A stretch of DNA of 64,000 nucleotides from Histomonas meleagridis. Its lineage: Eukaryota > Parabasalia > Tritrichomonadida > Dientamoebidae. Location of the stretch: contig WSYJ01000151.1 of NCBI GenBank assembly GCA_020186115.1, positions 372,001 through 436,000 on the forward strand, given 5' to 3'. This document shows positions 1 through 64,000 of the stretch, in pieces (positions within the stretch are counted from its first letter, which is position 1; each line of letters opens with the position of its first letter). Both the position numbers and the translations under genes were made by a program. The notes beneath the pieces were generated by a model. It saw nothing but the letters and a program-made list of their open reading frames with translations. It had not been told where the DNA came from and did not search any database.

Positions 1-618
1 GTCCAATTTTCTGGTAAATATTAATACTTGACACTCAAAATCATATTTTTAAATAACTGATTATATTTATTTAATTTTAAATCTTTGAGTTAAGTGATGC
101 TGTTTGAATTTTATCATAATCCAAAATATTATTTAGAGGTAAACAATAATATAAAAGATGACACAAAAGCAAAACAATTTATTTTTTTATATTTGGAATT
201 ATTTTTTGCCTTTGACAAAAAATAAATCCGAGGTTAAAAAAGTTTTTTATTTTCGATATCGTTTTACATGACCACGCTTTCTGCTTATTGAGGATTGATT
301 TTATTTGTCTTTTTTGCTTTATCTTTCTATTCACAAAGACTGGTTTACAATTTGTGGAATATCTCACTTTTTGAAATAGAAATTCAATTCTAAACATGTG
401 AAAAAGTGTCATAATTAATGAAAAAAGAAAAACAAAACCACAAAAATGAATGGGAAGAATTTCTTTCGATTAACCAGATGGTTTTTAGTCTGAATAAAAG
501 AAGTGTAGAATTATGATCGTCATTGTTCTCCTTTGGAAATTTAAAAATTAAGTTGTTGGTAAAATCATTAAATTAATTTGTATTTTAAAAATTAAATATT
601 ACAATAAATGGTATTTTA
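1..618. other. AT-rich intergenic stretch, no gene seen
   Basis: No frame with recognisable protein character was found. The 77-codon reverse frame near 179-412 has low-complexity Lys/Ile/Phe composition and no family resemblance. The stretch probably contains the 3' flank of the Tubby-like gene that ends at 619. Confidence 0.5.
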
Positions 619-1830
619 TTAATCAGTTACTATTGCTATTCCAATAGCAAAAGCCAATAAACTGTTAAATGGTTTCTTACACATCACAGTCAGCACACTA
701 TTCAATGACTTAAACATACAAAATATTCTTTCTCCGTTTTCATCGTTAATTATAAAATTCTTTAAACTCATTTGGATAAGATAAGGACCAAATTCAAGAA
801 ATTTATCCCCATCTTTATCCTTTTGCGGCGAAACGTTTTGATATATTGTTATCCCTTCCACAGGTTCTCCGAGTTTTGCGATTAACGATAAATCTTCTTC
901 TTTTTTGGTGATCACATATGTATCGGTTTCCGGAATAGCAACACGAAACATCTTCGAATGATGATATTTTTTGCCGCTGATGAAAGAAAAGCCTAAAAGT
1001 GAATAATATTTGGGTTCATTATCGTCATCAGATATTGGAGGTGAATATAATGTGAAACGTTTCCCGTCATGATGGCGTTGAAGAATGCCACAAACAGTGG
1101 ACTTGTCATCGGTAATAACATGTGAGTTTCCAAAATGAGTTTTTTTTGATTTGCATTTGAATATTATTGTATCGTTATGCAGCATTTGAAGAGGACGCTT
1201 CGAGCGAAGAGTGGCCTTCTTGGATATTCGTTTTCCAAAGATAATACTGAATGTTTCTTTAGAGTTATCATCATCATCCACTGGTTGGGCGGGTAGTGAT
1301 TCAACTTCCTGCTTTTTGACCTCTGGTTCTTTTGATTCCTGTTTGGGCGTAGGCTCAGATTCTTCTTCAGTGTCAGAATTTGATTTTTTATTATTGGATG
1401 AAGGAGGTGGACTTTTTTTCTTGTTTTCTGCTGGCGGTGGCTGATTTGGAGCTTTCTTGGTTTCTGGTGCTTTCCAATTTTTTTCTTGTTCAATGTGGAA
1501 ATCTGAACTGGAGGAATCTGAAATTGATATTTCATCATCAGAAAAATCACTTGGGCTACTTTTTTTGAGTTTCGTTTGAAGTGTTGGCAAATCGCTACTT
1601 TCCGAATCTGAATCAGATGAAAAAGTAAGTTTAGTTTCTATTGTCGATCTTAAAGGGCTCCTAACAAATCCGCCACGAGGAGCTGAAGGTGATCTAAATC
1701 CACCACGCCCTCTTTGAGCTGGACGAAATGGTCTTTTCTCCATTCCTAGGGCTGATTTGCAAGAAAAAATCACGAGTTTTTGAATGGAATTGAGCACTCC
1801 TGGGAATTGTAAACTAGTCAATATGTTCAT
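619..1830 (-). CDS. Tubby-like protein (C-terminal TUB domain)
   Basis: The protein is 403 residues from the first ATG. The first 30 residues may be untranslated, because a second Met (MEKRPFRPAQRGRGG, at 1743) opens an Arg/Gly-rich tract that looks like a natural N-terminus. Residues ~70-200 are a disordered Ser/Asp/Glu/Pro/Lys-rich linker. From ~200 on it resembles the Tubby barrel: FRVAIPE in the middle and a C-terminus KPFNSLLAFAIGIAIV that matches the family ending in which a hydrophobic helix plugs the barrel. Family knowledge: Tubby domains bind phosphoinositides and often help deliver membrane proteins to cilia or flagella. A flagellar role is therefore possible but inferred. It is divergent from animal Tubby proteins, and the assignment rests mainly on the last 50 residues. 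Confidence 0.65.
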   Translation of the reverse strand: MNILTSLQFPGVLNSIQKLVIFSCKSALGMEKRPFRPAQRGRGGFRSPSAPRGGFVRSPLRSTIETKLTFSSDSDSESSDLPTLQTKLKKSSPSDFSDDEISISDSSSSDFHIEQEKNWKAPETKKAPNQPPPAENKKKSPPPSSNNKKSNSDTEEESEPTPKQESKEPEVKKQEVESLPAQPVDDDDNSKETFSIIFGKRISKKATLRSKRPLQMLHNDTIIFKCKSKKTHFGNSHVITDDKSTVCGILQRHHDGKRFTLYSPPISDDDNEPKYYSLLGFSFISGKKYHHSKMFRVAIPETDTYVITKKEEDLSLIAKLGEPVEGITIYQNVSPQKDKDGDKFLEFGPYLIQMSLKNFIINDENGERIFCMFKSLNSVLTVMCKKPFNSLLAFAIGIAIVTD

Positions 1831-2371
1831 TATTTGTTAACTTTACATTGCAGGAATCTTATTAAACGTGGCTATGTTTGCAAAATTAAATACCACATCT
1901 TTAAAAAATTGTATTTGAAGAAATTTCAAAAAGACTTTTAACCAAATATGGTAGAGCTCTCAGTGACAAACATTAAAAATTATATATATATTTTATAAAT
2001 ACATACTACATTTTGGAATTCGAAAGCCGAATAAACTAATGTTTGGAATTATGGTGCTTCATTATCCTGATGATAAATCTCAATTTGATGTTTTTAGCAA
2101 ATCATTTAAAATAATTCTCATTATTTTGAGAATATTTTTTTTAACAGTTATTTCACAATGTCGTAAATTCAAAATTATCCTAGTGTTACCAGTTTTGTTT
2201 GAAGTTTATTTATTTTTGATTTTTTCGAATGTTTTGGCATCTGCCATCTGGAAGATAAAAAAAATTCTATCAAACATTTACATCTGGTCGCAGAATTCAA
2301 AGCATTGAATTTTTAAGCTTTCAAATACCACTTTTCATACGCGTTGTAAACTATAGAATATTGAATGAAGT
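1831..2371. other. Divergent promoter region between Tubby-like gene and TOR
   Basis: An 89-codon hydrophobic frame at 2039-2308 (+) is present but has no family resemblance and is treated as noncoding. An Inr-like TCATA lies near 2335, about 35 bases before the open frame of the TOR gene. No other signal was seen. Confidence 0.4.
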
Positions 2372-2518
2372 TTGGCTTTGAAATGTTCTCAAACTAAAAG
2401 GGTGCCCCAATTCTTCAGGCTTCCATTCAAGTTGAATATTCGAGAACTCCCCATTCCTTCAAAATGCAAGCAATTAATTGAGCTGTACAATAAATACTAT
2501 GATGATTTTTATTCTGAA

Positions 2519-5500
2519 ATGGTTCGAATGGGTAATTCAGCTCTTTCTGAATATGTTGATAAATACATTCAACTACTTACAACAATGTCAAAGTCTTTAG
2601 AAAAGGAAGATAAGTGCAGAGCTGGTATTGGAGTTGTATCATTGCATTCCTTTGGGTATCCTAATTTTGAACAATTGACACATGTGTTTGACAGAATTAT
2701 TCCACAATCTGACCGTGAGTGTGTAAAGTTTACAAGTTGGTGTGCAGGAAAACTTATTTGTCACCCACGTGAAGAGCAATTTCATTATATTTCACATTTA
2801 TTCAAGAGAATTCTTGGGTGGATTCGTGCCCATGGCAGAAGAGAAAGGTATTTAGCTGCAATAAATTTGATTCAATCCCTAACATTAAATGCAGGAAGTT
2901 ACATGGTAATATATTTACAAACTTTAAAGGCTGAAGCATGGAGGATGTTATCACATCCGTCACATCAAGTTCTAAAAGACGCCGCCAAGTGTTATAGTAC
3001 GTTTACCCAAGCAGTTATGCGATATTCAAGAAATCATTTACACTCATATTTAACCTATATAATGAGTATTTGTGATGGTCTTTTAGGATTCAAAAGTCCT
3101 ACCAAGGATTATGCTGCTCTTTTAATTATCAAATCCATTAGCCAATTAAATTTAAATTATATTGTAACAGGTGTTGATCGAATTTCAGCTGTTATTTTAA
3201 ACGTATATAAAAGGTCAAGTACTCCATTGATCAAAAGTCTTGCAATATGTACTCTATCACAACTTTCTATGTATCGACCAGATTACTTTGTTGACAATAT
3301 CGTTGACAAAATATTTGACAGTTTTTCTGAACTTATTTTGGATTTTGACCATGACATTGTGAAACCGTTAATTTTATTTTGCCAGACGATACCGGACTAT
3401 GTATTGAAACGAATTGAATCCTATACAAAAATTGTGCTCAATTTATTCAAGGAGAACTTATTTAAATCATGTTTTCTTTTATTGCAGACATTAATTCAAA
3501 CATTTCCTGATTATTTCTTCAAGAATAATATCAATCATAAGTTATTAAATGTATTACCAGCAAATTTTTCGATTCATTATAGTCGATTTTTTATCTCATA
3601 TTTTGAAATTGCGCAAAAATATCAAAAAGATATAACTAAAGATGAATTATTTAAAGGTTTAATCAAACGAATAATTGAAGAACTTCATAAAAATCATTTA
3701 TATCCACCATTAAAATTAATTGCACATTTACCAAAGTCATTATTAAAAGAGAAAGGCGAATTAATAAAAGAAATATTACCATTGTTTTCGAATAATCCAA
3801 AAACGAAACCATATACAGTTGAAATTACTAAAGCTTTTTTCAATATATCAATTTCGAGTCATGTTATAACGCATGATGAAATATATACCAAAATAATATT
3901 TGTAGCATTATATGAAGAAACTGCAATAAATCGATGTCGGATATTACGTATTTTAGAGAAGAATTGTACAAAAGAAATTGCAACTAATGAACATTTAAAC
4001 ACATTACGCGCATTTATAAACGATGAATCATATTCAGTACGGAAAATTATATTTAATATATATCGAAATATATCGAAATATAATCCAATTCATGTGTTAT
4101 ATATAACAAGAGAATCATTAATGGCAAATATATTTAATCTAAAGAAATCAGGAATTCGACAAAAGGCACAAATCGCATCGATTTTACCCGATTTAATTAA
4201 GGCTTCAATATCATCCATTAATTTATATTCCGAATTATTAATGAACATTATTTTAAAGTCATTTAAAAAAGCGAATGAAATAAATTTTATAAATTTTCTA
4301 GAACAAAATTCACAAATATTTTATTTGGTTGGATTAGTTAATTGTATTCCATTTATTGCCGAATTTGATCCAGATAAAATCCGGAAAAACATTGATCAAT
4401 TAATAACATATTTTTGTGATCATTTAATACCAACAGAACATCGATTATTAATATTATCGATATTAAATTCATTTATATTTATATTATCACCTCCATGCAT
4501 AGATATAAATATTCGAGCTAAAGTACCATTGATATTATTAGTATGTACAAAGTTATTATCAACAATTAATTCAAGAAAAGCTAAAACTGGAATATTAAAA
4601 GTTATTGGTATAATTGGAGAAATAGAAGTACATCAAAAAACAATTTATAAGTTTAATAATAATTTCCAACAAGATGATATGGATGAAGAATTAACACGAC
4701 AATTCTTTAGGCCTCATAGAGATAATGAACAAGAAATTGATGAGATACAATTATTCGATCCAGTACAAGTTCAATATTATTATATATCTATTGTAGCTAA
4801 TTCTTTATTTGAAGTATTTTCGGATGAAAAATCTTCTGATTTACGATTTGAAACAATTCAAATCCTTGTGAAAGTATTATCGAATCCAAAGAATTCAACT
4901 TTACGATATTTCGATACATTTGTAAATAAATTATTATCAATTTTAGAAGATGAAAATGTAACAAAGATTCAATTATATTTACCCGAATTTTGTAAATTAA
5001 TTCGTATGTCAGGTAATAATATAATACCATTTGTAGATCGTACATTACGATTTATTAAGTTAAAGTTATGTAATGAATTAATAATATATTTCATGGATTT
5101 GATTTTAGCGTATATCGATTCATTAGGTAATAGTTTTTCTTTATATATATCGAATTTAATTTATATCCTTTTAGGACTTTTGGATACATGGAAAACTAAA
5201 GATGTACAAATATGTCGGAAAATTCTCGAAATATTTTCTAAAATTGGAATTTCAACAATTAACATACGATTTCTAATTGTTTTACAAGTATGTGAAACTA
5301 TTATATGTTTAAATACAATACCTTTTATCCGAATAATATCATTAAATACATTAAAAATATTCGTCGAAAATTTCGATGTTTCTGATTATATACCAAATAT
5401 ATTACGATCGATTTCATTTTCATTCCAATATTTTAATGATGATCAACAAACTTATGAAGAAACTAAACAACTTTTATATGCGTTAATTTTATATAATAAG

Positions 5501-8500
5501 AAATGGTTAATACCAAATCTTAAACAAAGTAATAATGAAATAAATTTGTTTCAAATTAATAATCCCGAAATATCGGAAATATTACAAAAGAATTATACTA
5601 AAAATGAGTTAAAAAATTTAATTAAAAAATCTGGAATATATTTCATACAACAAAATATCGAAAAATTCGATCGACCATATACATTTTCAGAAGATTCATT
5701 ATTTGCACGTATTATTACACCTAATTTTGGCTTAGGTAAATATTATGAAATTTGGGCATCTAATTTCATATTAACATTTATAATGTTAAGCCCTATAAAT
5801 TGTATACGAATTTGTTATTCAATAGCAACATCGAATTATTCATTTGCATTATCGATTTTTAATGCGGCGTTTTATTCATGTTGGAAATTATTAACAGAAA
5901 AAGGGAAATTCTTAATAACATCGGCATTAAATGAGTTTTTTTCATCAGAAGAAATATATTATAATAATAAAATAGGTAAAGACTTATTAAATATGTTATT
6001 CTTTATGCATAAAATGTCTTTTCCTATAAACATTGACTTTAAAGTATTAATTAAAGCTTGTTTAAATAAAGGTTATCCTGGATTTGCATTAAGATTATTA
6101 CAAGAGAAATTCGATAAAAAACAAATTAAAAACGAAGATATAATACAATTAATTGATGTGTTATTAGAAATTAATAATTATTCGGACGCTTTAACTATCT
6201 TTAAAATGTTTATTAAGGGTCAACCTGATATAAATTTATTAATAAAGTTAAAGTTATGGGATAAAGCTTTAATGACACAAAAAGAAAAATTTAATGATCC
6301 GTTTTCTAAACAAAAAACTTTTGCACCATTTATTAGATCATTAATAAAATTAGAACAATATGAAGATGTAATGAAACATTATGACTTCTTCCAAAAAGTT
6401 GATATATCAGAGAAGAAAAGAACATCCGAATATTTTGCAGAAGCAGCTTTAAAGCTTCAACGATGGGAAGATTTAAATAATATATTAAATTATTCGCCAA
6501 ATAATAATATTAAATGTAATATCTTTTTATTGTTAAATTTATTACATAATAAAAAATTCGATCAAATTGATAATATAATTGAGAAAAGTTATCGATTATT
6601 ATCGAATTTACCAATAAAATTTTTAGCGGAAGAACAAAAAATACAAAAAGAAATTATATATTATTCACAACAATTATTCGAAATATCAGAAATGAAAAAA
6701 TGGTTCGAAACTAATGATGAAAATCTTAAAAAGAAAATTCAAGAAAATTGGGAAAAACGAATTAAAACAGCGCCTCGTGATTATGACTTTTGGAATCGAA
6801 TTATTACAAATCGTGTTCATGTAACTAAAATATATGATGAATCATTAATAAAATTATTCCAATTAACAAATAATAATAAATCATATTTAAACTCATTTCG
6901 AATATTATTTCCTAATTTCGATATGACAAAATCAAATTATATTGAACGAATTTGTTATATTTTAGTCGAACATAATTTAGGAAGTTATAAAAAGGCATTA
7001 AATGATTTAGAAAATATATTAAATGTAATACCTAATTGTTCTTTAAAGAAACAATGCGTTTCATTATATGTCGATTGGGAAATCGAATTAAATGATTCGA
7101 AAGAATCTTATCAACATCTTTATAACTCATTAAATTCATTATTCGAATCAAGTTTCAAGAAAACTTCTTTTTGGAAATCGAAAACATTAAATAATTGTTC
7201 TGATATTAATAATAATAGTGTACAATTTAAAGGGAATTATTTCAAGAAAATTAAACCTTATTCATCATTAACATTTGTCTTTCCTAAAAACATCTTAAAA
7301 AATCTATATGATGAAAATGATGAAGAACTTTTACGTAAATGGTCATTAATTAATATCGAAATGATGAATCATGACCTAAAGAACTCCAAAGTTTATGTTT
7401 TTAAAGCATTTCAAGCTTTATTAAAATGTTGTATCATATCACATTCATTTCCAGATATGGTACAATTATTAAATTTATTTTTTGAACATACGAAAGAAAT
7501 TTTAGAATTTAATCAAAGATCAGAAGAACTTTTTGATAATTTCACTCCGACTATGTTATTAAATGTATCACCGCAATTATTAATACAATTATCACATCCA
7601 ATAACTAAAATCTCGAATTTAATACATCAAATTATATTAAAACTTTTACCTGAACATTATCATTCTTTAATATTCTCATTAATAGTAATCCAAAACTCAC
7701 AAAATAAAGAACGTGCTAAAGCATCACAAGACATATTATTAAAATTCCATCGAATTTGTCCTGAGCAACATAAAGAAGTAATGTTAATTAAGCGCTCATT
7801 AATATATGCAGCTAATACATGGTATGAATTAACATTAAATCAAATCTATAATGCAAAAGATCAATATCAAAACAATGAATATAAAAACTTTCGAAACATT
7901 TTATTGAATTTATATCGTGAATATCAAGAGCCTCATTGTCAATTACATTATCAATTTTTACAAGAATTTAATTTAGAAATCGAACAATTAAATGTTTTAT
8001 TAAATGAAAAACAATCAACAAAAATTAATGAATCATTATATAAATGGTGTGAAACAATGGAAGATTATGTGTCAAACATAACAAAGAATATACAATTAAT
8101 ACAACTTTCTTCAATATCTTCAACGTTATGTAATAAGTCTAGTTTCTATTTGGCAGTGTTCGGTACTTATAAACCTGGAAAACAAATTATTCGAATTAAA
8201 TATTTCATTGGTCAAATCGGTATTTATATGTCGAAACAACAACCAAAAGAAATTATAGTACGTGGTGAAGATGGTAAATTTTATCAATATCTTCTTAAGG
8301 GTCATGAAGACTTACGATTAGATGAAAGAATTATGCAGTTCTTTAAGTTAATTAATTCATATATAAAACAAAATAATAATTTTAAGTCAAATATAATTTC
8401 AACGACGAACGTTATCCCGATTTCTTTGAGACACGGTTTGGTTCAATGGTTTACGGAAACGAATACTTTACAAAGCGTAATTGAACAATACCGAAAAATC

Positions 8501-9307
8501 ATGAAAAGAAATCCACATGAAGAAATAGACTTAATGTTAAAATATTCGATTGATAGATATGACGGACTTTTACCAATACAAAAGATGCAAATAATGGAAA
8601 GAATTTTTAATGAAATTCCAAATGATGATTTAAGTAATTTCTTTTGGATTAAAGCATCTACTACAGATATTTGGTGGAAACGCACAGAAACTTTTATTAT
8701 TTCTTGTGCAATGACTTCTATTGTTGGATATGTTATAGGTTTAGGTGATCGACATCCTTCGAATTTATTAATAGATGAACTATTTGGGAGAATAATTCAC
8801 ATCGATTTCGGTGATTGTTTTGAAAGAGCTGCAAAAAGAGATAGGCTTCCTGAGGTTGTTCCTTTTAGGTTAACGAGAATGATGGTAAAGGCTATGGGTA
8901 TTGCAGGGATTAATGGGCTTTATAAGTCGATATTTATAAATATGTCAAAAATTTTGAGAGAAAATAAAAATGTCCTTATGATGGTGTTGGCATTGTTTGT
9001 CCATGAACCATTAGCTGACCCTGATGACGACTTCACTTACGAAAAGAAAATAATTAGAACAAGTACATCAATGAGTGTACTCTCTGCGGGATTCGATGAA
9101 AATAATGTTTTGAGTTCTGATTTCGTAAATAGAAAATATATTTCGAATACGGAATTAAGAAAAATTGTAAAAAGTAAATTAAATGGAACAGAGTTCGGTA
9201 CGAAAAATCCTTTGTCTGTGGAACAACAGGCAGAAAGATTAATAGAAATGGCAACAAGTACTTATAACTTGGCAAAAATGTACCACGGATGGTGTCCGTA
9301 TTGGTAA
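2519..9307 (+). CDS. TOR: TOR serine/threonine kinase (PIKK family)
   Basis: This is a full-length TOR of about 2262 residues from the first in-frame ATG. The frame is open without an ATG back to 2369, so an upstream start needs an unseen exon or a base error near 2365-2372. Order: long HEAT-repeat solenoid (~1-1150), FAT region (~1200-1750), FRB (~1760-1860), kinase (~1880-2180) with LLKGHEDLRLDERIMQ, catalytic GLGDRHPSN at ~2073 and HIDFGD at ~2093, and a C-terminal FATC ending YHGWCPYW. GHEDLR.DER and the GWCP[FY]W tail are diagnostic of TOR rather than ATM/ATR. The segment AVFGTYKPGKQIIRI matches the TOR AVPGTYDP block. Family role: the TORC1/TORC2 catalytic subunit controlling growth. 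The FRB position matching human Ser2035 reads Ile (codon at 7844), which in other TORs gives rapamycin resistance. Frame intact with no introns visible. Confidence 0.93.
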   Translation: MVRMGNSALSEYVDKYIQLLTTMSKSLEKEDKCRAGIGVVSLHSFGYPNFEQLTHVFDRIIPQSDRECVKFTSWCAGKLICHPREEQFHYISHLFKRILGWIRAHGRRERYLAAINLIQSLTLNAGSYMVIYLQTLKAEAWRMLSHPSHQVLKDAAKCYSTFTQAVMRYSRNHLHSYLTYIMSICDGLLGFKSPTKDYAALLIIKSISQLNLNYIVTGVDRISAVILNVYKRSSTPLIKSLAICTLSQLSMYRPDYFVDNIVDKIFDSFSELILDFDHDIVKPLILFCQTIPDYVLKRIESYTKIVLNLFKENLFKSCFLLLQTLIQTFPDYFFKNNINHKLLNVLPANFSIHYSRFFISYFEIAQKYQKDITKDELFKGLIKRIIEELHKNHLYPPLKLIAHLPKSLLKEKGELIKEILPLFSNNPKTKPYTVEITKAFFNISISSHVITHDEIYTKIIFVALYEETAINRCRILRILEKNCTKEIATNEHLNTLRAFINDESYSVRKIIFNIYRNISKYNPIHVLYITRESLMANIFNLKKSGIRQKAQIASILPDLIKASISSINLYSELLMNIILKSFKKANEINFINFLEQNSQIFYLVGLVNCIPFIAEFDPDKIRKNIDQLITYFCDHLIPTEHRLLILSILNSFIFILSPPCIDINIRAKVPLILLVCTKLLSTINSRKAKTGILKVIGIIGEIEVHQKTIYKFNNNFQQDDMDEELTRQFFRPHRDNEQEIDEIQLFDPVQVQYYYISIVANSLFEVFSDEKSSDLRFETIQILVKVLSNPKNSTLRYFDTFVNKLLSILEDENVTKIQLYLPEFCKLIRMSGNNIIPFVDRTLRFIKLKLCNELIIYFMDLILAYIDSLGNSFSLYISNLIYILLGLLDTWKTKDVQICRKILEIFSKIGISTINIRFLIVLQVCETIICLNTIPFIRIISLNTLKIFVENFDVSDYIPNILRSISFSFQYFNDDQQTYEETKQLLYALILYNKKWLIPNLKQSNNEINLFQINNPEISEILQKNYTKNELKNLIKKSGIYFIQQNIEKFDRPYTFSEDSLFARIITPNFGLGKYYEIWASNFILTFIMLSPINCIRICYSIATSNYSFALSIFNAAFYSCWKLLTEKGKFLITSALNEFFSSEEIYYNNKIGKDLLNMLFFMHKMSFPINIDFKVLIKACLNKGYPGFALRLLQEKFDKKQIKNEDIIQLIDVLLEINNYSDALTIFKMFIKGQPDINLLIKLKLWDKALMTQKEKFNDPFSKQKTFAPFIRSLIKLEQYEDVMKHYDFFQKVDISEKKRTSEYFAEAALKLQRWEDLNNILNYSPNNNIKCNIFLLLNLLHNKKFDQIDNIIEKSYRLLSNLPIKFLAEEQKIQKEIIYYSQQLFEISEMKKWFETNDENLKKKIQENWEKRIKTAPRDYDFWNRIITNRVHVTKIYDESLIKLFQLTNNNKSYLNSFRILFPNFDMTKSNYIERICYILVEHNLGSYKKALNDLENILNVIPNCSLKKQCVSLYVDWEIELNDSKESYQHLYNSLNSLFESSFKKTSFWKSKTLNNCSDINNNSVQFKGNYFKKIKPYSSLTFVFPKNILKNLYDENDEELLRKWSLINIEMMNHDLKNSKVYVFKAFQALLKCCIISHSFPDMVQLLNLFFEHTKEILEFNQRSEELFDNFTPTMLLNVSPQLLIQLSHPITKISNLIHQIILKLLPEHYHSLIFSLIVIQNSQNKERAKASQDILLKFHRICPEQHKEVMLIKRSLIYAANTWYELTLNQIYNAKDQYQNNEYKNFRNILLNLYREYQEPHCQLHYQFLQEFNLEIEQLNVLLNEKQSTKINESLYKWCETMEDYVSNITKNIQLIQLSSISSTLCNKSSFYLAVFGTYKPGKQIIRIKYFIGQIGIYMSKQQPKEIIVRGEDGKFYQYLLKGHEDLRLDERIMQFFKLINSYIKQNNNFKSNIISTTNVIPISLRHGLVQWFTETNTLQSVIEQYRKIMKRNPHEEIDLMLKYSIDRYDGLLPIQKMQIMERIFNEIPNDDLSNFFWIKASTTDIWWKRTETFIISCAMTSIVGYVIGLGDRHPSNLLIDELFGRIIHIDFGDCFERAAKRDRLPEVVPFRLTRMMVKAMGIAGINGLYKSIFINMSKILRENKNVLMMVLALFVHEPLADPDDDFTYEKKIIRTSTSMSVLSAGFDENNVLSSDFVNRKYISNTELRKIVKSKLNGTEFGTKNPLSVEQQAERLIEMATSTYNLAKMYHGWCPYW

Positions 9308-10012
9308 TTGTAAATAAAAATGTATAAATATGCAAACGTCAACATGAATATTTAAAATTATTATGTGATAAAAATTCCACTTGAATACATCCTTAAAATT
9401 TGAAAAACAATTCTGGCTCTATATTTTTACATTCACAGAAACAATTGCATTCACTAAATCAAATACATTTACTAGTTCTAATACTTATAGTGTTTCATTT
9501 ATATTAAATGAGAACTTGACACTAGCTATAACATTAATTTTTTCTTTTGAAGTTGCTTAATATATTTATATTTAAAGTTCAGAATCATCAAATGTTGAAC
9601 TTAATCATAGTATACCAATTGGGATGATGAATACAAGAATTGAAAAAGATCCGTACACATGTGAAAATCCATTCGTATTAATACCGTGTTGGCCAACACG
9701 GTGCATATGGTTATTTACAAGAAAGGTGGAACATGAGTTTGAAAATCTCTCTGTAGATTTGTTTCTTAATACACACAATTTCCAGAAGATAGGGATGACA
9801 AAACAAGGTTTTTGATAAATCAATTATTTTATCATTTTATTTTTAATTTTAAATATAAAAGTTTTTAAATTGTTGTTAATAACTCACTTCGAATCCTGCT
9901 CCGAATTTATCATCAATCATGCAATGCATTTAATATTTTCTATGAGATCTTGCAACACCAAATTTTGATTAGAATTAACGTACCCATTCACCTCATCTGC
10001 GATTTTGTCATT
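9308..10012. other. Intergenic, no gene supported
   Basis: Apart from the palindrome at 9683-9702, only short unsupported frames are present (63-72 codons around 9605-9823 on both strands, mutual shadows). A TCATT at ~10008 just before the ankyrin gene ATG fits the trichomonad Inr. Confidence 0.4.
9683..9702. repeat. Perfect 20-bp palindrome
   Basis: The sequence ACCGTGTTGGCCAACACGGT is its own reverse complement and is 60% G+C in a region of about 25% G+C. It could be a dimeric protein-binding site, a cruciform or a transposon remnant. Nothing else around it identifies it. Confidence 0.8.
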
Positions 10013-12953
10013 ATGGGTGGAAGTGAAAGCCATACAAAAATAATTTGCGAAGAAAACATACAAATGTTACAAGATTTAGAAGAAATTATTTTTGATTTAG
10101 ATGAGAAAAATATTGATCGATTGGTTGAATCTTCATTAAATTATTTTTCAGTAGAATTTCCATATTCTTTCTATCATATCATTTGCAGAATTGTTTATTC
10201 ATATTTTGTTTCAACAAGCTATGAAGAATTATGTTTTAAGTATTTAAAATCTATTGAAAAAAAGTCAAGTTATAATATCATCAATATTTTTACTCAGTTT
10301 TTATTAAAAATTAATAGTCAAGAATCAAATTATCTACTCGAAAAAATGATTGAAGATGAATTAATTGATCCAAATATTATTCAACATGAAAACAATCCAT
10401 ATTTTATACATAATTTTACAGAAAATATTTTACAGCGATCTAAAAGACTTATATATCAAATTGAAGAAAAATTTCAAAAAAATGGTTTTGAACTTCACAA
10501 AAAGTACGTCAAAGAAGGACATAATCCAAATGAAATTGCAAGAATAATTCGAAATGATGAAATAGAAAAACTTCAAGAGATATCATCACAAACAAATTTT
10601 GATTTTAACCAAACAATTAAGCCATCACTTTATGAAAAGTGTTCATTCATTAATAAAGAAGATGTTACATTAATTGCTTATGCAGCATTTTTTTCAGCAG
10701 AAAAATGTTTTAAATATTTACTTATAAATGGCTCTGATATAGAAAACACAGGAAAATATGCTGTTGCGAGTGGAAATGAAGAAATTATTCACTTATGTGA
10801 ACAAAATCATTCATCTTTTCAAAATGCATATGAAACAGCAATTGAATTTCATCGAAATGATATCTTTAAATATATTTATGAAAAGAAATTCGAAGAAATT
10901 TATAATTTAGAAGTATTAGGAAAAGAATGTATTTTACATGATAATTTTAATCTTTTTTCATTTTTAGTAAAAGAAGGAATGAAAATTAATAATACTTTTA
11001 TCAATACCTCAATCATAACAGGAAATATATTTATTTTTCAATGTTTCCCAAAAAAAATTCAATAAATTTTTTGGAAATTTCAGGTTTCTCTGGTAATAAA
11101 GAATTTTATAATTACCTTATTAAACATAAATATATTAATTTAAAACAAAATGTTTGAAAATTTTATTGAAAATTTTACAAAATAATTTAATATTTTAAAA
11201 CATAATTTAGCGTTTTTTAAAAATATTTGCATTATTCTTAAATGCATCTCAAAGAGGTTATTTAGAAATCGTTCAATTACTTCTTGAACAAGAAGGAATT
11301 GATATTAATGCTAAAAATATTTTTTTGTTTTATATAATATTTATTTTAATAATTTTGGATTTCAAAATAATATTTGGAAATTATTTAAATTATTTTGGAC
11401 AGCACTTATTTGTGCATCTAGAGAAGGTCATACAGAAATAGTTAAATTACTTCTTGAACAAGAAGGAATTGATATTAATGCTGATGATATTTATTTGTTT
11501 TATTTGAAATTTATTTTAATAATTTTATATTTCAAAATAATATAAGGAAATTATTTAAATTATTTAGAACAGCACTTCTGATAGCATCTGAATATGGTCA
11601 TACAGAAACAGTTAAATTTCTTCTTGAACAAGAAGGAATTGATATTAATGCTAAAAATATTTATTTGTTTTATTTAAAATTTATTTTAATAATTTGATAT
11701 TTCAAAATAATATTTGGAAATTATTTATAATATTTAATACAGCACTTATGTTTTCATCTTATAATGGTCATACAGAAATAGTCAGATTACTTCTTGAACA
11801 AAAAGGAATTGATATTAATGCTAAAAATATTTATTTATTTTATTTAAAACTTATTTTAATAATTTTTAATTTCAAAATAATATTTGGAAATTATTTAAAT
11901 TATTTAAAACAGCACTTATGTTGGCATCTGCAAATGGTCATACAGAAATAGTTAAATTTCTTCTTGAACAAGAAGGAATTGATATTAATGCTAAAGATAT
12001 TTATTTGTTTTATATAATATTTAATTTGATAAATTAAAATTTCAATAATATATTTGGAAATTATATAAATTATTTAGAACAGCACTTATTGAAGCATCCT
12101 ATGAATGTCATACAGAAATATTTAAATTACTTCTTGAACAAGAAGGAATTGATATTAATGCTAAAGGTATTTATTTGTTTTATTTAATATTTATTTTAAT
12201 AATTTCATATTTCAAAATAATAATTGGAAATTATTTAAATTATTTGATACAGCACTTATATCTGCATCTTCAAAAGGATATATAGAAACAGTTAAATTAC
12301 TTCTTGAACAAGAAGGAATTGATATTAATGCTAAAGGTATTTATTTTTTTTTATTTATTATCTGTTTTAATAATTTAATATTCCAAAATAATATTTGGAA
12401 ATTGTTTAAATTATTTAATACAGCACTTATTTGTGCATCTAGAGAAGGTCATACAGAAACAGTTAAATTACTTCTTGAACAAGAAGGAATTGATATTAAT
12501 GCTAAAAATATTTATTTGTTATATTTTATATTTATTTTAATAATTTTGGATTTCAAAATAATATTTGGAAATTATTTAAATTATTTTGGACAGCACTTAT
12601 TTGTGCATCTAGAGTAGGTCATACAGAAATAGTTAAATTACTTCTTGAACAAGAAGGAATTGATATTAATGCTGATGATATTTATTTGTTTTATTTTATA
12701 TTTATTTTAATAATTTTGGATTTCAAAATAATATTTGGAAATTATTTAAATTATTTTATACAGCACTTATTTATGCATCTTGGAATGGTTATACAGAAAT
12801 AGTTAAATTACTTCTTGAACAAGAAGGAATTGATATTAATGCTAAAGATATTTATTTGTTTTATTTTATATTTATTTTAATAATTTTTAATTTCAAAATA
12901 ATATTTGGAAATTATTTAAATTATTTTATACAGAACTTATGATGGCATCTTGA
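10013..12953 (+). CDS. DUF3447-type ankyrin protein, split by regular spacers
   Basis: The start is ATG at 10013 (MGGSES); the frame upstream begins only with TTG. The N-terminal part (to ~11065) has the helical DUF3447-type module seen in its paralogues here (LHKKYVKEGHNPNEIARIIR, then NDEIEKLQE, then CEQNHSSF, then EFHRNDIFKYIYE). The frame then breaks at an A8 run near 11050; one more A would continue it through NKEFYNYLIKHKYINLKQN to 11151. From there the gene continues as ten 99-nt ankyrin units separated by 71-nt AT-rich spacers (one of 72), with a last partial unit ending in TGA at 12951-12953. With all spacers removed the frame is continuous. Without removal every unit ends in a stop or frameshift. 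Ankyrin arrays bind protein partners; the partner is unknown. Whether the spacers are spliced is inference. Confidence 0.6.
11223..12953 (+). repeat. Ankyrin cassette array: 99-nt coding unit + 71-nt spacer
   Basis: Units begin at 11223, 11393, 11563, 11733, 11903, 12073, 12243, 12414, 12584, 12754 and (partial) 12924. Each runs 99 nt from the Phe-x-Thr codons to the Ile codon of NAKxI. The gaps are 71 nt, except 12342-12413 (72). The unit encodes TAL..AS..GHTEIVKLLLEQ and then GIDINAK. All ten full units are free of stops. Codon changes cluster at repeat positions just before TAL, after TAL and after AS, i.e. the classic exposed ankyrin positions. Spacers have no shared frame and end in a conserved block aaattatttaaatta. 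Confidence 0.85.
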
Positions 12954-13269
12954 CAAATTGTATTTCAACATCAATAATTAAAATGAAACATTTAAAAAAA
13001 ATTTGGGTATTCAATATTATTTAGTATTAACATTAGTAAAATTAATTGAAATAGGTTTTATATATATATAAAATGATATTAATTTGAATTTACGTTATTT
13101 CATGGTTCGTTCTACATGAATAATAAACATAAAATTTTAAATTTGTGCCTTATGTATTTTAATAATAATTCGGAATTCGGAATTACCTACGAAACCATAA
13201 ATTTATTTACAAATAGATCTCTTTGACTTTGTGCATGGAATTCATTAAAAACAAAATAAAAAATTTATT
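12954..13269. other. Intergenic between ankyrin array and Ind1-like gene
   Basis: AT-rich, with a short direct repeat of ggaattcgg near 13169-13182. It is a convergent 3'-3' region. No gene seen. Confidence 0.5.
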
Positions 13270-14139
13270 TTATTCTAATTTCTTTGCAGGCATTTTTGGC
13301 TTAACTTTAGGGAGGAACGAAATGATAGTGTCTGCAACGTTCTGGAATGCCTTTGCATATGCACTATTTGGATGTTCTACAATTGCCGGAACACCTTTAT
13401 CTGATGATTTGGAGATTTCAGGATCAATTGGAAGTGACCCTAAAATTGGAATATTGAACTCCAACGATAATTCTTCTGCGCCATTACCAGGGAAAATCTT
13501 CGATTGCGTCTTGCAATGTTCACATATAAATCCATCAAAGTTTTGAATGATGCCTAAAATTGGAATATGCATTTGCTTGAATAGTGAAATGCTCTTCCTG
13601 ACATCTGCAACAGAAATTTCTTGGGGTGTTGTAACCAATAAGGTTCCATCAATATGAAATGATTGAAGGAGAGTTAAGTGAACATCACCAGTTCCTGGCG
13701 GCGTATCAACAACAAGGTAATCTAGATCTGGCCAAGCTGCCTTTAAAAGAAATTCAGAAATGACCTTTCCAACAATAGGACCTTTCCAAAGCAATGCTGC
13801 TTCTTTATCAACTGCATTACCCAAAGAAACAGTATCTATCCCATTTGCTTTAACAGGTAAAAAGTTTGCATCTTTATCTGATGCAAGGAAATTGTCTTTG
13901 GTGTCTGCCATTGTAGGAATAGATGGGCCATATATATCTCCATCAAACAAACCAACTTTAGCTCCTGTATGTGCAAGTGCTATAGCTGTGTTAAGTGCAA
14001 CTGTAGATTTTCCAACGCCACCTTTACAACTTGAAGTGAGGATAACTCTCCCAACTCCTGGGATTACATTCTTTTTAAATATATTTTGGACTGTGCCCTG
14101 AGTTGCATTTGAAGAAAAGCGCCTGAAACTGCTCAGCAT
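13270..14139 (-). CDS. IND1: Ind1/NUBPL-type P-loop Fe-S cluster NTPase, probably hydrogenosomal
   Basis: A 289-residue Mrp/NBP35-family protein. The N-terminus MLSSFRRFSSN is short, Ser/Arg-rich and lacks acidic residues, like trichomonad hydrogenosomal presequences. Then come the deviant Walker A CKGGVGKST (~38-47), GLFDGDIYGPSIPTM, the Walker B region LVVDTPPGTGD and a CxxC (CEHC, ~209) that in the family binds the bridging [4Fe-4S] cluster. Length fits Ind1/NUBPL (single CxxC, no N-terminal Cys box) better than cytosolic NBP35. Known role of the family: delivering Fe-S clusters to complex I in mitochondria. Hydrogenosomes keep only the 51/24-kDa module, so the client may be broader here. 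A sequence matching M3 (AGCGGTTT on the minus strand) lies about 65 bases upstream of the ATG. Confidence 0.88.
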   Translation of the reverse strand: MLSSFRRFSSNATQGTVQNIFKKNVIPGVGRVILTSSCKGGVGKSTVALNTAIALAHTGAKVGLFDGDIYGPSIPTMADTKDNFLASDKDANFLPVKANGIDTVSLGNAVDKEAALLWKGPIVGKVISEFLLKAAWPDLDYLVVDTPPGTGDVHLTLLQSFHIDGTLLVTTPQEISVADVRKSISLFKQMHIPILGIIQNFDGFICEHCKTQSKIFPGNGAEELSLEFNIPILGSLPIDPEISKSSDKGVPAIVEHPNSAYAKAFQNVADTIISFLPKVKPKMPAKKLE

Positions 14140-14502
14140 TTGACACTTTTCGATTCTGTGTTATGTAAACTTCTAAATTTTCTAATCGGCATTCTAAACA
14201 GAAAAACCGCTGATGAACACCAAATTTTTTTTCTCTCTTCTTTAAATTGGTTAATAAATATCTTGAAGCCAAGGCACTGAAGCAAGCCTAGAAAAGACAA
14301 CATTTTTCGTCACAAAATTTGCATCAAAAATCTATAATAAACTTAAAGTGATTTTTGTTGATCAAATGAAAATAATACTTAAATTTTATCCTCTTGTGCT
14401 TAATTATGGGATATATTCAAAATGTTAAATGCGTAACATACATTTCACATTGAAAATGGCTAAATACAAATGAAGAAAATGTAAACTCGTTTCTATCGTT
14501 GT

Positions 14503-14510
14503 AAACCGTC
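14503..14510 (-). promoter_or_regulatory. M3/Myb-type promoter element
   Basis: AAACCGTC on +, GACGGTTT on -, fits the T. vaginalis M3 consensus. It lies 24 bases before the ATG of the Rap/Ran-GAP gene at 14534. The 8-mer consensus is degenerate, so a single match is weak; the placement is what supports it. Confidence 0.45.
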
Positions 14511-14533
14511 AGTAGGAATAACTTGCAGCAAAA

Positions 14534-16855
14534 ATGGAAATTTCAACAAATGAAACAATTGATTACCATAATCTTCAAGACAACCCATACCAATACCTAC
14601 CCATATCAAGTGCTGTTGCAATTGTTGAAGACATCGTCGAGGAAGCCTTAAAAAAAAGTGAACAAAATTTAAATCTTCTAATTAACCAAAAAAACTGGCT
14701 AGCCACTGCGCTTCTTTATGCATTAACAATTAATGATCAAAAATACGAACAATTAATTTCAAAAGCACTTAAATTAATTGAATTAATTTTCACCGATAAA
14801 TCAGAAGATTCATTGCAAATCTCTATTTTTGCGTATACCTATGTGATCCAAAATCAAAGTTCATCACATATAGACATTGATAATTCAATTGGAAAATTAA
14901 AACAAATTTTGCCCAAAATTTCGACACCTCATCCATTTATTTGCTATTTAAATTGCATGCTTGATGTTGCCAAAGGCAAAGGTAATTGTCATTTAGATTC
15001 CTTTAACACTCTTATTTATTCTTTATTAAACATTCGTTTTAATCAACCTATTCCAGGCATTTCCAACACAATAAATCGGATATGGGATGTTAAATCTAAT
15101 GGAGAGTACATTGATATCTTCAATGGATTTCTTGAAGTTCTTTTCAAAGAATTTTGGGGAAATTCCAAATTAAATGAAAACACCCGAAAAATTTTTCTTT
15201 TATTTTTCAAGAAACTCCCAAAGAAAGAAGCGTTAAACAGAACAATTCAAACCACCTCATTTCTTGACAGCGAATTCTTAGCATATAAATTAGTTCCAAC
15301 GGAAACAATTTTCCAATTATTTTGTGATACAATATTAAACGATGCTAAAGAACTTGACATGGAAAAAATGTTATTATTATTCCAGTCACCAAACATTCAT
15401 AGTAAATGGTTTGGCTTAATTAATCATTATCTCATTAATGTAATGAAAACAATTCCAAACGAAGAAAAAAGTGATTTTTTTCAACGGTTAAATACGTTAT
15501 TTGTCAGACGACCGTTAGCGATGAAACCTGTTATTATTGAAATGTTTAATGAAATCAAAAAAATGAAAGCCATTGAACATATACATTTATTTTTTACAAA
15601 TATTCAAATGGTCTTTCCCAAATTTTATGCGTCACAAAAGGAATCCTTTAGTCATAAGCTTAATATTCAACCCACATTTTCATTATTTGTTTCATCTGAG
15701 TTAAGTATCTTTTCGGACAACACTAAGTTCTTACAAATTTTATTGTTGTATTGTTTTACGATTGATTATAACATTGTTCTTCCATACATGACGAACACGA
15801 ATATACAGCCTGATGTTATAATGTTTTTAATCCAAATTGCGAAAATCGGAAACTTAACAGAAAAAACTAAAAACAAAATCACTTCCAAAATAAAAGAAAT
15901 GAAACAACCAAATGATTATGACTTTAATTTACTTATAAAAATCTTGTTGTTAACAATCGCTTCGAAAGAACATAACTTAATACAAAACGTTTCGGATTAT
16001 TTCGATTTCGAAAACAGTAAAGATGTTGTACACTTCGCTTTACCTTCTGCTATAATATCTTTCGCGAAGTCTAAACAAGGAAAGTTCCTACTTATCATTA
16101 ACACTTGTATTGGGACTTCAATTTATGAAATTAATGAATTCGAAAATATGGATAACCAATCACTTTGGGAAAAAACATTAAAATTCCTCGTGGGACTTGG
16201 ATTCATATTACCGGATAATAGATATGACCTAAAGGTGGTGCAACAAGAGCCGCTAAGTCTGAAGAAGTTCTTCACCAAAACAAAAACTCCAAAATTTTAC
16301 GTTTCAACCGCTTTTATCGGCTCTGAATCGACGTCACTTTTTCCCGAAAACGATGCGAATCAATCGCAACCGTCAAATGCATTCAAAAAGTTTCTGTACA
16401 ATTTGGGTGAAGTTGTTAAAGTTAATAAGAATAACAACGTACCAAAGATTGTCTTCAGGATGAATTTTATCGATATCTATTATAAGTCATATTACTATTA
16501 TGATGATGACTCAAAAAGGAAATTTATCAAAAATAATGATATGTTAATTATCTTTAATGATACAAAACAAAATATAAACTTCTCTAAGTTAAGAATAGAT
16601 TCTGTACTCGTGTATATGGTGTCACAATATACTGATGGATTTTATGTTATTTCACTCATCAAATCTCCACCCGAAATTTCTGCGCTAGAAGAAAAAGAAG
16701 AAATGATAGTGAAAGAGGAACATTTGAAATACGCATTGTTCTCTTTCATCTTCGCTTTCGCTAAGAAAAATGTTAGTTATTTGTTAAGGGGATTTAAGGA
16801 AAGGCAAAACGCTATCGATGACATAAATACTTCGATTGGCGAACAAATATTTTGA
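14534..16855 (+). CDS. Rap/Ran-GAP domain protein (tuberin/RalGAP-like)
   Basis: The protein has 773 residues. The first ~550 are helical, Leu/Ile/Asn-rich and solenoid-like without a family I recognise. Residues ~590-745 look like a Rap/Ran-GAP domain: YVSTAFIG, then AFKKFLYNLGEVVKV (family pattern F..FL..LG..V), then FIKNNDMLIIFND, which aligns with the IGNDIV.I.F block carrying the catalytic Asn thumb, followed by SVLVYMVSQYTDGFYVISLI. The Asn-Asp pair is kept, so GAP activity toward a Rap/Rheb-type GTPase is plausible. In other eukaryotes the tuberin GAP restrains Rheb and thereby TOR; TOR lies 5 kb upstream here, but the link is inference. No membrane segments. The ATG at 14534 is the first in frame. 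Confidence 0.6.
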   Translation: MEISTNETIDYHNLQDNPYQYLPISSAVAIVEDIVEEALKKSEQNLNLLINQKNWLATALLYALTINDQKYEQLISKALKLIELIFTDKSEDSLQISIFAYTYVIQNQSSSHIDIDNSIGKLKQILPKISTPHPFICYLNCMLDVAKGKGNCHLDSFNTLIYSLLNIRFNQPIPGISNTINRIWDVKSNGEYIDIFNGFLEVLFKEFWGNSKLNENTRKIFLLFFKKLPKKEALNRTIQTTSFLDSEFLAYKLVPTETIFQLFCDTILNDAKELDMEKMLLLFQSPNIHSKWFGLINHYLINVMKTIPNEEKSDFFQRLNTLFVRRPLAMKPVIIEMFNEIKKMKAIEHIHLFFTNIQMVFPKFYASQKESFSHKLNIQPTFSLFVSSELSIFSDNTKFLQILLLYCFTIDYNIVLPYMTNTNIQPDVIMFLIQIAKIGNLTEKTKNKITSKIKEMKQPNDYDFNLLIKILLLTIASKEHNLIQNVSDYFDFENSKDVVHFALPSAIISFAKSKQGKFLLIINTCIGTSIYEINEFENMDNQSLWEKTLKFLVGLGFILPDNRYDLKVVQQEPLSLKKFFTKTKTPKFYVSTAFIGSESTSLFPENDANQSQPSNAFKKFLYNLGEVVKVNKNNNVPKIVFRMNFIDIYYKSYYYYDDDSKRKFIKNNDMLIIFNDTKQNINFSKLRIDSVLVYMVSQYTDGFYVISLIKSPPEISALEEKEEMIVKEEHLKYALFSFIFAFAKKNVSYLLRGFKERQNAIDDINTSIGEQIF

Positions 16856-17408
16856 AATATTAAATAAATGAAACAGACGGATTTTGTTTTTAACGTTGTG
16901 ATTATGTTTTCCGTAATGTACATTTAATTTTCGTTTTTGTTGTTTATACATTGACGTGAAAACCTGAAGAATTATACTTTGGAATAATTGACTGCTATAG
17001 CATTATTCTTAAAGGACATATTTAATAGTAGATATTTGATAAATTTTATTTGGATTTAAAGATCTGTTTTTCGCAATAATCCTATTTCACACACTTCACC
17101 CGAGGGAACGTTAATTCGATTTTTTTTTTTTTCGATTTTCTTCTCGTATTTTAATTATAATTTAAATTTGCTTAGAAACTATATAAAAAAATTATGATTT
17201 ATTCTCATTTTTAATTGTTGGTCTACATGTTCAATGTATTTAAAAAATAACTTACTTCACGAGTTCTACTTTTATTAATAAACATAAAATGAAGAATTTC
17301 CACTGATTTATGTAGATTAAATTTTTCATAAGTAATTATTAATATATTATTTGAAACATATAATTTTGAAATGATATAGCCATGTGTATCTTTAAAAATA
17401 TATTGATT
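16856..17408. other. Intergenic, AT-rich, convergent 3' ends
   Basis: Contains a T12 tract near 17120 and simple AT sequence. No gene, RNA or repeat was recognised. Confidence 0.5.
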
Positions 17409-19060
17409 TCATTTTGAAAACAATAATTTTAGTTTTGTTTTCCCTGAAACGTTATTTGTTTGCGTGGCTAGATCATTTTTTATTATATCTGAATTTTTGT
17501 TCTCGTTTACATCATAAAATTGAAATTTATTTTCATTTTCGAGCTGCTCATCTGAAATTAATGTATAATTTGGTAAAAAGGTTGTGTAGTCTTTATCATT
17601 TTCTGATCCATATAACCAGTTAATTGTTACAGAACCTTTTGCACGAAGTAATTTAACTATTTCTGTATGACCATTTGAATATGCATATTCATATGCTGAT
17701 TTAAATATGTTGAATAATTCCCGAACAGTATATTTTAACAAAAAATTCTCAATATCAATGCAAAATAAAAAAATCAAATTACATATTATTTAAATAAATG
17801 CTAAATAAAAGCAATAAACATCTTTTGTATCAACATCAATTCCTTCTTGTGCAAGAAGTATTTTAACAAGTTTTATGTTACCAGTTTTACATGCCCAAAT
17901 AAGTGGTGTATCAAATAATTTAAATAATCTTCAAATATTATTTATAAAATTATTAATAAAAGAAACGCCAAATACTTGACAGAAATATACCTAGTGTTGA
18001 TATCAATTTCTTTCTGCTTTAAAAGATATTTAAAAAGTTCCAAATTTTCTGATTTTGTAGAGCTAATCAAGAGATTTTTTGGTATTCGATTGGTTTGAAG
18101 AAAATATTTAACAAGATATATATTTCCGTTTGTTGCTGATTCATTTATAATGTTATTATTTATTTTCATGCCCATCTTTTCTAAAAATAAAAGAATTTCA
18201 TAATTATAATACCTTACGCACTTTTCTCCTAATTCTTCTAATTTATTAATTTTTTCTATTTTATTTTCATAAATATATTTAAAGATATCATTTCGATGAA
18301 ATTCAATTGCAGCTTCATATGCACCTTCAAATGTTGAATGATTTTGTTCACATAAATGAATGATTTCTTCATTTCCACCTGCAACTACAAATCTACCTGT
18401 ATTTTTAATATTTGCGTCATTCATAAGTAAATATTTAAAACAATTAATTGATCCAAAAAATGCTGCGAAATCAATTAAAGTAACTAATTTTGTCTATCAT
18501 AATCTGTTGGATTAACATATGAACATCTTTCATAAAGTGATGGTTCAATTTTTTGATTATAATCAAAATCATTTTGTGATGATATTTCTTGAAGTTTTTC
18601 TATTTTATCATATCTAATTATTTTTGCAATTTTATTTGTATTTACTCCTTCTTTAATATATTTCTTATGAAGTTTGAAATCATTATTTGAAAGCTCTTTA
18701 TATGTTTTATTCGTATGACTTAAATAATTATATTTAATTAATTTGTAATGCATAAAGTATTCTGAATTCATATTTTCAGTAATATTTTTATTGATTACAT
18801 TTCGATTTATCATTTTCTAAATAATGAATGTATCTGTCAGCTGAATTCCATTTTGCACAAAATGAAGAATAAACTAACTGACTAACAATTAAAATAAATG
18901 AGTATGGAAAATTAAAATCATATAATTTTATTGTTTGGTCAATTGCAAGATTAAAGTTCTCTTTATATAAATTAATTATGATTTGTTCAAGATTAATTTC
19001 GATATATTGAGGCTCATTTCCATCACCATTTTTTTTAGAATTTATTTCGCCATTTAACAT
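17409..19060 (-). pseudogene. DUF3447-type ankyrin gene, decayed
   Basis: Reading 19060 to 17409 on the minus strand gives the paralogue order in broken pieces: N-terminus MLNGEINSKKNGDGNE... to ~18790; a jump that lacks about 50 residues seen in the paralogues and changes frame; LHKKYIKEG.N.NKIAKIIR; a frameshift near 18490 before LIDFAAFFGS; CEQNHSTF and EFHRNDIFKYIYE; then ankyrin units. The last two units are separated by spacers of 78 nt (17916-17993) and 111 nt (17706-17816) at the same codon boundary used in the intact genes. The terminal exon (17409-17705) carries one ankyrin unit and a unique ~70-residue hydrophilic tail. The two coding breaks argue for a pseudogene, although base errors could mimic this. 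Confidence 0.7.
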
Positions 19061-19499
19061 TGTTCTTAAAGTGAATTAGATGCCAAACACACCTTCAAGG
19101 AATCACTTTGTTAATTATAAAAGACACCCATACATTCTTTCAAAATATTACAATGCTGTATTTTTCGTTTTTGGATATAAATTTGTTTAATCATTATAAT
19201 ATTATCATTAAAAATCATATATAATATAAAATACATATTAAATAAAACGTATGCATATAATTATTTTACATATTAAAAGTATCTATGCTAAGGAATAAAA
19301 GAGAAAGTTGTAATGATTTCAGTGGCCAAATATACATTGAATTCATTCCTTTGCAAAGAATGTTTTTTATAAATGCAAAAATGATTATAAAATTAATATT
19401 CATTGTTATTTTTATATTTCTTTGGGAAATCATGCATTGTACAATGGAATTCCATTTCAATCAGTTGTTTCACAACAAATCTTTACATTTCGATTTAGC
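19061..19499. other. Intergenic 5' flank of decayed ankyrin gene
   Basis: Frames on both strands at 19266-19629 are mutual shadows with no family resemblance. Nothing else seen. Confidence 0.4.
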
Positions 19500-19509
19500 A
19501 CTTTTTAGG

Positions 19510-19683
19510 AAATGGACATTTTTTCTGTCTCGTGGCAAAACCGTAAAAGTGGAAAAATACGTTGGCCAGTTTTTTATGTCCGATGGCCGAAATTACTGGA
19601 CGCTGAACGTTAATTTCGGCGCTCGTTAACTTCATGGACATTTTTTCTGGCCAATGGACATTTTTTGCTGTCCAGGACTGTAA
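19510..19683. mobile_element. Solo transposon end with subterminal repeats
   Basis: Read on the minus strand, the segment begins TACAGTCCTGGACAGCAAAA, the kind of terminus seen in Tc1/pogo-type TA-targeting elements. The box TGGACATTTTTT occurs three times in + orientation at about 19513, 19634 and 19655. No partner end or transposase was found nearby, so it looks like a solo end or a deleted MITE. Confidence 0.45.
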
Positions 19684-19807
19684 TATATATTTTCTATCGA
19701 AGTAACAATTCTATTTCATACTTTCACATCTAGTTAAAATCGTTTTTACAATAAATTTAATACTTGTATATTATTTATAACTTGCATCAGAGTTGTAGAT
19801 TAATGTA

Positions 19808-20824
19808 AAGTATTCTTCAATAAGTTTCCCCAACGATACACTTTTTTAGGCCAATAACCCTCGCATTTCTATTAAAAAGTTCTATCGTTTGGGAAACTTA
19901 TTGAAGAATTCAAAATTTATTTGTTTTTTTTAGTAGTTGGTATGATCCCCATTATTGCGAATAACTTGTTGCAGTCTGTCTTGCATAGAGTTTGCAAGAT
20001 TTTAAAGCATTTCAGGGGAGATGCTTTCCCAGACTTCGAATATCGCAGCACAGAGCTCATCGATGGTTTTCGGTATAAGTTCATAAATTTTTCTTTTCAT
20101 AATCGCCCATAGATTCTCAATTAGATTGAGATCTGGGCTCATTGAAGGCCAGTCTTCTAGAATGTTAACGTACATTCTTAAGTAATCTATAGTTTCTCTG
20201 CAAGTATGAGCGGTTGCTCCATCTTGCATTAAAATCCAATTTTTGATTCCATAGACTTCATTCATCTGCGGTATCAAACCGCTTCCATCTATCAGTTCGT
20301 CTACATAGGAAACATGGTCAATGGTCCGTCTTTCAATAATGATGAGGTTTGTTTTGACTTGGGAAGATATCCCACCAAACACCAAAACCTTATCTGGGAA
20401 TTTTTTTCAGTAACTATAACTTCAGGACATTTCTCGCCTCTTTTTCGATAAAGAGGTCGATGATCCTCGTTGAGCTAAAAGTAGCTTTCATCTGTGAACA
20501 TCACTTTTGTCCAGTCGGTTCCAAGCTGCAAATGCTTTTGTGCAAACAATAAACGGTCGCTTTTCTGTTTCTCTGTAAGTGCAAATGAAATCAATGGGTA
20601 GCTGAATCGATATTCTAGAATTCTTCTTGCTCTCATGATGGTAGATTCGCTTATATTGTTGTTGAATTTTCCAGATTGATTAGGATGTCCATATCTGAAT
20701 ACCCTAGGTATATCCATTTTGCTATTTCCTGCCTTCTTTTTATTGTTGTTTTTGTCGCCAGCATGTTCCTTGTCTGCGGAAGATATTTGATAGCTTTACG
20801 TGGGAAACTTATTGAAGAATACTT
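19808..20824 (-). mobile_element. Tc1-like element, 1017 bp, TA target duplication
   Basis: The ends are inverted copies of AAGTATTCTTCAATAAGTTT, followed by CCC. They are flanked by TA at 19806-19807 and 20825-20826, as expected for Tc1/mariner insertion. The left end carries a second, inverted copy of the TIR at about 19886-19911, making a ~105-bp snap-back. The internal transposase is broken and lacks its N-terminal DNA-binding half, so the element is non-autonomous. Confidence 0.85.
20002..20717 (-). pseudogene. Tc1-family (DD34E) transposase, inactivated
   Basis: The minus strand encodes the first catalytic Asp in VMFTDESYF, then an in-frame TAG just after it. The next ~25 codons (LNEDHRPLYRKRGEKCPE) still match the family, and a frameshift at an A-run near 20400 leads into VFGGIS. 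The second Asp (LMQDGATAH) and the Glu (LNLIENLW) are separated by 34 residues, the DD34E signature of Tc1. The helix-turn-helix region upstream of 20717 is missing or out of frame. It is dead by at least two lesions. Confidence 0.85.
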
Positions 20825-20826
20825 TA

Positions 20827-21185
20827 CAAAAAATTTAGAGTAATCGTCCTAAGACCGTTTAAAATGTAGAATTCTATGAAACCTGTTTAGTAGAACCTAA
20901 ACAGGAATTATAAAACAAGTTGGATGAATACTTTAGCACTACTTATTAAAAAATTCTGGTATGGGAAGAAGTGTATTTGCCCAAAAAATTTTTATTCGAA
21001 ATAATTCAGCTGAGAAATTGAGTGAAAAAATTCCTCACAAAATTGCATTAACGATAGCTATTTTTAAGAACAAAAAACGGTTTTTAATGAATGAAAAAGC
21101 TAAAATTTAAATATAATTTTAATTCAGCTCTATTTGAAGTCCGTTCCAACCATTCGACATTAATAACATCGTTAATGCAAAATTT
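20827..21185. other. Intergenic, no gene seen
   Basis: AT-rich spacer between the Tc1 element and the 3' end of the kinase gene. The short frame at 21091-21333 is a shadow of the kinase. Confidence 0.5.
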
Positions 21186-22085
21186 CTATTTAACATCTCT
21201 CGTTTCATTATTTTTGAATCTTAATGTACTCATCAAATACGCTTCGTTCTCCCGGTTGATCCATTCATTTCCTAAAATTTCCGTGAAAAACGAACTCTTG
21301 AGGCATTCCTCTGCTGTAGGCCTTTGGTTTTGATTGATGTTCAGCATTGATCTGATCAATTTCTTCAGTGATGGTGGCGCACATTTAAAGAAGCCCTCCT
21401 TGTAGGAAGGCTCCTTCTTGAAGTACTCCATCGAAAAGTGGTCAATTTTTATGTTCGGAAATGGTTCTTTGCCAGATAAGAGAATGTAAAATGTTACACC
21501 TAATGACCATATGTCTGTGGGGAAACTGTGTGGTTTGAGGGAAAGAAGCTCAGGAGATGCAAATTTATCTGTTCCAAGGTTACAATGACATAATTCGGTA
21601 TCTTTCAATATTGACGCAAACTCAAAATCAATAAGAGCAGGATCAATTTCGCCATTAGAAAGAGCGAAAAGGAGAACATTGGCATCTTTGATGTCTCCAT
21701 GTAAAACTTTATTTGAATGGAGATAATTAACAGCAAGCAATAACTTGTACATGATTTGCCCGCATTGCTCTAATGATTTGATTTTCCCGTTTCGAACAGC
21801 TGTATTTAGATCACCATGAATTGCTCTGTTCATTACTAAAACTCGAAAACCATTTGAATCAAAGCTTTTCCTGATCTTCATGATGTACTTTTGAGAAAGT
21901 TCTTTCATTAGCCTGGTTTCTGTTTCATAACGGTGAATTGGCGTTTTTGCCATGTCAATTAATTTTAACACAATCTTTTCTGCTGTAGAAGGTTCAAGTG
22001 AAGAGTATACGTATGAGTTGGGAGACATGTGAAGTAGTGAAAGTAATCGATAATGCTTGATTCGTGTAGGTATCCTTAAGTTCAT
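21186..22085 (-). CDS. Protein kinase (CAMK/SNF1-like fold)
   Basis: From the ATG at 22085 (MNLRIPTRIKHYRLLSLL) the protein is 299 residues, a bare kinase domain with a short tail. An upstream extension to 22190 lacks kinase character. Visible motifs: VLKLID with the Walker-type Lys (~46), catalytic loop VLHGDIKDANVLL (HGD in place of HRD, Lys and Asn kept), LIDFEFAS where DFG reads DFE, SPELL for APE, and DIWSLGVTFYILLSGKEPF for subdomain IX. The glycine loop is weak (LHMSPNSYVYSS). Asp of the metal motif is retained, so activity is possible. Trichomonads have hundreds of such kinases, so no substrate can be named. Confidence 0.88.
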   Translation of the reverse strand: MNLRIPTRIKHYRLLSLLHMSPNSYVYSSLEPSTAEKIVLKLIDMAKTPIHRYETETRLMKELSQKYIMKIRKSFDSNGFRVLVMNRAIHGDLNTAVRNGKIKSLEQCGQIMYKLLLAVNYLHSNKVLHGDIKDANVLLFALSNGEIDPALIDFEFASILKDTELCHCNLGTDKFASPELLSLKPHSFPTDIWSLGVTFYILLSGKEPFPNIKIDHFSMEYFKKEPSYKEGFFKCAPPSLKKLIRSMLNINQNQRPTAEECLKSSFFTEILGNEWINRENEAYLMSTLRFKNNETRDVK

Positions 22086-22190
22086 TATTATCAACTTTTT
22101 GTATGCTTTACATTCTCCGAAAATCTTTGCCGTGAAGATCACATTAAAAAGGCAATTTCCCCTCAAAACATTTCCCGAAATTATCACCAA

Positions 22191-22707
22191 GAACTTAAGT
22201 TAATTATACAGCAATACATCCTTTTTTGAAAAACTAGTAATGATCATCAACTTAAACATAAGACTACATAAAAGTATGATTGCAATTTTTTTATTAATTC
22301 AAGAAAACTAAGATATATTTTTTATCCTTAATAAAAAACTATTGAATAAAAAGAATTTATATCATGGAAATGATAATCTTCAAGGTGTCTTCGTAAAAAA
22401 AAAACACTCTGAAAAAGTGAATGTTTGAATCGATATTAATCGGAAGTTGTTATTTGGCCGGCTAACTAAGAATTCATAAACAGTTTTTCAATATTTTACA
22501 AAATTTTGGATAAAAAAAAGGTTCGGATATATCTTATTTAAATTTATATAAATAAAAACTTTGTTGATTACAGTTAAAGCAACTATATTTTAAGCAATAT
22601 TTAAAAAATTATATTTATAAAATTTGATCGACCAATATGAAAAATTTCGATTTTGGTTTCAGCTGAAATACAAAGGTTTATTGTGTAAAGTTATGAAAAC
22701 AGCGATT
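22191..22707. other. Divergent upstream region, AT-rich
   Basis: Lies between the kinase 5' end and the eL20 promoter. No gene or repeat was recognised. Confidence 0.5.
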
Positions 22708-22715
22708 AAACCGTT
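22708..22715 (+). promoter_or_regulatory. M3/Myb-type promoter element of eL20 gene
   Basis: AAACCGTT (AACGGTTT on the other strand) fits M3 in both orientations when extended to aaaccgtttt. It sits 15 bases before the ATG at 22730. Confidence 0.55.
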
Positions 22716-22729
22716 TTGGTCTTTCTTTC

Positions 22730-23257
22730 ATGCTTAAGAACTACGAGGTTATAGCACGTCCTCTCCCAACTGAAGCAGTACCAAATCCAGCTGCTATTCG
22801 TGTTCAAGTTTTTGCTGCAGATGAAGTCATTGCAAAGTCAAAATTCTGGGGTGTTGCTCGCCGTATTGCTCGTTTAAAGAAAGCTCATGGTGAAATCCTT
22901 GCAGTAAAGCATGTTATTGAGCCAGAACCAGAGCGCGTCAAGAACTATGGAATTTGGTTGACATATCGCTCCACAAATTCAATCAATAACATTTACAAAG
23001 AATTTCGTGACACAACAACAGAAGGCGCTGTCCTTCGCCTTTACCAGGAAATGGCTGGTACACATAATGTTCAAGCAAAGAATATTTCGATTATTCGTGT
23101 TAGCGAAATCCCAGATGAAGATGTTGTACATCATAACCTTCGTATGTTCCTTAACAAGGACGTCAAGTTCCCAATACTTAAAAGATCAATTCGCCCGGCT
23201 CACCCATCACAGAAGAAGATTCTTTCTAGCAAACGTCCAACAGTTTGTGGCTTCTAA
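22730..23257 (+). CDS. RPL18A: 60S ribosomal protein L18a (eL20)
   Basis: A 175-residue protein matching eL20 along its whole length. It starts MLKNYEVIARPLPTEA, has KFWGVARRIARLKKAHGEI and GIWLTYRSTNSINNIYKEFRD in the core, and ends with the basic RPAHPSQKKILSSKRP tail. The ATG at 22730 is the natural start. G+C and codon use are higher and more C-ending than neighbours, as expected for a highly expressed gene. Role: structural protein of the large ribosomal subunit. Confidence 0.97.
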   Translation: MLKNYEVIARPLPTEAVPNPAAIRVQVFAADEVIAKSKFWGVARRIARLKKAHGEILAVKHVIEPEPERVKNYGIWLTYRSTNSINNIYKEFRDTTTEGAVLRLYQEMAGTHNVQAKNISIIRVSEIPDEDVVHHNLRMFLNKDVKFPILKRSIRPAHPSQKKILSSKRPTVCGF

Positions 23258-23585
23258 ACACACCCATTTAGAGTATATTTTCTTTTTTTTGAAATATAAG
23301 TGATTTTACAAAAGAAAATTTGCTCAATTTTGCTTTTCAAAAATTATTAGATATTATTTGTAATAAATATTATAAATATGAAGTCAAGTCATCGCAGCAA
23401 TTATATTTACAATGAATTTTGGTTTATAGAATTATTTGAAATTCACCATAATTTTAAAAACAAATTTTTAGAACATTAAGTGTGGGTCTTTGAGGGATTT
23501 ATTATTTAGGGATAACTAAGTGTTAAAATGAGTGCTTTGTGCGAAACGAGTGAGAAAAATTCGACCACAGTTATCACTTTTCACA
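23258..23585. other. Intergenic, eL20 3' flank and DRG1 promoter
   Basis: Inr-like TCACT and TCACA (fit TCAY[TA]) occur within 20 bases before the DRG1 ATG at 23586. No other gene. Confidence 0.4.
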
Positions 23586-24713
23586 ATGGCAACAAAGGAG
23601 CCAGGCACTGCAAAGATATCAGAAAAAATTGCTGCGATTGAAGAAGAACTTTCAAGAACTCAAATCAATAAAGCAACAATGCACCACATTTGCCTTCTTA
23701 AGGCTCGTTTGGCAAGATTAAAAAGAGAAGCGATTGAAATTGTTGCACGAAAAAGTGGAAGTTCAGGTCCAGGATTTGAAGTCAGGCGTAGTGGTGATGC
23801 AAGAATTGGTTTGTTTGGTTTTCCTTCTGTAGGAAAATCTACATTATTAAATGCGTTAACAGGTGCTAGTTCAAAAGTTGCTGCTTACGAATTTACAACT
23901 CTTACCCCAGTGCCTGGAATCATATCAATCAATGGTGCCAAAATTCAAATATTGGATTTACCAGGAATTTTAGAAGGTGCTGCTGATGGTGTTGGCCGAG
24001 GTAAGCAAGTTATTGCAGTTGCCAGAACTTGCTCCCTTATCTTAATGGTTCTTGATGGTATGCAGTCTCTTAATCTCCTCAAAATTCTCGAAACCGAATT
24101 AAGTGGCTATGGCATCAAACTTAATAAAACTCCACCTAAGATCCGTATAGATGTCAGAGATCGCAATGGAATTGCTATTACATCCTCATGTCCACAGCCA
24201 GATCTTGATAATGAAGTCATCATCCAAATTCTTCGAAACCAATACCGAATCAATCACGCTGTCATCCACTTTGACGAGCCCGCCACCATTGATGATTTCA
24301 TTGATGTTCTTGAAGATAATCGCGTATACATTCCCGCGATCTATGTCATCAACAAATGTGATCAACTATCTCCAGAACAGATTGCAGAGTTTTCCAAGAT
24401 GCCAGACACCATGTGCGTTTCTGCTAAGGACAATATAAATCTTGATAATTTGGTCACCCGAATTTGGGACTATTTGGACCTGATAAGGGTGTTTACACAG
24501 CCCAGAGGCGAAGAGATCGACCCTGAGCCACTCGTACTCTCAGCCAACAGATGCACGATACGAGATATGTGCGAGAAAATTCACACGAGCATGGTCGAGT
24601 CGTTCAAGTTCGCATGGGTAACGGGAACGTCAGTGAATCACTACCCGGCGAAGTGTGGTCTGAATCACATACTTCATGATGGGGATATTGTGACACTTAT
24701 ATGCAAAGGGTAA
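23586..24713 (+). CDS. DRG1: Developmentally regulated GTP-binding protein 1 (DRG1/Rbg1)
   Basis: The start is ATG at 23586 (MATKEPGTAKISEKIAA); the longer upstream frame opens only with GTG. The 375-residue protein follows DRG1 order: N-terminal helical SRTQINKATMHHICLLKARL, G1 GFPSVGKST, G2 YEFTTLTPVPG, G3 DLPGILEGA, G4 NKCD, the S5D2L insert and a C-terminal TGS domain ending GDIVTLICKG. TCPQPDLDNE-like and KMPDTMCVSA features match DRG1 rather than DRG2. Family role: a ribosome-associated GTPase that rescues stalled translation together with a DFRP1/Tma46 partner. Intact, single exon. Confidence 0.95.
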   Translation: MATKEPGTAKISEKIAAIEEELSRTQINKATMHHICLLKARLARLKREAIEIVARKSGSSGPGFEVRRSGDARIGLFGFPSVGKSTLLNALTGASSKVAAYEFTTLTPVPGIISINGAKIQILDLPGILEGAADGVGRGKQVIAVARTCSLILMVLDGMQSLNLLKILETELSGYGIKLNKTPPKIRIDVRDRNGIAITSSCPQPDLDNEVIIQILRNQYRINHAVIHFDEPATIDDFIDVLEDNRVYIPAIYVINKCDQLSPEQIAEFSKMPDTMCVSAKDNINLDNLVTRIWDYLDLIRVFTQPRGEEIDPEPLVLSANRCTIRDMCEKIHTSMVESFKFAWVTGTSVNHYPAKCGLNHILHDGDIVTLICKG

Positions 24714-24789
24714 ATATAAAGATAAAATGTCTTTTAATTTGTTTATATTATGTTTTCTTATTAGTTAAACTTAACAATTTTTATTGTTT

Positions 24790-24900
24790 GTGTCTGCGAT
24801 AATATCTCGAATAGTCATTTTAGCAATTCTTTCGATTGTTTCCTTAACATTTACATTTGTTACAGAAATTTCGATGCACCAGTTTTTTAGTAAGTTTTTG
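24790..24900 (-). pseudogene. Possible Rab C-terminal fragment
   Basis: The minus strand reads KNWCIEISVTNVNVKE then TIERIAKM, which resembles the SAKTG...F..IA segment of Rab GTPases with the SAK motif altered to SVT. The frame is broken on both sides. Too short to be certain. Confidence 0.25.
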
Positions 24901-25206
24901 ACCAGAAGCACTTATTGCTATAAAAATACAATCGGCGTATAATTGGTTCTTTTTATATTCTTTATAAGGTTTACAAGAGAGCTTAAAAATATAGTTTAAT
25001 TTTATTTTTAACTTATTCTTAATGCTTGTTTACATATTATCAATTCCAATCTCGAATTGTTATTATTAATTCTCCGATTTTCATTTTATTCCATTTAATT
25101 GGTTTATCTTCAATATCCAAAAAAAGCTTCTGTATAACTTTTGGTTAGGCACTTTGTTTAGTTGAATGATATGAACAAATTCTTTTTGAATATTTAAATT
25201 ACAAAG

Positions 25207-25693
25207 TTAATATAAAATCATTAAATAATAATGCGAATCATTCATTTTTGTTTCGTTGTTAACTTTTAATACAATATCATCCCAAAAAGTTTCTAAATTT
25301 TCATTACAAATGTTTTTAAGTAATTCTTCAACAGCAATTCTACCAATTCTCGAATACTTATTTGAAGGAAAACTTAAAATTAATTCAATAAGTTGAGGAT
25401 CTTCAATAGCAGATGTAAACATTGTTATTAATAATAATACTAAATAAGAAGAATGTTGCTTTGCTTTAGAAAGTGTTTTTATCAAAAAGATCTTTAGAAA
25501 AGAATTGTGGTTGCCCAGTGCCCATTTCACAAATTTTATGTATAAGTCCTACATAAAGTAAATTAATTGAAGATATTACATCCCATGAAATATAAAATAT
25601 ATCAAAAATTACATCGAAAAGTTTCGAAATCCAATTAATTGGATTTTCTTTAATGATTGTTTTTAATGTATTTTCATGGATTTGTAGTTTCAT
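25207..25693 (-). pseudogene. Degenerate helical-protein fragment with frameshift
   Basis: Two overlapping minus frames join only with a frameshift near 25490 (..EMGTGQPQFFSKD / KIFLIKTLSKAKQHSS..). Together they give ~150 residues of Leu/Ile-rich helical sequence like HEAT/ARM solenoids, without start or end. No family was recognised; it is a fragment of a larger dead gene. Confidence 0.4.
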
Positions 25694-25840
25694 TGGATTA
25701 TTAGTATTTTTTCATATAAATAAAAGAGCATTTTTATGAGCTAAATATTTCTTTCTTGGGTTTTATTAATGTATTTGCAATATATTTATATATGGAAGTC
25801 AAGCACTTCTCCGCATTTGTTTCATTTCTTAATTACACAT

Positions 25841-25894
25841 AATCTCACAAAGCTTATTATCACTTTGGCTTATAAACGGTAGTTTTGTGAGATT
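25841..25894. repeat. Inverted repeat, 11-bp stems
   Basis: AATCTCACAAA at 25841-25851 pairs exactly with TTTGTGAGATT at 25884-25894 across a 32-base loop that holds an M3-like AAACGGTA. It may mark the left edge of the pogo-like remnant that follows. Confidence 0.5.
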
Positions 25895-26159
25895 GTTCTT
25901 TGGTAACAAAAAGACAACTATTGTCTTGGAGGATTCAATTACACAATGCGTTACGAGCAAATTGGATATTTACGGATCACACTTGAACTGGAGGATCTCA
26001 AGCTAGTCACCATAAAGCTAGGTGATATTTGTAACTTAAAGCCTCAGATAATAACGAAAGCATTGAATAAATTTTACATCCCATAGGTCTTCAGAAAAAA
26101 ACTCACTGTCGAGAAAAAGAACAATGTTATCATTCCCTCAAAAGCTCAAAAAATGAGGT

Positions 26160-26990
26160 TAATGGTAAATTTTCGAGATCAATATTTAATGCAGACGAAA
26201 CAGGTTCTTCAGAGTGGATGGACAAAAAAACGAGAAATATGGTTGTACCAAAGCATGGAGATGATATAAGAATCACAAGGTCAAAAGAGCATCAAAATTA
26301 CAAACAATTTTGGGTTGCATTTCTGCAGCTGGTGATGTGTTAACACCTGTTCTTATCCATTCAAGAAAGACAGTTGACGAAGAAGTTTATTTAAAAGGTT
26401 TAAGGGAGGGAACAGATGTTATTTTGAGATATTCAGAATCAGGTTATATTACTTCATCCATCTTTGAAGAGTGGATAGGAAATTTTTTTGTTAAATTTGT
26501 CAATGATACAAGAAATGCATTGTATCTAGAGGATGAAGAGGCAGTTTTATTTCTTGATAGGTGCAGTTCTCATACATCAGATGAGGTGAAACAAATATTA
26601 GCTAACAACAAAATTAAAATGATTACGTTCCCACCACATGCCTCGCATATTTCCCAAATGCTAGATTTAGTAACTTTTGGTGTGTTAAAACATGTTAAGC
26701 CAACAATTAAGACTCCATTTAAAAATAATTCACAAGCACACCATATACACAAATATTCAAAGGCATTTGAGACTCAACAATATCTTCAAACAATAGATCG
26801 GCTTTTTTGAGAGCAGGTTTTTTTTTTTAATACTTCAATATTTTCATACAAGTTTCAAATTGATGAAAATCAAATACGAAAAATAATAGAAGAATCAAAA
26901 TTAATATCTGAAGAAGAATTTCAGCATCAATTTTCAAATGCAAGAAAGAAAGAGTTTGGATTCATTCTTTTGATTTAATACTCTCTTTAA
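26160..26990 (+). pseudogene. pogo/Tigger-type (DDE_1) transposase remnant
   Basis: Three pieces of one transposase lie in different frames. FNADETGSSEW (first Asp) reads to ~26283, then a one-base shift leads into the main frame 26310-26810 with LFLDRCSSHTS (second Asp, usually LDNCSSH) and SQMLDLVTFGVLK (third Asp). After the stop at 26810 a further frame continues YKFQIDENQIRKIIEES, then ARKKEFGF. At least two frameshifts make it inactive. No TIRs were identified with confidence. Confidence 0.75.
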
Positions 26991-27507
26991 GTGATATATA
27001 TTGTATTTTGTGATGAATTCATACTAACATTGATCCAACAAATAATATTATAAAATTTAAGAAATATTATTTATTGATAAAGATATTTTCGTTTCATTTT
27101 GGAATTTCACCACTTTTTCGAAAAACGGTTAAACACATTTAGACTGGAATCTGTATTAAGTTATCTTTCAATTTTTTTTCAAAATTTCTCCAATATCTCT
27201 CTATTACTTTATTTTAAATATTTTTTACAATATTTTGAGGTTATTTATTTCATTTTATCACTTATATCCATTCCTCTCTATTCATTTTAAGTTCGAATTC
27301 ATCAATTTCATTTAAAAAGTTTAAATATTTATGAACTCTTTATTCATTTCAAGTTTCATTTTTTTATAATTGAATTGTTTTTAATCGTTTTTCATTCAAT
27401 TTACTGGAAGTTCAACTTTGAATTTTTTCAAAAGCTTGATTCTCAATTGATAATATTCGTTTCAATTTCTGGTTGGAGGTGAAGAATTGATGTTTGTGAG
27501 TTTTGGA
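26991..27507. other. AT-rich flank, no gene seen
   Basis: Only a low-complexity frame (27099-27290) of Phe/Ile/Tyr-rich character is present. It is probably the 3' flank of the ankyrin gene that ends at 27508. Confidence 0.4.
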
Positions 27508-30500
27508 TTAGATTTTTTCACGGAGTAATTTTACTATTTTTGTATAACTTTTTTGTTTTGCTATTTGAATTGCAGTCAAATATTATTAAAACATATTTCA
27601 AATTATTAAAACATATTTCAAATTATTAAAACATATTTCAAATTATTAAAACATATATTAAATTATTCGAATGAATAGTTTTTGCATTAACATCAATTCC
27701 TTTATCTAAAAGTAATTTTACTATTTCTATATTATTATTTCTAACTGCTATATGAAGTGCTGTTTCAAATTATTAAAACATATTTCAAAATATTAAAACA
27801 TATTTCAAATTATTCAAATGAATATTAAATTATTCGAATTAATAGTTTTTGCGTTAATATCAATTCCTTTATCTAAAAGTAATTTTACAATTTCTATATT
27901 ATTATTTTCAACTGCTATATGAAGTGCTGTTTCAAATTATTAAAACATATATAAAACTATTAAAACATATATAAAACTATTAAAACATATATAAAACTAT
28001 TAAAACATATATAAAACTATTAAATCATATATAAAACTATTAAAACATATTCTAAATTATTAAAACAGATATCAAATTATTAAAACATATTTCAAATTAT
28101 TAAAACATATATAAAACTATTAAAACATATTTCAAATTATTAAAACATATTTCAAATTATTAAAATATATTATAAATTATTAAAATATATTATAAATTAT
28201 TAAAACATATATTAAATTATTATAACATATTCTAAATTATTAAAATATATTATAAATTATTTGAATGAATATATTTTGCATTAACATCAATTCCTTTATC
28301 TAAAAGTAATTTTACTATTTCTATATTATTATTTCTAACTGCTATATGAAGTGCTGTTTCAAATTATTAAAACATATTTCAAATGATTAAAACATATTAT
28401 AAATTATTAAAACAGATATCAAATTATTAAAACATATATAAAACTATTAAATCATATATAAAACTATTAAAACATATTCTAAATTATTAAAACAGATATC
28501 AAATTATTAAAACATATATAAAACTATTAAAACATATATAAAACTATTAAAACATATTTCAAATGATTAAAACATATTATAAATTATTAAAACAGATCCA
28601 AAATTATTAAAACATATTTCAAATTATTAAAACATATTTCAAATTATTAAAACATATTTCAAATTATTAAAATATATTATAAATTATTAAAACATATATT
28701 AAATTATTATAACATATTCTAAATTATTTGAATGAATATATTTTGCATTAACATCAATTCCTTTATCTAAAAGTAATTTTACTATTTCTATATTATTATT
28801 TCTAACTGCTATATGAAGTGCTGTTTCAAATTATTAAAACATATTTCAAATGATTAAAACATATTATAAATTATTAAAACAGATATCAAATTATTAAAAC
28901 ATATTTCAAATTATTAAAACATATTTCAAATTATTAAAACATATTCTAAATTATTAAAGCAGATCCAAAATTAATAAAACATATTTCAAATTATTAAAAC
29001 ATATATCAAATTATTAAAGCAGATCCAAAATTATTAAAACATATTTCAAATTATTAAAACATATATAAAATTATTAAAACATATTATAAATTATTAAAAC
29101 ATATTCTAAATTATTAAAACATATTCTAAATTATTAAAACATATTTCAAATTATTCAAATGAATATTTTTTGCATTAACATCGATTCCTTCTTTATCTAA
29201 AAGTAATTTTACTATTTCTATATTATTATTTTCAACAGCTATATGAAGTGCTGTTTCAAATTATTAAAACATATTTCAAATTATTAAAACATATAACAAA
29301 TTATTATAATATATTTCAAATTATTATAACATATATCAAATTATTATAACATATATCAAATTATTATAACATATATCAAATTATTATAACATATATCAAA
29401 TTATTATAACATATATCAAATTATTATAACATATATCAAATTATTAAAACATATTCTAAATTATTAAAACATATATTAAATTATTATAACATATTCTAAA
29501 TTATTTGAATGAATAATTTTTGCATTAACATCAATTCCTTTTTGTTCCAAAACATATTTCACAAGTTCAACATATCCTGATTCTGAAGCAAATGGCAAAA
29601 TATTTTTTGGAGTTTGGTTATTTTGAAGGAAATATTGAACGAGATATAAATTTCCATTCCTTGCTGATTCATTTATATTATAAGCATTAACATTAATTCC
29701 TTTTTCTTCCAAAAATGCTAAAATTTCATAATTATCTTTTTTGATACAAAAACTTACTAAATCATTTGTATCTTCAGACATTTTCAATATTGATTGTGTT
29801 TTTTCTAAATTATTTTCATAAAGATATTTAAAAATATCATTTCGATGAAATTCAATTGCTGTTTCATATGCATTATCAAATGATGAATGATTTTGTTCGC
29901 ATAAATAAATGATTTCAAGATTTCCACCAGCAACTGCATATTTACCTGTGTTATCTATTTTAGAACCATTCATAAGTAAATATTTAAAACATTTAGTTGA
30001 CCCAAAAAATGCTGCATAATCAATTAATGTAACATTATCTTTATTAATGAATGAACATCTTTCATAAAGTGATGGCTCAATTTTCTGGTTAAAATCAAAG
30101 TTTGTTTGTGATGACATTTCTTGAAGTTTTTCTATTTCATCATTTCGAATTATTTTTGCAATTTCATTTGGATTATGTGCTTCTTTAATTAATTTCTTAT
30201 GAAGCTCCCATTCATTCCTCGAAAGTTCTTCATAATTTTTTTGAATATATTCAGTAAATTTATAATCCCCTAATTCGTTAATTATTTCATTTGGCATGTA
30301 TTGCACAAAATATCCTTGAGAAGCAATCGAGTTTTTTATATTTTTAATGATTTTTTTATCAAGTAAATTATCTTCAATCATTTCTGCAAGAAGATAACAT
30401 GATTCTTGTGTATTTTTACAAACAAGGAAATGTCCATATATATCAAAAATGTCAATTTCTTTATGAATGTTCATTTCTATTTTTTTGATTTCTTTAAGAA

Positions 30501-30726
30501 AATCCAAATATAAATTAATATCTTTCATTCCCATGATAGCAATTGCATATGTAATCCTAACAATAATTAAATTAAAAGATAATGGAAAAATATTATCAAA
30601 TTTACTTATGATTGATTTTGAAGTTTGAGTAATGTTTTCTTTGTTTAAATTGATTATTAAATTCTTGATATATATTAATTTTTCCAATTCGTTTTCATGG
30701 GTTTTGCTTTTTGCTTGAGATTCCAT
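27508..30726 (-). CDS. DUF3447-type ankyrin protein split by minisatellite-filled spacers
   Basis: Start ATG at 30726 (MESQAKSKTHENELEKL); the frame upstream has only TTG. The N-terminal exon 29512-30726 encodes the DUF3447-type region and first ankyrin units, ending GIDVNAKII. Five units follow on the minus strand at 29162-29260, 28735-28830, 28268-28363, 27841-27936 and 27674-27769 (TALHIAV.NNNIEIVKLLLD), then a terminal unit 27508-27582 (TAIQIAKQKSYTKIVKLL) that ends in TAA. Spacers are 251, 331, 371, 331, 71 and 91 nt. Joined at the Ile/Phe-x-Thr boundary, all units share one open frame; unspliced, the frame stops at 29476. No GT...AG pair preserves frame. The partner and process served are unknown. 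Splicing is inferred. Confidence 0.6.
27583..29511. repeat. 20-bp minisatellite filling ankyrin-gene spacers
   Basis: The unit aaattattaaaacatatttc and close variants (atataaaact, atattctaaatt, acagatatcaaatt) repeat with strict 20-bp steps between ankyrin units. On the coding strand it reads aataatttgaaatatgtttt, nearly a copy of the spacer-exon junction aataatttgaaacagcactt, which suggests the array grew by duplication of the 3' junction. One stretch (29280-29440) is a homogeneous sub-array of attataacatatatcaaatt. Confidence 0.9.
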
Positions 30727-30916
30727 ACGAAATGCCACTTTTAGTATTAAATACAATATGTAGTTTACATAATCGTTTTCATCTCAAATACAATTCAAAG
30801 CTTTGAAACAAACTGAACACAAATCAAAGTGTTCATTTCAGGAATGAGCAATTTAAAAATCTTTGTTAAATTATTGATTGTGTAAAAATATATTTGAAAA
30901 TTATTCAAACAAATAT

Positions 30917-31240
30917 CAAAGAAAACAAATAAATATCTTTTGCATTAATATCAATTCCTATAAGATTTAAAACATTTATAACTTGTTGAATGTTTCCTGA
31001 TATTGCTAAATAAATTAATATATTATTTGAAATTTGATTTTCTTAAATAAAAGATATATGTTCCCAATACGTGCTGATTTATTAATTATAGAATCATTGA
31101 TTTTCATTCCTTCTTTTACTTAATAAACATTAAAATTTCATAGTCATAATAAAAAACGAAATCAGTGCCTAATTTTTCTATATCACTAATTGCACCAATT
31201 TTATTTTCATAAATCTATTTGAAAATAAGGTTGTACTGTG
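30917..31240 (-). pseudogene. Fragment of another DUF3447-type ankyrin gene
   Basis: The minus strand carries ENKIGAISDIEKLG, YYDYEILMFI, KEGMKINDSIINKSARIGN and GIDINAKDIYLF in the paralogue order, broken by stops and shifts. It lies just upstream of the ankyrin gene at 27.5-30.7 kb in the same orientation and is probably a tandem-duplicate relic. Confidence 0.65.
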
Positions 31241-31680
31241 TTCTATAAAAATATTCCTATCAGCATTTATAAAAATTCTCAAATTTACCCTATCGGATTT
31301 CATGGAACAAACACTATTGTTTATTTGTGAATAACGCGATCAAGTTGAGTGTACTAAGGATGCATATGCATGAGAAGGAGAGGGTCAACAAACCCAAAAT
31401 GGTCCATGGGAGTTCTTCTTTTGCTCTGATGTTGCTAATTATTAATAAATTGAAATATTTTCTGTTATACGAATAAATATATTGAAATAAATTTGAAAAT
31501 AATATGGAATAGAATGATGATTTTAAAAAGGAACTTTGAATAATATTTTTTTTTTCAAATGACACAAGATGATATAATCACAAAAGATGTTATATCAGAT
31601 TACGGTCTCTACAAGTTTTATTTAAAATTTGCATATAAGGGGTAAATTTTATTATTCAATTTTTTGAAATATATAAATTC
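31241..31680. other. Intergenic, no gene supported
   Basis: An 83-codon minus frame (31314-31565) has a hydrophobic C-terminal stretch but no family resemblance. Not called. Confidence 0.4.
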
Positions 31681-32508
31681 TCAAAGAAATGTTGCGATGT
31701 CCTTATACACTCCTTCAAATCCACAATAATTTATATCATTGTCTCGTTTGGTAAAGATTGGATGAACAATCAAATCAAAATATTTACCAAGACATTCATC
31801 AACTAGTAACTGACGAAATATTAATGCAACTCTTGTTGGAGAGTTTCGAAACACCCCACAGCCAAAAGCTCCAAGGACCAAAACTTTACATCTATTTTCA
31901 ATAGCTCGATGAATAATTTTTCGGCATCTCACAAGCATTGTATTATTGACTTCTTCCTGTGTATTTCTCCCTGTGTTGTTTGGAGCTGGAGCGGTGATTA
32001 TCGAAACTTGATATGGATCATCAAGAAATTCTCCATTGTCTTTTCTAAATACCACGACGTTCGGCGAGTATATCATATAGTCGCTGTAAAGATGAGAACC
32101 ATTGGCTTGGTTGAATTGATACATTTTTTGATGAATAATTTGAGTTGAATATAAACATGAACAACGGCATAACATTTCTTCTTGACCCTGGGCGCCGTTA
32201 AGAAATCCACCTCCTGGCTTTCTTCCTGATGCAAAGTTTAAACAAGTAACATTATCTCTATTCTCTTTTCGAATCAGTCGATAGCATGCCTCAAAGGTTG
32301 ACTCTTTAGTAACCTGTATAACTCCTGCTCTGTTTGGGCATTGTGGTAATTGCGAAATTTGATCAGGTTCATAGAGAATAGAATTATGAATTGAATATTC
32401 AACTTGATCTTTAATCATGTGAACTTCTCCGCTTGGTGATGTATAACATCCATTTTTAATTACATTCATTGTTTCTTCTGCTTCAGCTTTAAAGAGATTC
32501 CTTTTCAT
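31681..32508 (-). CDS. Bacterial-type poly(ADP-ribose) glycohydrolase (macrodomain, TIGR02452)
   Basis: A 275-residue protein with a DUF2263 N-terminal part and a PARG-type macrodomain. The signature GGGFLNGAQGQEE (residues 99-111) has the GGG-X(6-8)-QEE loop with the paired Glu that hydrolyses the ribose-ribose bond. LVLGAFGCGVFRN (~218) is the macrodomain phosphate-binding loop. Length and domain order match the short microbial PARGs, not the long animal enzyme. Role: removal of poly(ADP-ribose) from proteins, inferred from the family. These microbial-type PARGs are patchy in protists and often thought to be laterally acquired. The gene's base composition is like its neighbours, so any transfer is old. 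ATG at 32508. Confidence 0.88.
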   Translation of the reverse strand: MKRNLFKAEAEETMNVIKNGCYTSPSGEVHMIKDQVEYSIHNSILYEPDQISQLPQCPNRAGVIQVTKESTFEACYRLIRKENRDNVTCLNFASGRKPGGGFLNGAQGQEEMLCRCSCLYSTQIIHQKMYQFNQANGSHLYSDYMIYSPNVVVFRKDNGEFLDDPYQVSIITAPAPNNTGRNTQEEVNNTMLVRCRKIIHRAIENRCKVLVLGAFGCGVFRNSPTRVALIFRQLLVDECLGKYFDLIVHPIFTKRDNDINYCGFEGVYKDIATFL

Positions 32509-33014
32509 TAAAAAGTGATGTGAAGAAAATTTTTTTTTGATAATATGTACATATTATGATTTAAATCGTTTAAAAAGTTGAATTTTTGAATTAAAATATT
32601 GCCAACGATATTTGAAGCTCGATGCCCAGCCGAATTGAATGTCAGCATAGGAAGTGGTGGAATTTTGAAAGGTCACGTACGCTAAGGAAACAAATTTTTC
32701 GCATACAGCTTTGTCCTTGATAGATAAAAACCTTCCCTATTCAGCTCCTGCTTTCTCTAATCTATCTTTCTATATCCTTTGTATGATTATGCTTAGTCAA
32801 CAAATTCCATTTTTTTTTAAATACCGCAAGAGTAGTTCCGATTCAACACTTTTCAAAAGATTTTTTCAATACAATTTTGTTAATGATATTGCTATTTATT
32901 CCAAACATTATGCATTTTTGAATTTCTTCTGATAGGTTCCAATATTGGAAGAACGATAAAACTTTTTGTAAGCTATCTTTTTTACTTTTCACTTATGGTT
33001 TTGAGCTTACAATA
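32509..33014. other. Intergenic, no gene supported
   Basis: A 73-codon frame (32711-32932, +) is unsupported. Nothing else recognised. Confidence 0.4.
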
Positions 33015-33283
33015 AATATCCTCCTTTTCAATATCAATTCCTTCTTGTTCAAGAAGGATTTTAGCAATTTCCACTTGGTAATGAGTTGATGCACGCATAA
33101 GAGCTGTATAAAATAATTTGAATGTTATCCATTTATTATTTATAAATATCAAATTTTAAAAATGTAATTTTTATTTTAAATATAAATATTTTTGTCATTG
33201 ATATTAATTCCTTTTTGGGCAAGGAGTAATTGAACTATATCTAATTTACCATTAATTGTTGCAAACATAAGTGCTGTGTTAAA
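33015..33283 (-). pseudogene. Two orphan ankyrin units with a 71-nt spacer
   Basis: Units at 33185-33283 (NTALMFATINGKLDIVQLLL, then AQKGI) and 33015-33113 (YTALMRASTHYQVEIAKILL, then EQEGI) are each exactly 99 nt and open. The gap 33114-33184 is exactly 71 nt although its sequence differs from the spacers at 11-13 kb. Further upstream (33284-33470) a third unit is eroded. No N-terminal exon was found, so this is a relic array or a piece of a fragmented gene. Confidence 0.6.
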
Positions 33284-33592
33284 TAATATATATTATCACA
33301 ATAGTATTTAGGTTTATTCTTATATTCGGATATTTTAGAAAAATATCTAAGTAAACGTTTTAATGCAGCACATGAAGAACAAATAAATCCGACTTATCGA
33401 GTTTTCCGTTAATAATTTCAATTGAAAGTATTGTATTAAATGTATTCCATTATTGAATATTTAAATATATTTAAATAATGAAATCAATGAATTCTTTAAA
33501 CTTACTTTCATAATACTTAAAAGATTAATATTCGGAAATCGTTTACATAAATTTAAACAAAATTGTCGCTTTAATGATCAATTGTTTGCTGC

Positions 33593-34135
33593 TCAGATCG
33601 TTTTCATGCTAATTTGATCATCCAGCCAATCCAATCCTTCGTATATGCCATCTCCTGTTTGTGCAGATATTCCTTGAATTTTCCATGGACGATCTTTAAT
33701 CGAGTTAAGTTGTAATATATTCGACATTTCATTTGGCCCTATTGCATTCGGAAGATCTTGCTTACTTGCATATACAAGTAAAACACAATCACGTAATTCA
33801 TCATTTTTTAAAAGTAAAAAAAGTTCATCTTTTGCTTCCTCAATTCTTTCACCATCAGCAGAATCTACAACAAAAACAATTCCTTGCGAATTTTGAAAAT
33901 AATGATTCCAAAGTTCTCGAATTCTACATGCTCCTTGGAGATCAAAACAATATATATCGGATCCTTTGTATTTAGTAGTTTTAACATTGAACCCAATAGT
34001 TGGAATTATTGTTATTGCTGAATCTCCAAGTTTAAGTTTGCGCAATATTGTTGTTTTTCCCGCACCAGAAATTCCAAGTAAAAGTATTTTTGTTTCCCTA
34101 TTTGCGCCAAAAGAATTACTAAAGGCAGATCCCAT
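33593..34135 (-). CDS. Atypical Arf-family GTPase
   Basis: 180 residues with the Arf layout: MG start (Gly2 for N-myristoylation), P-loop [18 protein letters not shown] with the switch I Thr, [23 protein letters not shown], and [15 protein letters not shown] for G5. Two key places deviate. The switch II WDVGGQ is DLQGAC, so the catalytic Gln (Gln71 in Arf1) is Ala. The G4 NKQD is SKQD. Loss of that Gln in Arfs strongly slows GTP hydrolysis, so this protein may cycle slowly or stay GTP-bound. Likely role: membrane traffic, inferred only from the family. It could be an Arl rather than a true Arf. Confidence 0.88.
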
Positions 34136-34220
34136 TCAAATGAAAATTGGAAGCCGATACGGTTAACGTTTATTCACGAAATATAAAGCATTTTATTTCA
34201 TAAGACGCTGTCAACCAAAT

Positions 34221-34228
34221 AAACGGTC
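34221..34228 (-). promoter_or_regulatory. M3/Myb-type element upstream of the Arf gene
   Basis: On the minus strand CGACCGTTTATT; the core GACCGTTT fits M3. It is ~86 bases before the ATG at 34135. The same 12-mer recurs at 43.9 and 46.1 kb. Confidence 0.45.
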
Positions 34229-34744
34229 GTTTTAAAACAAAAAATTAATTTTTTTTCATTTTCCTCTGAATCAAATTTAAAGAAATTAAAAAAAAATTAT
34301 TATATATAACAAATTTAATAAAATTAATTTGGCTAGATTTTGTTATCTTATTTGTTTATGATCAATCTCGAATATTTCAAAATGCTTTTTTGGGCTTTAG
34401 GATAAATTACAGAAGTTAAAATTCAAAATATAAATAGTACCAATAATAGTCAATATAAGTTTATATAAATTTTTTTTAATTTTCATCTTGTTTTCGAGTT
34501 ATACAAGATTTTCTATATCTAATGACCAGTGCAAAAACTCAAAAATCTGTCTTCGCAAATTTTTATAATTTATTTGTTATGGATAATTATTGTAGCAGTT
34601 TATTCATTATTAGAGGCTCTGGACAAAGAAGTAAAATGACTTTTTGAATTGATTATGCGGTTACAAATCCATCAAGATTTGAATGGGTAGTCAAATTTTA
34701 ATACTTTACCAAAAAAAAATTGAAAGCAAATCCATCAAACAGAA

Positions 34745-37294
34745 AATGTCGAGTTCCGAGACGGGTGAGCAATGCTCACAAGAAAAGTCAGAAAATATAG
34801 TGATTAGTTACCTAATCATAAGCGACAGTAACATTTTCAAAAAATACAAAAATTATCAATTCGATGATAAGATTAAAATTTTTTTTTCCTGCCAACTATT
34901 CTTAGTAAAATTATTAATTCATCCCAGTTCTACACCATTATAGTCAAAAAATTTGATATGATTCAATTATATCAAAATTTATCTGCAATTCATCACTTTC
35001 TGTTACATCATAATTCATTATTAAATGGAAGACCAAATCAAAACAAAAAATGGTCAAATGATGAAATTTTTTGTTTATTATTCAAACTCGTATTAACAAT
35101 TAACAGATCAAATATTAAAATACCGACTAGATCAGAAAATGCATGTAGAACTAAAATTTCTTCGATAATTAATTTAGTGAACAACACATCTTTATTCGAA
35201 TGTTACCCTATTTCATATGAAATTCAAAGTAATTATGATGAGGATAGAGTTGATAATGATGAAACTCAAAGTAATCACGATGAGGATAGAGTTGATAATA
35301 ATGAAATTCAAGTTAATGCATATGAAATCGAAAGTATAAAATTTATATACACAGCACACCAGAAAAAAAGAAAGATTAGGGAAAAAGTTCAAAAAAATTG
35401 TTAAAGAATAAAATGGAATTTATGAGATCTCAGAAAAAAACAAAAAATATTAAACAAAATCCAATAATTAAGTTAGCCTTAAACGACTTTAGTGATAAAA
35501 ATAAAATACGAAAATATGATGATGATTTTGAACATGTAATTCATCAGTGTCGAAATGTTTTAGGACTTGGTCGTCATAAAGTTTATGATGATAGAACAAA
35601 AGAGTATTGGATCAATGAATATATTTTAGGTTCTAAATCTTTTGGATTTTACCGTAATTCATTTCAAGGTCCATCAATAAATTCAATTAAAAAATGGATA
35701 AAGGAATCATTCATACCATCTTTTGAAGAATTTATAAATATTGATAATATAATTAGAATTTATTTATTTTGGAAAAATCTCTATAACATCGACACTACAA
35801 CTGCAACCCTCTCTATTGATGCAATGAAAGTCGATGAGGATTTGATTTTTAATAAAAATGGAAATGTTACAGGTATATTAGAACCAATTGTTTTAAAATA
35901 TAAACCTGATGACTATCGTCGAGACATTAATCTTTATAAAGAATTATGGAAAGAAAACGTAGACAAAAATAATCTTATTGGAGGAATGTTTGTTTTTACA
36001 ATTTGTCCTCACTCTGCAACACCATCCTTCCCTATTCATGTATATCTTTCAAATAATGGTGCAGCAGATGATAAAGTTGATAAATAAATAGAAGAAATTT
36101 GTATAAAATTGAAAGCTGTTAATTTAAATATTACAATAATATCAACTGACTCTGATACCCATTATAAAAGCAAATTTGGAGAACAATTCAATGAAATATC
36201 AAAAGAATTTACAAATAATCCATATTTGGACGAATTTTCAATTCCTACACAAACATATTCGAATGATATGGCCCATTTGTTAAAAAGGGCCAGAAAAAGA
36301 CTTGTTAAAAAAAACAATTTATTTGTATGTAAAAATGATCAAATAAATTTTCAAAAGAAACATCAAAATGTTAATGTAGTTTATATTGATTTAATTAAGA
36401 GTTTTGATATTACGCTTACTGATTGTTTTTTCAAAAATAGTAGTCACGATGCAATGGATGACTTTTATCAGAATGCAATTTTTAATGGAAGAACATTAGA
36501 AAATGCTATTCATAACAAACATTGGGCTTCAGTTTTATATCTCTTGCCAATGACATGCATGAATAGGATTTTACGAGATAAAACTGTGTGTAGGAGAGAG
36601 AGAACAATTTGAACATATGTTGGTTTATTTATCATGTACTTTTATTGGGCAGGATTGAAGTTACAAGGGTCCTTACAAAACAAAGAGTTGAAAAAAGAAA
36701 ACTTTATTTCTATTATCTCAATGAATTTTTGTGTTGATTGTTTTAATGCTTTTTTTGCTGTTTTATTAGGGATTAGGAATATAAAAGACAAATGTAGTTT
36801 ATCTAGAATAGGAACCATTAAATCAGAACATTTTTTTGCACTTCTTAGAAATAAAGCAGGAAATAAGCAAACCATAGAATCCATAAAACGGGCATTTGAT
36901 CGCATTGTTATTTCTAGAAAATACAATTGTGAATGAAAGAATTTCAAGAAGAATGTTTGAAACTGGGATATTGGAAGAAGGAAATTTTGTACTTACAAAC
37001 GAAGAAGTTTGGAATTGTAAAGTATTTTCACTGAAGTTATTATATTTATGTGGACAAGTTTTTCCAAGAGAAAGTGCTGCTTATAATCTGTTACAAGATG
37101 TTGATAACGAATCTATAAACTCAAATTTTAATGAGTGGGATGCTAGTTTAATTGATAGCCTAACTAAAGAAGTGACATTTACTAATGGGAATGCAAATCA
37201 AAATTGGATTCTGACTGCTTCAAAACACAGATTGACCAATAAAGTTGGAAGAAACATTGCTTCCAGGTATTATACGAAATTAAACAGTAAGTAA
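34745..37294 (+). pseudogene. Transposase-like gene (RNase H-like core suspected), multiply broken
   Basis: One ~800-codon gene can be followed through several lesions: MSSSETGEQCSQ (34745) with a shift near 34943; the frame to 35404; an A7-run shift near 35390 into LLKNKMEFMRSQKK; in-frame TAA at 36085-36087; in-frame TGA at 36610-36612; and a shift near 36925 into the last frame ending 37294. Acidic residues in conserved-looking settings (LSIDAMKVDEDLIF, IISTDSDTHYKSKFGEQ, RIGTIKSEHFFALLR) suggest a DDE/RNase H-fold transposase of the P-element/hAT grade, but I do not recognise the exact family. A short acidic repeat (SNYDEDRVDNDETQ then SNHDEDRVDNNEIQ) lies near residue 150. Confidence 0.55.
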
Positions 37295-37949
37295 AACTAC
37301 TTTTCAATATTTCTTTAATAATGCTTGTGTGTATAAGCCTCTGGCTTAGCTGTGGCTGATTGATAAATTGTGTTGTTTTGACTTAGACGATCATTTTTAG
37401 TTCAAAAAGTGTATTGTATTGCATACAAATTTAAATGGAAAGTGACTAAATTCAAAGGAAATGAAATTTTTAGAAAATTATTTTATCTTTATAAAAATTT
37501 GTCTGCTGTCCTCATATGTTATATATTGGAATGTACTAATATGCATATTACAAATAATTTCAAAATTAAAAATAAATCTATAAAAGGGAAAGTTGGTTGA
37601 CACTGTCTTGATTTCATATGATCATAAAATGTATCTCATATTAGAAAAAAAATTACCAACAACGATTTCGTTGTCAAATAAATAGTAATTTTTATGAAAA
37701 ATAAATATGAAGGGTATGATGAATGGTGCTCCCGGATTTGAAAGGAATTGAACGTATCGGATTTATCGATTTTGTAAACCATGCAAATAAAACATGTTTT
37801 TCAATGCTTATTCAATTATTTTCATGTTTGTGAGAAAATATTTGCTCATTCAATTGTGTTCAATATTCGAATTCTTCACTAAGATTGAATGAAGTCTTTA
37901 CTTTTTGAATACTATTAATTCAAATTCCCCACGGTTGTAGGACAGTACC

Positions 37950-38180
37950 GTCGATCATTTGACTGGAGCTCACACACAGCACATTGAGCGTATATGGCGT
38001 GAGCTTAAATAGATCAACAAAAGGTACGAAGGCATACCAAGATCCATGGTCGCAGTACACCTTGCTGAGTTCATTTTTCGTAGAAATGAACTGCACAAAT
38101 TTGATGATCCACTTGCTGCTGCATTGAACCTAATGAGAAACACGGTTTTTTATCCAAACGAAGTAGAATTTTTTGAGTAA
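37950..38180 (+). pseudogene. IS1595/Merlin-type (ISXO2-like) transposase C-terminus
   Basis: The frame reads GAHTQHIERIWRELK, TAG, then KRYEGIPRSMVAVHLAEFIF and PLAAALNLM. The block T..IER.WRELK followed by R.GIPR....HLAEF is the conserved C-terminal Glu region of ISXO2-like transposases. One internal TAG and the lack of the N-terminal two thirds make it a fragment. Confidence 0.65.
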
Positions 38181-39060
38181 ACATTCAATAATAAATGAAA
38201 TGATGAATTTAACATCTATTGCCTCTTGCAAAATTTCGTTTGTGAAATGGTTCGGACAATATCGGGGCATGGAGGTGATAACGAGAAAATAAACAAAATT
38301 ATCCGTCGCATCATGCGGATTAGTTCTCATTAATATGAATTTATTTTTGGGAAAATATATTTCCAATGACTTATATTTATTAGTGTTGCAAATAACATAT
38401 CATGACATTTTAATTTTTTCACAAAATGAATTCGAGATTATTATATCATTGGCTACGTGTCAAAATATTTTTCTATACGTATTCAAAAAATTGTATCGTA
38501 TTTTACAACAAAAATTATGAATTAAAAATCAAGAATTTTACAAATTATTTTTGATTATAGATATATTATATGACTGACAACGATCTAAAATCCTGTGCGC
38601 ATGTAATGTGTAATGATATGTATACTTATAATTGTTTTTCCCAAATCATCAAAATTACATATATTTATATTTCATCATAACCTGATAACTCAATCATGAT
38701 AGATGTATGGTGCAAAATACAATTTATTTATGATAGAATAATTAATATTATTTCATTAATTTTCTAGAAATTAATATATTTTATATATACCTAATTTATT
38801 TTTTCGCAAAAAATTAAAACGCCGATCATAATCGAGAGCCTATCCAAAACATCCCAATGAGTAGGAAAGTACCGAAGCATTTGTCGAATATATAGAAATG
38901 AACAACAGAATAGTGAGCATCCCATCAGAAGAAGCTTCAAATAATAACCATCTTGATTCTTATGCTTCATTATTCATTTCAGACAAAATGAATCACGAAT
39001 TAGAAAGTTTAGGACTTACAAATCCATCGCCCAAAAATGACGAATGATATGAAACACCAA
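38181..39060. other. AT-rich, no gene seen
   Basis: Short frames at 38130-38520 are unsupported shadows. From ~38880 broken frames (e.g. NEQQNSEHPIRRSFK) may be the very start of the Mutator-like remnant that follows. Confidence 0.4.
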
Positions 39061-39086
39061 CCAATTTCATTAACTTTTTAAATAAC

Positions 39087-39749
39087 TTGAAAGGAAGAAA
39101 CATCACTGAATTTAATGATTTAAAGACAACAATAAAAGATGAATCAATTAAAAATATTTGCCCATTTACATGTAGCGATTCGAATCTACATCAGAAAAAT
39201 GTCAATATATATTATATGAAATTCGTATGCAGGTTTCATACAAAGAAATTATATGAATATCCTGCGACTTTTACAATTAAAATACGAAAAATATAATTTT
39301 TTCGATTAATTATGAAAACCTTTATCATTGTCATAGTCTCGATAATCTTTTCGTAGAAAGCAAGTTTCCCCTTTTAACTTCAAATCAAAAAGATAAAATG
39401 AAAAAAGAAGCAAGATTTGGAATGCCTACAAATCTCATTCGCCGTTTAAATCCAACCAATTTTTTTGCCTGGACAATTGTATAATATTATTAGAAATGAT
39501 AAAAATAAACAATTTGAAAATGAAATTGAAAATCTTTATCAATATACACAAAAATGTAAGGGAGAATGTGACATTGTTTGGAAAAATGATAAAAATAATA
39601 AATTTGATAGTCTATTGATGATAAACTCGAGAACAAAATACTTTTCTTATGCAAGAGATATTGTTGCAATAGATGATACTGAATGCATCAATAGATTTCA
39701 TTATCCTTTTTTACCCTTTTATGTATATGATGAGAATAATAAAAAATAA
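39087..39749 (+). pseudogene. Mutator-like (MULE) transposase N-terminal remnant
   Basis: Pieces in different frames follow the MULE order: a Cys/His-containing DNA-binding part (ICPFTCSDSNLHQKNVN, then CRFHTKKLYEYPATFTIK), TSNQKDKMKKEARFGMPT as in the LT..QK..I..M...G.P helix, QLYNIIRND, and the start of the catalytic part (GECDIVWKNDKNNKFDSLLM). The catalytic acidic residues downstream are absent. Stops separate the pieces. Confidence 0.5.
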
Positions 39750-40235
39750 TTTTAAAAAACCATTGAGTTTTAACTTCATTTAATATCTGATAATTATGAA
39801 TTTCTTATTTTTGCACGAAACTTTGGCAATGAAAAGGATTATAATAGATGAAAATTATTTTTTTAGAATAAATAAAAGTGTTGATTTGCATTAGAAAGTG
39901 AGAAACATAAAAATTATGATTACATAGAAAAAAAATATTATTTTTAATAAATTGGAAAGCTTTCAGAGTTAAGTTATCCATAATAATGAGGAAAATTGTT
40001 TGTCAAATTTTCACATTTGGATGAATTTGTGGGTTCTTGCAATTTTCAGAAGGTATTTCGTTGCTGTTAATTTTAAAATCATAAGATTTTTATATAAATG
40101 GGACATAAATAGGATTTTCAAAAGCTTCACCACCAACTACCCTTACTAATGAAATTTTCACAACAGTATCAAGACTAAATATAATCATGATATTTATGTA
40201 TTGGTTTCTTTCACCCAAGTTTTGGACTGCCCCAA
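39750..40235. other. Intergenic, AT-rich
   Basis: No gene or repeat was recognised between the MULE remnant and the TTLL promoter. Confidence 0.5.
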
Positions 40236-40241
40236 TATTCT

Positions 40242-40262
40242 ACCCCCCCCCCACACACACAC
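40242..40262. repeat. Poly-C followed by CA microsatellite
   Basis: About eleven C residues run straight into five CA steps, 40-60 bases before the TTLL gene ATG. This is unusual in such AT-rich DNA. Confidence 0.85.
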
Positions 40263-40299
40263 CATCTAGTCAAAAAATTAACATTTATAGTGAATTTTA

Positions 40300-41580
40300 A
40301 TGGATTCCAAACCACTTTCTTTCCAATGCCATCTTAAAAACACAATCAAAGATGTATTTCTTTCTCGTGGCTACACAGAAATACCTTGCCCTGAGGAAGA
40401 GGACGAAGAAGAAAACTTGGATTGGGATTTCATTTGGGCAAGCAGAGCTTGGATTCATTCAAAAATGAATGGAAATCCTCCGATTATCCTACGACCAAAT
40501 CAAAGAGTTAACCACTTCCAAAATTCATCTGAGTTAACAAGAAAAGATTTAATGTCAAAAAATATTCAGAAATTTAAAAGAGAACTACGCAAAACAGGAA
40601 ACGATGCTATCCTTGATTTTTGTCCACTTACATTTGTTTATCCAGCTCAATATCCTTCTTTTTTAGAAGAAATGAAACGCAATCCTTGTCCATGGATTTG
40701 CAAACCAGTTGGAGGATCTCAAGGCCAAGGCATTCAGTTTGTTACCAACGAAACAGAAGCGGTTCAATTCCACCAAAGGGTAACAACACGAATCAAAGCG
40801 TGTGAAAGTGTTGATGATAAAATTCGACTTACCTATGTTCTTCAACGGTACATACAAAATCCTCTTCTTATTGGCGGGAAGAAATTTGACATCAGGTTGT
40901 ATGCATTAACGTTATCATATCAACCACTTGTTGTTTATGTTTACCGAGGAGGCTTTTGTCGGTTTTCATCCAAGCCCTATACAACAGACAACTTTGCTAA
41001 TAAGGAAATCCATTTGACGAATGTTGCTGTCCAAACTCACTCTGACTCATATAACGGTCGCCACGGTTGTAAATGGGACACTTTTTCACTGAGGGCTTAC
41101 ATCGCAAACCGTTATGGGCACCAGGCGGCCAACCAAGTGTTCACTAATATCCAAGGGATCATTCTCAACTCGTTATTAGCTGTAGCTCCTAGCGTGATCA
41201 GTGATAAGCATTGTTATGAGCTATATGGTTATGATATTCTAATTGCAGATGATTTGAAACCTTGGCTCATAGAAATTAATGCATCGCCGTCACTCGACGC
41301 GAACACTGAGGACGATTATGATTTGAAGTTTACTTTGCTAAATGAAATGCTTGATTTGGTACAGATGTTCCAAAGATTGAGCCCCTCTCAAATGCCATAT
41401 CACTACGGCGGATACGACCTGGCATGGAATGGAAACCCAGTAATGACAGTGGCAGAGTCAACAGTAACTTCATTCATCGGATGTATATCACCAATTAAAC
41501 CTTCTCCAAATAATCCATTTAGAACAGACAGTAATTTTCGAGTTAAGAGAGCTCATCCAAGTGAACCTAAGAGCAAATAG
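40300..41580 (+). CDS. Tubulin-tyrosine-ligase-like glutamylase (TTLL9-type)
   Basis: 426 residues. The N-terminal part keeps DWDFIWASRAWIH, RVNHFQNSSELTRKDLMSKN and the ATP-grasp lid WICKPVGGSQGQGI. The core shows QRYIQNPLLIGGKKFDIRLY, HLTNVAVQ, KHCYELYGYDILI and metal-binding WLIEINASPSL. RVNHF..S.ELTRK.L..KN and the ..EDY.LK tail after NASPSL match TTLL9 best, with TTLL1 next. Role: adding glutamate chains to tubulin tails, probably axonemal or pelta-axostyle microtubules, an inference from the family. Catalytic residues are intact. ATG at 40300. Confidence 0.92.
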   Translation: MDSKPLSFQCHLKNTIKDVFLSRGYTEIPCPEEEDEEENLDWDFIWASRAWIHSKMNGNPPIILRPNQRVNHFQNSSELTRKDLMSKNIQKFKRELRKTGNDAILDFCPLTFVYPAQYPSFLEEMKRNPCPWICKPVGGSQGQGIQFVTNETEAVQFHQRVTTRIKACESVDDKIRLTYVLQRYIQNPLLIGGKKFDIRLYALTLSYQPLVVYVYRGGFCRFSSKPYTTDNFANKEIHLTNVAVQTHSDSYNGRHGCKWDTFSLRAYIANRYGHQAANQVFTNIQGIILNSLLAVAPSVISDKHCYELYGYDILIADDLKPWLIEINASPSLDANTEDDYDLKFTLLNEMLDLVQMFQRLSPSQMPYHYGGYDLAWNGNPVMTVAESTVTSFIGCISPIKPSPNNPFRTDSNFRVKRAHPSEPKSK

Positions 41581-41734
41581 AAATAAATATCATGTATTTA
41601 ACTTTTTAAGTAAAAATAGAGTGTATCATTTCAAGACCTTGTTTGGAAATAGCTGTTCTCAGTGTTTTATATGTTAAATTTAAAAAAAAAATGATTTTTA
41701 TAAAAATGAAAATATAAATTTGATATTTGTTTCA

Positions 41735-42085
41735 ATTATTTGAAACTGCACTTATTTTAAAGCGTCTAAAAATAACCATATCAAAATAGTTAAAATACTT
41801 CTGAATTGCAAATATATTAATATTAATTCTAAAAGCGTTTATTTGTTTCATTTAATATTTATTTTAATAATTTTATATCGAAATAATATTTGGAAATTAT
41901 TTAAATTATTTGAAACAGCACTTATTTTAGCATCTAGATGTGGTTTTTTAGAAATAGTTAAATTACTTTCTGAACAATAAGGAATTGATATTAATGCTAA
42001 ATCTATTTATTTGTTTTATTTAATATTTATTTTAATAATTTTCTATTTCAAAATAATATTTGGAAATTATTTAAATTATTTAAAA
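41735..42085 (+). pseudogene. Decayed ankyrin cassette pair, 170-bp period
   Basis: Two copies of the unit start (ttgaaact/cagcacttattt) lie 170 bases apart (41741 and 41911), the same period as the array at 11-13 kb. Unit one has lost frame after a few codons; unit two has LASRCGFLEIVKLLSEQ followed by TAA. The spacers still resemble those at 11-13 kb. Confidence 0.65.
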
Positions 42086-42378
42086 AGTTTAAATTTTGAT
42101 TTTTTATCATTTTGATGTATTAAATTCTTCCACACATTGTGTGTTCACAAGAGCTACTGATTATATTTTAAAAACTTAAAAATACTTTGAAATTTTGCGA
42201 AATTTATTCTGAAAAAAGAGAAAATAAAAATACTTTTAATTTTAATTTAATATTTACTGCATGAAGTAATATATGTTAATGAATAGTAAATGATTATAAA
42301 ATGAGATATTTTCATTTAAAACGAGCTGACCCAATTAAGGCGCCTTAATAAATTTTGGCACTTTTATTTGTTCTTAGC

Positions 42379-42386
42379 TGCGGTTT
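42379..42386 (+). promoter_or_regulatory. M3/Myb-type element of the HDAC gene
   Basis: TGCGGTTT fits M3. It is only 5 bases before the first ATG (42392) but 41 bases before the next one (42428), which supports the downstream start. Confidence 0.45.
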
Positions 42387-42427
42387 TTTGAATGTCATTC
42401 GACGGTTGTAAGACTTCACAAAAACCA

Positions 42428-43681
42428 ATGTCCAAACCACGTGTTGCTTATTTCTACGATGAAGAAATAGGGAATTTTTACTACGACGAAAAGCACCCGA
42501 TGAAACCTGTACGAGTTCGTATGACTCATGACTTAGTTCTTGCTTATGGTCTTCATAAGCATCTTCAAGTTTTCCGGCCACGACGAGCAACACCAGTTGA
42601 AATGATGCGTTTTCACTCACCAGAGTACATCAAATTTTTACAGACTGCTACACCCGAGAATTGTCAAAACAACATTCAAGATTGCACCAAATACTGCATT
42701 GGTTATGATTGTCCAATATTCGACGATCTTTTTGAGTACTGCCAAATTTCTGCAGGTGGGTCTATTTCCGGTGCCCAACGTCTTAATTCAGGCCTTTGTG
42801 ACATTGCCATAAATTGGGCTGGTGGACTTCATCATGCCAAAAAAGAAGCACCATCAGGCTTTTGTTATGTAGCTGATTGTGTTCTAGGCATTATGGAGCT
42901 TCTTAAATACAATCCACGAGTCATGTACATTGACATTGACATTCATCATGGAGATGGAGTTGAAGAAGCTTTCTATGACAGCGACCGAGTTCTTACAGTG
43001 TCCTTCCACAAGTTTAGCGAGGACTTCTTCCCCGGCACAGGCCACGTTTTTGATGTTGGGGCCGGACTTGGCAAATACTATGCCGTTAACGTTCCCCTCC
43101 GAGATGGGATGACTGATGATGCGTATGCAGCCATTTTCAAGCCAGTCATCAAGCACCTCATTGATTGGTTCCGTCCGACTGCGATACTTCTTCAGTGCGG
43201 ATCTGATTCGCTTGTCGGCGACCGTTTAGGGTATTTTAATTTATCAACATATGGACATGGCGCATGTGTAGCATATGTCAAATCTTTTGGTATTCCAATG
43301 TTAGTAGTTGGAGGAGGCGGTTATACAAAGACAAGTGTCGCAAGATGTTGGGCATATGAAACATCGATTTTAGTTGATCAAGAAATTTCGAACGATTTAC
43401 CAGAAACAGATTATTATAACTTCTATAGACCTTCTTATAAGTTACATTTGGTGCCAGAAAAAAAACGTAATATGAATAGTCCGGAATATTTGGAAAACTT
43501 GTTCATGCACGTGATTGAAAACTTAAGACATTTGCCAGGATCGCCTTCTGTCCAAATGCAGGAACTACCGCCAAGAGACATGATACTCTCTGTGATGAAC
43601 GAAAAATGTAAGTACCCAGACGTGAGTAATCAGTTCTTGAGAAGACTGGAAATACAAGAAGAGGAACAAGACGAATACTAA
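42428..43681 (+). CDS. Class I histone deacetylase (Rpd3/HDAC1-type)
   Basis: About 417 residues from MSKPRVAYFYDEE; a 12-residue upstream extension starts at 42392 but overlaps the likely promoter. The catalytic set is complete: GGLHHAKKEAPSGFCY (His pair ~132), DIDIHHGDGVEEAFY (zinc Asp/His ~168), LQCGSDSLVGDRLG (zinc Asp ~255) and GGGGYTKTSVARCW (transition-state Tyr ~297). NFY....KL...... and the short acidic tail are as in class I enzymes. Role: zinc-dependent removal of acetyl groups from histone lysines in nuclear co-repressors. G+C is higher than the surroundings. Confidence 0.97.
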   Translation: MSKPRVAYFYDEEIGNFYYDEKHPMKPVRVRMTHDLVLAYGLHKHLQVFRPRRATPVEMMRFHSPEYIKFLQTATPENCQNNIQDCTKYCIGYDCPIFDDLFEYCQISAGGSISGAQRLNSGLCDIAINWAGGLHHAKKEAPSGFCYVADCVLGIMELLKYNPRVMYIDIDIHHGDGVEEAFYDSDRVLTVSFHKFSEDFFPGTGHVFDVGAGLGKYYAVNVPLRDGMTDDAYAAIFKPVIKHLIDWFRPTAILLQCGSDSLVGDRLGYFNLSTYGHGACVAYVKSFGIPMLVVGGGGYTKTSVARCWAYETSILVDQEISNDLPETDYYNFYRPSYKLHLVPEKKRNMNSPEYLENLFMHVIENLRHLPGSPSVQMQELPPRDMILSVMNEKCKYPDVSNQFLRRLEIQEEEQDEY

Positions 43682-43882
43682 ACGATGTGATTTAAGTAAC
43701 TTTTGAAAAAAAATTCGCCAATTATCATATTTAAATTTATGACCTACACGTTATATATTCCATGGTATCCATTGGATAGGCCTTTTTTCACAATTTGTGC
43801 TGTCTTGGGCAATGTTGGCCAATTTATTTTTCAACATTGAATTTGTGCAGTCATTCTGAGGTTTTAATCGGAACATATTTGT
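43682..43882. other. HDAC 3' flank
   Basis: No further gene. Ends at the two M3-like motifs before the putative micro-gene. Confidence 0.4.
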
Positions 43883-43917
43883 AGCCGTTTATTATTTTTT
43901 GAACACAATAAACGGTC
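43883..43917 (+). promoter_or_regulatory. Two M3-like motifs before the putative micro-gene
   Basis: AGCCGTTT at 43883-43890 and AAACGGTC (GACCGTTT on -) at 43910-43917 both fit M3 and lie 7-34 bases before the ATG at 43924. No other gene in this interval could use them: the HDAC ends upstream and the next gene is read toward them from 44747. Confidence 0.45.
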
Positions 43918-43923
43918 GTAACA

Positions 43924-44112
43924 ATGGCGAGTTGGAGAGAAATAAGGTAATAACGGGATTGTAATATCATTTTAGGGTTTACCTAAATTTTAATGTTTTT
44001 ATTCTATTATTTATCTACACATAGATACCACATGGATAATGCCAAAACTGCAAGCCATGTAAGTATATGAATAAATTTTTATAATGAATATCATACATTT
44101 CAGGAAGTGTGA
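43924..44112 (+). CDS. Putative 21-residue micro-protein gene with two small introns
   Basis: Exon 1 (43924-43946) reads MASWREI plus two bases. A GTAATA...ACACATAG intron (43947-44024) follows, then exon 2 (44025-44058), a GTAAGT...TTTCAG intron of 45 nt (44059-44103) and a short exon 3 with TGA at 44110-44112. The product would be MASWREIRYHMDNAKTASHE plus V. Both introns have GT...AG ends, and the first 3' site resembles the T. vaginalis ACTAACACACAG consensus. I do not recognise the peptide. It could instead be a spliced non-coding RNA or chance. Confidence 0.3.
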
Positions 44113-44186
44113 AACATTTTCCTTCAGTAACAATTTGGGGTGTTAAAAAGAAAAAAATCAAATGTTATTTAATGATTGACTTAGCC

Positions 44187-44747
44187 TCATTGAACATAGC
44201 ATCCATCTTTCTTTTTTCCTTTTTTGGAAGGTTTTTTGCTGCTATTGGTCAACGAATTCTTCAAAGCTTTTAATAGTTCATCGAAAAGCTCGTTAATCCC
44301 TGTGTTCTCTTTTACGTTTACTTCGACAACTTGGCAGCCAACCATTTCGGCGAAAGATCGACCTTCAGAAATTGGAACTTCATCAGGTTTGTCAGAAGTT
44401 TTTACAGCGCCAATAACACAAGGAAACCTCTTCTTCACCTCTTTGATCTCATTGTAATCATCTTTTAATTTCATGAGGGAAATTAGATCTTCAGTGGAAT
44501 ATAAAAATATAAACGCATCATATTTTGATATACTGCGTTGGCGCAGCTGGTGCACGGAAGCTGAATAAATGTCACTATCGCTGATTTTTATTGTAATTTC
44601 TTGACCTTCAAATTCAATGGTTTTGCTGAAATCGTCATCAAGTGTTGGTGAATATTTTTCAGTAAATTCTCCACGAACGTAGTAAAGTATAATATTTGTC
44701 TTATGGCATTTTTCATCACCCATCAGCAGAATGTTAATGGTGTCCAT
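44187..44747 (-). CDS. Degenerate Ras-like protein with CaaX box (pseudo-GTPase)
   Basis: From the ATG at 44747 (MDTINILLMGDEK) there are 186 residues with the Ras fold pattern: FTEKYSPTLDDDFSKTIEF matches switch I of Ras, followed by ISDSDIYSA and a Lys-rich tail ending CYVQ, a CaaX prenylation box. Nucleotide-binding motifs are damaged: the P-loop GxxxxGK[ST] is GDEKCHKT (Gly to His), the DxAGQ of switch II is DSDIYSA (no Gln) and NKxD is VKTSD. It is likely a membrane-anchored protein that does not hydrolyse, and may not bind, GTP. The 44825 extension is hydrophobic and probably not translated. Confidence 0.75.
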   Translation of the reverse strand: MDTINILLMGDEKCHKTNIILYYVRGEFTEKYSPTLDDDFSKTIEFEGQEITIKISDSDIYSASVHQLRQRSISKYDAFIFLYSTEDLISLMKLKDDYNEIKEVKKRFPCVIGAVKTSDKPDEVPISEGRSFAEMVGCQVVEVNVKENTGINELFDELLKALKNSLTNSSKKPSKKGKKKDGCYVQ

Positions 44748-45172
44748 TTTAAAATAAATGCCAAATGTCAGAAAATATTGAATTAAGAAATTCGGCTTGT
44801 TTGAATGTTTGAACAGGAACGCCACGGATAGCCTTTTCTTGTAAATTTAGTCCATAATATAATATCATATAGAATGTATAAAGTTAATCTTTTTTTAAAT
44901 AAAAATGTTAAGATAAAATTAATTTTTCGCCGGAATATTTTTAGTGTAATATGTTTTTTTTTTTGAATCGAACGATACAATAAACTATTATATTTCTAAA
45001 AAAGTGTATAAATTTGTTAGAAAAACATGATTGATTTTATTTTAAGGAATTTTCTTTAACTCCATCTCATCCATTTGAATATTCAAAAAGAACAAAGACG
45101 AATTTTGTTACGTTCCTGTTGCTTTTAAATTTGCATTAAATTTTGCAATTTAAAGATGAAGGTTTAATTTTT
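44748..45172. other. Intergenic, AT-rich
   Basis: No gene seen. Short frame 44783-44980 is unsupported. Confidence 0.45.
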
Positions 45173-45192
45173 GACCGTTTATTATCAGAGGC
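45173..45192 (+). promoter_or_regulatory. Orphan M3-type element without a downstream ORF
   Basis: GACCGTTTATTATC followed by AGAGGC. The same GACCGTTTATTATC plus (A/C)GAGGC occurs at 46115. No protein frame follows within 900 bases, so it may drive a small RNA gene or be a relic. Confidence 0.35.
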
Positions 45193-46110
45193 TGATGCAA
45201 GCATCACAAATGAGGTTTTCCAGTAAGGTTGGAAAGAATATATCTTCAATATAAGCTACATATTTAAAGCAGACATAATTGGACCAACAAATTTACAAAA
45301 ATATATGAAAAACATTAGATATTCAGAACAAATAATAAGCGCATATGACTATTATTTTAGTACATGGAAATTAAATTCATAAATATTAAATTTATAAAAA
45401 AAAATTTTTATTTTTTTTATTTGGTGGTATGGGTATAAACGTTCTCGTGAAAACGTTAAAATTTTAAATTTTTTTGGAAATATACGAAATTAGAATTCCA
45501 TAGTAAAAATATATTTATTTCATACATAGGCAAACTTTTTTTAATAAGAAGAAACATGATTAAATTATATAATAATATAATAAGATATTTTTATTTTATA
45601 CCCTCAAAAGGGTAAATTGAATTAAAAGTGACATAAGTTCTCAATTTTTTACCTATCTGACACCGAGTAAACTATTCAATTGCAGATGGAAGCTATCAAA
45701 TTTTGGAAATTAATTCATGAAATGAATTTGATATATTTTTCAAAATTACATACTTGTATCCAAAATTTATCTAATTTCAAAGATTTTATCAAGACAGATT
45801 TTTGAAATTTTGCTTATATCAAAATTAATCACAATTATTCCATATTTCAAAAACAGCTCATAGATTTCTCTTGACATAAATTATTTTATTTTTTGTTAAT
45901 TTTAAGCAAGTATGAACTTAAAAATTTGTTTTAAATTTAAATTTTTATATGTGAAATTGGTTCTCCAATCAGTGATACTTAGAATGATTTCTTGAAAATT
46001 ATTTCGTACCACTAAAATATCTTACTATCATCATATAGGTAGATTTAAAATATTCACTAAAATTTAAAAATTTTCTGAAATAAAAAAGAAAAATGAATTT
46101 TAAGTTTTTG
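45193..46110. other. Long AT-rich stretch, no gene recognised
   Basis: Contains no frame with protein character and no tandem repeat. A small non-coding RNA directly after the motif at 45173 cannot be excluded. Confidence 0.4.
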
Positions 46111-46114
46111 AAAC

Positions 46115-46228
46115 GACCGTTTATTATCCGAGGCGGTCTTTTTGAACGCACCTCTTCAAATTTTGAGTTTATTACACAAAAGTGACAATCAAACATTTTC
46201 AGAGAAAGCGACCAATTTAAAACCGTTA
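46115..46228 (+). promoter_or_regulatory. Promoter region of the acylphosphatase-like gene
   Basis: GACCGTTT at 46115-46122 (within CGACCGTTTATT) and AACCGTTA at 46221-46228 both fit M3, the second 31 bases before the ATG at 46260. Confidence 0.45.
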
Positions 46229-46259
46229 ATGTTCACCACGATTTCACTTTTTTGAGGAA

Positions 46260-46595
46260 ATGTCCACCACTTCGTATTATACATTTCACGGAAAAGTTCA
46301 ATATGCAATGTTCCGCCAAACAATCATGAGAGGTGCAATTAAACGTGGAATTCTTGCAGGTGCAACAAATTGTACAGATGATAAAAACAAAGTAATTGCT
46401 ACATTTGTTGGGGATAAAGACAAAATCAATGACCTTGTTAAAACATTAGGAAGCGGTAAAGTGCTTAATTCATGGAACGCACAAGTTACCTCATACGAAG
46501 AAAATGAATCTGGTCTCCCAGTTGAATCGCACGAAGTCACAACAAAAAATGTTGACCAAATTAATTGGCCGGGTGAAGTTGAAATTTACATTTAA
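46260..46595 (+). CDS. Acylphosphatase-like protein
   Basis: 111 residues with the acylphosphatase pattern. FHGKVQYAMFRQ matches G.VQGV.FR, including the phosphate-binding Arg. GATNCTDDKNKV covers the catalytic Asn position (family G.V.N...G.V). IATFVGDKDKINDLVKTLGSG is the second helix-strand pair. The C-terminal ~30 residues extend beyond the usual ~95. The VQG Gly reads Tyr, so the phosphate loop is slightly altered. Family role: hydrolysis of acyl-phosphates. ATG at 46260; G+C is higher than its flanks, suggesting good expression. Confidence 0.75.
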   Translation: MSTTSYYTFHGKVQYAMFRQTIMRGAIKRGILAGATNCTDDKNKVIATFVGDKDKINDLVKTLGSGKVLNSWNAQVTSYEENESGLPVESHEVTTKNVDQINWPGEVEIYI

Positions 46596-47380
46596 AACTA
46601 ATTTAGTTTCACTTATTTCAAAATACATGAATCGTATCTGTGCATTTTTTTTTAGTATGGTGTGATTTAATTTTGTTAAAGTTTATATGCATTTTCTTTT
46701 GTGTAAAAATGATTTGCATTTATGAGCAATTGAAGTGAATGCCTTATATGTAAACAATTAAAATCAACCCCCATATAAGATCAAAAATATTTTGGCGGTG
46801 AGCATTAAATCTTTATATATTGCTACACACTTCATTAATTACAAAAAATATTAAATGTTTTTCCATGTCAATTAAAAAAATGCTTTTTATCAATGCTCTT
46901 CACTTTTTAATTACAATTCCATAAAAGTAATAAATTTAATTTTAAAATAAATCAATTTTTGTTTCATTACCTATTAGGATATTCTAGTACTGTTGTTGTT
47001 TAAATTTTGTAACATATACTTGGGATAATAAATACATTTAGCCATATATGAATTGTTTTTTTAATTAAGTTAATTTTTTTTCTTCAAAAAATTTTTGCAA
47101 TTTTTAATCGTATAACGGTCTCCAATATGGATAAACAGTCAAAAGTCATATTGAAATCTCATTGAAAAGCGATGGTTCCATAAAAAAACCTCCATTCACA
47201 AAATTTTTATACAAAGAAATTTCACAAGGTCCGGATTTCATTTTTCCGTTTTGATTTTTCAACCAGAAAAAAATAAACAATTTAAATTTCGGTGAAGATT
47301 GTCCATCGTTTTTGATTGAGAAAATTAAAAATACGGCATTATTTGTATTTTATTGAACAATTTTATCTCTTTATTCTAAT
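46596..47380. other. Convergent intergenic region
   Basis: AT-rich. A TAACGGTC at 47113-47120 fits M3 on the minus strand but no gene follows it. Nothing else seen. Confidence 0.45.
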
Positions 47381-48640
47381 CTAAGATCTAATATTTCTAG
47401 CAGTTTCAAATTTCTGATAAGGATAATTTTTCTTATTATTAACAATACTTGGTCTTGCAATCCTAAAAGAAGCTTTCCCAAGGTCTACTATCTTGAAGTC
47501 GTTTGATCCATTTGAGTGTTTTGCCAACACATTCAAGTTTTTATCTATGAGTAGAGGATTTATATGTGTATTTGTAACAGATCTCGAAGTGTTATATTGT
47601 GTTATGATCTTCTTTCCAAGTGGAAGAGGAGGTATTTTTACTCCTGTCGTACGCGATGATCTTAATGTTTTTGGTAATGGTGGAAATGCTTCATGAATTG
47701 CATCAGATCTATTCAAATATGGTATCTGTTGGAAGCAAAATGCTTCTCTTTTACCATTCGAACAGATTTTAAGGACACCTGACATATTCTGAGTTGCTCC
47801 ACAATATTCTGATGCAGAGAAAACAGTAATTCCTTTGCCATGGAACTCTACACCATCTCCTACGCATTCATGACCTCGAATGAAGAGGTCAAAATGGTTG
47901 GAATTAAGAAAATCATCTAATACATCATTTCCATATAAATACCCTATACCTCGATGGGAAAGCTCGTAGCCTGATAGGTTTGCCAAGGGATCACTCCAGA
48001 GCAGGGTAGCAACAATTTTGTTTGAAAAATCTGTTATTGGTCTTTGCAAAGATTTGATCTGATCGACACTTTCAAGGTTTGGACCAATTCCCCCGTGGGC
48101 ACAGAGTATTTTGTCATTAATAATTGCAGCAAGAGGTATGTAGGAGAAGGCAGTAACAAAAAATTTGAAAATGGAAGCATCATAAAACAGTCCAAGAGCC
48201 TCATCTAAGAATCCATTCCTAGCACAGACTTCTTCGAACTCATGGTTTCCTCTGACTATGTAGATATGGTTTGGGTATAAGTACTTCATGGTAAAAACAA
48301 GTACTATAGTTTCCAGAGAGAACGGCCCCCTGTCAACAAGGTCTCCCAAAAACAAATATTTCTGTTGAGGCGGAAAACCAAATTTTGCCAAAATTCTAAA
48401 AAGATCAAGTATATGGCCATGGATATCACCTATGATTATAATGTCATCACACTTAAGTTCAAGGCATACAGGCTCTTCTTTAAATGTTTGTTCTAGGCTT
48501 TGGCATAAATTTTTCAATAATATTGAAGAAACAAGAGGGAAAACGAGCTGAGCTTTTTTTGTTCCATAGTCCCGCACATCTGTAAGAGTCAATTTCTTCA
48601 TTAATTCAAGTAAGTGCATGAATGCTTCTTTAGGGTCCAT
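47381..48640 (-). CDS. PPP-family serine/threonine phosphatase (PP1-like)
   Basis: Start ATG at 48640 (MDPKEAFMHLLELM); the 7-residue extension begins with TTG. The 419-residue protein has the full metal set: GDIHGH (~72), GDLVDRG (~102), RGNHE (~134), a His in CAHGGIGP and SDPLAN, RGHE, and ASEYCG. A C-terminal ~120-residue tail is unique, with KTLRSSRTTGVKIPPLPLGKK. The catalytic domain is closest to PP1/PP2A but divergent. The tail may direct localisation. Substrate unknown. Confidence 0.92.
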   Translation of the reverse strand: MDPKEAFMHLLELMKKLTLTDVRDYGTKKAQLVFPLVSSILLKNLCQSLEQTFKEEPVCLELKCDDIIIIGDIHGHILDLFRILAKFGFPPQQKYLFLGDLVDRGPFSLETIVLVFTMKYLYPNHIYIVRGNHEFEEVCARNGFLDEALGLFYDASIFKFFVTAFSYIPLAAIINDKILCAHGGIGPNLESVDQIKSLQRPITDFSNKIVATLLWSDPLANLSGYELSHRGIGYLYGNDVLDDFLNSNHFDLFIRGHECVGDGVEFHGKGITVFSASEYCGATQNMSGVLKICSNGKREAFCFQQIPYLNRSDAIHEAFPPLPKTLRSSRTTGVKIPPLPLGKKIITQYNTSRSVTNTHINPLLIDKNLNVLAKHSNGSNDFKIVDLGKASFRIARPSIVNNKKNYPYQKFETARNIRS

Positions 48641-48721
48641 TGAACAAAATTTGGGATTCAAAATCTTGCATTGAATTTTGAAAATTATACCAACTTTTTG
48701 AGAGATTTTATAAAAAACAAT

Positions 48722-48897
48722 TATGGGTTACCCAGCAGGAACGAGCGAGACCAAGCCGCTTAATTTATCACAATTTTTTGTATGCATCCACAACTTACGG
48801 TAATTTAACTCAAAAATTAGGAGAACCTTTCAAATATTTTGAAAGGCTGCGTGGGAAAAAACCTTTCCAGAAACCAGAATCAGTAAAATGCCACTAA
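48722..48897 (+). other. G+C-richer open stretch, possible small or broken gene
   Basis: Starting at ATG 48722, frame one reads MGYPAGTSETKPLNLSQFF and stops at ~48803. The frame one base later is open from ~48685 to 48897 and ends KLGEPFKYFERLRGKKPFQK. Both have protein-like composition, and the DNA is clearly richer in G+C than its flanks. A frame-changing intron, a base error or a relic would all fit. The product was not recognised. Confidence 0.25.
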
Positions 48898-49225
48898 GCG
48901 TAACTTAATATCTATTCATATTTGAGGTAAGTAAAGGAAGAAATATTGAACTTTTTATAAAAATGTGGAATTTTTACTTGCAAATAAGCATTTTTCGTTT
49001 CGATCCAAGGGCTATACGTTTATTTTTATATTTGAAAAAGTTGATTTTTATGATATCGGTAACTCAGGTTGCAACCGCCTTTCGATAATGGTTTTAATCA
49101 GAAAGTAAAACAGAATGACAACTTTCATGGTTTTATAAATATATAACGAATTGCAGTTAGTTCTTAGAAGTTGCGAACAATTAAAATTTCAAAACATCAC
49201 TTTATTTTTTTTACAAACAATAATG
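48898..49225. other. Intergenic
   Basis: No gene or repeat recognised. Confidence 0.45.
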
Positions 49226-50512
49226 TTATTCTAAAACAGATAACAAACATATTGACTTTTGTGCAATTACTTCATTTTCGCTTTCAGTTAAGCTTTGCAA
49301 TATTTCATATCCTGAGCACTCTGCAAACTCATTCACAAAATTCTCAATTTTGTCACATGCAACAAAAGATTGCAAAACGCAACGCAACGCATCCAAAGCT
49401 CTTTCTGTCATTTGGTGATTTCCAATATTAGTTTCAATCATCTGAATAAATATCGGAAGTATTCCAAGCTCAACTATTAGCATTTTTTGTTGTATGTTTC
49501 CGTTTTGAATCAGCACCAAAAATGCTTCCATTGCGGCTTCTTTTGATTTATATGATCCATCATTAAATATTATTTCGAGTGCAAGATTTACTCCAACTCT
49601 CAAAAGCTCCTCGATTACGTATTCATATTTAAAGCATGTTCCAAAAAATACAGCTGCTACAGTGTAAAATAAATCATCTTCATTCACACAATTGATGACA
49701 TGTGATGCGAAAGCGGTTATTATGGAAAGTGACGGCAATTGAATTTTGGCGTATTCAATTGAAATCAAAAAAGATTTTGTTCTTGTTATTTGTGAATCTG
49801 CGCAACGAACAACAAAATCTAATAGGCCTAAATTATTAAATGGAATAAACCAATTCGAATGTAATGTTGTTATTTCTAAAATTGTTGAAATAAGATCGTT
49901 TGTGAATTGATGAAAAATATTTTGTTGAATTATTATTGAAATAATTTTGATGTTATTATAAATGCATTCATCAGATAATGGAAATAAAAGATAGAAATGA
50001 ATAAAGCTAATAACAAAAGTGATAAAATCGGAATTGAAGCTAAAAACATCAAAAAATTGTAGTTGAATCATTTGAAGCATTGAAGAAAGAAATTCAGTTG
50101 GTAGAGAAAGAGAATTTAAAACGGCTTGAAAAAAATTAGATGCGTTCTGATCAACGACTAAGAAAACATCGTTTTGCATTTGAAAGATCATAGATAAAAA
50201 ATTTATATCATTATCACTCAATGGTAATTCTGATATAACTGCAGTACAGATAGTGAACAACCTTGAAAAATATTCCAATTCTTGAGGAGTTTGGAGGACA
50301 AAGTTAATTAAATTAATGATCGAACATTCACTACAATTTTTTTCAAATAAAATATTTGGTACTGAAACATGTTTTCTATTTGTTTCATTTTGATTTATTT
50401 GGATATCAAACATTTCCTTTAATTTTTTAATCATTAAAACTTGAGTATCTTCCTGCAATTTAAAAGCATCAAAATGCAGAAAATATTTTGGTCTGTTAAT
50501 ACTTAAATTCAT
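49226..50512 (-). CDS. Armadillo-like helical repeat protein
   Basis: Start chosen at ATG 50512 (MNLSINRPKYFLHFDAFKL); the longer frame to 50650 begins with an unlikely hydrophobic/Cys stretch. The protein is 428 residues of helical ~42-residue repeats. C-terminal signatures such as GVNLALEIIFNDGSYKSKEAAMEA.LVLIQNG and ELGILPIFIQMIET are typical of ARM repeats in importin-alpha/beta-catenin type solenoids. No importin-beta-binding N-terminus is seen. The N-terminal 60 residues carry a short basic patch. It could be a divergent importin alpha or another adaptor; function open. Confidence 0.65.
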   Translation of the reverse strand: MNLSINRPKYFLHFDAFKLQEDTQVLMIKKLKEMFDIQINQNETNRKHVSVPNILFEKNCSECSIINLINFVLQTPQELEYFSRLFTICTAVISELPLSDNDINFLSMIFQMQNDVFLVVDQNASNFFQAVLNSLSLPTEFLSSMLQMIQLQFFDVFSFNSDFITFVISFIHFYLLFPLSDECIYNNIKIISIIIQQNIFHQFTNDLISTILEITTLHSNWFIPFNNLGLLDFVVRCADSQITRTKSFLISIEYAKIQLPSLSIITAFASHVINCVNEDDLFYTVAAVFFGTCFKYEYVIEELLRVGVNLALEIIFNDGSYKSKEAAMEAFLVLIQNGNIQQKMLIVELGILPIFIQMIETNIGNHQMTERALDALRCVLQSFVACDKIENFVNEFAECSGYEILQSLTESENEVIAQKSICLLSVLE

Positions 50513-50714
50513 TTTGCATTTTTGTTTATAGGAAATCATTAGGATTTTGGAATCATGGCACTTTTGGATAAACTTTCGTCTCTGTTTACCAAGAAGAAAA
50601 CTTACTTGAACGTATTTATTAAATAAAACCAAGCACAAAAACATACACACACAAGTGATATCTTTAAGTTACATTTATCAAGGTTTAAAAAAATTGTGTA
50701 TTATTTTCATTTGT

Positions 50715-51053
50715 TTACTCAGTCTTTTCCTTGATCATTTTGAGGATTTCGGATTCACCTGCATCGATGATAGTAATAACAGATGAGCGGAAATATTTAC
50801 CGCATGCTGTACCGAGGTCAACATTATCACCATCAAAAGGAAGGATATCACATTGACTGAGCATTGCATAGTATTCGATTAAAGACTTCTGTGATGGAGC
50901 AATGTTTGATGCGAAGATAACAAGTTTGGCCTGGCCTGAACGAAGAGTTCTGAGTGTCTGTTCAATACCAAGGCTATATTTTCCTGATTTTGTAACAAGA
51001 CTAAGGCTGCTGATAATTGATTCACGAGCTTTAGTGATGTTTTTTCTTCCCAT
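50715..51053 (-). CDS. RPL30: 60S ribosomal protein L30 (eL30)
   Basis: 112 residues matching eL30 throughout: ESIISSLSLVTKSGKYSLGI, AKLVIFASNIAPSQKSLIEYY, GDNVDLGTACGKYFR and the acidic end. It is a single-domain RNA-binding protein (L7Ae/L30e fold) of the large subunit. The ATG at 51053 has an M3 match (AGCGGTTA, minus strand, 51078-51085) 25 bases upstream. It is divergent with the gene at 51152 across only 98 bases, so the two may share a promoter. Confidence 0.96.
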   Translation of the reverse strand: MGRKNITKARESIISSLSLVTKSGKYSLGIEQTLRTLRSGQAKLVIFASNIAPSQKSLIEYYAMLSQCDILPFDGDNVDLGTACGKYFRSSVITIIDAGESEILKMIKEKTE

Positions 51054-51077
51054 CCTGATAAAGGCAAGACCATGTCA

Positions 51078-51085
51078 TAACCGCT
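51078..51085 (-). promoter_or_regulatory. M3/Myb-type element of eL30 gene
   Basis: TAACCGCT on +, AGCGGTTA on -, fits M3. It is 25 bases before the eL30 ATG and 67 bases before the divergent ATG at 51152. Confidence 0.5.
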
Positions 51086-51151
51086 ATTTCCATTGGAAAA
51101 TGAAAAAGTGCAGGAACAGACGGGGCACCCCTTATCTCGGGAGAATACGTT

Positions 51152-52108
51152 ATGAGCGAAATTGTTGTTTTCCCAGAACAATTTTCCTTCGATGTAAGGC
51201 AACAACGCAACAATCCACGACGCCGTCTAACAATTAAGAACTGCGGAATTATGGCATCCAAAATAACCATTTCAATACCAGATACAAACTTTTTTACGAT
51301 TACAGACAGTCAAGGCAGGACTATCACTAGCAAACACACTATAAACATGATTCCAAATTCATCCGAATATTTTTTTATCCAAAAGAAATCCAATGTAAGC
51401 ATTGTTCCGGAAGATCAAATTGTTATTTCTAGTGGTAACAAGATTCACACAATCAAATTAAAACCAACTGTATCTATGATATCCTTAGATGATTTAGAAT
51501 CAGTAGCATCGAATGATATTCAATCGTCAAGATCTGTTCTATCAGATAAAGCCAAAGCTACACCAACTAGCACACCCAGGCAACAAACCTTCATGTCTCC
51601 GCCAGATTCCAAAACATCTAATTCAAAGCAAAGTAAAATTTCTCGAATCAAACCACCATCAAAAAAGATAACTCATATTGAAAATACGACAAATCCACCG
51701 AAGCAGCCATTACACAACAAAGATGCCGACATTCTTGAGTTCACAGCTTCTGAATTTGAGATTCCAAAGACGAACAGCATAAAAGAAGAAAGTTCTTCAT
51801 CTAACAGTGACGCCACTTCAGACGTTGATGTTCTTGAGCAATCTCTTCATGTAAAGTTTGCACTAAAAGATGACTCATTTATTCCCCGACCACAAAGTCT
51901 CTCAAAGCAAATAAACTGGTACAAAAAAGATGCGTTTAATGATGTTGAAGAGCCGAACTTCTCATTTGAGCTTGCAATGACTGGAAGCAAAGACGATCCA
52001 ATCTTTTGCATTGATGGCGATTATTATGATTCCTCAGGAAGGCTTCTTAGTGTTCAACAAGGCAAACCGCGTGCTGTTTTTGTGACGGAAGATGGTTATG
52101 TAGAATAA
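51152..52108 (+). CDS. MSP/ASH-domain-like protein with disordered linker
   Basis: 318 residues. The first ~105 look like an ASH/major-sperm-protein type Ig fold: VVFPEQFSFDV then RRRLTIKNCG..ASKITISIPDTNFF and a late strand HTIKLKPTV. Residues ~115-235 are Ser/Thr/Pro/Lys-rich and probably disordered. The C-terminal ~80 residues contain INWYKKDAF and DDPIFCIDGDYYDSSG, a second small conserved-looking part I do not recognise. ASH domains are common in centriole/flagellum and traffic proteins, so a flagellar-base role is possible but inferred. Confidence 0.55.
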   Translation: MSEIVVFPEQFSFDVRQQRNNPRRRLTIKNCGIMASKITISIPDTNFFTITDSQGRTITSKHTINMIPNSSEYFFIQKKSNVSIVPEDQIVISSGNKIHTIKLKPTVSMISLDDLESVASNDIQSSRSVLSDKAKATPTSTPRQQTFMSPPDSKTSNSKQSKISRIKPPSKKITHIENTTNPPKQPLHNKDADILEFTASEFEIPKTNSIKEESSSSNSDATSDVDVLEQSLHVKFALKDDSFIPRPQSLSKQINWYKKDAFNDVEEPNFSFELAMTGSKDDPIFCIDGDYYDSSGRLLSVQQGKPRAVFVTEDGYVE

Positions 52109-52402
52109 GAAAAATTACTCTTTCTTCTTCTTTGTTGAACCCAGGAGATCTTTGTGGAACAACACCGACTGAACTGTTCAATTCTTCATCATTATGGATA
52201 GCAAGCATGATGATCATCAGCTCGAGCTTCATTTCCGGTAAGTTTGAATGTAGGGTATTCTGGAACTGCGGACATGAAGACTTCACGAAGGAAACAATGT
52301 AAACGGTCAACTGTAAATTGAGTTCCTGCGCCAAGGATGTAGGCTTTCTCTATCAACAGATGTTTTTGTGGCTGCCTTCTAAACACCTTTCTTAGCTGGC
52401 AT
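52100..52402 (-). pseudogene. Histone H2A pseudogene
   Basis: Reading down from ATG 52402 the minus strand gives MPAKKGV, TAG, then KAATKTSVDRE (H2A tail), a shift, QFTVDRLHCFLRE (H2A QFPVGRIHR.L), VFMSAVPEYPTFKLTGNEARADD (H2A VFLAAVLEYL.AE.LELAGNAARDN) and, in another frame, LAIHNDEELNSSVG (H2A LAIRNDEELN.L.G). At least one stop and two shifts are needed. A full-length copy that lost coding capacity, lying tail to tail with the ASH-like gene. Confidence 0.85.
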
Positions 52403-52933
52403 AAAAAATTATGAAATAATGACATCAAATTATAGAAACCTCAACTCATTTATTTAGAAGTGACTACCATATATATGTAATTACATATATTTTGAGTGCT
52501 CTACATTTAATTTCTCCTTTTGAAAATTATAGAACTAAAATGGCAGTTGATTTCATTCAAATATATTGGTTCAAAAAATTATTACCTAAAATGGCATTTT
52601 AACCTTCCTTTTTCTCAACAAAAAAACAATGTTTCATTCACCAGTTATCAAAAGATGTTTGTATGTTTGACTATACCAATGAGTTAAAAAGAATTTTTAA
52701 TATATCTGTAGATGTCATATCTGAACTCGATTTGAAAATTTCTTGCTTACTAATTGTGACACACAATATGAGTAAAAAAAAATAAACAGAACGGTGTTTA
52801 TTATTAAATTTATAAATTTACTCATGAATGAAAGAGGAAATTTTTTCACAAATGTCACATCACATGTCGTGAACTTTTTGAATTGTTAATAGAAATAATA
52901 TGATATTAAGGATTTAAATTTTTGATTTGATAA
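52403..52933. other. Intergenic
   Basis: AT-rich. No gene seen between the H2A pseudogene and the Rab gene 3' end. Confidence 0.5.
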
Positions 52934-53545
52934 TCAACAGCAACCTTTACCATCCTTCTCTGGCTTTTGGTCGACAGCAATTTCAGACGAAAGATCGTCC
53001 TCAAAATGTAAACCTGGAATCATGGCAGCACGCGTAAACAAATCAGAAACACCCATTCCAGTCTTTGCAGATACTTCTATATAAAACTCTGCTTCAATTT
53101 CTTGTGCATATCTTTCTCCTTCTTGTTCGCTAATAACTCTTTGTATTGTTAAATCTGATTTGTTTCCAACCAGAACAAATTTTACGTATTCTGGTGCTCT
53201 TGTTTGAAGAAGCTTAACAAAGCTTCCAATTTGGTTCAAAGATTCATGGTTTGTCAAATCAAAAACAAGAAAAGCAAGTGCAGCCCCACTAAAATACATT
53301 GGAGCTAAAGATCGGTACCTCTCCTGTCCAGCTGTATCCCATATGTTGAAATCAACTTTCGATTCGCCAGTATCAATTTCAACTCTACAATTGGCAGCAC
53401 CAACTGTTGCTTCTTCACCTTCTGTAAAGGTGTTGTTGACAATTCGAGCAATGATACATGTCTTTCCGACACCTGCATCACCGGCAAAAACTGCCTTAAC
53501 TTTTCTCATCTGAGTTTTGCGGTTACTTCTTTTTGAATGAACCAT
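52934..53545 (-). CDS. Rab GTPase
   Basis: 203 residues from the first ATG, 191 from the second (53509, MRKVKAVFAGDAG). An M3-like TACGGTTA touches the first ATG, which favours the second. All G motifs are intact: GDAGVGKTC, a switch I Thr in EEATVGAA, WDTAGQERYRS, GNKSDL and VSAKTG. It ends GKGCC, a double-Cys geranylgeranylation signal. Sequence is closest to the Rab5/Rab21/Rab22 branch (GVGKTC, WDTAGQERYRSLAPMYF.GA), implying endocytic traffic; subfamily is a guess. Likely fully active. Confidence 0.93.
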   Translation of the reverse strand: MVHSKRSNRKTQMRKVKAVFAGDAGVGKTCIIARIVNNTFTEGEEATVGAANCRVEIDTGESKVDFNIWDTAGQERYRSLAPMYFSGAALAFLVFDLTNHESLNQIGSFVKLLQTRAPEYVKFVLVGNKSDLTIQRVISEQEGERYAQEIEAEFYIEVSAKTGMGVSDLFTRAAMIPGLHFEDDLSSEIAVDQKPEKDGKGCC

Positions 53546-53872
53546 ACGGTTACAAATATGGAATCTTCCCGCGAGAAGAGTATCGAATTCTTCTGGGGAT
53601 AAATCTTAATAAAAAAACAAATATTACCGAAAAAAATTTGATTTGTTCTTAGATTAGGTTAAGTTCGAATATAAAAAAAAAAAGATACCAAATATCAAAT
53701 TTGCTAAATAAACTAGATGAAAAATTAATCATTGGAAACTCATAGACTATTTATGTTTTACGTACAAAAATGTTTTATTATCTTGAGTCTGACTTTTTTG
53801 GCTGTTTACTTTGCCATTTGTCGTACGATTCGTTTTCAATTGAACGATTCGTAAACATTTGAAAATATGCCA
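53546..53872. other. Divergent region between Rab and PDI-like genes
   Basis: No gene supported; a 68-codon minus frame (53747-53953) is a shadow. Confidence 0.45.
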
Positions 53873-53880
53873 AACCGTTT
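53873..53880 (+). promoter_or_regulatory. M3/Myb-type element of PDI-like gene
   Basis: AACCGTTT fits M3 in both orientations and ends 3 bases before the ATG at 53884, implying a very short leader or a later start. Confidence 0.45.
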
Positions 53881-53883
53881 TTA

Positions 53884-55440
53884 ATGGGGCTGTTTTTTGC
53901 TCTTCAAATTTTCTCGAACTGTATTTTTGTCCCCTATTCCAAAACAAGCACACCTAAATTTAAAAATTACACGGACATTGAATTTCAAGATGTAATCTCC
54001 CAAAATCCTGTTGTTTTAGCTTTAGTAATTGGCCCACATCCACACCCTCTATCAGAGCAAGCTCAATATTTATTTTCAAACTCACTTAATATTTTCTCTA
54101 AGCGTGCGTTGTTTACTTTACTTATTTCTTCTGATGTTCCTCAACTTGTATCTACCTTTCAATATGAAAATCCTTTTCTCGTACTATTTCAATCGGGCAG
54201 AATATATAACTCATGTGAATGTCCAACTAGTGAAGATGCATTTATGTTTCTACTTAACAATTGGCTTATTGAAAATCGTGGGCCTGTCAAAACTCTAAAT
54301 GATTTAAGGGCAACATTATCTTCAACATTATACACACTCATAAGCAAAGAAAAATATGTTAATGATGCTAATTCTAATTTATATCTTGCACTTCCAGAAA
54401 TTGGTTCGTGCGAATTAATTACAGCTAAACCCGAACTTTTTGATGAACTTAATATGTCTAATGAAATGTTTTTGCTATTTCGTTCACAAGACCTTACAAT
54501 TGTTCCTGTTCAAAATAGTACATCTTCGATATTAGAAAAATCAATTCCATTATACAAAGAATTCACAAAATATGATATAATGCAAGAAAACATAACATTT
54601 GCTGCTATTTTTAGTCGAGGATTTGAAAAATCTTATCACGAAAATTTGTATCAATTATCAAATCTATTTCCAAAAATCAGGTTTGGAGTAGTTCCATATC
54701 ATTTATATCCAACCGTGCAACACATTTTCCCTAACGATATTACTTTTCCTAACTTTTATGTTTTTAATCCAGATAATGGTTATTTCTATCCACACGACAA
54801 ATTGTTTGATAACGTTGAATTCAGAAGCGATGAGTTCCTTGTCAAGGCTAAAGAATATATCAACGACATCATGACTGATAAAATTGCAAGACAATATTTC
54901 AGCGAGGAAATACCTGAAATTATCGAAAATGAAAGTGTCCAAAAAATTGTTGGGTTAACTTACAAAGATTTCATAGAAAACGAGAGCTACGATGCAGTCG
55001 TTCTCTACTCACCAGAATTTGGTCCAAAAGAAGTTTTCCAAATGTTTATCGAAACCGCCGATGAAGTGGCAAAAAGTGGCAACGATAAAATAAAGTTTGG
55101 AATTTTGGATCCGATACGAAACGCTTCACCTTTAGGTTTTCCTGTTTTTGTTCAAAGGCCACACATCGAAATATTTCCAAGAGGATCTAAGAATAACTCA
55201 ATGCCAATGCTATCCTTAATGAATCGAAATGGATTTTTGAGGTTTTTGAATGATTGCTCAACATCAAAAATTGATCTCGATATCCCTGAATTGACAAAGG
55301 AAGAGGCATTAAAGGAAACAGACGAACTAGCTCCGAAATATGAGTTACTACCAGAGAACATTAAACAGAAAATACAGAAATATGTGGAAACAAAATTGGA
55401 GAAATTAACAAATTTGAATCCTTTTGCTGTAATTTTGTAA
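53884..55440 (+). CDS. PDI-like thioredoxin-fold protein without CxxC
   Basis: 518 residues. The N-terminus MGLFFALQIFSNCIFV looks like a signal peptide. The body contains several thioredoxin-like folds in the order of protein disulfide isomerases. In the last one (~360-470), KIVGLTYKDFIENESYDAVVLYSPEFGPK aligns with the PDI a' domain V....F......VLVEFYAPWCGHCK, but WCGHC is replaced by EFGP, so no redox Cys pair remains. No C-terminal KDEL; it ends FAVIL. Probable role: a luminal or surface chaperone-like protein without isomerase activity, inferred. Base composition is like its neighbours. Confidence 0.65.
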   Translation: MGLFFALQIFSNCIFVPYSKTSTPKFKNYTDIEFQDVISQNPVVLALVIGPHPHPLSEQAQYLFSNSLNIFSKRALFTLLISSDVPQLVSTFQYENPFLVLFQSGRIYNSCECPTSEDAFMFLLNNWLIENRGPVKTLNDLRATLSSTLYTLISKEKYVNDANSNLYLALPEIGSCELITAKPELFDELNMSNEMFLLFRSQDLTIVPVQNSTSSILEKSIPLYKEFTKYDIMQENITFAAIFSRGFEKSYHENLYQLSNLFPKIRFGVVPYHLYPTVQHIFPNDITFPNFYVFNPDNGYFYPHDKLFDNVEFRSDEFLVKAKEYINDIMTDKIARQYFSEEIPEIIENESVQKIVGLTYKDFIENESYDAVVLYSPEFGPKEVFQMFIETADEVAKSGNDKIKFGILDPIRNASPLGFPVFVQRPHIEIFPRGSKNNSMPMLSLMNRNGFLRFLNDCSTSKIDLDIPELTKEEALKETDELAPKYELLPENIKQKIQKYVETKLEKLTNLNPFAVIL

Positions 55441-56435
55441 AAATTCATTTGTAAGTGATTACTTATATATAAATTTTCTAATTGAGGGTGTAGTTCTGGA
55501 AATTTGGCAAAAGCATCAAATCATTTGATGAAAAAAAAAGAAATCAAATAAATATCTATATCATTTATATCAAATTTCCCATGCTCAAGAAGTAATTTCA
55601 CGATTTCAGTATGACCTTGTGAAGATGCTTTCATAAGTGCTGTTTCAAATAATTTAGATAATTTTCAAAAACTATTTTGAAATTTTAAATTATTAAAATA
55701 AATTTTAGATTAAACAAATAAATATTTCTACCATTAATATCAATTCATTCCTGTTCAAGAAAGTATTTTACAATTTCAACATTACCTGATTTTGTAGAGT
55801 ATATTAAAAAATTTGTATTTTGATTATTTATATGAAGATATTTAATAAGGAATAAATTTCCTATTTTTATTTCTTTTACAATATTTTTATCATCATATTG
55901 GATTCCTTCTCCTTCCAAAAATAATAAAAGTTCGTAATTACCACTAGTAATAGAGATTTTTTGTAAATAATTAAGCATTTTTTTCTCAGCTTGGATTGAT
56001 TTATCAATAATTTTGTTTTCATAAAGATATTTAAATATATCATTTTGATGATATTTAATTGCAGTTTTATCTACATCTTCTAATGATGAATGATTTTGTT
56101 CACAAAAATGAAATATTTCTAGATGGCTCAATAATTTTATTAAAATCAAAGTTTGTTTGTGATGACATTTCTTGAAGTTTTTCGATTTCATCATTACGAA
56201 TGATTTTTGCAATTTCATTCGGATTATGTCCTTCTTTAACATATTGTTTATGGAGTTCAAAATCATTCTTTGATAGTTTTTCATAATTTTTAATAAAAGC
56301 ATTATTAAATATATTATATGGATACATTCTTTTATTTTCCTCTTCTGATTTATAGTGTGCAAAATATTTTGTTCCCATATTTTTGATGATGTTTTTATCT
56401 ATTAAATTTTCTGTAATCATTTCATTAATAATATA

Positions 56436-57732
56436 GGGTGTCCAACCCCAAGTGTAGCATCTCATTATACAAATAAAATTTAAATGAACTAAAATAATGA
56501 TTAGAATGTTTACTTGATATACTCTCCTTTGGTATGTATTACTTGTTCCAATCTCCTTTCCCATTCTTCGAAAACCCGTTTTAACATATCGGTTGGAATT
56601 TGTTGTAAAATATCAGTTATACATTTTTTTACCTCCTTTCTTGATTCGTATAACTGACCTTCCATTTTATTTTTGATATAGCCAAATAGGAAGGAGTCTG
56701 ATGGTGCTATATCTGGTGAATAAGGAGGATGAGGTGCTCTTTTAAGACCTTTAATATTCATTATATTAGTTGTGTGCTTCGATATGTGAGGACGTGCATT
56801 ATCGGCATGGACGGTTAATCTTCTTCCTTCATTATCTAGATATCCCCCATTTAATTTTGAAAGTTCCTTAATAATATTATTTGCATAATACTTCGAATTA
56901 AATGTTTCGCCTTTTGGAAGAAAGTTAATAACCTTTATTCCGCTTGGATTCCAAAAAGTTGTCAGCATAATTTTTTTATCTGTTAAAACCTTACCTGGAC
57001 GTGTTTGAGGCTGACTTCCGATGGGTATCCATTGTTGAAATAGATAATATGAATATTCAAACCAAGATTCGTCTCCTGTAACGAAATATATATAATTGTT
57101 ATGTTTGGCTGAATTCAGAATCTTAAAAAATGCCTTTGAGATTGTTACTTTTCGAATTTATTGTTTTTCTGAGAGACTGTGGGGAACCCACTTTAAATGC
57201 ATGCTTACATAAAAAAGCATATTTGTTAAATGATAATATACCGTACTTTTTGGAATCCTCGTAGTGTTAGCTATATAACGAACAGATGCAAATGGCTCTT
57301 CATCAAGTACATACAAAATTTTTTCATTAATGATTTTGTGTTCATCGAAATTTGCATTTGAAGTTTCCTTGTTAACGGTTTTTGATGTTTTGCAATTTCT
57401 AATATATTTTGTAATTGTTGAATATGAAATACATTGATCTTGAAGAGTCAATTTCATTTCTGTATATATTGATTTTTTATTTTTCCCTTGTAAGTGTAAG
57501 AAAATCGCAATTGATTTCTGATCGAGTTCCATTTTGAACTTTTTGAGTATTTTAAACGTATATTTTTTCCAATTTTCTATCAAAAACATTCAAATATCTC
57601 ATTATATCTAATTTTTTATGAAACTTCATATTTATAAACAATAAAATGTTATATTCATATATTATTTATATATATTTATTAATGATTATATATGCTCACA
57701 TATGGAGATGCTACACTTAGGGTTGGACACCC
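56436..57732 (-). mobile_element. mariner element, 1297 bp, TA duplication
   Basis: The 28-bp terminal inverted repeats begin GGGTGTCCAACCC and end GTGTAGCATCTC, differing at one base (position 14, C or T). TA flanks both ends (56434-56435 and 57733-57734). The length and the internal D34D transposase are typical of mariner. It sits inside the ankyrin gene. Confidence 0.95.
56510..57532 (-). pseudogene. mariner (DD34D) transposase with one in-frame stop
   Basis: Starting at MELDQKSIAIFLHLQGKN (57532; an upstream ATG is at 57589), one frame of 340 codons runs to 56510. It is interrupted only by TAA at 57158-57160, just after HLKWVPHSLSEKQ. The catalytic residues are present: TGDESWFEY, VHADNARPH, and YSPDIAPSDSFLF with 34 residues between the second and third Asp. 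The N-terminal paired HTH region is complete. A single base change away from a full frame, so recently active or a stop readthrough/assembly question. Confidence 0.9.
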
Positions 57733-57930
57733 TATTTAATATGCTTCTTGCTTTTCCATTTTCGATATGTAATTTGAAAAAATTGGAATGATCTTAGGTA
57801 TATTTTCATTTATTTCTTCTTCTTTCATTTGAATAAATTGTAAAAATTTTAAGTATATATCAAATCCATTCTTTCTTGGACAGAATACAAAATAAATCAA
57901 ATTACAAATGACAATATTAATATATGGTAG

Positions 57931-58225
57931 GTATATAATGCGCCTGAATTTGTGGATTCTCAAAATCCTAGATATATAGTAGTACAACAATGTAAGTGTA
58001 AATTTAAGGAATATTTAGTATCTGATGTTTCAATGCATGCTGATTTCATTGAACGTGACCATTATGAAGATTATTTTTGTATTTATACGAATGAAAATAG
58101 AACTAAATATAAGAAATATGAATATAAAAAGTAGAAAACCAAATTTTAAAATATGGTTTAAAGAAATGAATGGTAAAGAAATTGAACCAGAATATTTTAT
58201 GTTAGAATTATTATTAATTTATTAA
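57931..58225 (+). pseudogene. Truncated Maverick gene, C-terminal part
   Basis: Frame one reads APEFVDSQNPRYIVVQQCKC to YEDYFCIYTNENRTKYKK. A one-base shift near 58125 continues KPNFKIWFKEMNGKEIEPEY and ends with the stop at 58223-58225. The 5' part is absent because the junction with the ankyrin gene lies at ~57925. It is probably a structural or hypothetical Maverick protein, not identified further. Confidence 0.55.
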
Positions 58226-58232
58226 ATAAAAA

Positions 58233-58239
58233 TCATTTT
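58233..58239 (+). promoter_or_regulatory. Inr-like TCATTTT of tail-fibre gene
   Basis: TCATTTT lies 7-13 bases before the ATG at 58246 and fits the trichomonad Inr TCAY[TA]. Confidence 0.45.
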
Positions 58240-58245
58240 TTAACA

Positions 58246-60249
58246 ATGTTTACTATTGAGAATGCTATGAAAGGTATAAAAACTAATGTTGTTGAAGCTT
58301 CTGAAATTATTGATAAAGATGATTTAGAAGAAGTTTTAGAAAATTATCCTACAAATGACCAAATAACAGAAAAACTTAATACTATAACTTCGATTACATT
58401 ACCTCAATTATACTATAATAAATCACAATCAGATGAAAAATATTCTACCAAAAGTCATACTCATAATACAATAAATAATGATTTAACAGTAAATGGGAAT
58501 GTACAAGTTACTTCATTAAATGGTTTTCAATTGGCAACTTCAGGAGGTGGTAAATGGGATACAAAATTATATGTACCATCTATTATTACATTAAAAGAAG
58601 ATGGTGTTGTAGAAGTTGGTCAATATATTGATATGCATAATAATGCAGATTATGATAAAGATAATACATGGAGAATAACTGCTAATACTAATTCATTAGA
58701 TTTTAAATCAAAAACTGGTTCATTATTAAGTTTTGGAAGTAATGGTAATATTAAATGTGCAACTATTAATAATGTAGATATAACTAAAATATCTTCAAAT
58801 GATCATAATCATGATGAGATTTATGCTAAAAAAGATCATGAACATACAAACTATGCTTCAACAGAACATACTCATAGCTATAACGATTTAAATGATAAAC
58901 CTGAAACATTTCCACCTTCAGACCATACACATAGTTATAATGATTTAACAGATATTCCTCCAGTAGAAGCACACATGCATAGTTGGGGTGATTTATATGG
59001 CATACCTGATGCATTTGTTCCTGTAGAACATTATCATGATACTAGATATGCATTGATTGATCATACACATCCTGAGTATGCTTCAAAAGATCATAATCAT
59101 GATACAAAATATGCTGCATCAAATCATACACATAGTTATAATGATTTAACAGATATTCCTATAGGTTCAAATACAGAAGATATCCATTGTTCAACAATTA
59201 ATGGTTTTGCTTTAGATTCATCTCCTGCAGATTCAAATTTAAATATTGATGTTCCTTCAATTGCAGTTATTAAAAAAGATGGTGTTTTAGAAACAGGTCC
59301 TTATATAGATATGCATACTAGTGATGGATATGAAAATGATTATAGTTTTAGAATACAATGTAAAGGGAATGTTATGGAATTTATACCAACACTAAAAGGT
59401 TGCAATGGTTTTTATTACTCAGCAGCTTTTGATTCATTAGGTTGTACTAACTTAAATTGCTCTAAAATTATGTACTCTGTAACAACTAATGGTATTGATA
59501 ATATAGGAAATATAAAATCCAAAACTGGTCAATTCGATAGTTTAGAATCTACTAAATTAACATTATTTCACAGTATAATTGAAGAATCAGGTAATACATA
59601 TCAATTATTATGGAGAATTTATGGATGTACACCTACTGCAGATAAAAAATATGGAAGATTATATTTTGAATCTGTAACACAAAAGAAACAAGATAATGGT
59701 ACCTTTTCTGATACATATAGTAAAATATATTATATTGCAACTACATTTAATACATTCGAAGGAACTGGAGGTCTTGAACAAATAAATACAACTATTATTC
59801 ATAATGCTCCTGTTTCAGAAGACTTAACACAATTTCAAATTGGTTCACCAGTATTTTGTACAGGTAATGTTTTTTCATTAAAAGAAAATGGTATATATAC
59901 TTCAAATACATCTACAACAGATTGTATACCATCAGTTAAAACATCAGGTACATATAAAGAATATTTAGGTATATGTGTATCTAAAAATGAAAAAGGTTAC
60001 AAAGCATCAATAGGTGTTTTAATTAAAAGAGAAGTAGAAATTTTACAAGATACTATTGATTTTGCAACACATGGAGATTTTTATTTTAGAGTAAATAATA
60101 CTGCAGATTATGAAATTGGTGATGTAGTATTATTTGATGGTAATAAATTATCAGATGATTTAGTAATAATCACAAAAATATTAAATTCAATAGTTGGTAA
60201 AGTAACAGGTAAAATAGATGAACATTTATTAAGTGTATTTAAAGAATAA
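58246..60249 (+). CDS. Tail-fibre-like protein of the Maverick
   Basis: 667 residues. The N-terminal ~60 residues contain a short helical region. Residues ~70-305 hold His-rich repeats: SHTHNT, DHNHDEIY, then four or so copies of [DN]HTHSYNDL[TN]D with IP. The central part contains two related blocks (VPSI..LKEDGVVE.GQYIDMHNN and VPSIAVIKKDGVLETGPYID). The C-terminal ~150 residues form a beta-rich domain (GVLIKREVEIL, FRVNNTADYEIGDVVLFDGN). HxH repeats of this type form metal-bound trimeric shafts in phage tail fibres. A fibre or receptor-binding role on a Maverick particle is inferred. Intact frame. Confidence 0.8.
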   Translation: MFTIENAMKGIKTNVVEASEIIDKDDLEEVLENYPTNDQITEKLNTITSITLPQLYYNKSQSDEKYSTKSHTHNTINNDLTVNGNVQVTSLNGFQLATSGGGKWDTKLYVPSIITLKEDGVVEVGQYIDMHNNADYDKDNTWRITANTNSLDFKSKTGSLLSFGSNGNIKCATINNVDITKISSNDHNHDEIYAKKDHEHTNYASTEHTHSYNDLNDKPETFPPSDHTHSYNDLTDIPPVEAHMHSWGDLYGIPDAFVPVEHYHDTRYALIDHTHPEYASKDHNHDTKYAASNHTHSYNDLTDIPIGSNTEDIHCSTINGFALDSSPADSNLNIDVPSIAVIKKDGVLETGPYIDMHTSDGYENDYSFRIQCKGNVMEFIPTLKGCNGFYYSAAFDSLGCTNLNCSKIMYSVTTNGIDNIGNIKSKTGQFDSLESTKLTLFHSIIEESGNTYQLLWRIYGCTPTADKKYGRLYFESVTQKKQDNGTFSDTYSKIYYIATTFNTFEGTGGLEQINTTIIHNAPVSEDLTQFQIGSPVFCTGNVFSLKENGIYTSNTSTTDCIPSVKTSGTYKEYLGICVSKNEKGYKASIGVLIKREVEILQDTIDFATHGDFYFRVNNTADYEIGDVVLFDGNKLSDDLVIITKILNSIVGKVTGKIDEHLLSVFKE

Positions 60250-60263
60250 AAAAATATTTTATT

Positions 60264-60270
60264 TCATTTT
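60264..60270 (+). promoter_or_regulatory. Inr-like TCATTTT of integrase gene
   Basis: TCATTTT lies 11-17 bases before the ATG at 60281, in the 31-base gap after the tail-fibre stop. Confidence 0.45.
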
Positions 60271-60280
60271 ATTTTTTTAT

Positions 60281-61897
60281 ATGGATCCAGTTTATAAAAG
60301 AAAGAGAGAAATACAAGATTCATTCGAAAAATTGATTAAAAATGAATTAAATAATCAAAATTCACAATTAAAAGGTAATTTGAGTCTTAAAAATTTTATT
60401 AATTTTTTGAATGAAAAATATAATAGGGAGTTTAATTTTACACCTGAATTTAATACTGGTACAAAGCCATTAGTTGAAACATACAACAATTTAGTTAATT
60501 ATTATATAGATGTGAGCTTAGAAAGAACAACAGATGAACAATTTAATAATAAACAATTTGACGATTATAAGCAATTTGAATATAATTTTATTAAACTTTT
60601 TATCAATACTGAAAAAATTACACCTATTAATGGAAAAATTGGAAGAAAAACAATTCCAGAGCATCATGAATATTATATTAGAACGATTATCAAAAAATTG
60701 AATGAGATGTTTGCACGCAAAGTTTTTGAAGCTAAAAAAAAGCCTCTCAAATTTAATAAATATTGTGAAGAATTAAGGAAATATTTATATGGTATTGAAA
60801 TAATTGATAATAAAATTGGGAACGTATTTACATTCGATTCTGCTTATAGTAATTATTTGTTACAATATTTTAGTAAATTTCCTTATGACAATATATATAG
60901 AAATTATAATATTTATGAAGATTCTAAGAATTCACCTTATATTAACACAGGTTTCAAATCTCGTTCGAAAAACAAATATTTATTTGATAACTATTTACTT
61001 CCATATCATATTGATTATTCAAAATTAGATCCACAATTTAAACCTAATATAAATTATTTTCCTTATAAAAGAAATAAAAAATATCAACTAAAATATATTG
61101 GTAATAATGGTGAATATCAAATGGATTTATTTTTTTCTGGTTATGATGAAACCACTAAAACAGAAACAAAATATTGTTATTTATTAGCAGTTGAAATTAG
61201 GTCTAGATTTTTATTTTATGCCTATACTAATACAAAAATAAATGATAAAATAACTACAAAGAAATCAATAGAATCTATAGCTAAAGCTTTATTTATTTTA
61301 TATAATGCAGGATTTAATCCTAAAATTATACATTGTGATTCTGAAAAATCATTTTTATCGAAACCTTTACAATATATAGCAGCACATTTATCTGGTGTAA
61401 AAATAATTCCAGTAAAAAGAATAATTTTAGAAGATAAATCTTATCCTATTCATACTTCTTTAGCTATAATAAATAGAATTTGTAGAACCATTAGAGATAT
61501 GGCTGATAATATGGGTTTAAAAGAAATAGATCCATATCATATGAAGAAAATTGTCGGTAATTATTATAATTCTTATCATAAAACATTAAGCCAATTAAAT
61601 CACAAAAAAATTTCACCAATAGAAGCTTTTAATCAAAGAAAATCTTTTGGTTTAGAATTACATAAATTAAATGATAAAATTATAAATCAAGAAGGATTTT
61701 ATTTACCTCCTGGTACAACAGTAACAGTTTATAACACAGATCAACTAAAAAAGAGATCAAAAATATTATCAGATATTTTTATAGTAAATAATTTCGAAAA
61801 AGGTAAATATAATATTTATAATGAAAAAGGTATAAAAATGTCAGTACCAAGATATTTATTAAATCCTGTGCCTTATCCTATTAATCTTAATAAATAA
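60281..61897 (+). CDS. Retroviral-like integrase of the Maverick (Polinton c-integrase)
   Basis: 538 residues from ATG 60281 (MDPVYKRKREIQDSF); the longer frame opens with TTG inside the previous gene. The rve-type catalytic core spans ~270-430: first Asp in YQMDLFF (~282), second Asp in IIHCDSEKSFL (~353). The place where the Glu/Asp of the triad is expected (AIINRICRTIRD, ~398) reads Asn. SYHKTLSQLNHKKISPIEAF is the usual end of the core. A C-terminal SH3/chromo-like part (PPGTTVTVYNTDQLKKRSKI) follows. Role: inserting the element. The Asn may mean loss of activity or a shifted acidic residue (Glu384/Asp385). Confidence 0.88.
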   Translation: MDPVYKRKREIQDSFEKLIKNELNNQNSQLKGNLSLKNFINFLNEKYNREFNFTPEFNTGTKPLVETYNNLVNYYIDVSLERTTDEQFNNKQFDDYKQFEYNFIKLFINTEKITPINGKIGRKTIPEHHEYYIRTIIKKLNEMFARKVFEAKKKPLKFNKYCEELRKYLYGIEIIDNKIGNVFTFDSAYSNYLLQYFSKFPYDNIYRNYNIYEDSKNSPYINTGFKSRSKNKYLFDNYLLPYHIDYSKLDPQFKPNINYFPYKRNKKYQLKYIGNNGEYQMDLFFSGYDETTKTETKYCYLLAVEIRSRFLFYAYTNTKINDKITTKKSIESIAKALFILYNAGFNPKIIHCDSEKSFLSKPLQYIAAHLSGVKIIPVKRIILEDKSYPIHTSLAIINRICRTIRDMADNMGLKEIDPYHMKKIVGNYYNSYHKTLSQLNHKKISPIEAFNQRKSFGLELHKLNDKIINQEGFYLPPGTTVTVYNTDQLKKRSKILSDIFIVNNFEKGKYNIYNEKGIKMSVPRYLLNPVPYPINLNK

Positions 61898-62408
61898 ATA
61901 CTTTTTCTAATGATATATTAAATTCATCCATCAATGTGTAATATTCTTTATTATATTGAGAACTAAAATCATAACCATTAATCTTAATTGAATTAACTTT
62001 TTTAATTGGATTTACATGTTTTAAACATCCAGGTTCAGGATCTTCATAACTTAATCTAACTTGATTAAAATCAATTTCTAATATTAAACTTATAGCTTGT
62101 ACTAAATCATTAGCATTAATAATAATTTTTCCACTATTATCAATTAAATTTGCTATTAATTTCATATTATTTGTTTTTAATATCGCACTAAATGTCAAAG
62201 CTATATGTATATATAAAGCACTAGCATTATCAGTATTAAGTTCAGTTTCTCTTGTAATTATTTTTGGTGTTTCTTCATTAACTTCAGGATAATGTGCTGG
62301 TGTTTCACTATTGTTATTATTAATAATAACTTTACAATTAGCACTAGAACTATTATGTTCAGTATTATTCTTCCCTACATGGGGTGAGAAATCACTTATT
62401 TTAATCAT
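61887..62408 (-). CDS. Maverick hypothetical protein, 173 aa
   Basis: An intact frame overlapping the integrase 3' end by 11 bases, tail to tail. The first ~60 residues are Asn/Ser/Glu-rich and probably disordered. The rest is compact and helical (ALYIHIALTFSAILKTNNMK, then LVQAISLILEIDFNQVRLSY). A TCATCATTTTTT leader directly precedes the ATG. Family not recognised; position suggests a virion or assembly role. Confidence 0.6.
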   Translation of the reverse strand: MIKISDFSPHVGKNNTEHNSSSANCKVIINNNNSETPAHYPEVNEETPKIITRETELNTDNASALYIHIALTFSAILKTNNMKLIANLIDNSGKIIINANDLVQAISLILEIDFNQVRLSYEDPEPGCLKHVNPIKKVNSIKINGYDFSSQYNKEYYTLMDEFNISLEKVFIY

Positions 62409-62413
62409 AAAAA

Positions 62414-62418
62414 AATGA
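62414..62418 (-). promoter_or_regulatory. Inr-like TCATT of 62408 gene
   Basis: TCATT on the minus strand starts about 10 bases before the ATG at 62408. Confidence 0.4.
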
Positions 62419-62444
62419 TGATTTTAAAAAAAAATTTTCTTTAT

Positions 62445-63914
62445 TTAGAAACCGCGATCACTGTCAATATATGTATATAATGATGTTTTAACATCTGCAA
62501 ATTTATTCTTATCTAGTAAAATTTCAGAAAATGCTTGCTTTGAAGCGCTTGTCCAATAGTTTTCTCCTGTATCTTCTCTAATATATTTCTTAGCTGTTTT
62601 CTCATCTTTAATATTTTGACCTGCCAATATCTTATTCATTCTTGTTTTTATAATGTCATTATAAAATTTAGCAGATACACTAAGTATTGGAAACATTCCT
62701 TTAATCATAGCTAACTTTACAGGAAGTTGTTCATCATCAGCATTATTCTTTTGATAATCTTTAAGATAATCATTATAAATTGGCTTAATAACATATCTAG
62801 TAAACACTTGATTTGCTGTTCTCCTTTTTGGTTTGTGTGTTTTATAAACATCTCTAACACCTGTATCTTGATAATACTTTAAATTAAATTTATCAACAGT
62901 ATCCATAATTTGTCTACCTTCTGGGGTAGGTTCTACCCTAGGATCATCAAATGGCTTATTATCATCATATGAAACTTTTCTTATATATTTATCCATAAAT
63001 TCATCGAAATCCTCTATATGTTGACCTTTTGCTCTCAAAAGTTTTCTATTTTGTGGACTACCATATTTTTGTTGTAAAAATCTTATATATTGACTTTCAT
63101 AGGGGTCATGTTGTTTAACTGTCCATCCATTTACAAATTTTGCTCTTTTATGTTGATCTGCAACTATAACATCTGGAATACCATTTTTATTTATATCTTC
63201 TTCAATTGCAGTCCAATGATATCTTGGATCCTTTTTATCTTTATTATGTTTTTCAACTAATGCTCTTGCTCCTTCTATTGTTTGAAGCTCTCTAATTTTT
63301 TTAACATCTTTCTTTAAATCAAGAATAAGATGTGCTAATGTATCCATATTTTCATCCAATATAACATTACTTCCTCCAGTATATTTATATTTATTCTTAT
63401 CTTCTATAAAATCATACATTTTACCACCAGGAGTTCTAATGTGATATTCAGGAGGTCTTGGAGGTGGTGGTAAACTTTTGGTATTTGTTCTTCTTTTTTG
63501 ATATTTTCCGTCCACTTTTTCATAACCCAATGGTGGAATTTCGTTAGACAAAATTGGTTTAATGTCGTCGATAGTTATTGTTGGCTGCACTGATGAAAAA
63601 TGATCTTCATATTCTGTTTCTTCCAAAGCATCATCCTTTAGAACTTCTGGATGAAATGGAGCTAGTTCGTCAAAAAACGGATGTTGAATATTTTGTAAAT
63701 ACGTCAATATATTGTCCCATAAAGTATTCTCATCTATATTGGTTGTTTTTAATGTTCGCCATATTTTTATTTGATTATTAAGATCATTTATAGTTTTATT
63801 GGATTGATTATTTCTCCATTGTTTTAAGTTTTCAATAGCGGCACTCATATCGACCCCAAGCACATTGAGATAAGTAGCTATTTCATTATCTATACCCTGT
63901 TGGCCTTTTAACAT
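62445..63914 (-). CDS. Maverick hypothetical protein with EF-hand-like loop, 489 aa
   Basis: The intact frame starts at ATG 63914 (MLKGQQGIDNEIATYLNVL). Residues ~1-115 are helical, ~120-165 Pro/Glu-rich with SLPPPPRPPEYH, then a mixed alpha/beta part. At ~237-250, EDINKNGIPDVIVAD matches the D.N.NGIPD calcium-binding loop of dockerin/thrombospondin-3-like repeats. The C-terminal ~200 residues are basic and helical (KTHKPKRRTANQVFTRYVIK). No membrane segment. Likely a structural particle protein of the Maverick; this is inferred from context. Confidence 0.65.
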   Translation of the reverse strand: MLKGQQGIDNEIATYLNVLGVDMSAAIENLKQWRNNQSNKTINDLNNQIKIWRTLKTTNIDENTLWDNILTYLQNIQHPFFDELAPFHPEVLKDDALEETEYEDHFSSVQPTITIDDIKPILSNEIPPLGYEKVDGKYQKRRTNTKSLPPPPRPPEYHIRTPGGKMYDFIEDKNKYKYTGGSNVILDENMDTLAHLILDLKKDVKKIRELQTIEGARALVEKHNKDKKDPRYHWTAIEEDINKNGIPDVIVADQHKRAKFVNGWTVKQHDPYESQYIRFLQQKYGSPQNRKLLRAKGQHIEDFDEFMDKYIRKVSYDDNKPFDDPRVEPTPEGRQIMDTVDKFNLKYYQDTGVRDVYKTHKPKRRTANQVFTRYVIKPIYNDYLKDYQKNNADDEQLPVKLAMIKGMFPILSVSAKFYNDIIKTRMNKILAGQNIKDEKTAKKYIREDTGENYWTSASKQAFSEILLDKNKFADVKTSLYTYIDSDRGF

Positions 63915-64000
63915 TAAAAAAAAATGAATTTTAATTTTTCATTTTTTATTCAATTTTTATTTTTTGATTATTCACGTCGACGATCATTTTTTGATGTCCT
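63915..64000. other. Window edge: leader of 63914 gene
   Basis: TCATT on the minus strand at 63923-63927 lies 9 bases before the ATG at 63914. The rest is T-rich and the element continues beyond the window. Confidence 0.4.

Follow-up and report, generated by a model that had tools for sequence, protein, structure and literature searches.

Background

Silent arrays of tandem coding cassettes with repeats of about 17 bp at the cassette ends are known from the vls locus of Borrelia. Within Parabasalia, the phylum of Histomonas, Trichomonas vaginalis has introns that carry the extended 3' motif ACTAACACACAG. These T. vaginalis introns are short, measuring 23 nt and longer, with 63 active, a few in ankyrin genes, and extended conserved motifs at both the 5' and 3' ends (PMC12316389). 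Tiny spliceosomal introns of 15-16 nt have been described in Stentor coeruleus, mostly with GU...AG ends and a branch A at position 10-11 (PMC9505925). The nonconventional introns of euglenids and diplonemids lack conserved GT-AG borders and have ends that pair into a stable structure, and their removal mechanism is reported as not known (PMC6221363, PMC12621601). Microexons of 3-15 nt, including in-frame single-codon exons, have also been described (PMC13149111).

Here we analyzed a window of 64,000 nt from Histomonas meleagridis, a poultry gut parasite, together with related loci across its genome. Elements of near-fixed length (17 nt) lie at regular positions between the loop codons of ankyrin repeats in large numbers genome-wide, and both the isolated codons and the repeat cores are constrained. 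Like the Stentor introns, the Histomonas elements are very short, near-fixed in length, AU-rich, and placed between coding segments, but 0 of 367 distinct elements have GT..AG ends and the putative exons between them are single codons. They share shortness and ankyrin genes with the T. vaginalis introns, whose extended motifs are at chance level or absent in Histomonas. Conserved GT-AG borders are lacking as in euglenids and diplonemids, but the ends of the 17-mers do not pair. The one-codon exons would resemble single-codon microexons except that they occur in runs and are flanked by 17-nt elements, not by ordinary introns. Tandem coding cassettes with flanking repeats of about 17 bp recall Borrelia vls, but in Histomonas the 17-mers interrupt a run of codons under coding constraint. 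We consider it quite probable, from these sequence features, that genes for DUF3447-ankyrin proteins carry arrays of 17-nt micro-introns between one-codon exons and that the elements are precisely removed.

Results

Interrupted ankyrin loops in the window

Ten full ankyrin units and one partial unit were identified at 11229-12953, 3' of a DUF3447 module (Table 1), with stops in 0 of 10 cores and reading frames that rotate from unit to unit. Gaps from the N-A-K end of one unit to the next T-A-L measured 83 nt, once 84 nt; these are the ten units with 71-nt gaps (once 72) of a preliminary description, which had assigned 12 nt to the cores. That description had treated each spacer as one 71-nt block, a view that we revise, as the gap holds three more codons at 20-nt steps and four 17-nt elements. 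When the 17-mers are left out, 8 of the 9 complete loops read as five residues each, from NNWGW to DYWGY. The ninth, loop 7, was parsed with free element lengths as having a first element of 18 nt with a run of nine Ts. The frame closes, as had been described, with a stop inside the last partial unit, directly after TELMMAS.

The open reading frame (ORF) from 10013 is halted by a stop at 11063-11065, with a frame change near 11040-11065, and the closest paralog, L032 (80% identity), is open at this place. The first junction had been presented as equivalent to the others, following an N-terminal exon that ends at 11151. By eye, it has the same four-element layout, which L034, L036, and L037 resemble, whereas the N-terminal frame is not intact up to 11151.

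The gaps of the second array, which is of type B, were 263, 343, 383, 343, and 83 nt, equal to 3+20n with n = 13, 17, 19, 17, and 4. PF11929 was matched upstream of both arrays (E 1.8e-8 and 2.1e-7), placing both in the DUF3447 family. A decayed array fragment is flanked by genes for a tubulin-tyrosine ligase and a histone deacetylase. ORF junctions at 60233-60249, 36087/36109, and 55.7-57.0 kb of the window were by eye unlike the 17-nt interruptions.

Table 1. Positions of array features in the window
Feature	Position	Strand	Basis
N-terminal module, DUF3447 (PF11929)	10013..11062	+	Pfam match E 1.8e-8; ORF
First ankyrin-like unit (NFLEISGFSGNKEFYNYLIKHKYINLKQN), remainder of the N-terminal exon after the frame change	11066..11151	+	Three-frame translation; closely similar L032 peptide
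First junction, four 17-nt elements: 11152-11168, 11172-11188, 11192-11208, 11212-11228	11152..11228	+	By eye
First-junction codons	AAA 11169, AAT 11189, AGC 11209	+	By eye, on parse model
Ankyrin unit 1 core (ALFLNASQRGYLEIVQLLLEQEGIDINAK)	11229..11315	+	
Interrupted loop 1, N N W G W; codons at 11316, 11336, 11356, 11376, 11396, 17-nt elements between	11316..11398	+	
Ankyrin unit 2 core	11399..11485	+	
Interrupted loop 2, D E Y G R	11486..11568	+	
Ankyrin unit 3 core	11569..11655	+	
Interrupted loop 3, N K D G N	11656..11738	+	
Ankyrin unit 4 core	11739..11825	+	
Interrupted loop 4, N K L G K	11826..11908	+	
Ankyrin unit 5 core	11909..11995	+	
Interrupted loop 5, D N K G R	11996..12078	+	
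Ankyrin unit 6 core	12079..12165	+	
Interrupted loop 6, G N H G D	12166..12248	+	
Ankyrin unit 7 core	12249..12335	+	
Interrupted loop 7, 84 nt; four 17-mers do not fit	12336..12419	+	
Ankyrin unit 8 core	12420..12506	+	
Interrupted loop 8, N Y W G W	12507..12589	+	
Ankyrin unit 9 core	12590..12676	+	
Interrupted loop 9, D Y W G Y	12677..12759	+	
Ankyrin unit 10 core	12760..12846	+	
Last interrupted loop (outside scripted parse) and partial unit TELMMAS with stop	12847..12953	+	
Second array, type B, six recognised units; internal block ATATGTTTTAATAATTT + codon	27560..29604	-	
DUF3447 + ankyrin N-terminal ORF of second array	29476..30756	-	ORF; Pfam
Decayed array fragment, two units, stop in one core	41747..42001	+	

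A 20-nt ladder across the genome

We searched the H. meleagridis genome (43,276,120 bases in 121 contigs) and collected pairs of adjacent units from the window and 68 fetched loci, 305 of them distinct. The genome search for further arrays, proposed in the preliminary description, was productive: 196 of the 305 pairs had a gap of exactly 83 nt, and 236 fell on a 3+20n ladder of 43, 63, 83, 103, 123, 143, 163, 203, 223, 263, 343, and 383 nt. Gaps of 46, 66, or 86 nt were found in 37 more pairs, and the remainder were irregular. The ladder gap consists of one codon and n blocks of 20 nt, with n usually 4 and up to 19, each block comprising a rather constant, AT-rich 17-nt element and one variable codon.

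With 3 mismatches at most, a pattern of element 4 plus core matched 4,648 genomic places; a pattern for the type B end matched 608, and reversed controls gave 0 in both searches. At four elements per loop, the first pattern corresponds to an estimated 18,600 elements. A script located the end of the module at 27 of 30 N-terminal loci, and by eye these have an interruption 5' of the first recognised unit, L046 and L049 being exceptions. The first unit of L046 is contiguous with the N-terminal module and the interruption follows the next unit; in L049, a short interruption precedes the first unit. The genome paper reports 28% GC and 573 or 638 annotated introns; its main text does not use the word ankyrin (PMC8529796). 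Looking for elements in another repeat family, LRR_5, we found one row with a stop among the 202 matches listed, a count based on frames only.

Element length, presence, and absence

A dynamic-programming parse, which was trained on the same spacers and is not independent of them, placed 1,226 of 1,271 elements exactly between codons. Of the 305 gaps, 207 yielded a loop of five codons, and position 4 was Gly in 178 of these 207; a stop was kept in 17 of 305 loops. With lengths of 14-20 nt permitted, 1,039 of 1,172 elements measured exactly 17 nt and 133 had other lengths. The element consensus is about RTTTWTTTNNATNATTT and AT-rich, and each of the four slots has its own consensus, from which we infer that the spaced unit probably has a common ancestry and that its codons diversified once the elements were in place.

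Units without one element have the neighbouring codons fused. All 12 of the 66-nt gaps contained three elements and five codons (loops such as DYSGK, DDDGK, and NNYGQ), with Gly at position 4 in 10; the first element was missing in eight, the second in three, and one was irregular. One 49-nt gap had two elements and the loop NNYGR, and three 103-nt gaps had five elements and six codons (e.g., DNNWGW). Of the 13 loops of L067, 12 had the form DKDGR, DKDGQ, or DKDGW and the thirteenth (84-nt gap) parsed poorly; the loops of L066 read DKDGN, DEKGN, DEDGD, and similar. L082, an element-free ORF of at least 715 residues in this genome, had Gly at this position in 22 of 22 loops. A looser pattern run over all fetched loci returned 17 contiguous loops, with Gly at position 4 in only 10. 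The units lacking an element, together with the ordinary loops, indicate that the elements sit in normal ankyrin loops and are dispensable without a change of codons. No elements were found inside cores among 255 recognised half-core pairs (254 at distance 0, one at 8). An element-free copy of close identity was not found with one pattern, which gave 14 contiguous matches at 2-3 mismatches; 5 of the 14 lie in L082, a different subfamily, and the other 9 are known from the pattern match alone.

Coding constraint on the isolated codons

Among type A spacers (186 distinct sequences), the commonest triplets were GAT/AAT at offset 0, AAA/AAT/GAA at 20, TAT/GAT/AAT at 40, GGA at 60 (152 of 186), and AAA/GAA/AAT/TGG/AGA/CAA at 80. 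With the following ACA GCA CTT, these isolated codons spell D-x-x-G-x-T-A-L, the canonical ankyrin loop, and offset 60 encodes Gly in 155 of 179 distinct spacers. We examined the placement of the cut and the occurrence of stop triplets without the trained parse model. When the cut was placed at the block boundary, 164 of 191 distinct spacers had Gly as the fourth loop residue and 141 had the motif [DN]xxGx[TSAP]. A cut one base to the left gave 164 and 136, as it turns the third base into T; a cut one base to the right gave 13 and 12, and all other shifts from -9 to +10 gave 0 or 1 with Gly and 0 with the motif.

Stops at offsets 20, 40, and 80 numbered 0, 1, and 0 against 10.9, 16.3, and 26.5 expected from column shuffling, which takes no account of kinship among units. 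At offset 40, TAT occurred 46 times and TAA at most once, indicating that the third base is read and disfavouring the cut one base to the left. Low counts were also seen at the non-codon offsets 6, 46, 48, and 49 (1, 3, 5, and 4 against 5.5, 14.0, 15.1, and 14.0), while many other offsets matched expectation. Offsets 46, 48, and 49 fall within a part of element 3 whose variants are linked. The isolated triplets of type B contained a stop in 0 of 263 cases against 41.3 expected, and stop ratios at seven other testable offsets were 1.00 to 1.21. In the cores, 187 rows contained 2 stops, where shuffling predicted 124. Stop avoidance was not found in the upstream frame of the spacer (150 stops against 151.7 expected), which argues that the 17-mers are not read.

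Ankyrin repeats are units of 33-34 residues with the loop and start pattern D-x-x-G-x-T-[AP]-L, and the loop counts at the block boundary, with the 17-mers left out, place the Histomonas units among them. Core codons 5, 8, 9, and 11, the usual ankyrin surface positions, vary widely across units while much of the framework is constant, and the loop codons x1, x2, and x4 are variable as well. Such variability in core and loop would be expected of a diversifying family of binding proteins. We did not take the within-locus pN/pS (0.96, a value driven by hypervariable codons) as evidence of purifying selection, which by itself it does not show, and a mutation-simulation null (220 expected stops) was dropped because its consensus contained a stop.

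Element ends and removal signals

None of the distinct or of the 1,271 parsed elements had GT..AG ends, even with product-preserving shifts permitted, and a 17-mer with GT..AG ends within 6 bases, at the price of an altered product, was available for 5 of 1,271. Segments with GT..AG ends that keep the frame and leave no stop were found in 77 of the 196 pairs with an 83-nt gap, the commonest in 23, and in 4 of 9 window gaps at differing places, so that the reported lack of a GT...AG pair common to all spacers stands. Ends of AT-AC (U12-type) occurred in just 2 of 367 distinct elements, too few for assignment to that class. The T. vaginalis 3' motif was at chance level, with 3 matches in 43 Mb against 2 for the control, and GTATGT N{3,33} TAACACACAG had 0 matches in the genome. 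A candidate single intron from the nearest GT to ACAG was rejected, being out of frame, with ACAG merely part of the T-A codons; some paralogs use ACG GCA, ACT CCA, or others at these codons.

The ends of the 367 distinct 17-mers did not pair (mean folding energy -0.03 kcal/mol), and 60 spacers of 83 nt folded no better than mononucleotide shuffles (z +0.67). With neither shared GT..AG ends nor pairing ends, the elements imply no known machine. An initiator-like TCAYT was found 5' of the start at 2 of 30 loci, a count that says little because several of the 30 script-chosen starts are internal ATGs.

Discussion

Alternative explanations

Excision at once of a single non-canonical intron of about 71 nt per repeat, from the D-I-Y codons to the codon before T, would keep the frame for every n and leave few stops (4 of 191 rows). 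It would also leave a D-I-Y-x loop without Gly, and would explain neither the Gly at offset 60, nor the stop avoidance at offsets 20 and 40 and in type B triplets, nor the 20-nt steps and the units that lack one 17-mer; we regard it as very unlikely. The preliminary proposal of non-canonical, intron-like spacers at a fixed place in each repeat is borne out by the selection evidence, but not in the form of one 71-nt intron. Its other suggestion was a silent cassette store, to which an amplified satellite may be added: the units would be unexpressed donors for gene conversion, or 170-bp repeats of merely coding look. Near-identical repeats of 17-20 nt border the cassettes, recent tandem duplication is evident in L066 and L067, and some window arrays are plainly decayed, as such a store would allow. 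Nonsense is avoided, however, in the cores and in the isolated codons, which as mere spacer would need no protection, and the one-pattern search did not find an element-free acceptor of close identity. A donor store would require neither the avoidance of stops nor the retention of Gly in the isolated spacer codons, and we judge this explanation improbable.

Short in-gene spacers that ribosomes bypass without RNA processing exist elsewhere, namely in phage T4 gene 60 and as byps, and there the take-off and landing codons match. If ribosomes hopped over each 17-nt element in Histomonas, tens of hops per gene would be required, and the codon preceding an element equals its last three bases in only 29 of 1,172 cases, so bypassing has a slim chance of being correct. 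The internal eliminated sequences (IESs) of ciliates are precise, short, AT-rich, and intragenic, as the Histomonas elements are, and the latter might be removed from DNA in a comparable way. Parabasalids are not known to have a somatic nucleus; the assembly holds thousands of uncut places, and one pattern search did not find a closely matching cut version. Removal at the DNA level appears very improbable.

A proposed removal system

The micro-intron reading has five loop codons (D-x-x-G-x, 5' of T-A-L) split apart by 17-nt AT-rich elements. As the elements lie between codons, the gene would consist of a long exon, an element, a one-codon exon, an element, a one-codon exon, and so on. Elements would be removed with single-base precision before or during translation to give canonical ankyrin repeats, and removal of RNA segments seems the likeliest course, an opinion we hold with fair assurance. 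Junction-crossing peptides predicted from the window array would include NNWGWTALICASR or NKDGNTALMFSSYNGHTEIVR. The repeating block measures 20 nt (17 nt and a codon), so each block gained or lost would change the protein by exactly one codon without disturbing the reading frame, leaving n free to vary. The near-fixed length is unusual for introns and may point to a ruler-like mechanism. The core splicing factor PRPF8 is listed in an H. meleagridis proteome table (PMC10063853), and nothing ties the spliceosome to the 17-nt elements.

We lean, somewhat more cautiously, towards a dedicated excision system in Histomonas and at least one relative that would act on about twenty thousand 17-nt elements between single ankyrin codons, recognising length and a weak RTTT..ATTT signature instead of GT-AG ends, with the 20-nt minisatellite serving as a frame-safe engine that lengthens loops codon by codon. 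Counting against the micro-intron reading are the type B loops of up to 20 codons, which are unusual for ankyrins, and the frame change in the N-terminal part of the window gene.

If cDNA confirms the removal, the elements would form a class of intervening sequence, near-fixed at 17 nt, without GT-AG ends and with runs of one-codon exons. This class would occupy thousands of loops in a published genome annotated with hundreds of introns, and the annotation of the ankyrin family would be corrected. The lower size limits of exons and introns, and non-spliceosomal removal, would become directly testable in a culturable protist. Further, instability of the tandem repeat could alter the protein by whole codons, free of frameshifts.

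Related proteins in other organisms

This arrangement was not described in open-licence PMC titles and abstracts on Histomonas, Tritrichomonas, or Dientamoeba introns, ultra-short introns, or one-codon exons. Relatives were not found in the viral_contigs or genome_contigs collections. The Tritrichomonas proteins P0020, P0030, and P0063 had contiguous loops. We read the ends of 18 related metagenome proteins, recovered with the DUF3447 module and the Histomonas locus L080 as queries, and in 14 the ORF ended 2 to 13 residues past the N-x-K triplet, although contig ends could explain some of these; P0001 stopped short of the triplet. Many unprocessed Histomonas ORFs likewise end shortly past N-x-K.

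One protein, P0023 (38% identity to L080), reads through a 66-nt interruption as NKIYFNDFIFQNNIWGFLKLFK, followed by TALMFAS. One possible back-translation reproduces this peptide as two codons, 17 nt, a codon, 17 nt, GGG, 17 nt, and a codon, and its second 17-mer is identical to the third-element consensus of Histomonas. Taken as protein sequences, P0023 and P0022 imply that the same layout would occur elsewhere. In P0022 (44% identity to L080), Gly is found by eye at residue 21 past the triplet, which is the codon at offset 60.

Signs of elements beyond the main subfamily

The locus L075 of the same genome carries an ankyrin ORF that belongs to another subfamily and whose loops are mostly contiguous, with an in-frame interruption of the kind made by the 17-nt AT-rich elements lying ahead of TALHWAAQ. 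The occurrence of this interruption amid mostly contiguous loops suggests that the elements have spread into an element-free gene. Further, the annotated Tritrichomonas foetus protein TRFO_31288 (P0020 in our searches) ends at its C-terminus in NAKGVFKYMFYKVFIN, immediately after an ankyrin unit. This ending resembles that of unprocessed Histomonas ORFs and may be a sign of elements in Tritrichomonas.

Variation and frame loss in the arrays

Among 186 distinct units of type A, the array kind of the window gene at ~11 kb, the surface codons 5, 8, 9, and 11 of the unit cores were hypervariable between units, and framework codons were more constant. The reading frame was lost at the same approximate site in 4 of the 30 N-terminal ORFs, namely L031 (the window gene), L033, L035, and L047; this site lies close to an A-rich run, towards the module's 3' end. 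Either decay or sequencing error could account for this loss, the two being indistinguishable here.

Ankyrin-family loci and other features of the window

We identified at least 6 loci of the DUF3447-ankyrin array family in the window, including arrays at 11, 28, 42, and 56 kb. The fragment breaking one minus-strand copy is of mariner type (Transposase_1, DDE_3), and the core of the first array unit in this copy contains a stop. A kinase gene and a short tandem repeat were also annotated.

Features located in the window
Feature	Position	Strand
Ankyrin unit pairs, gaps 80 and 83 nt	17699-18424 and about 33020-33280	minus
DUF3447-ankyrin gene copy, broken by transposase fragment	55600-56980	minus
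PI3K-related kinase, intact ORF, 2,311 aa (FAT, mTOR-type, and FATC domains)	2372-9307	
Tandem repeat, 42-nt unit, 2.3 copies	35217-35311
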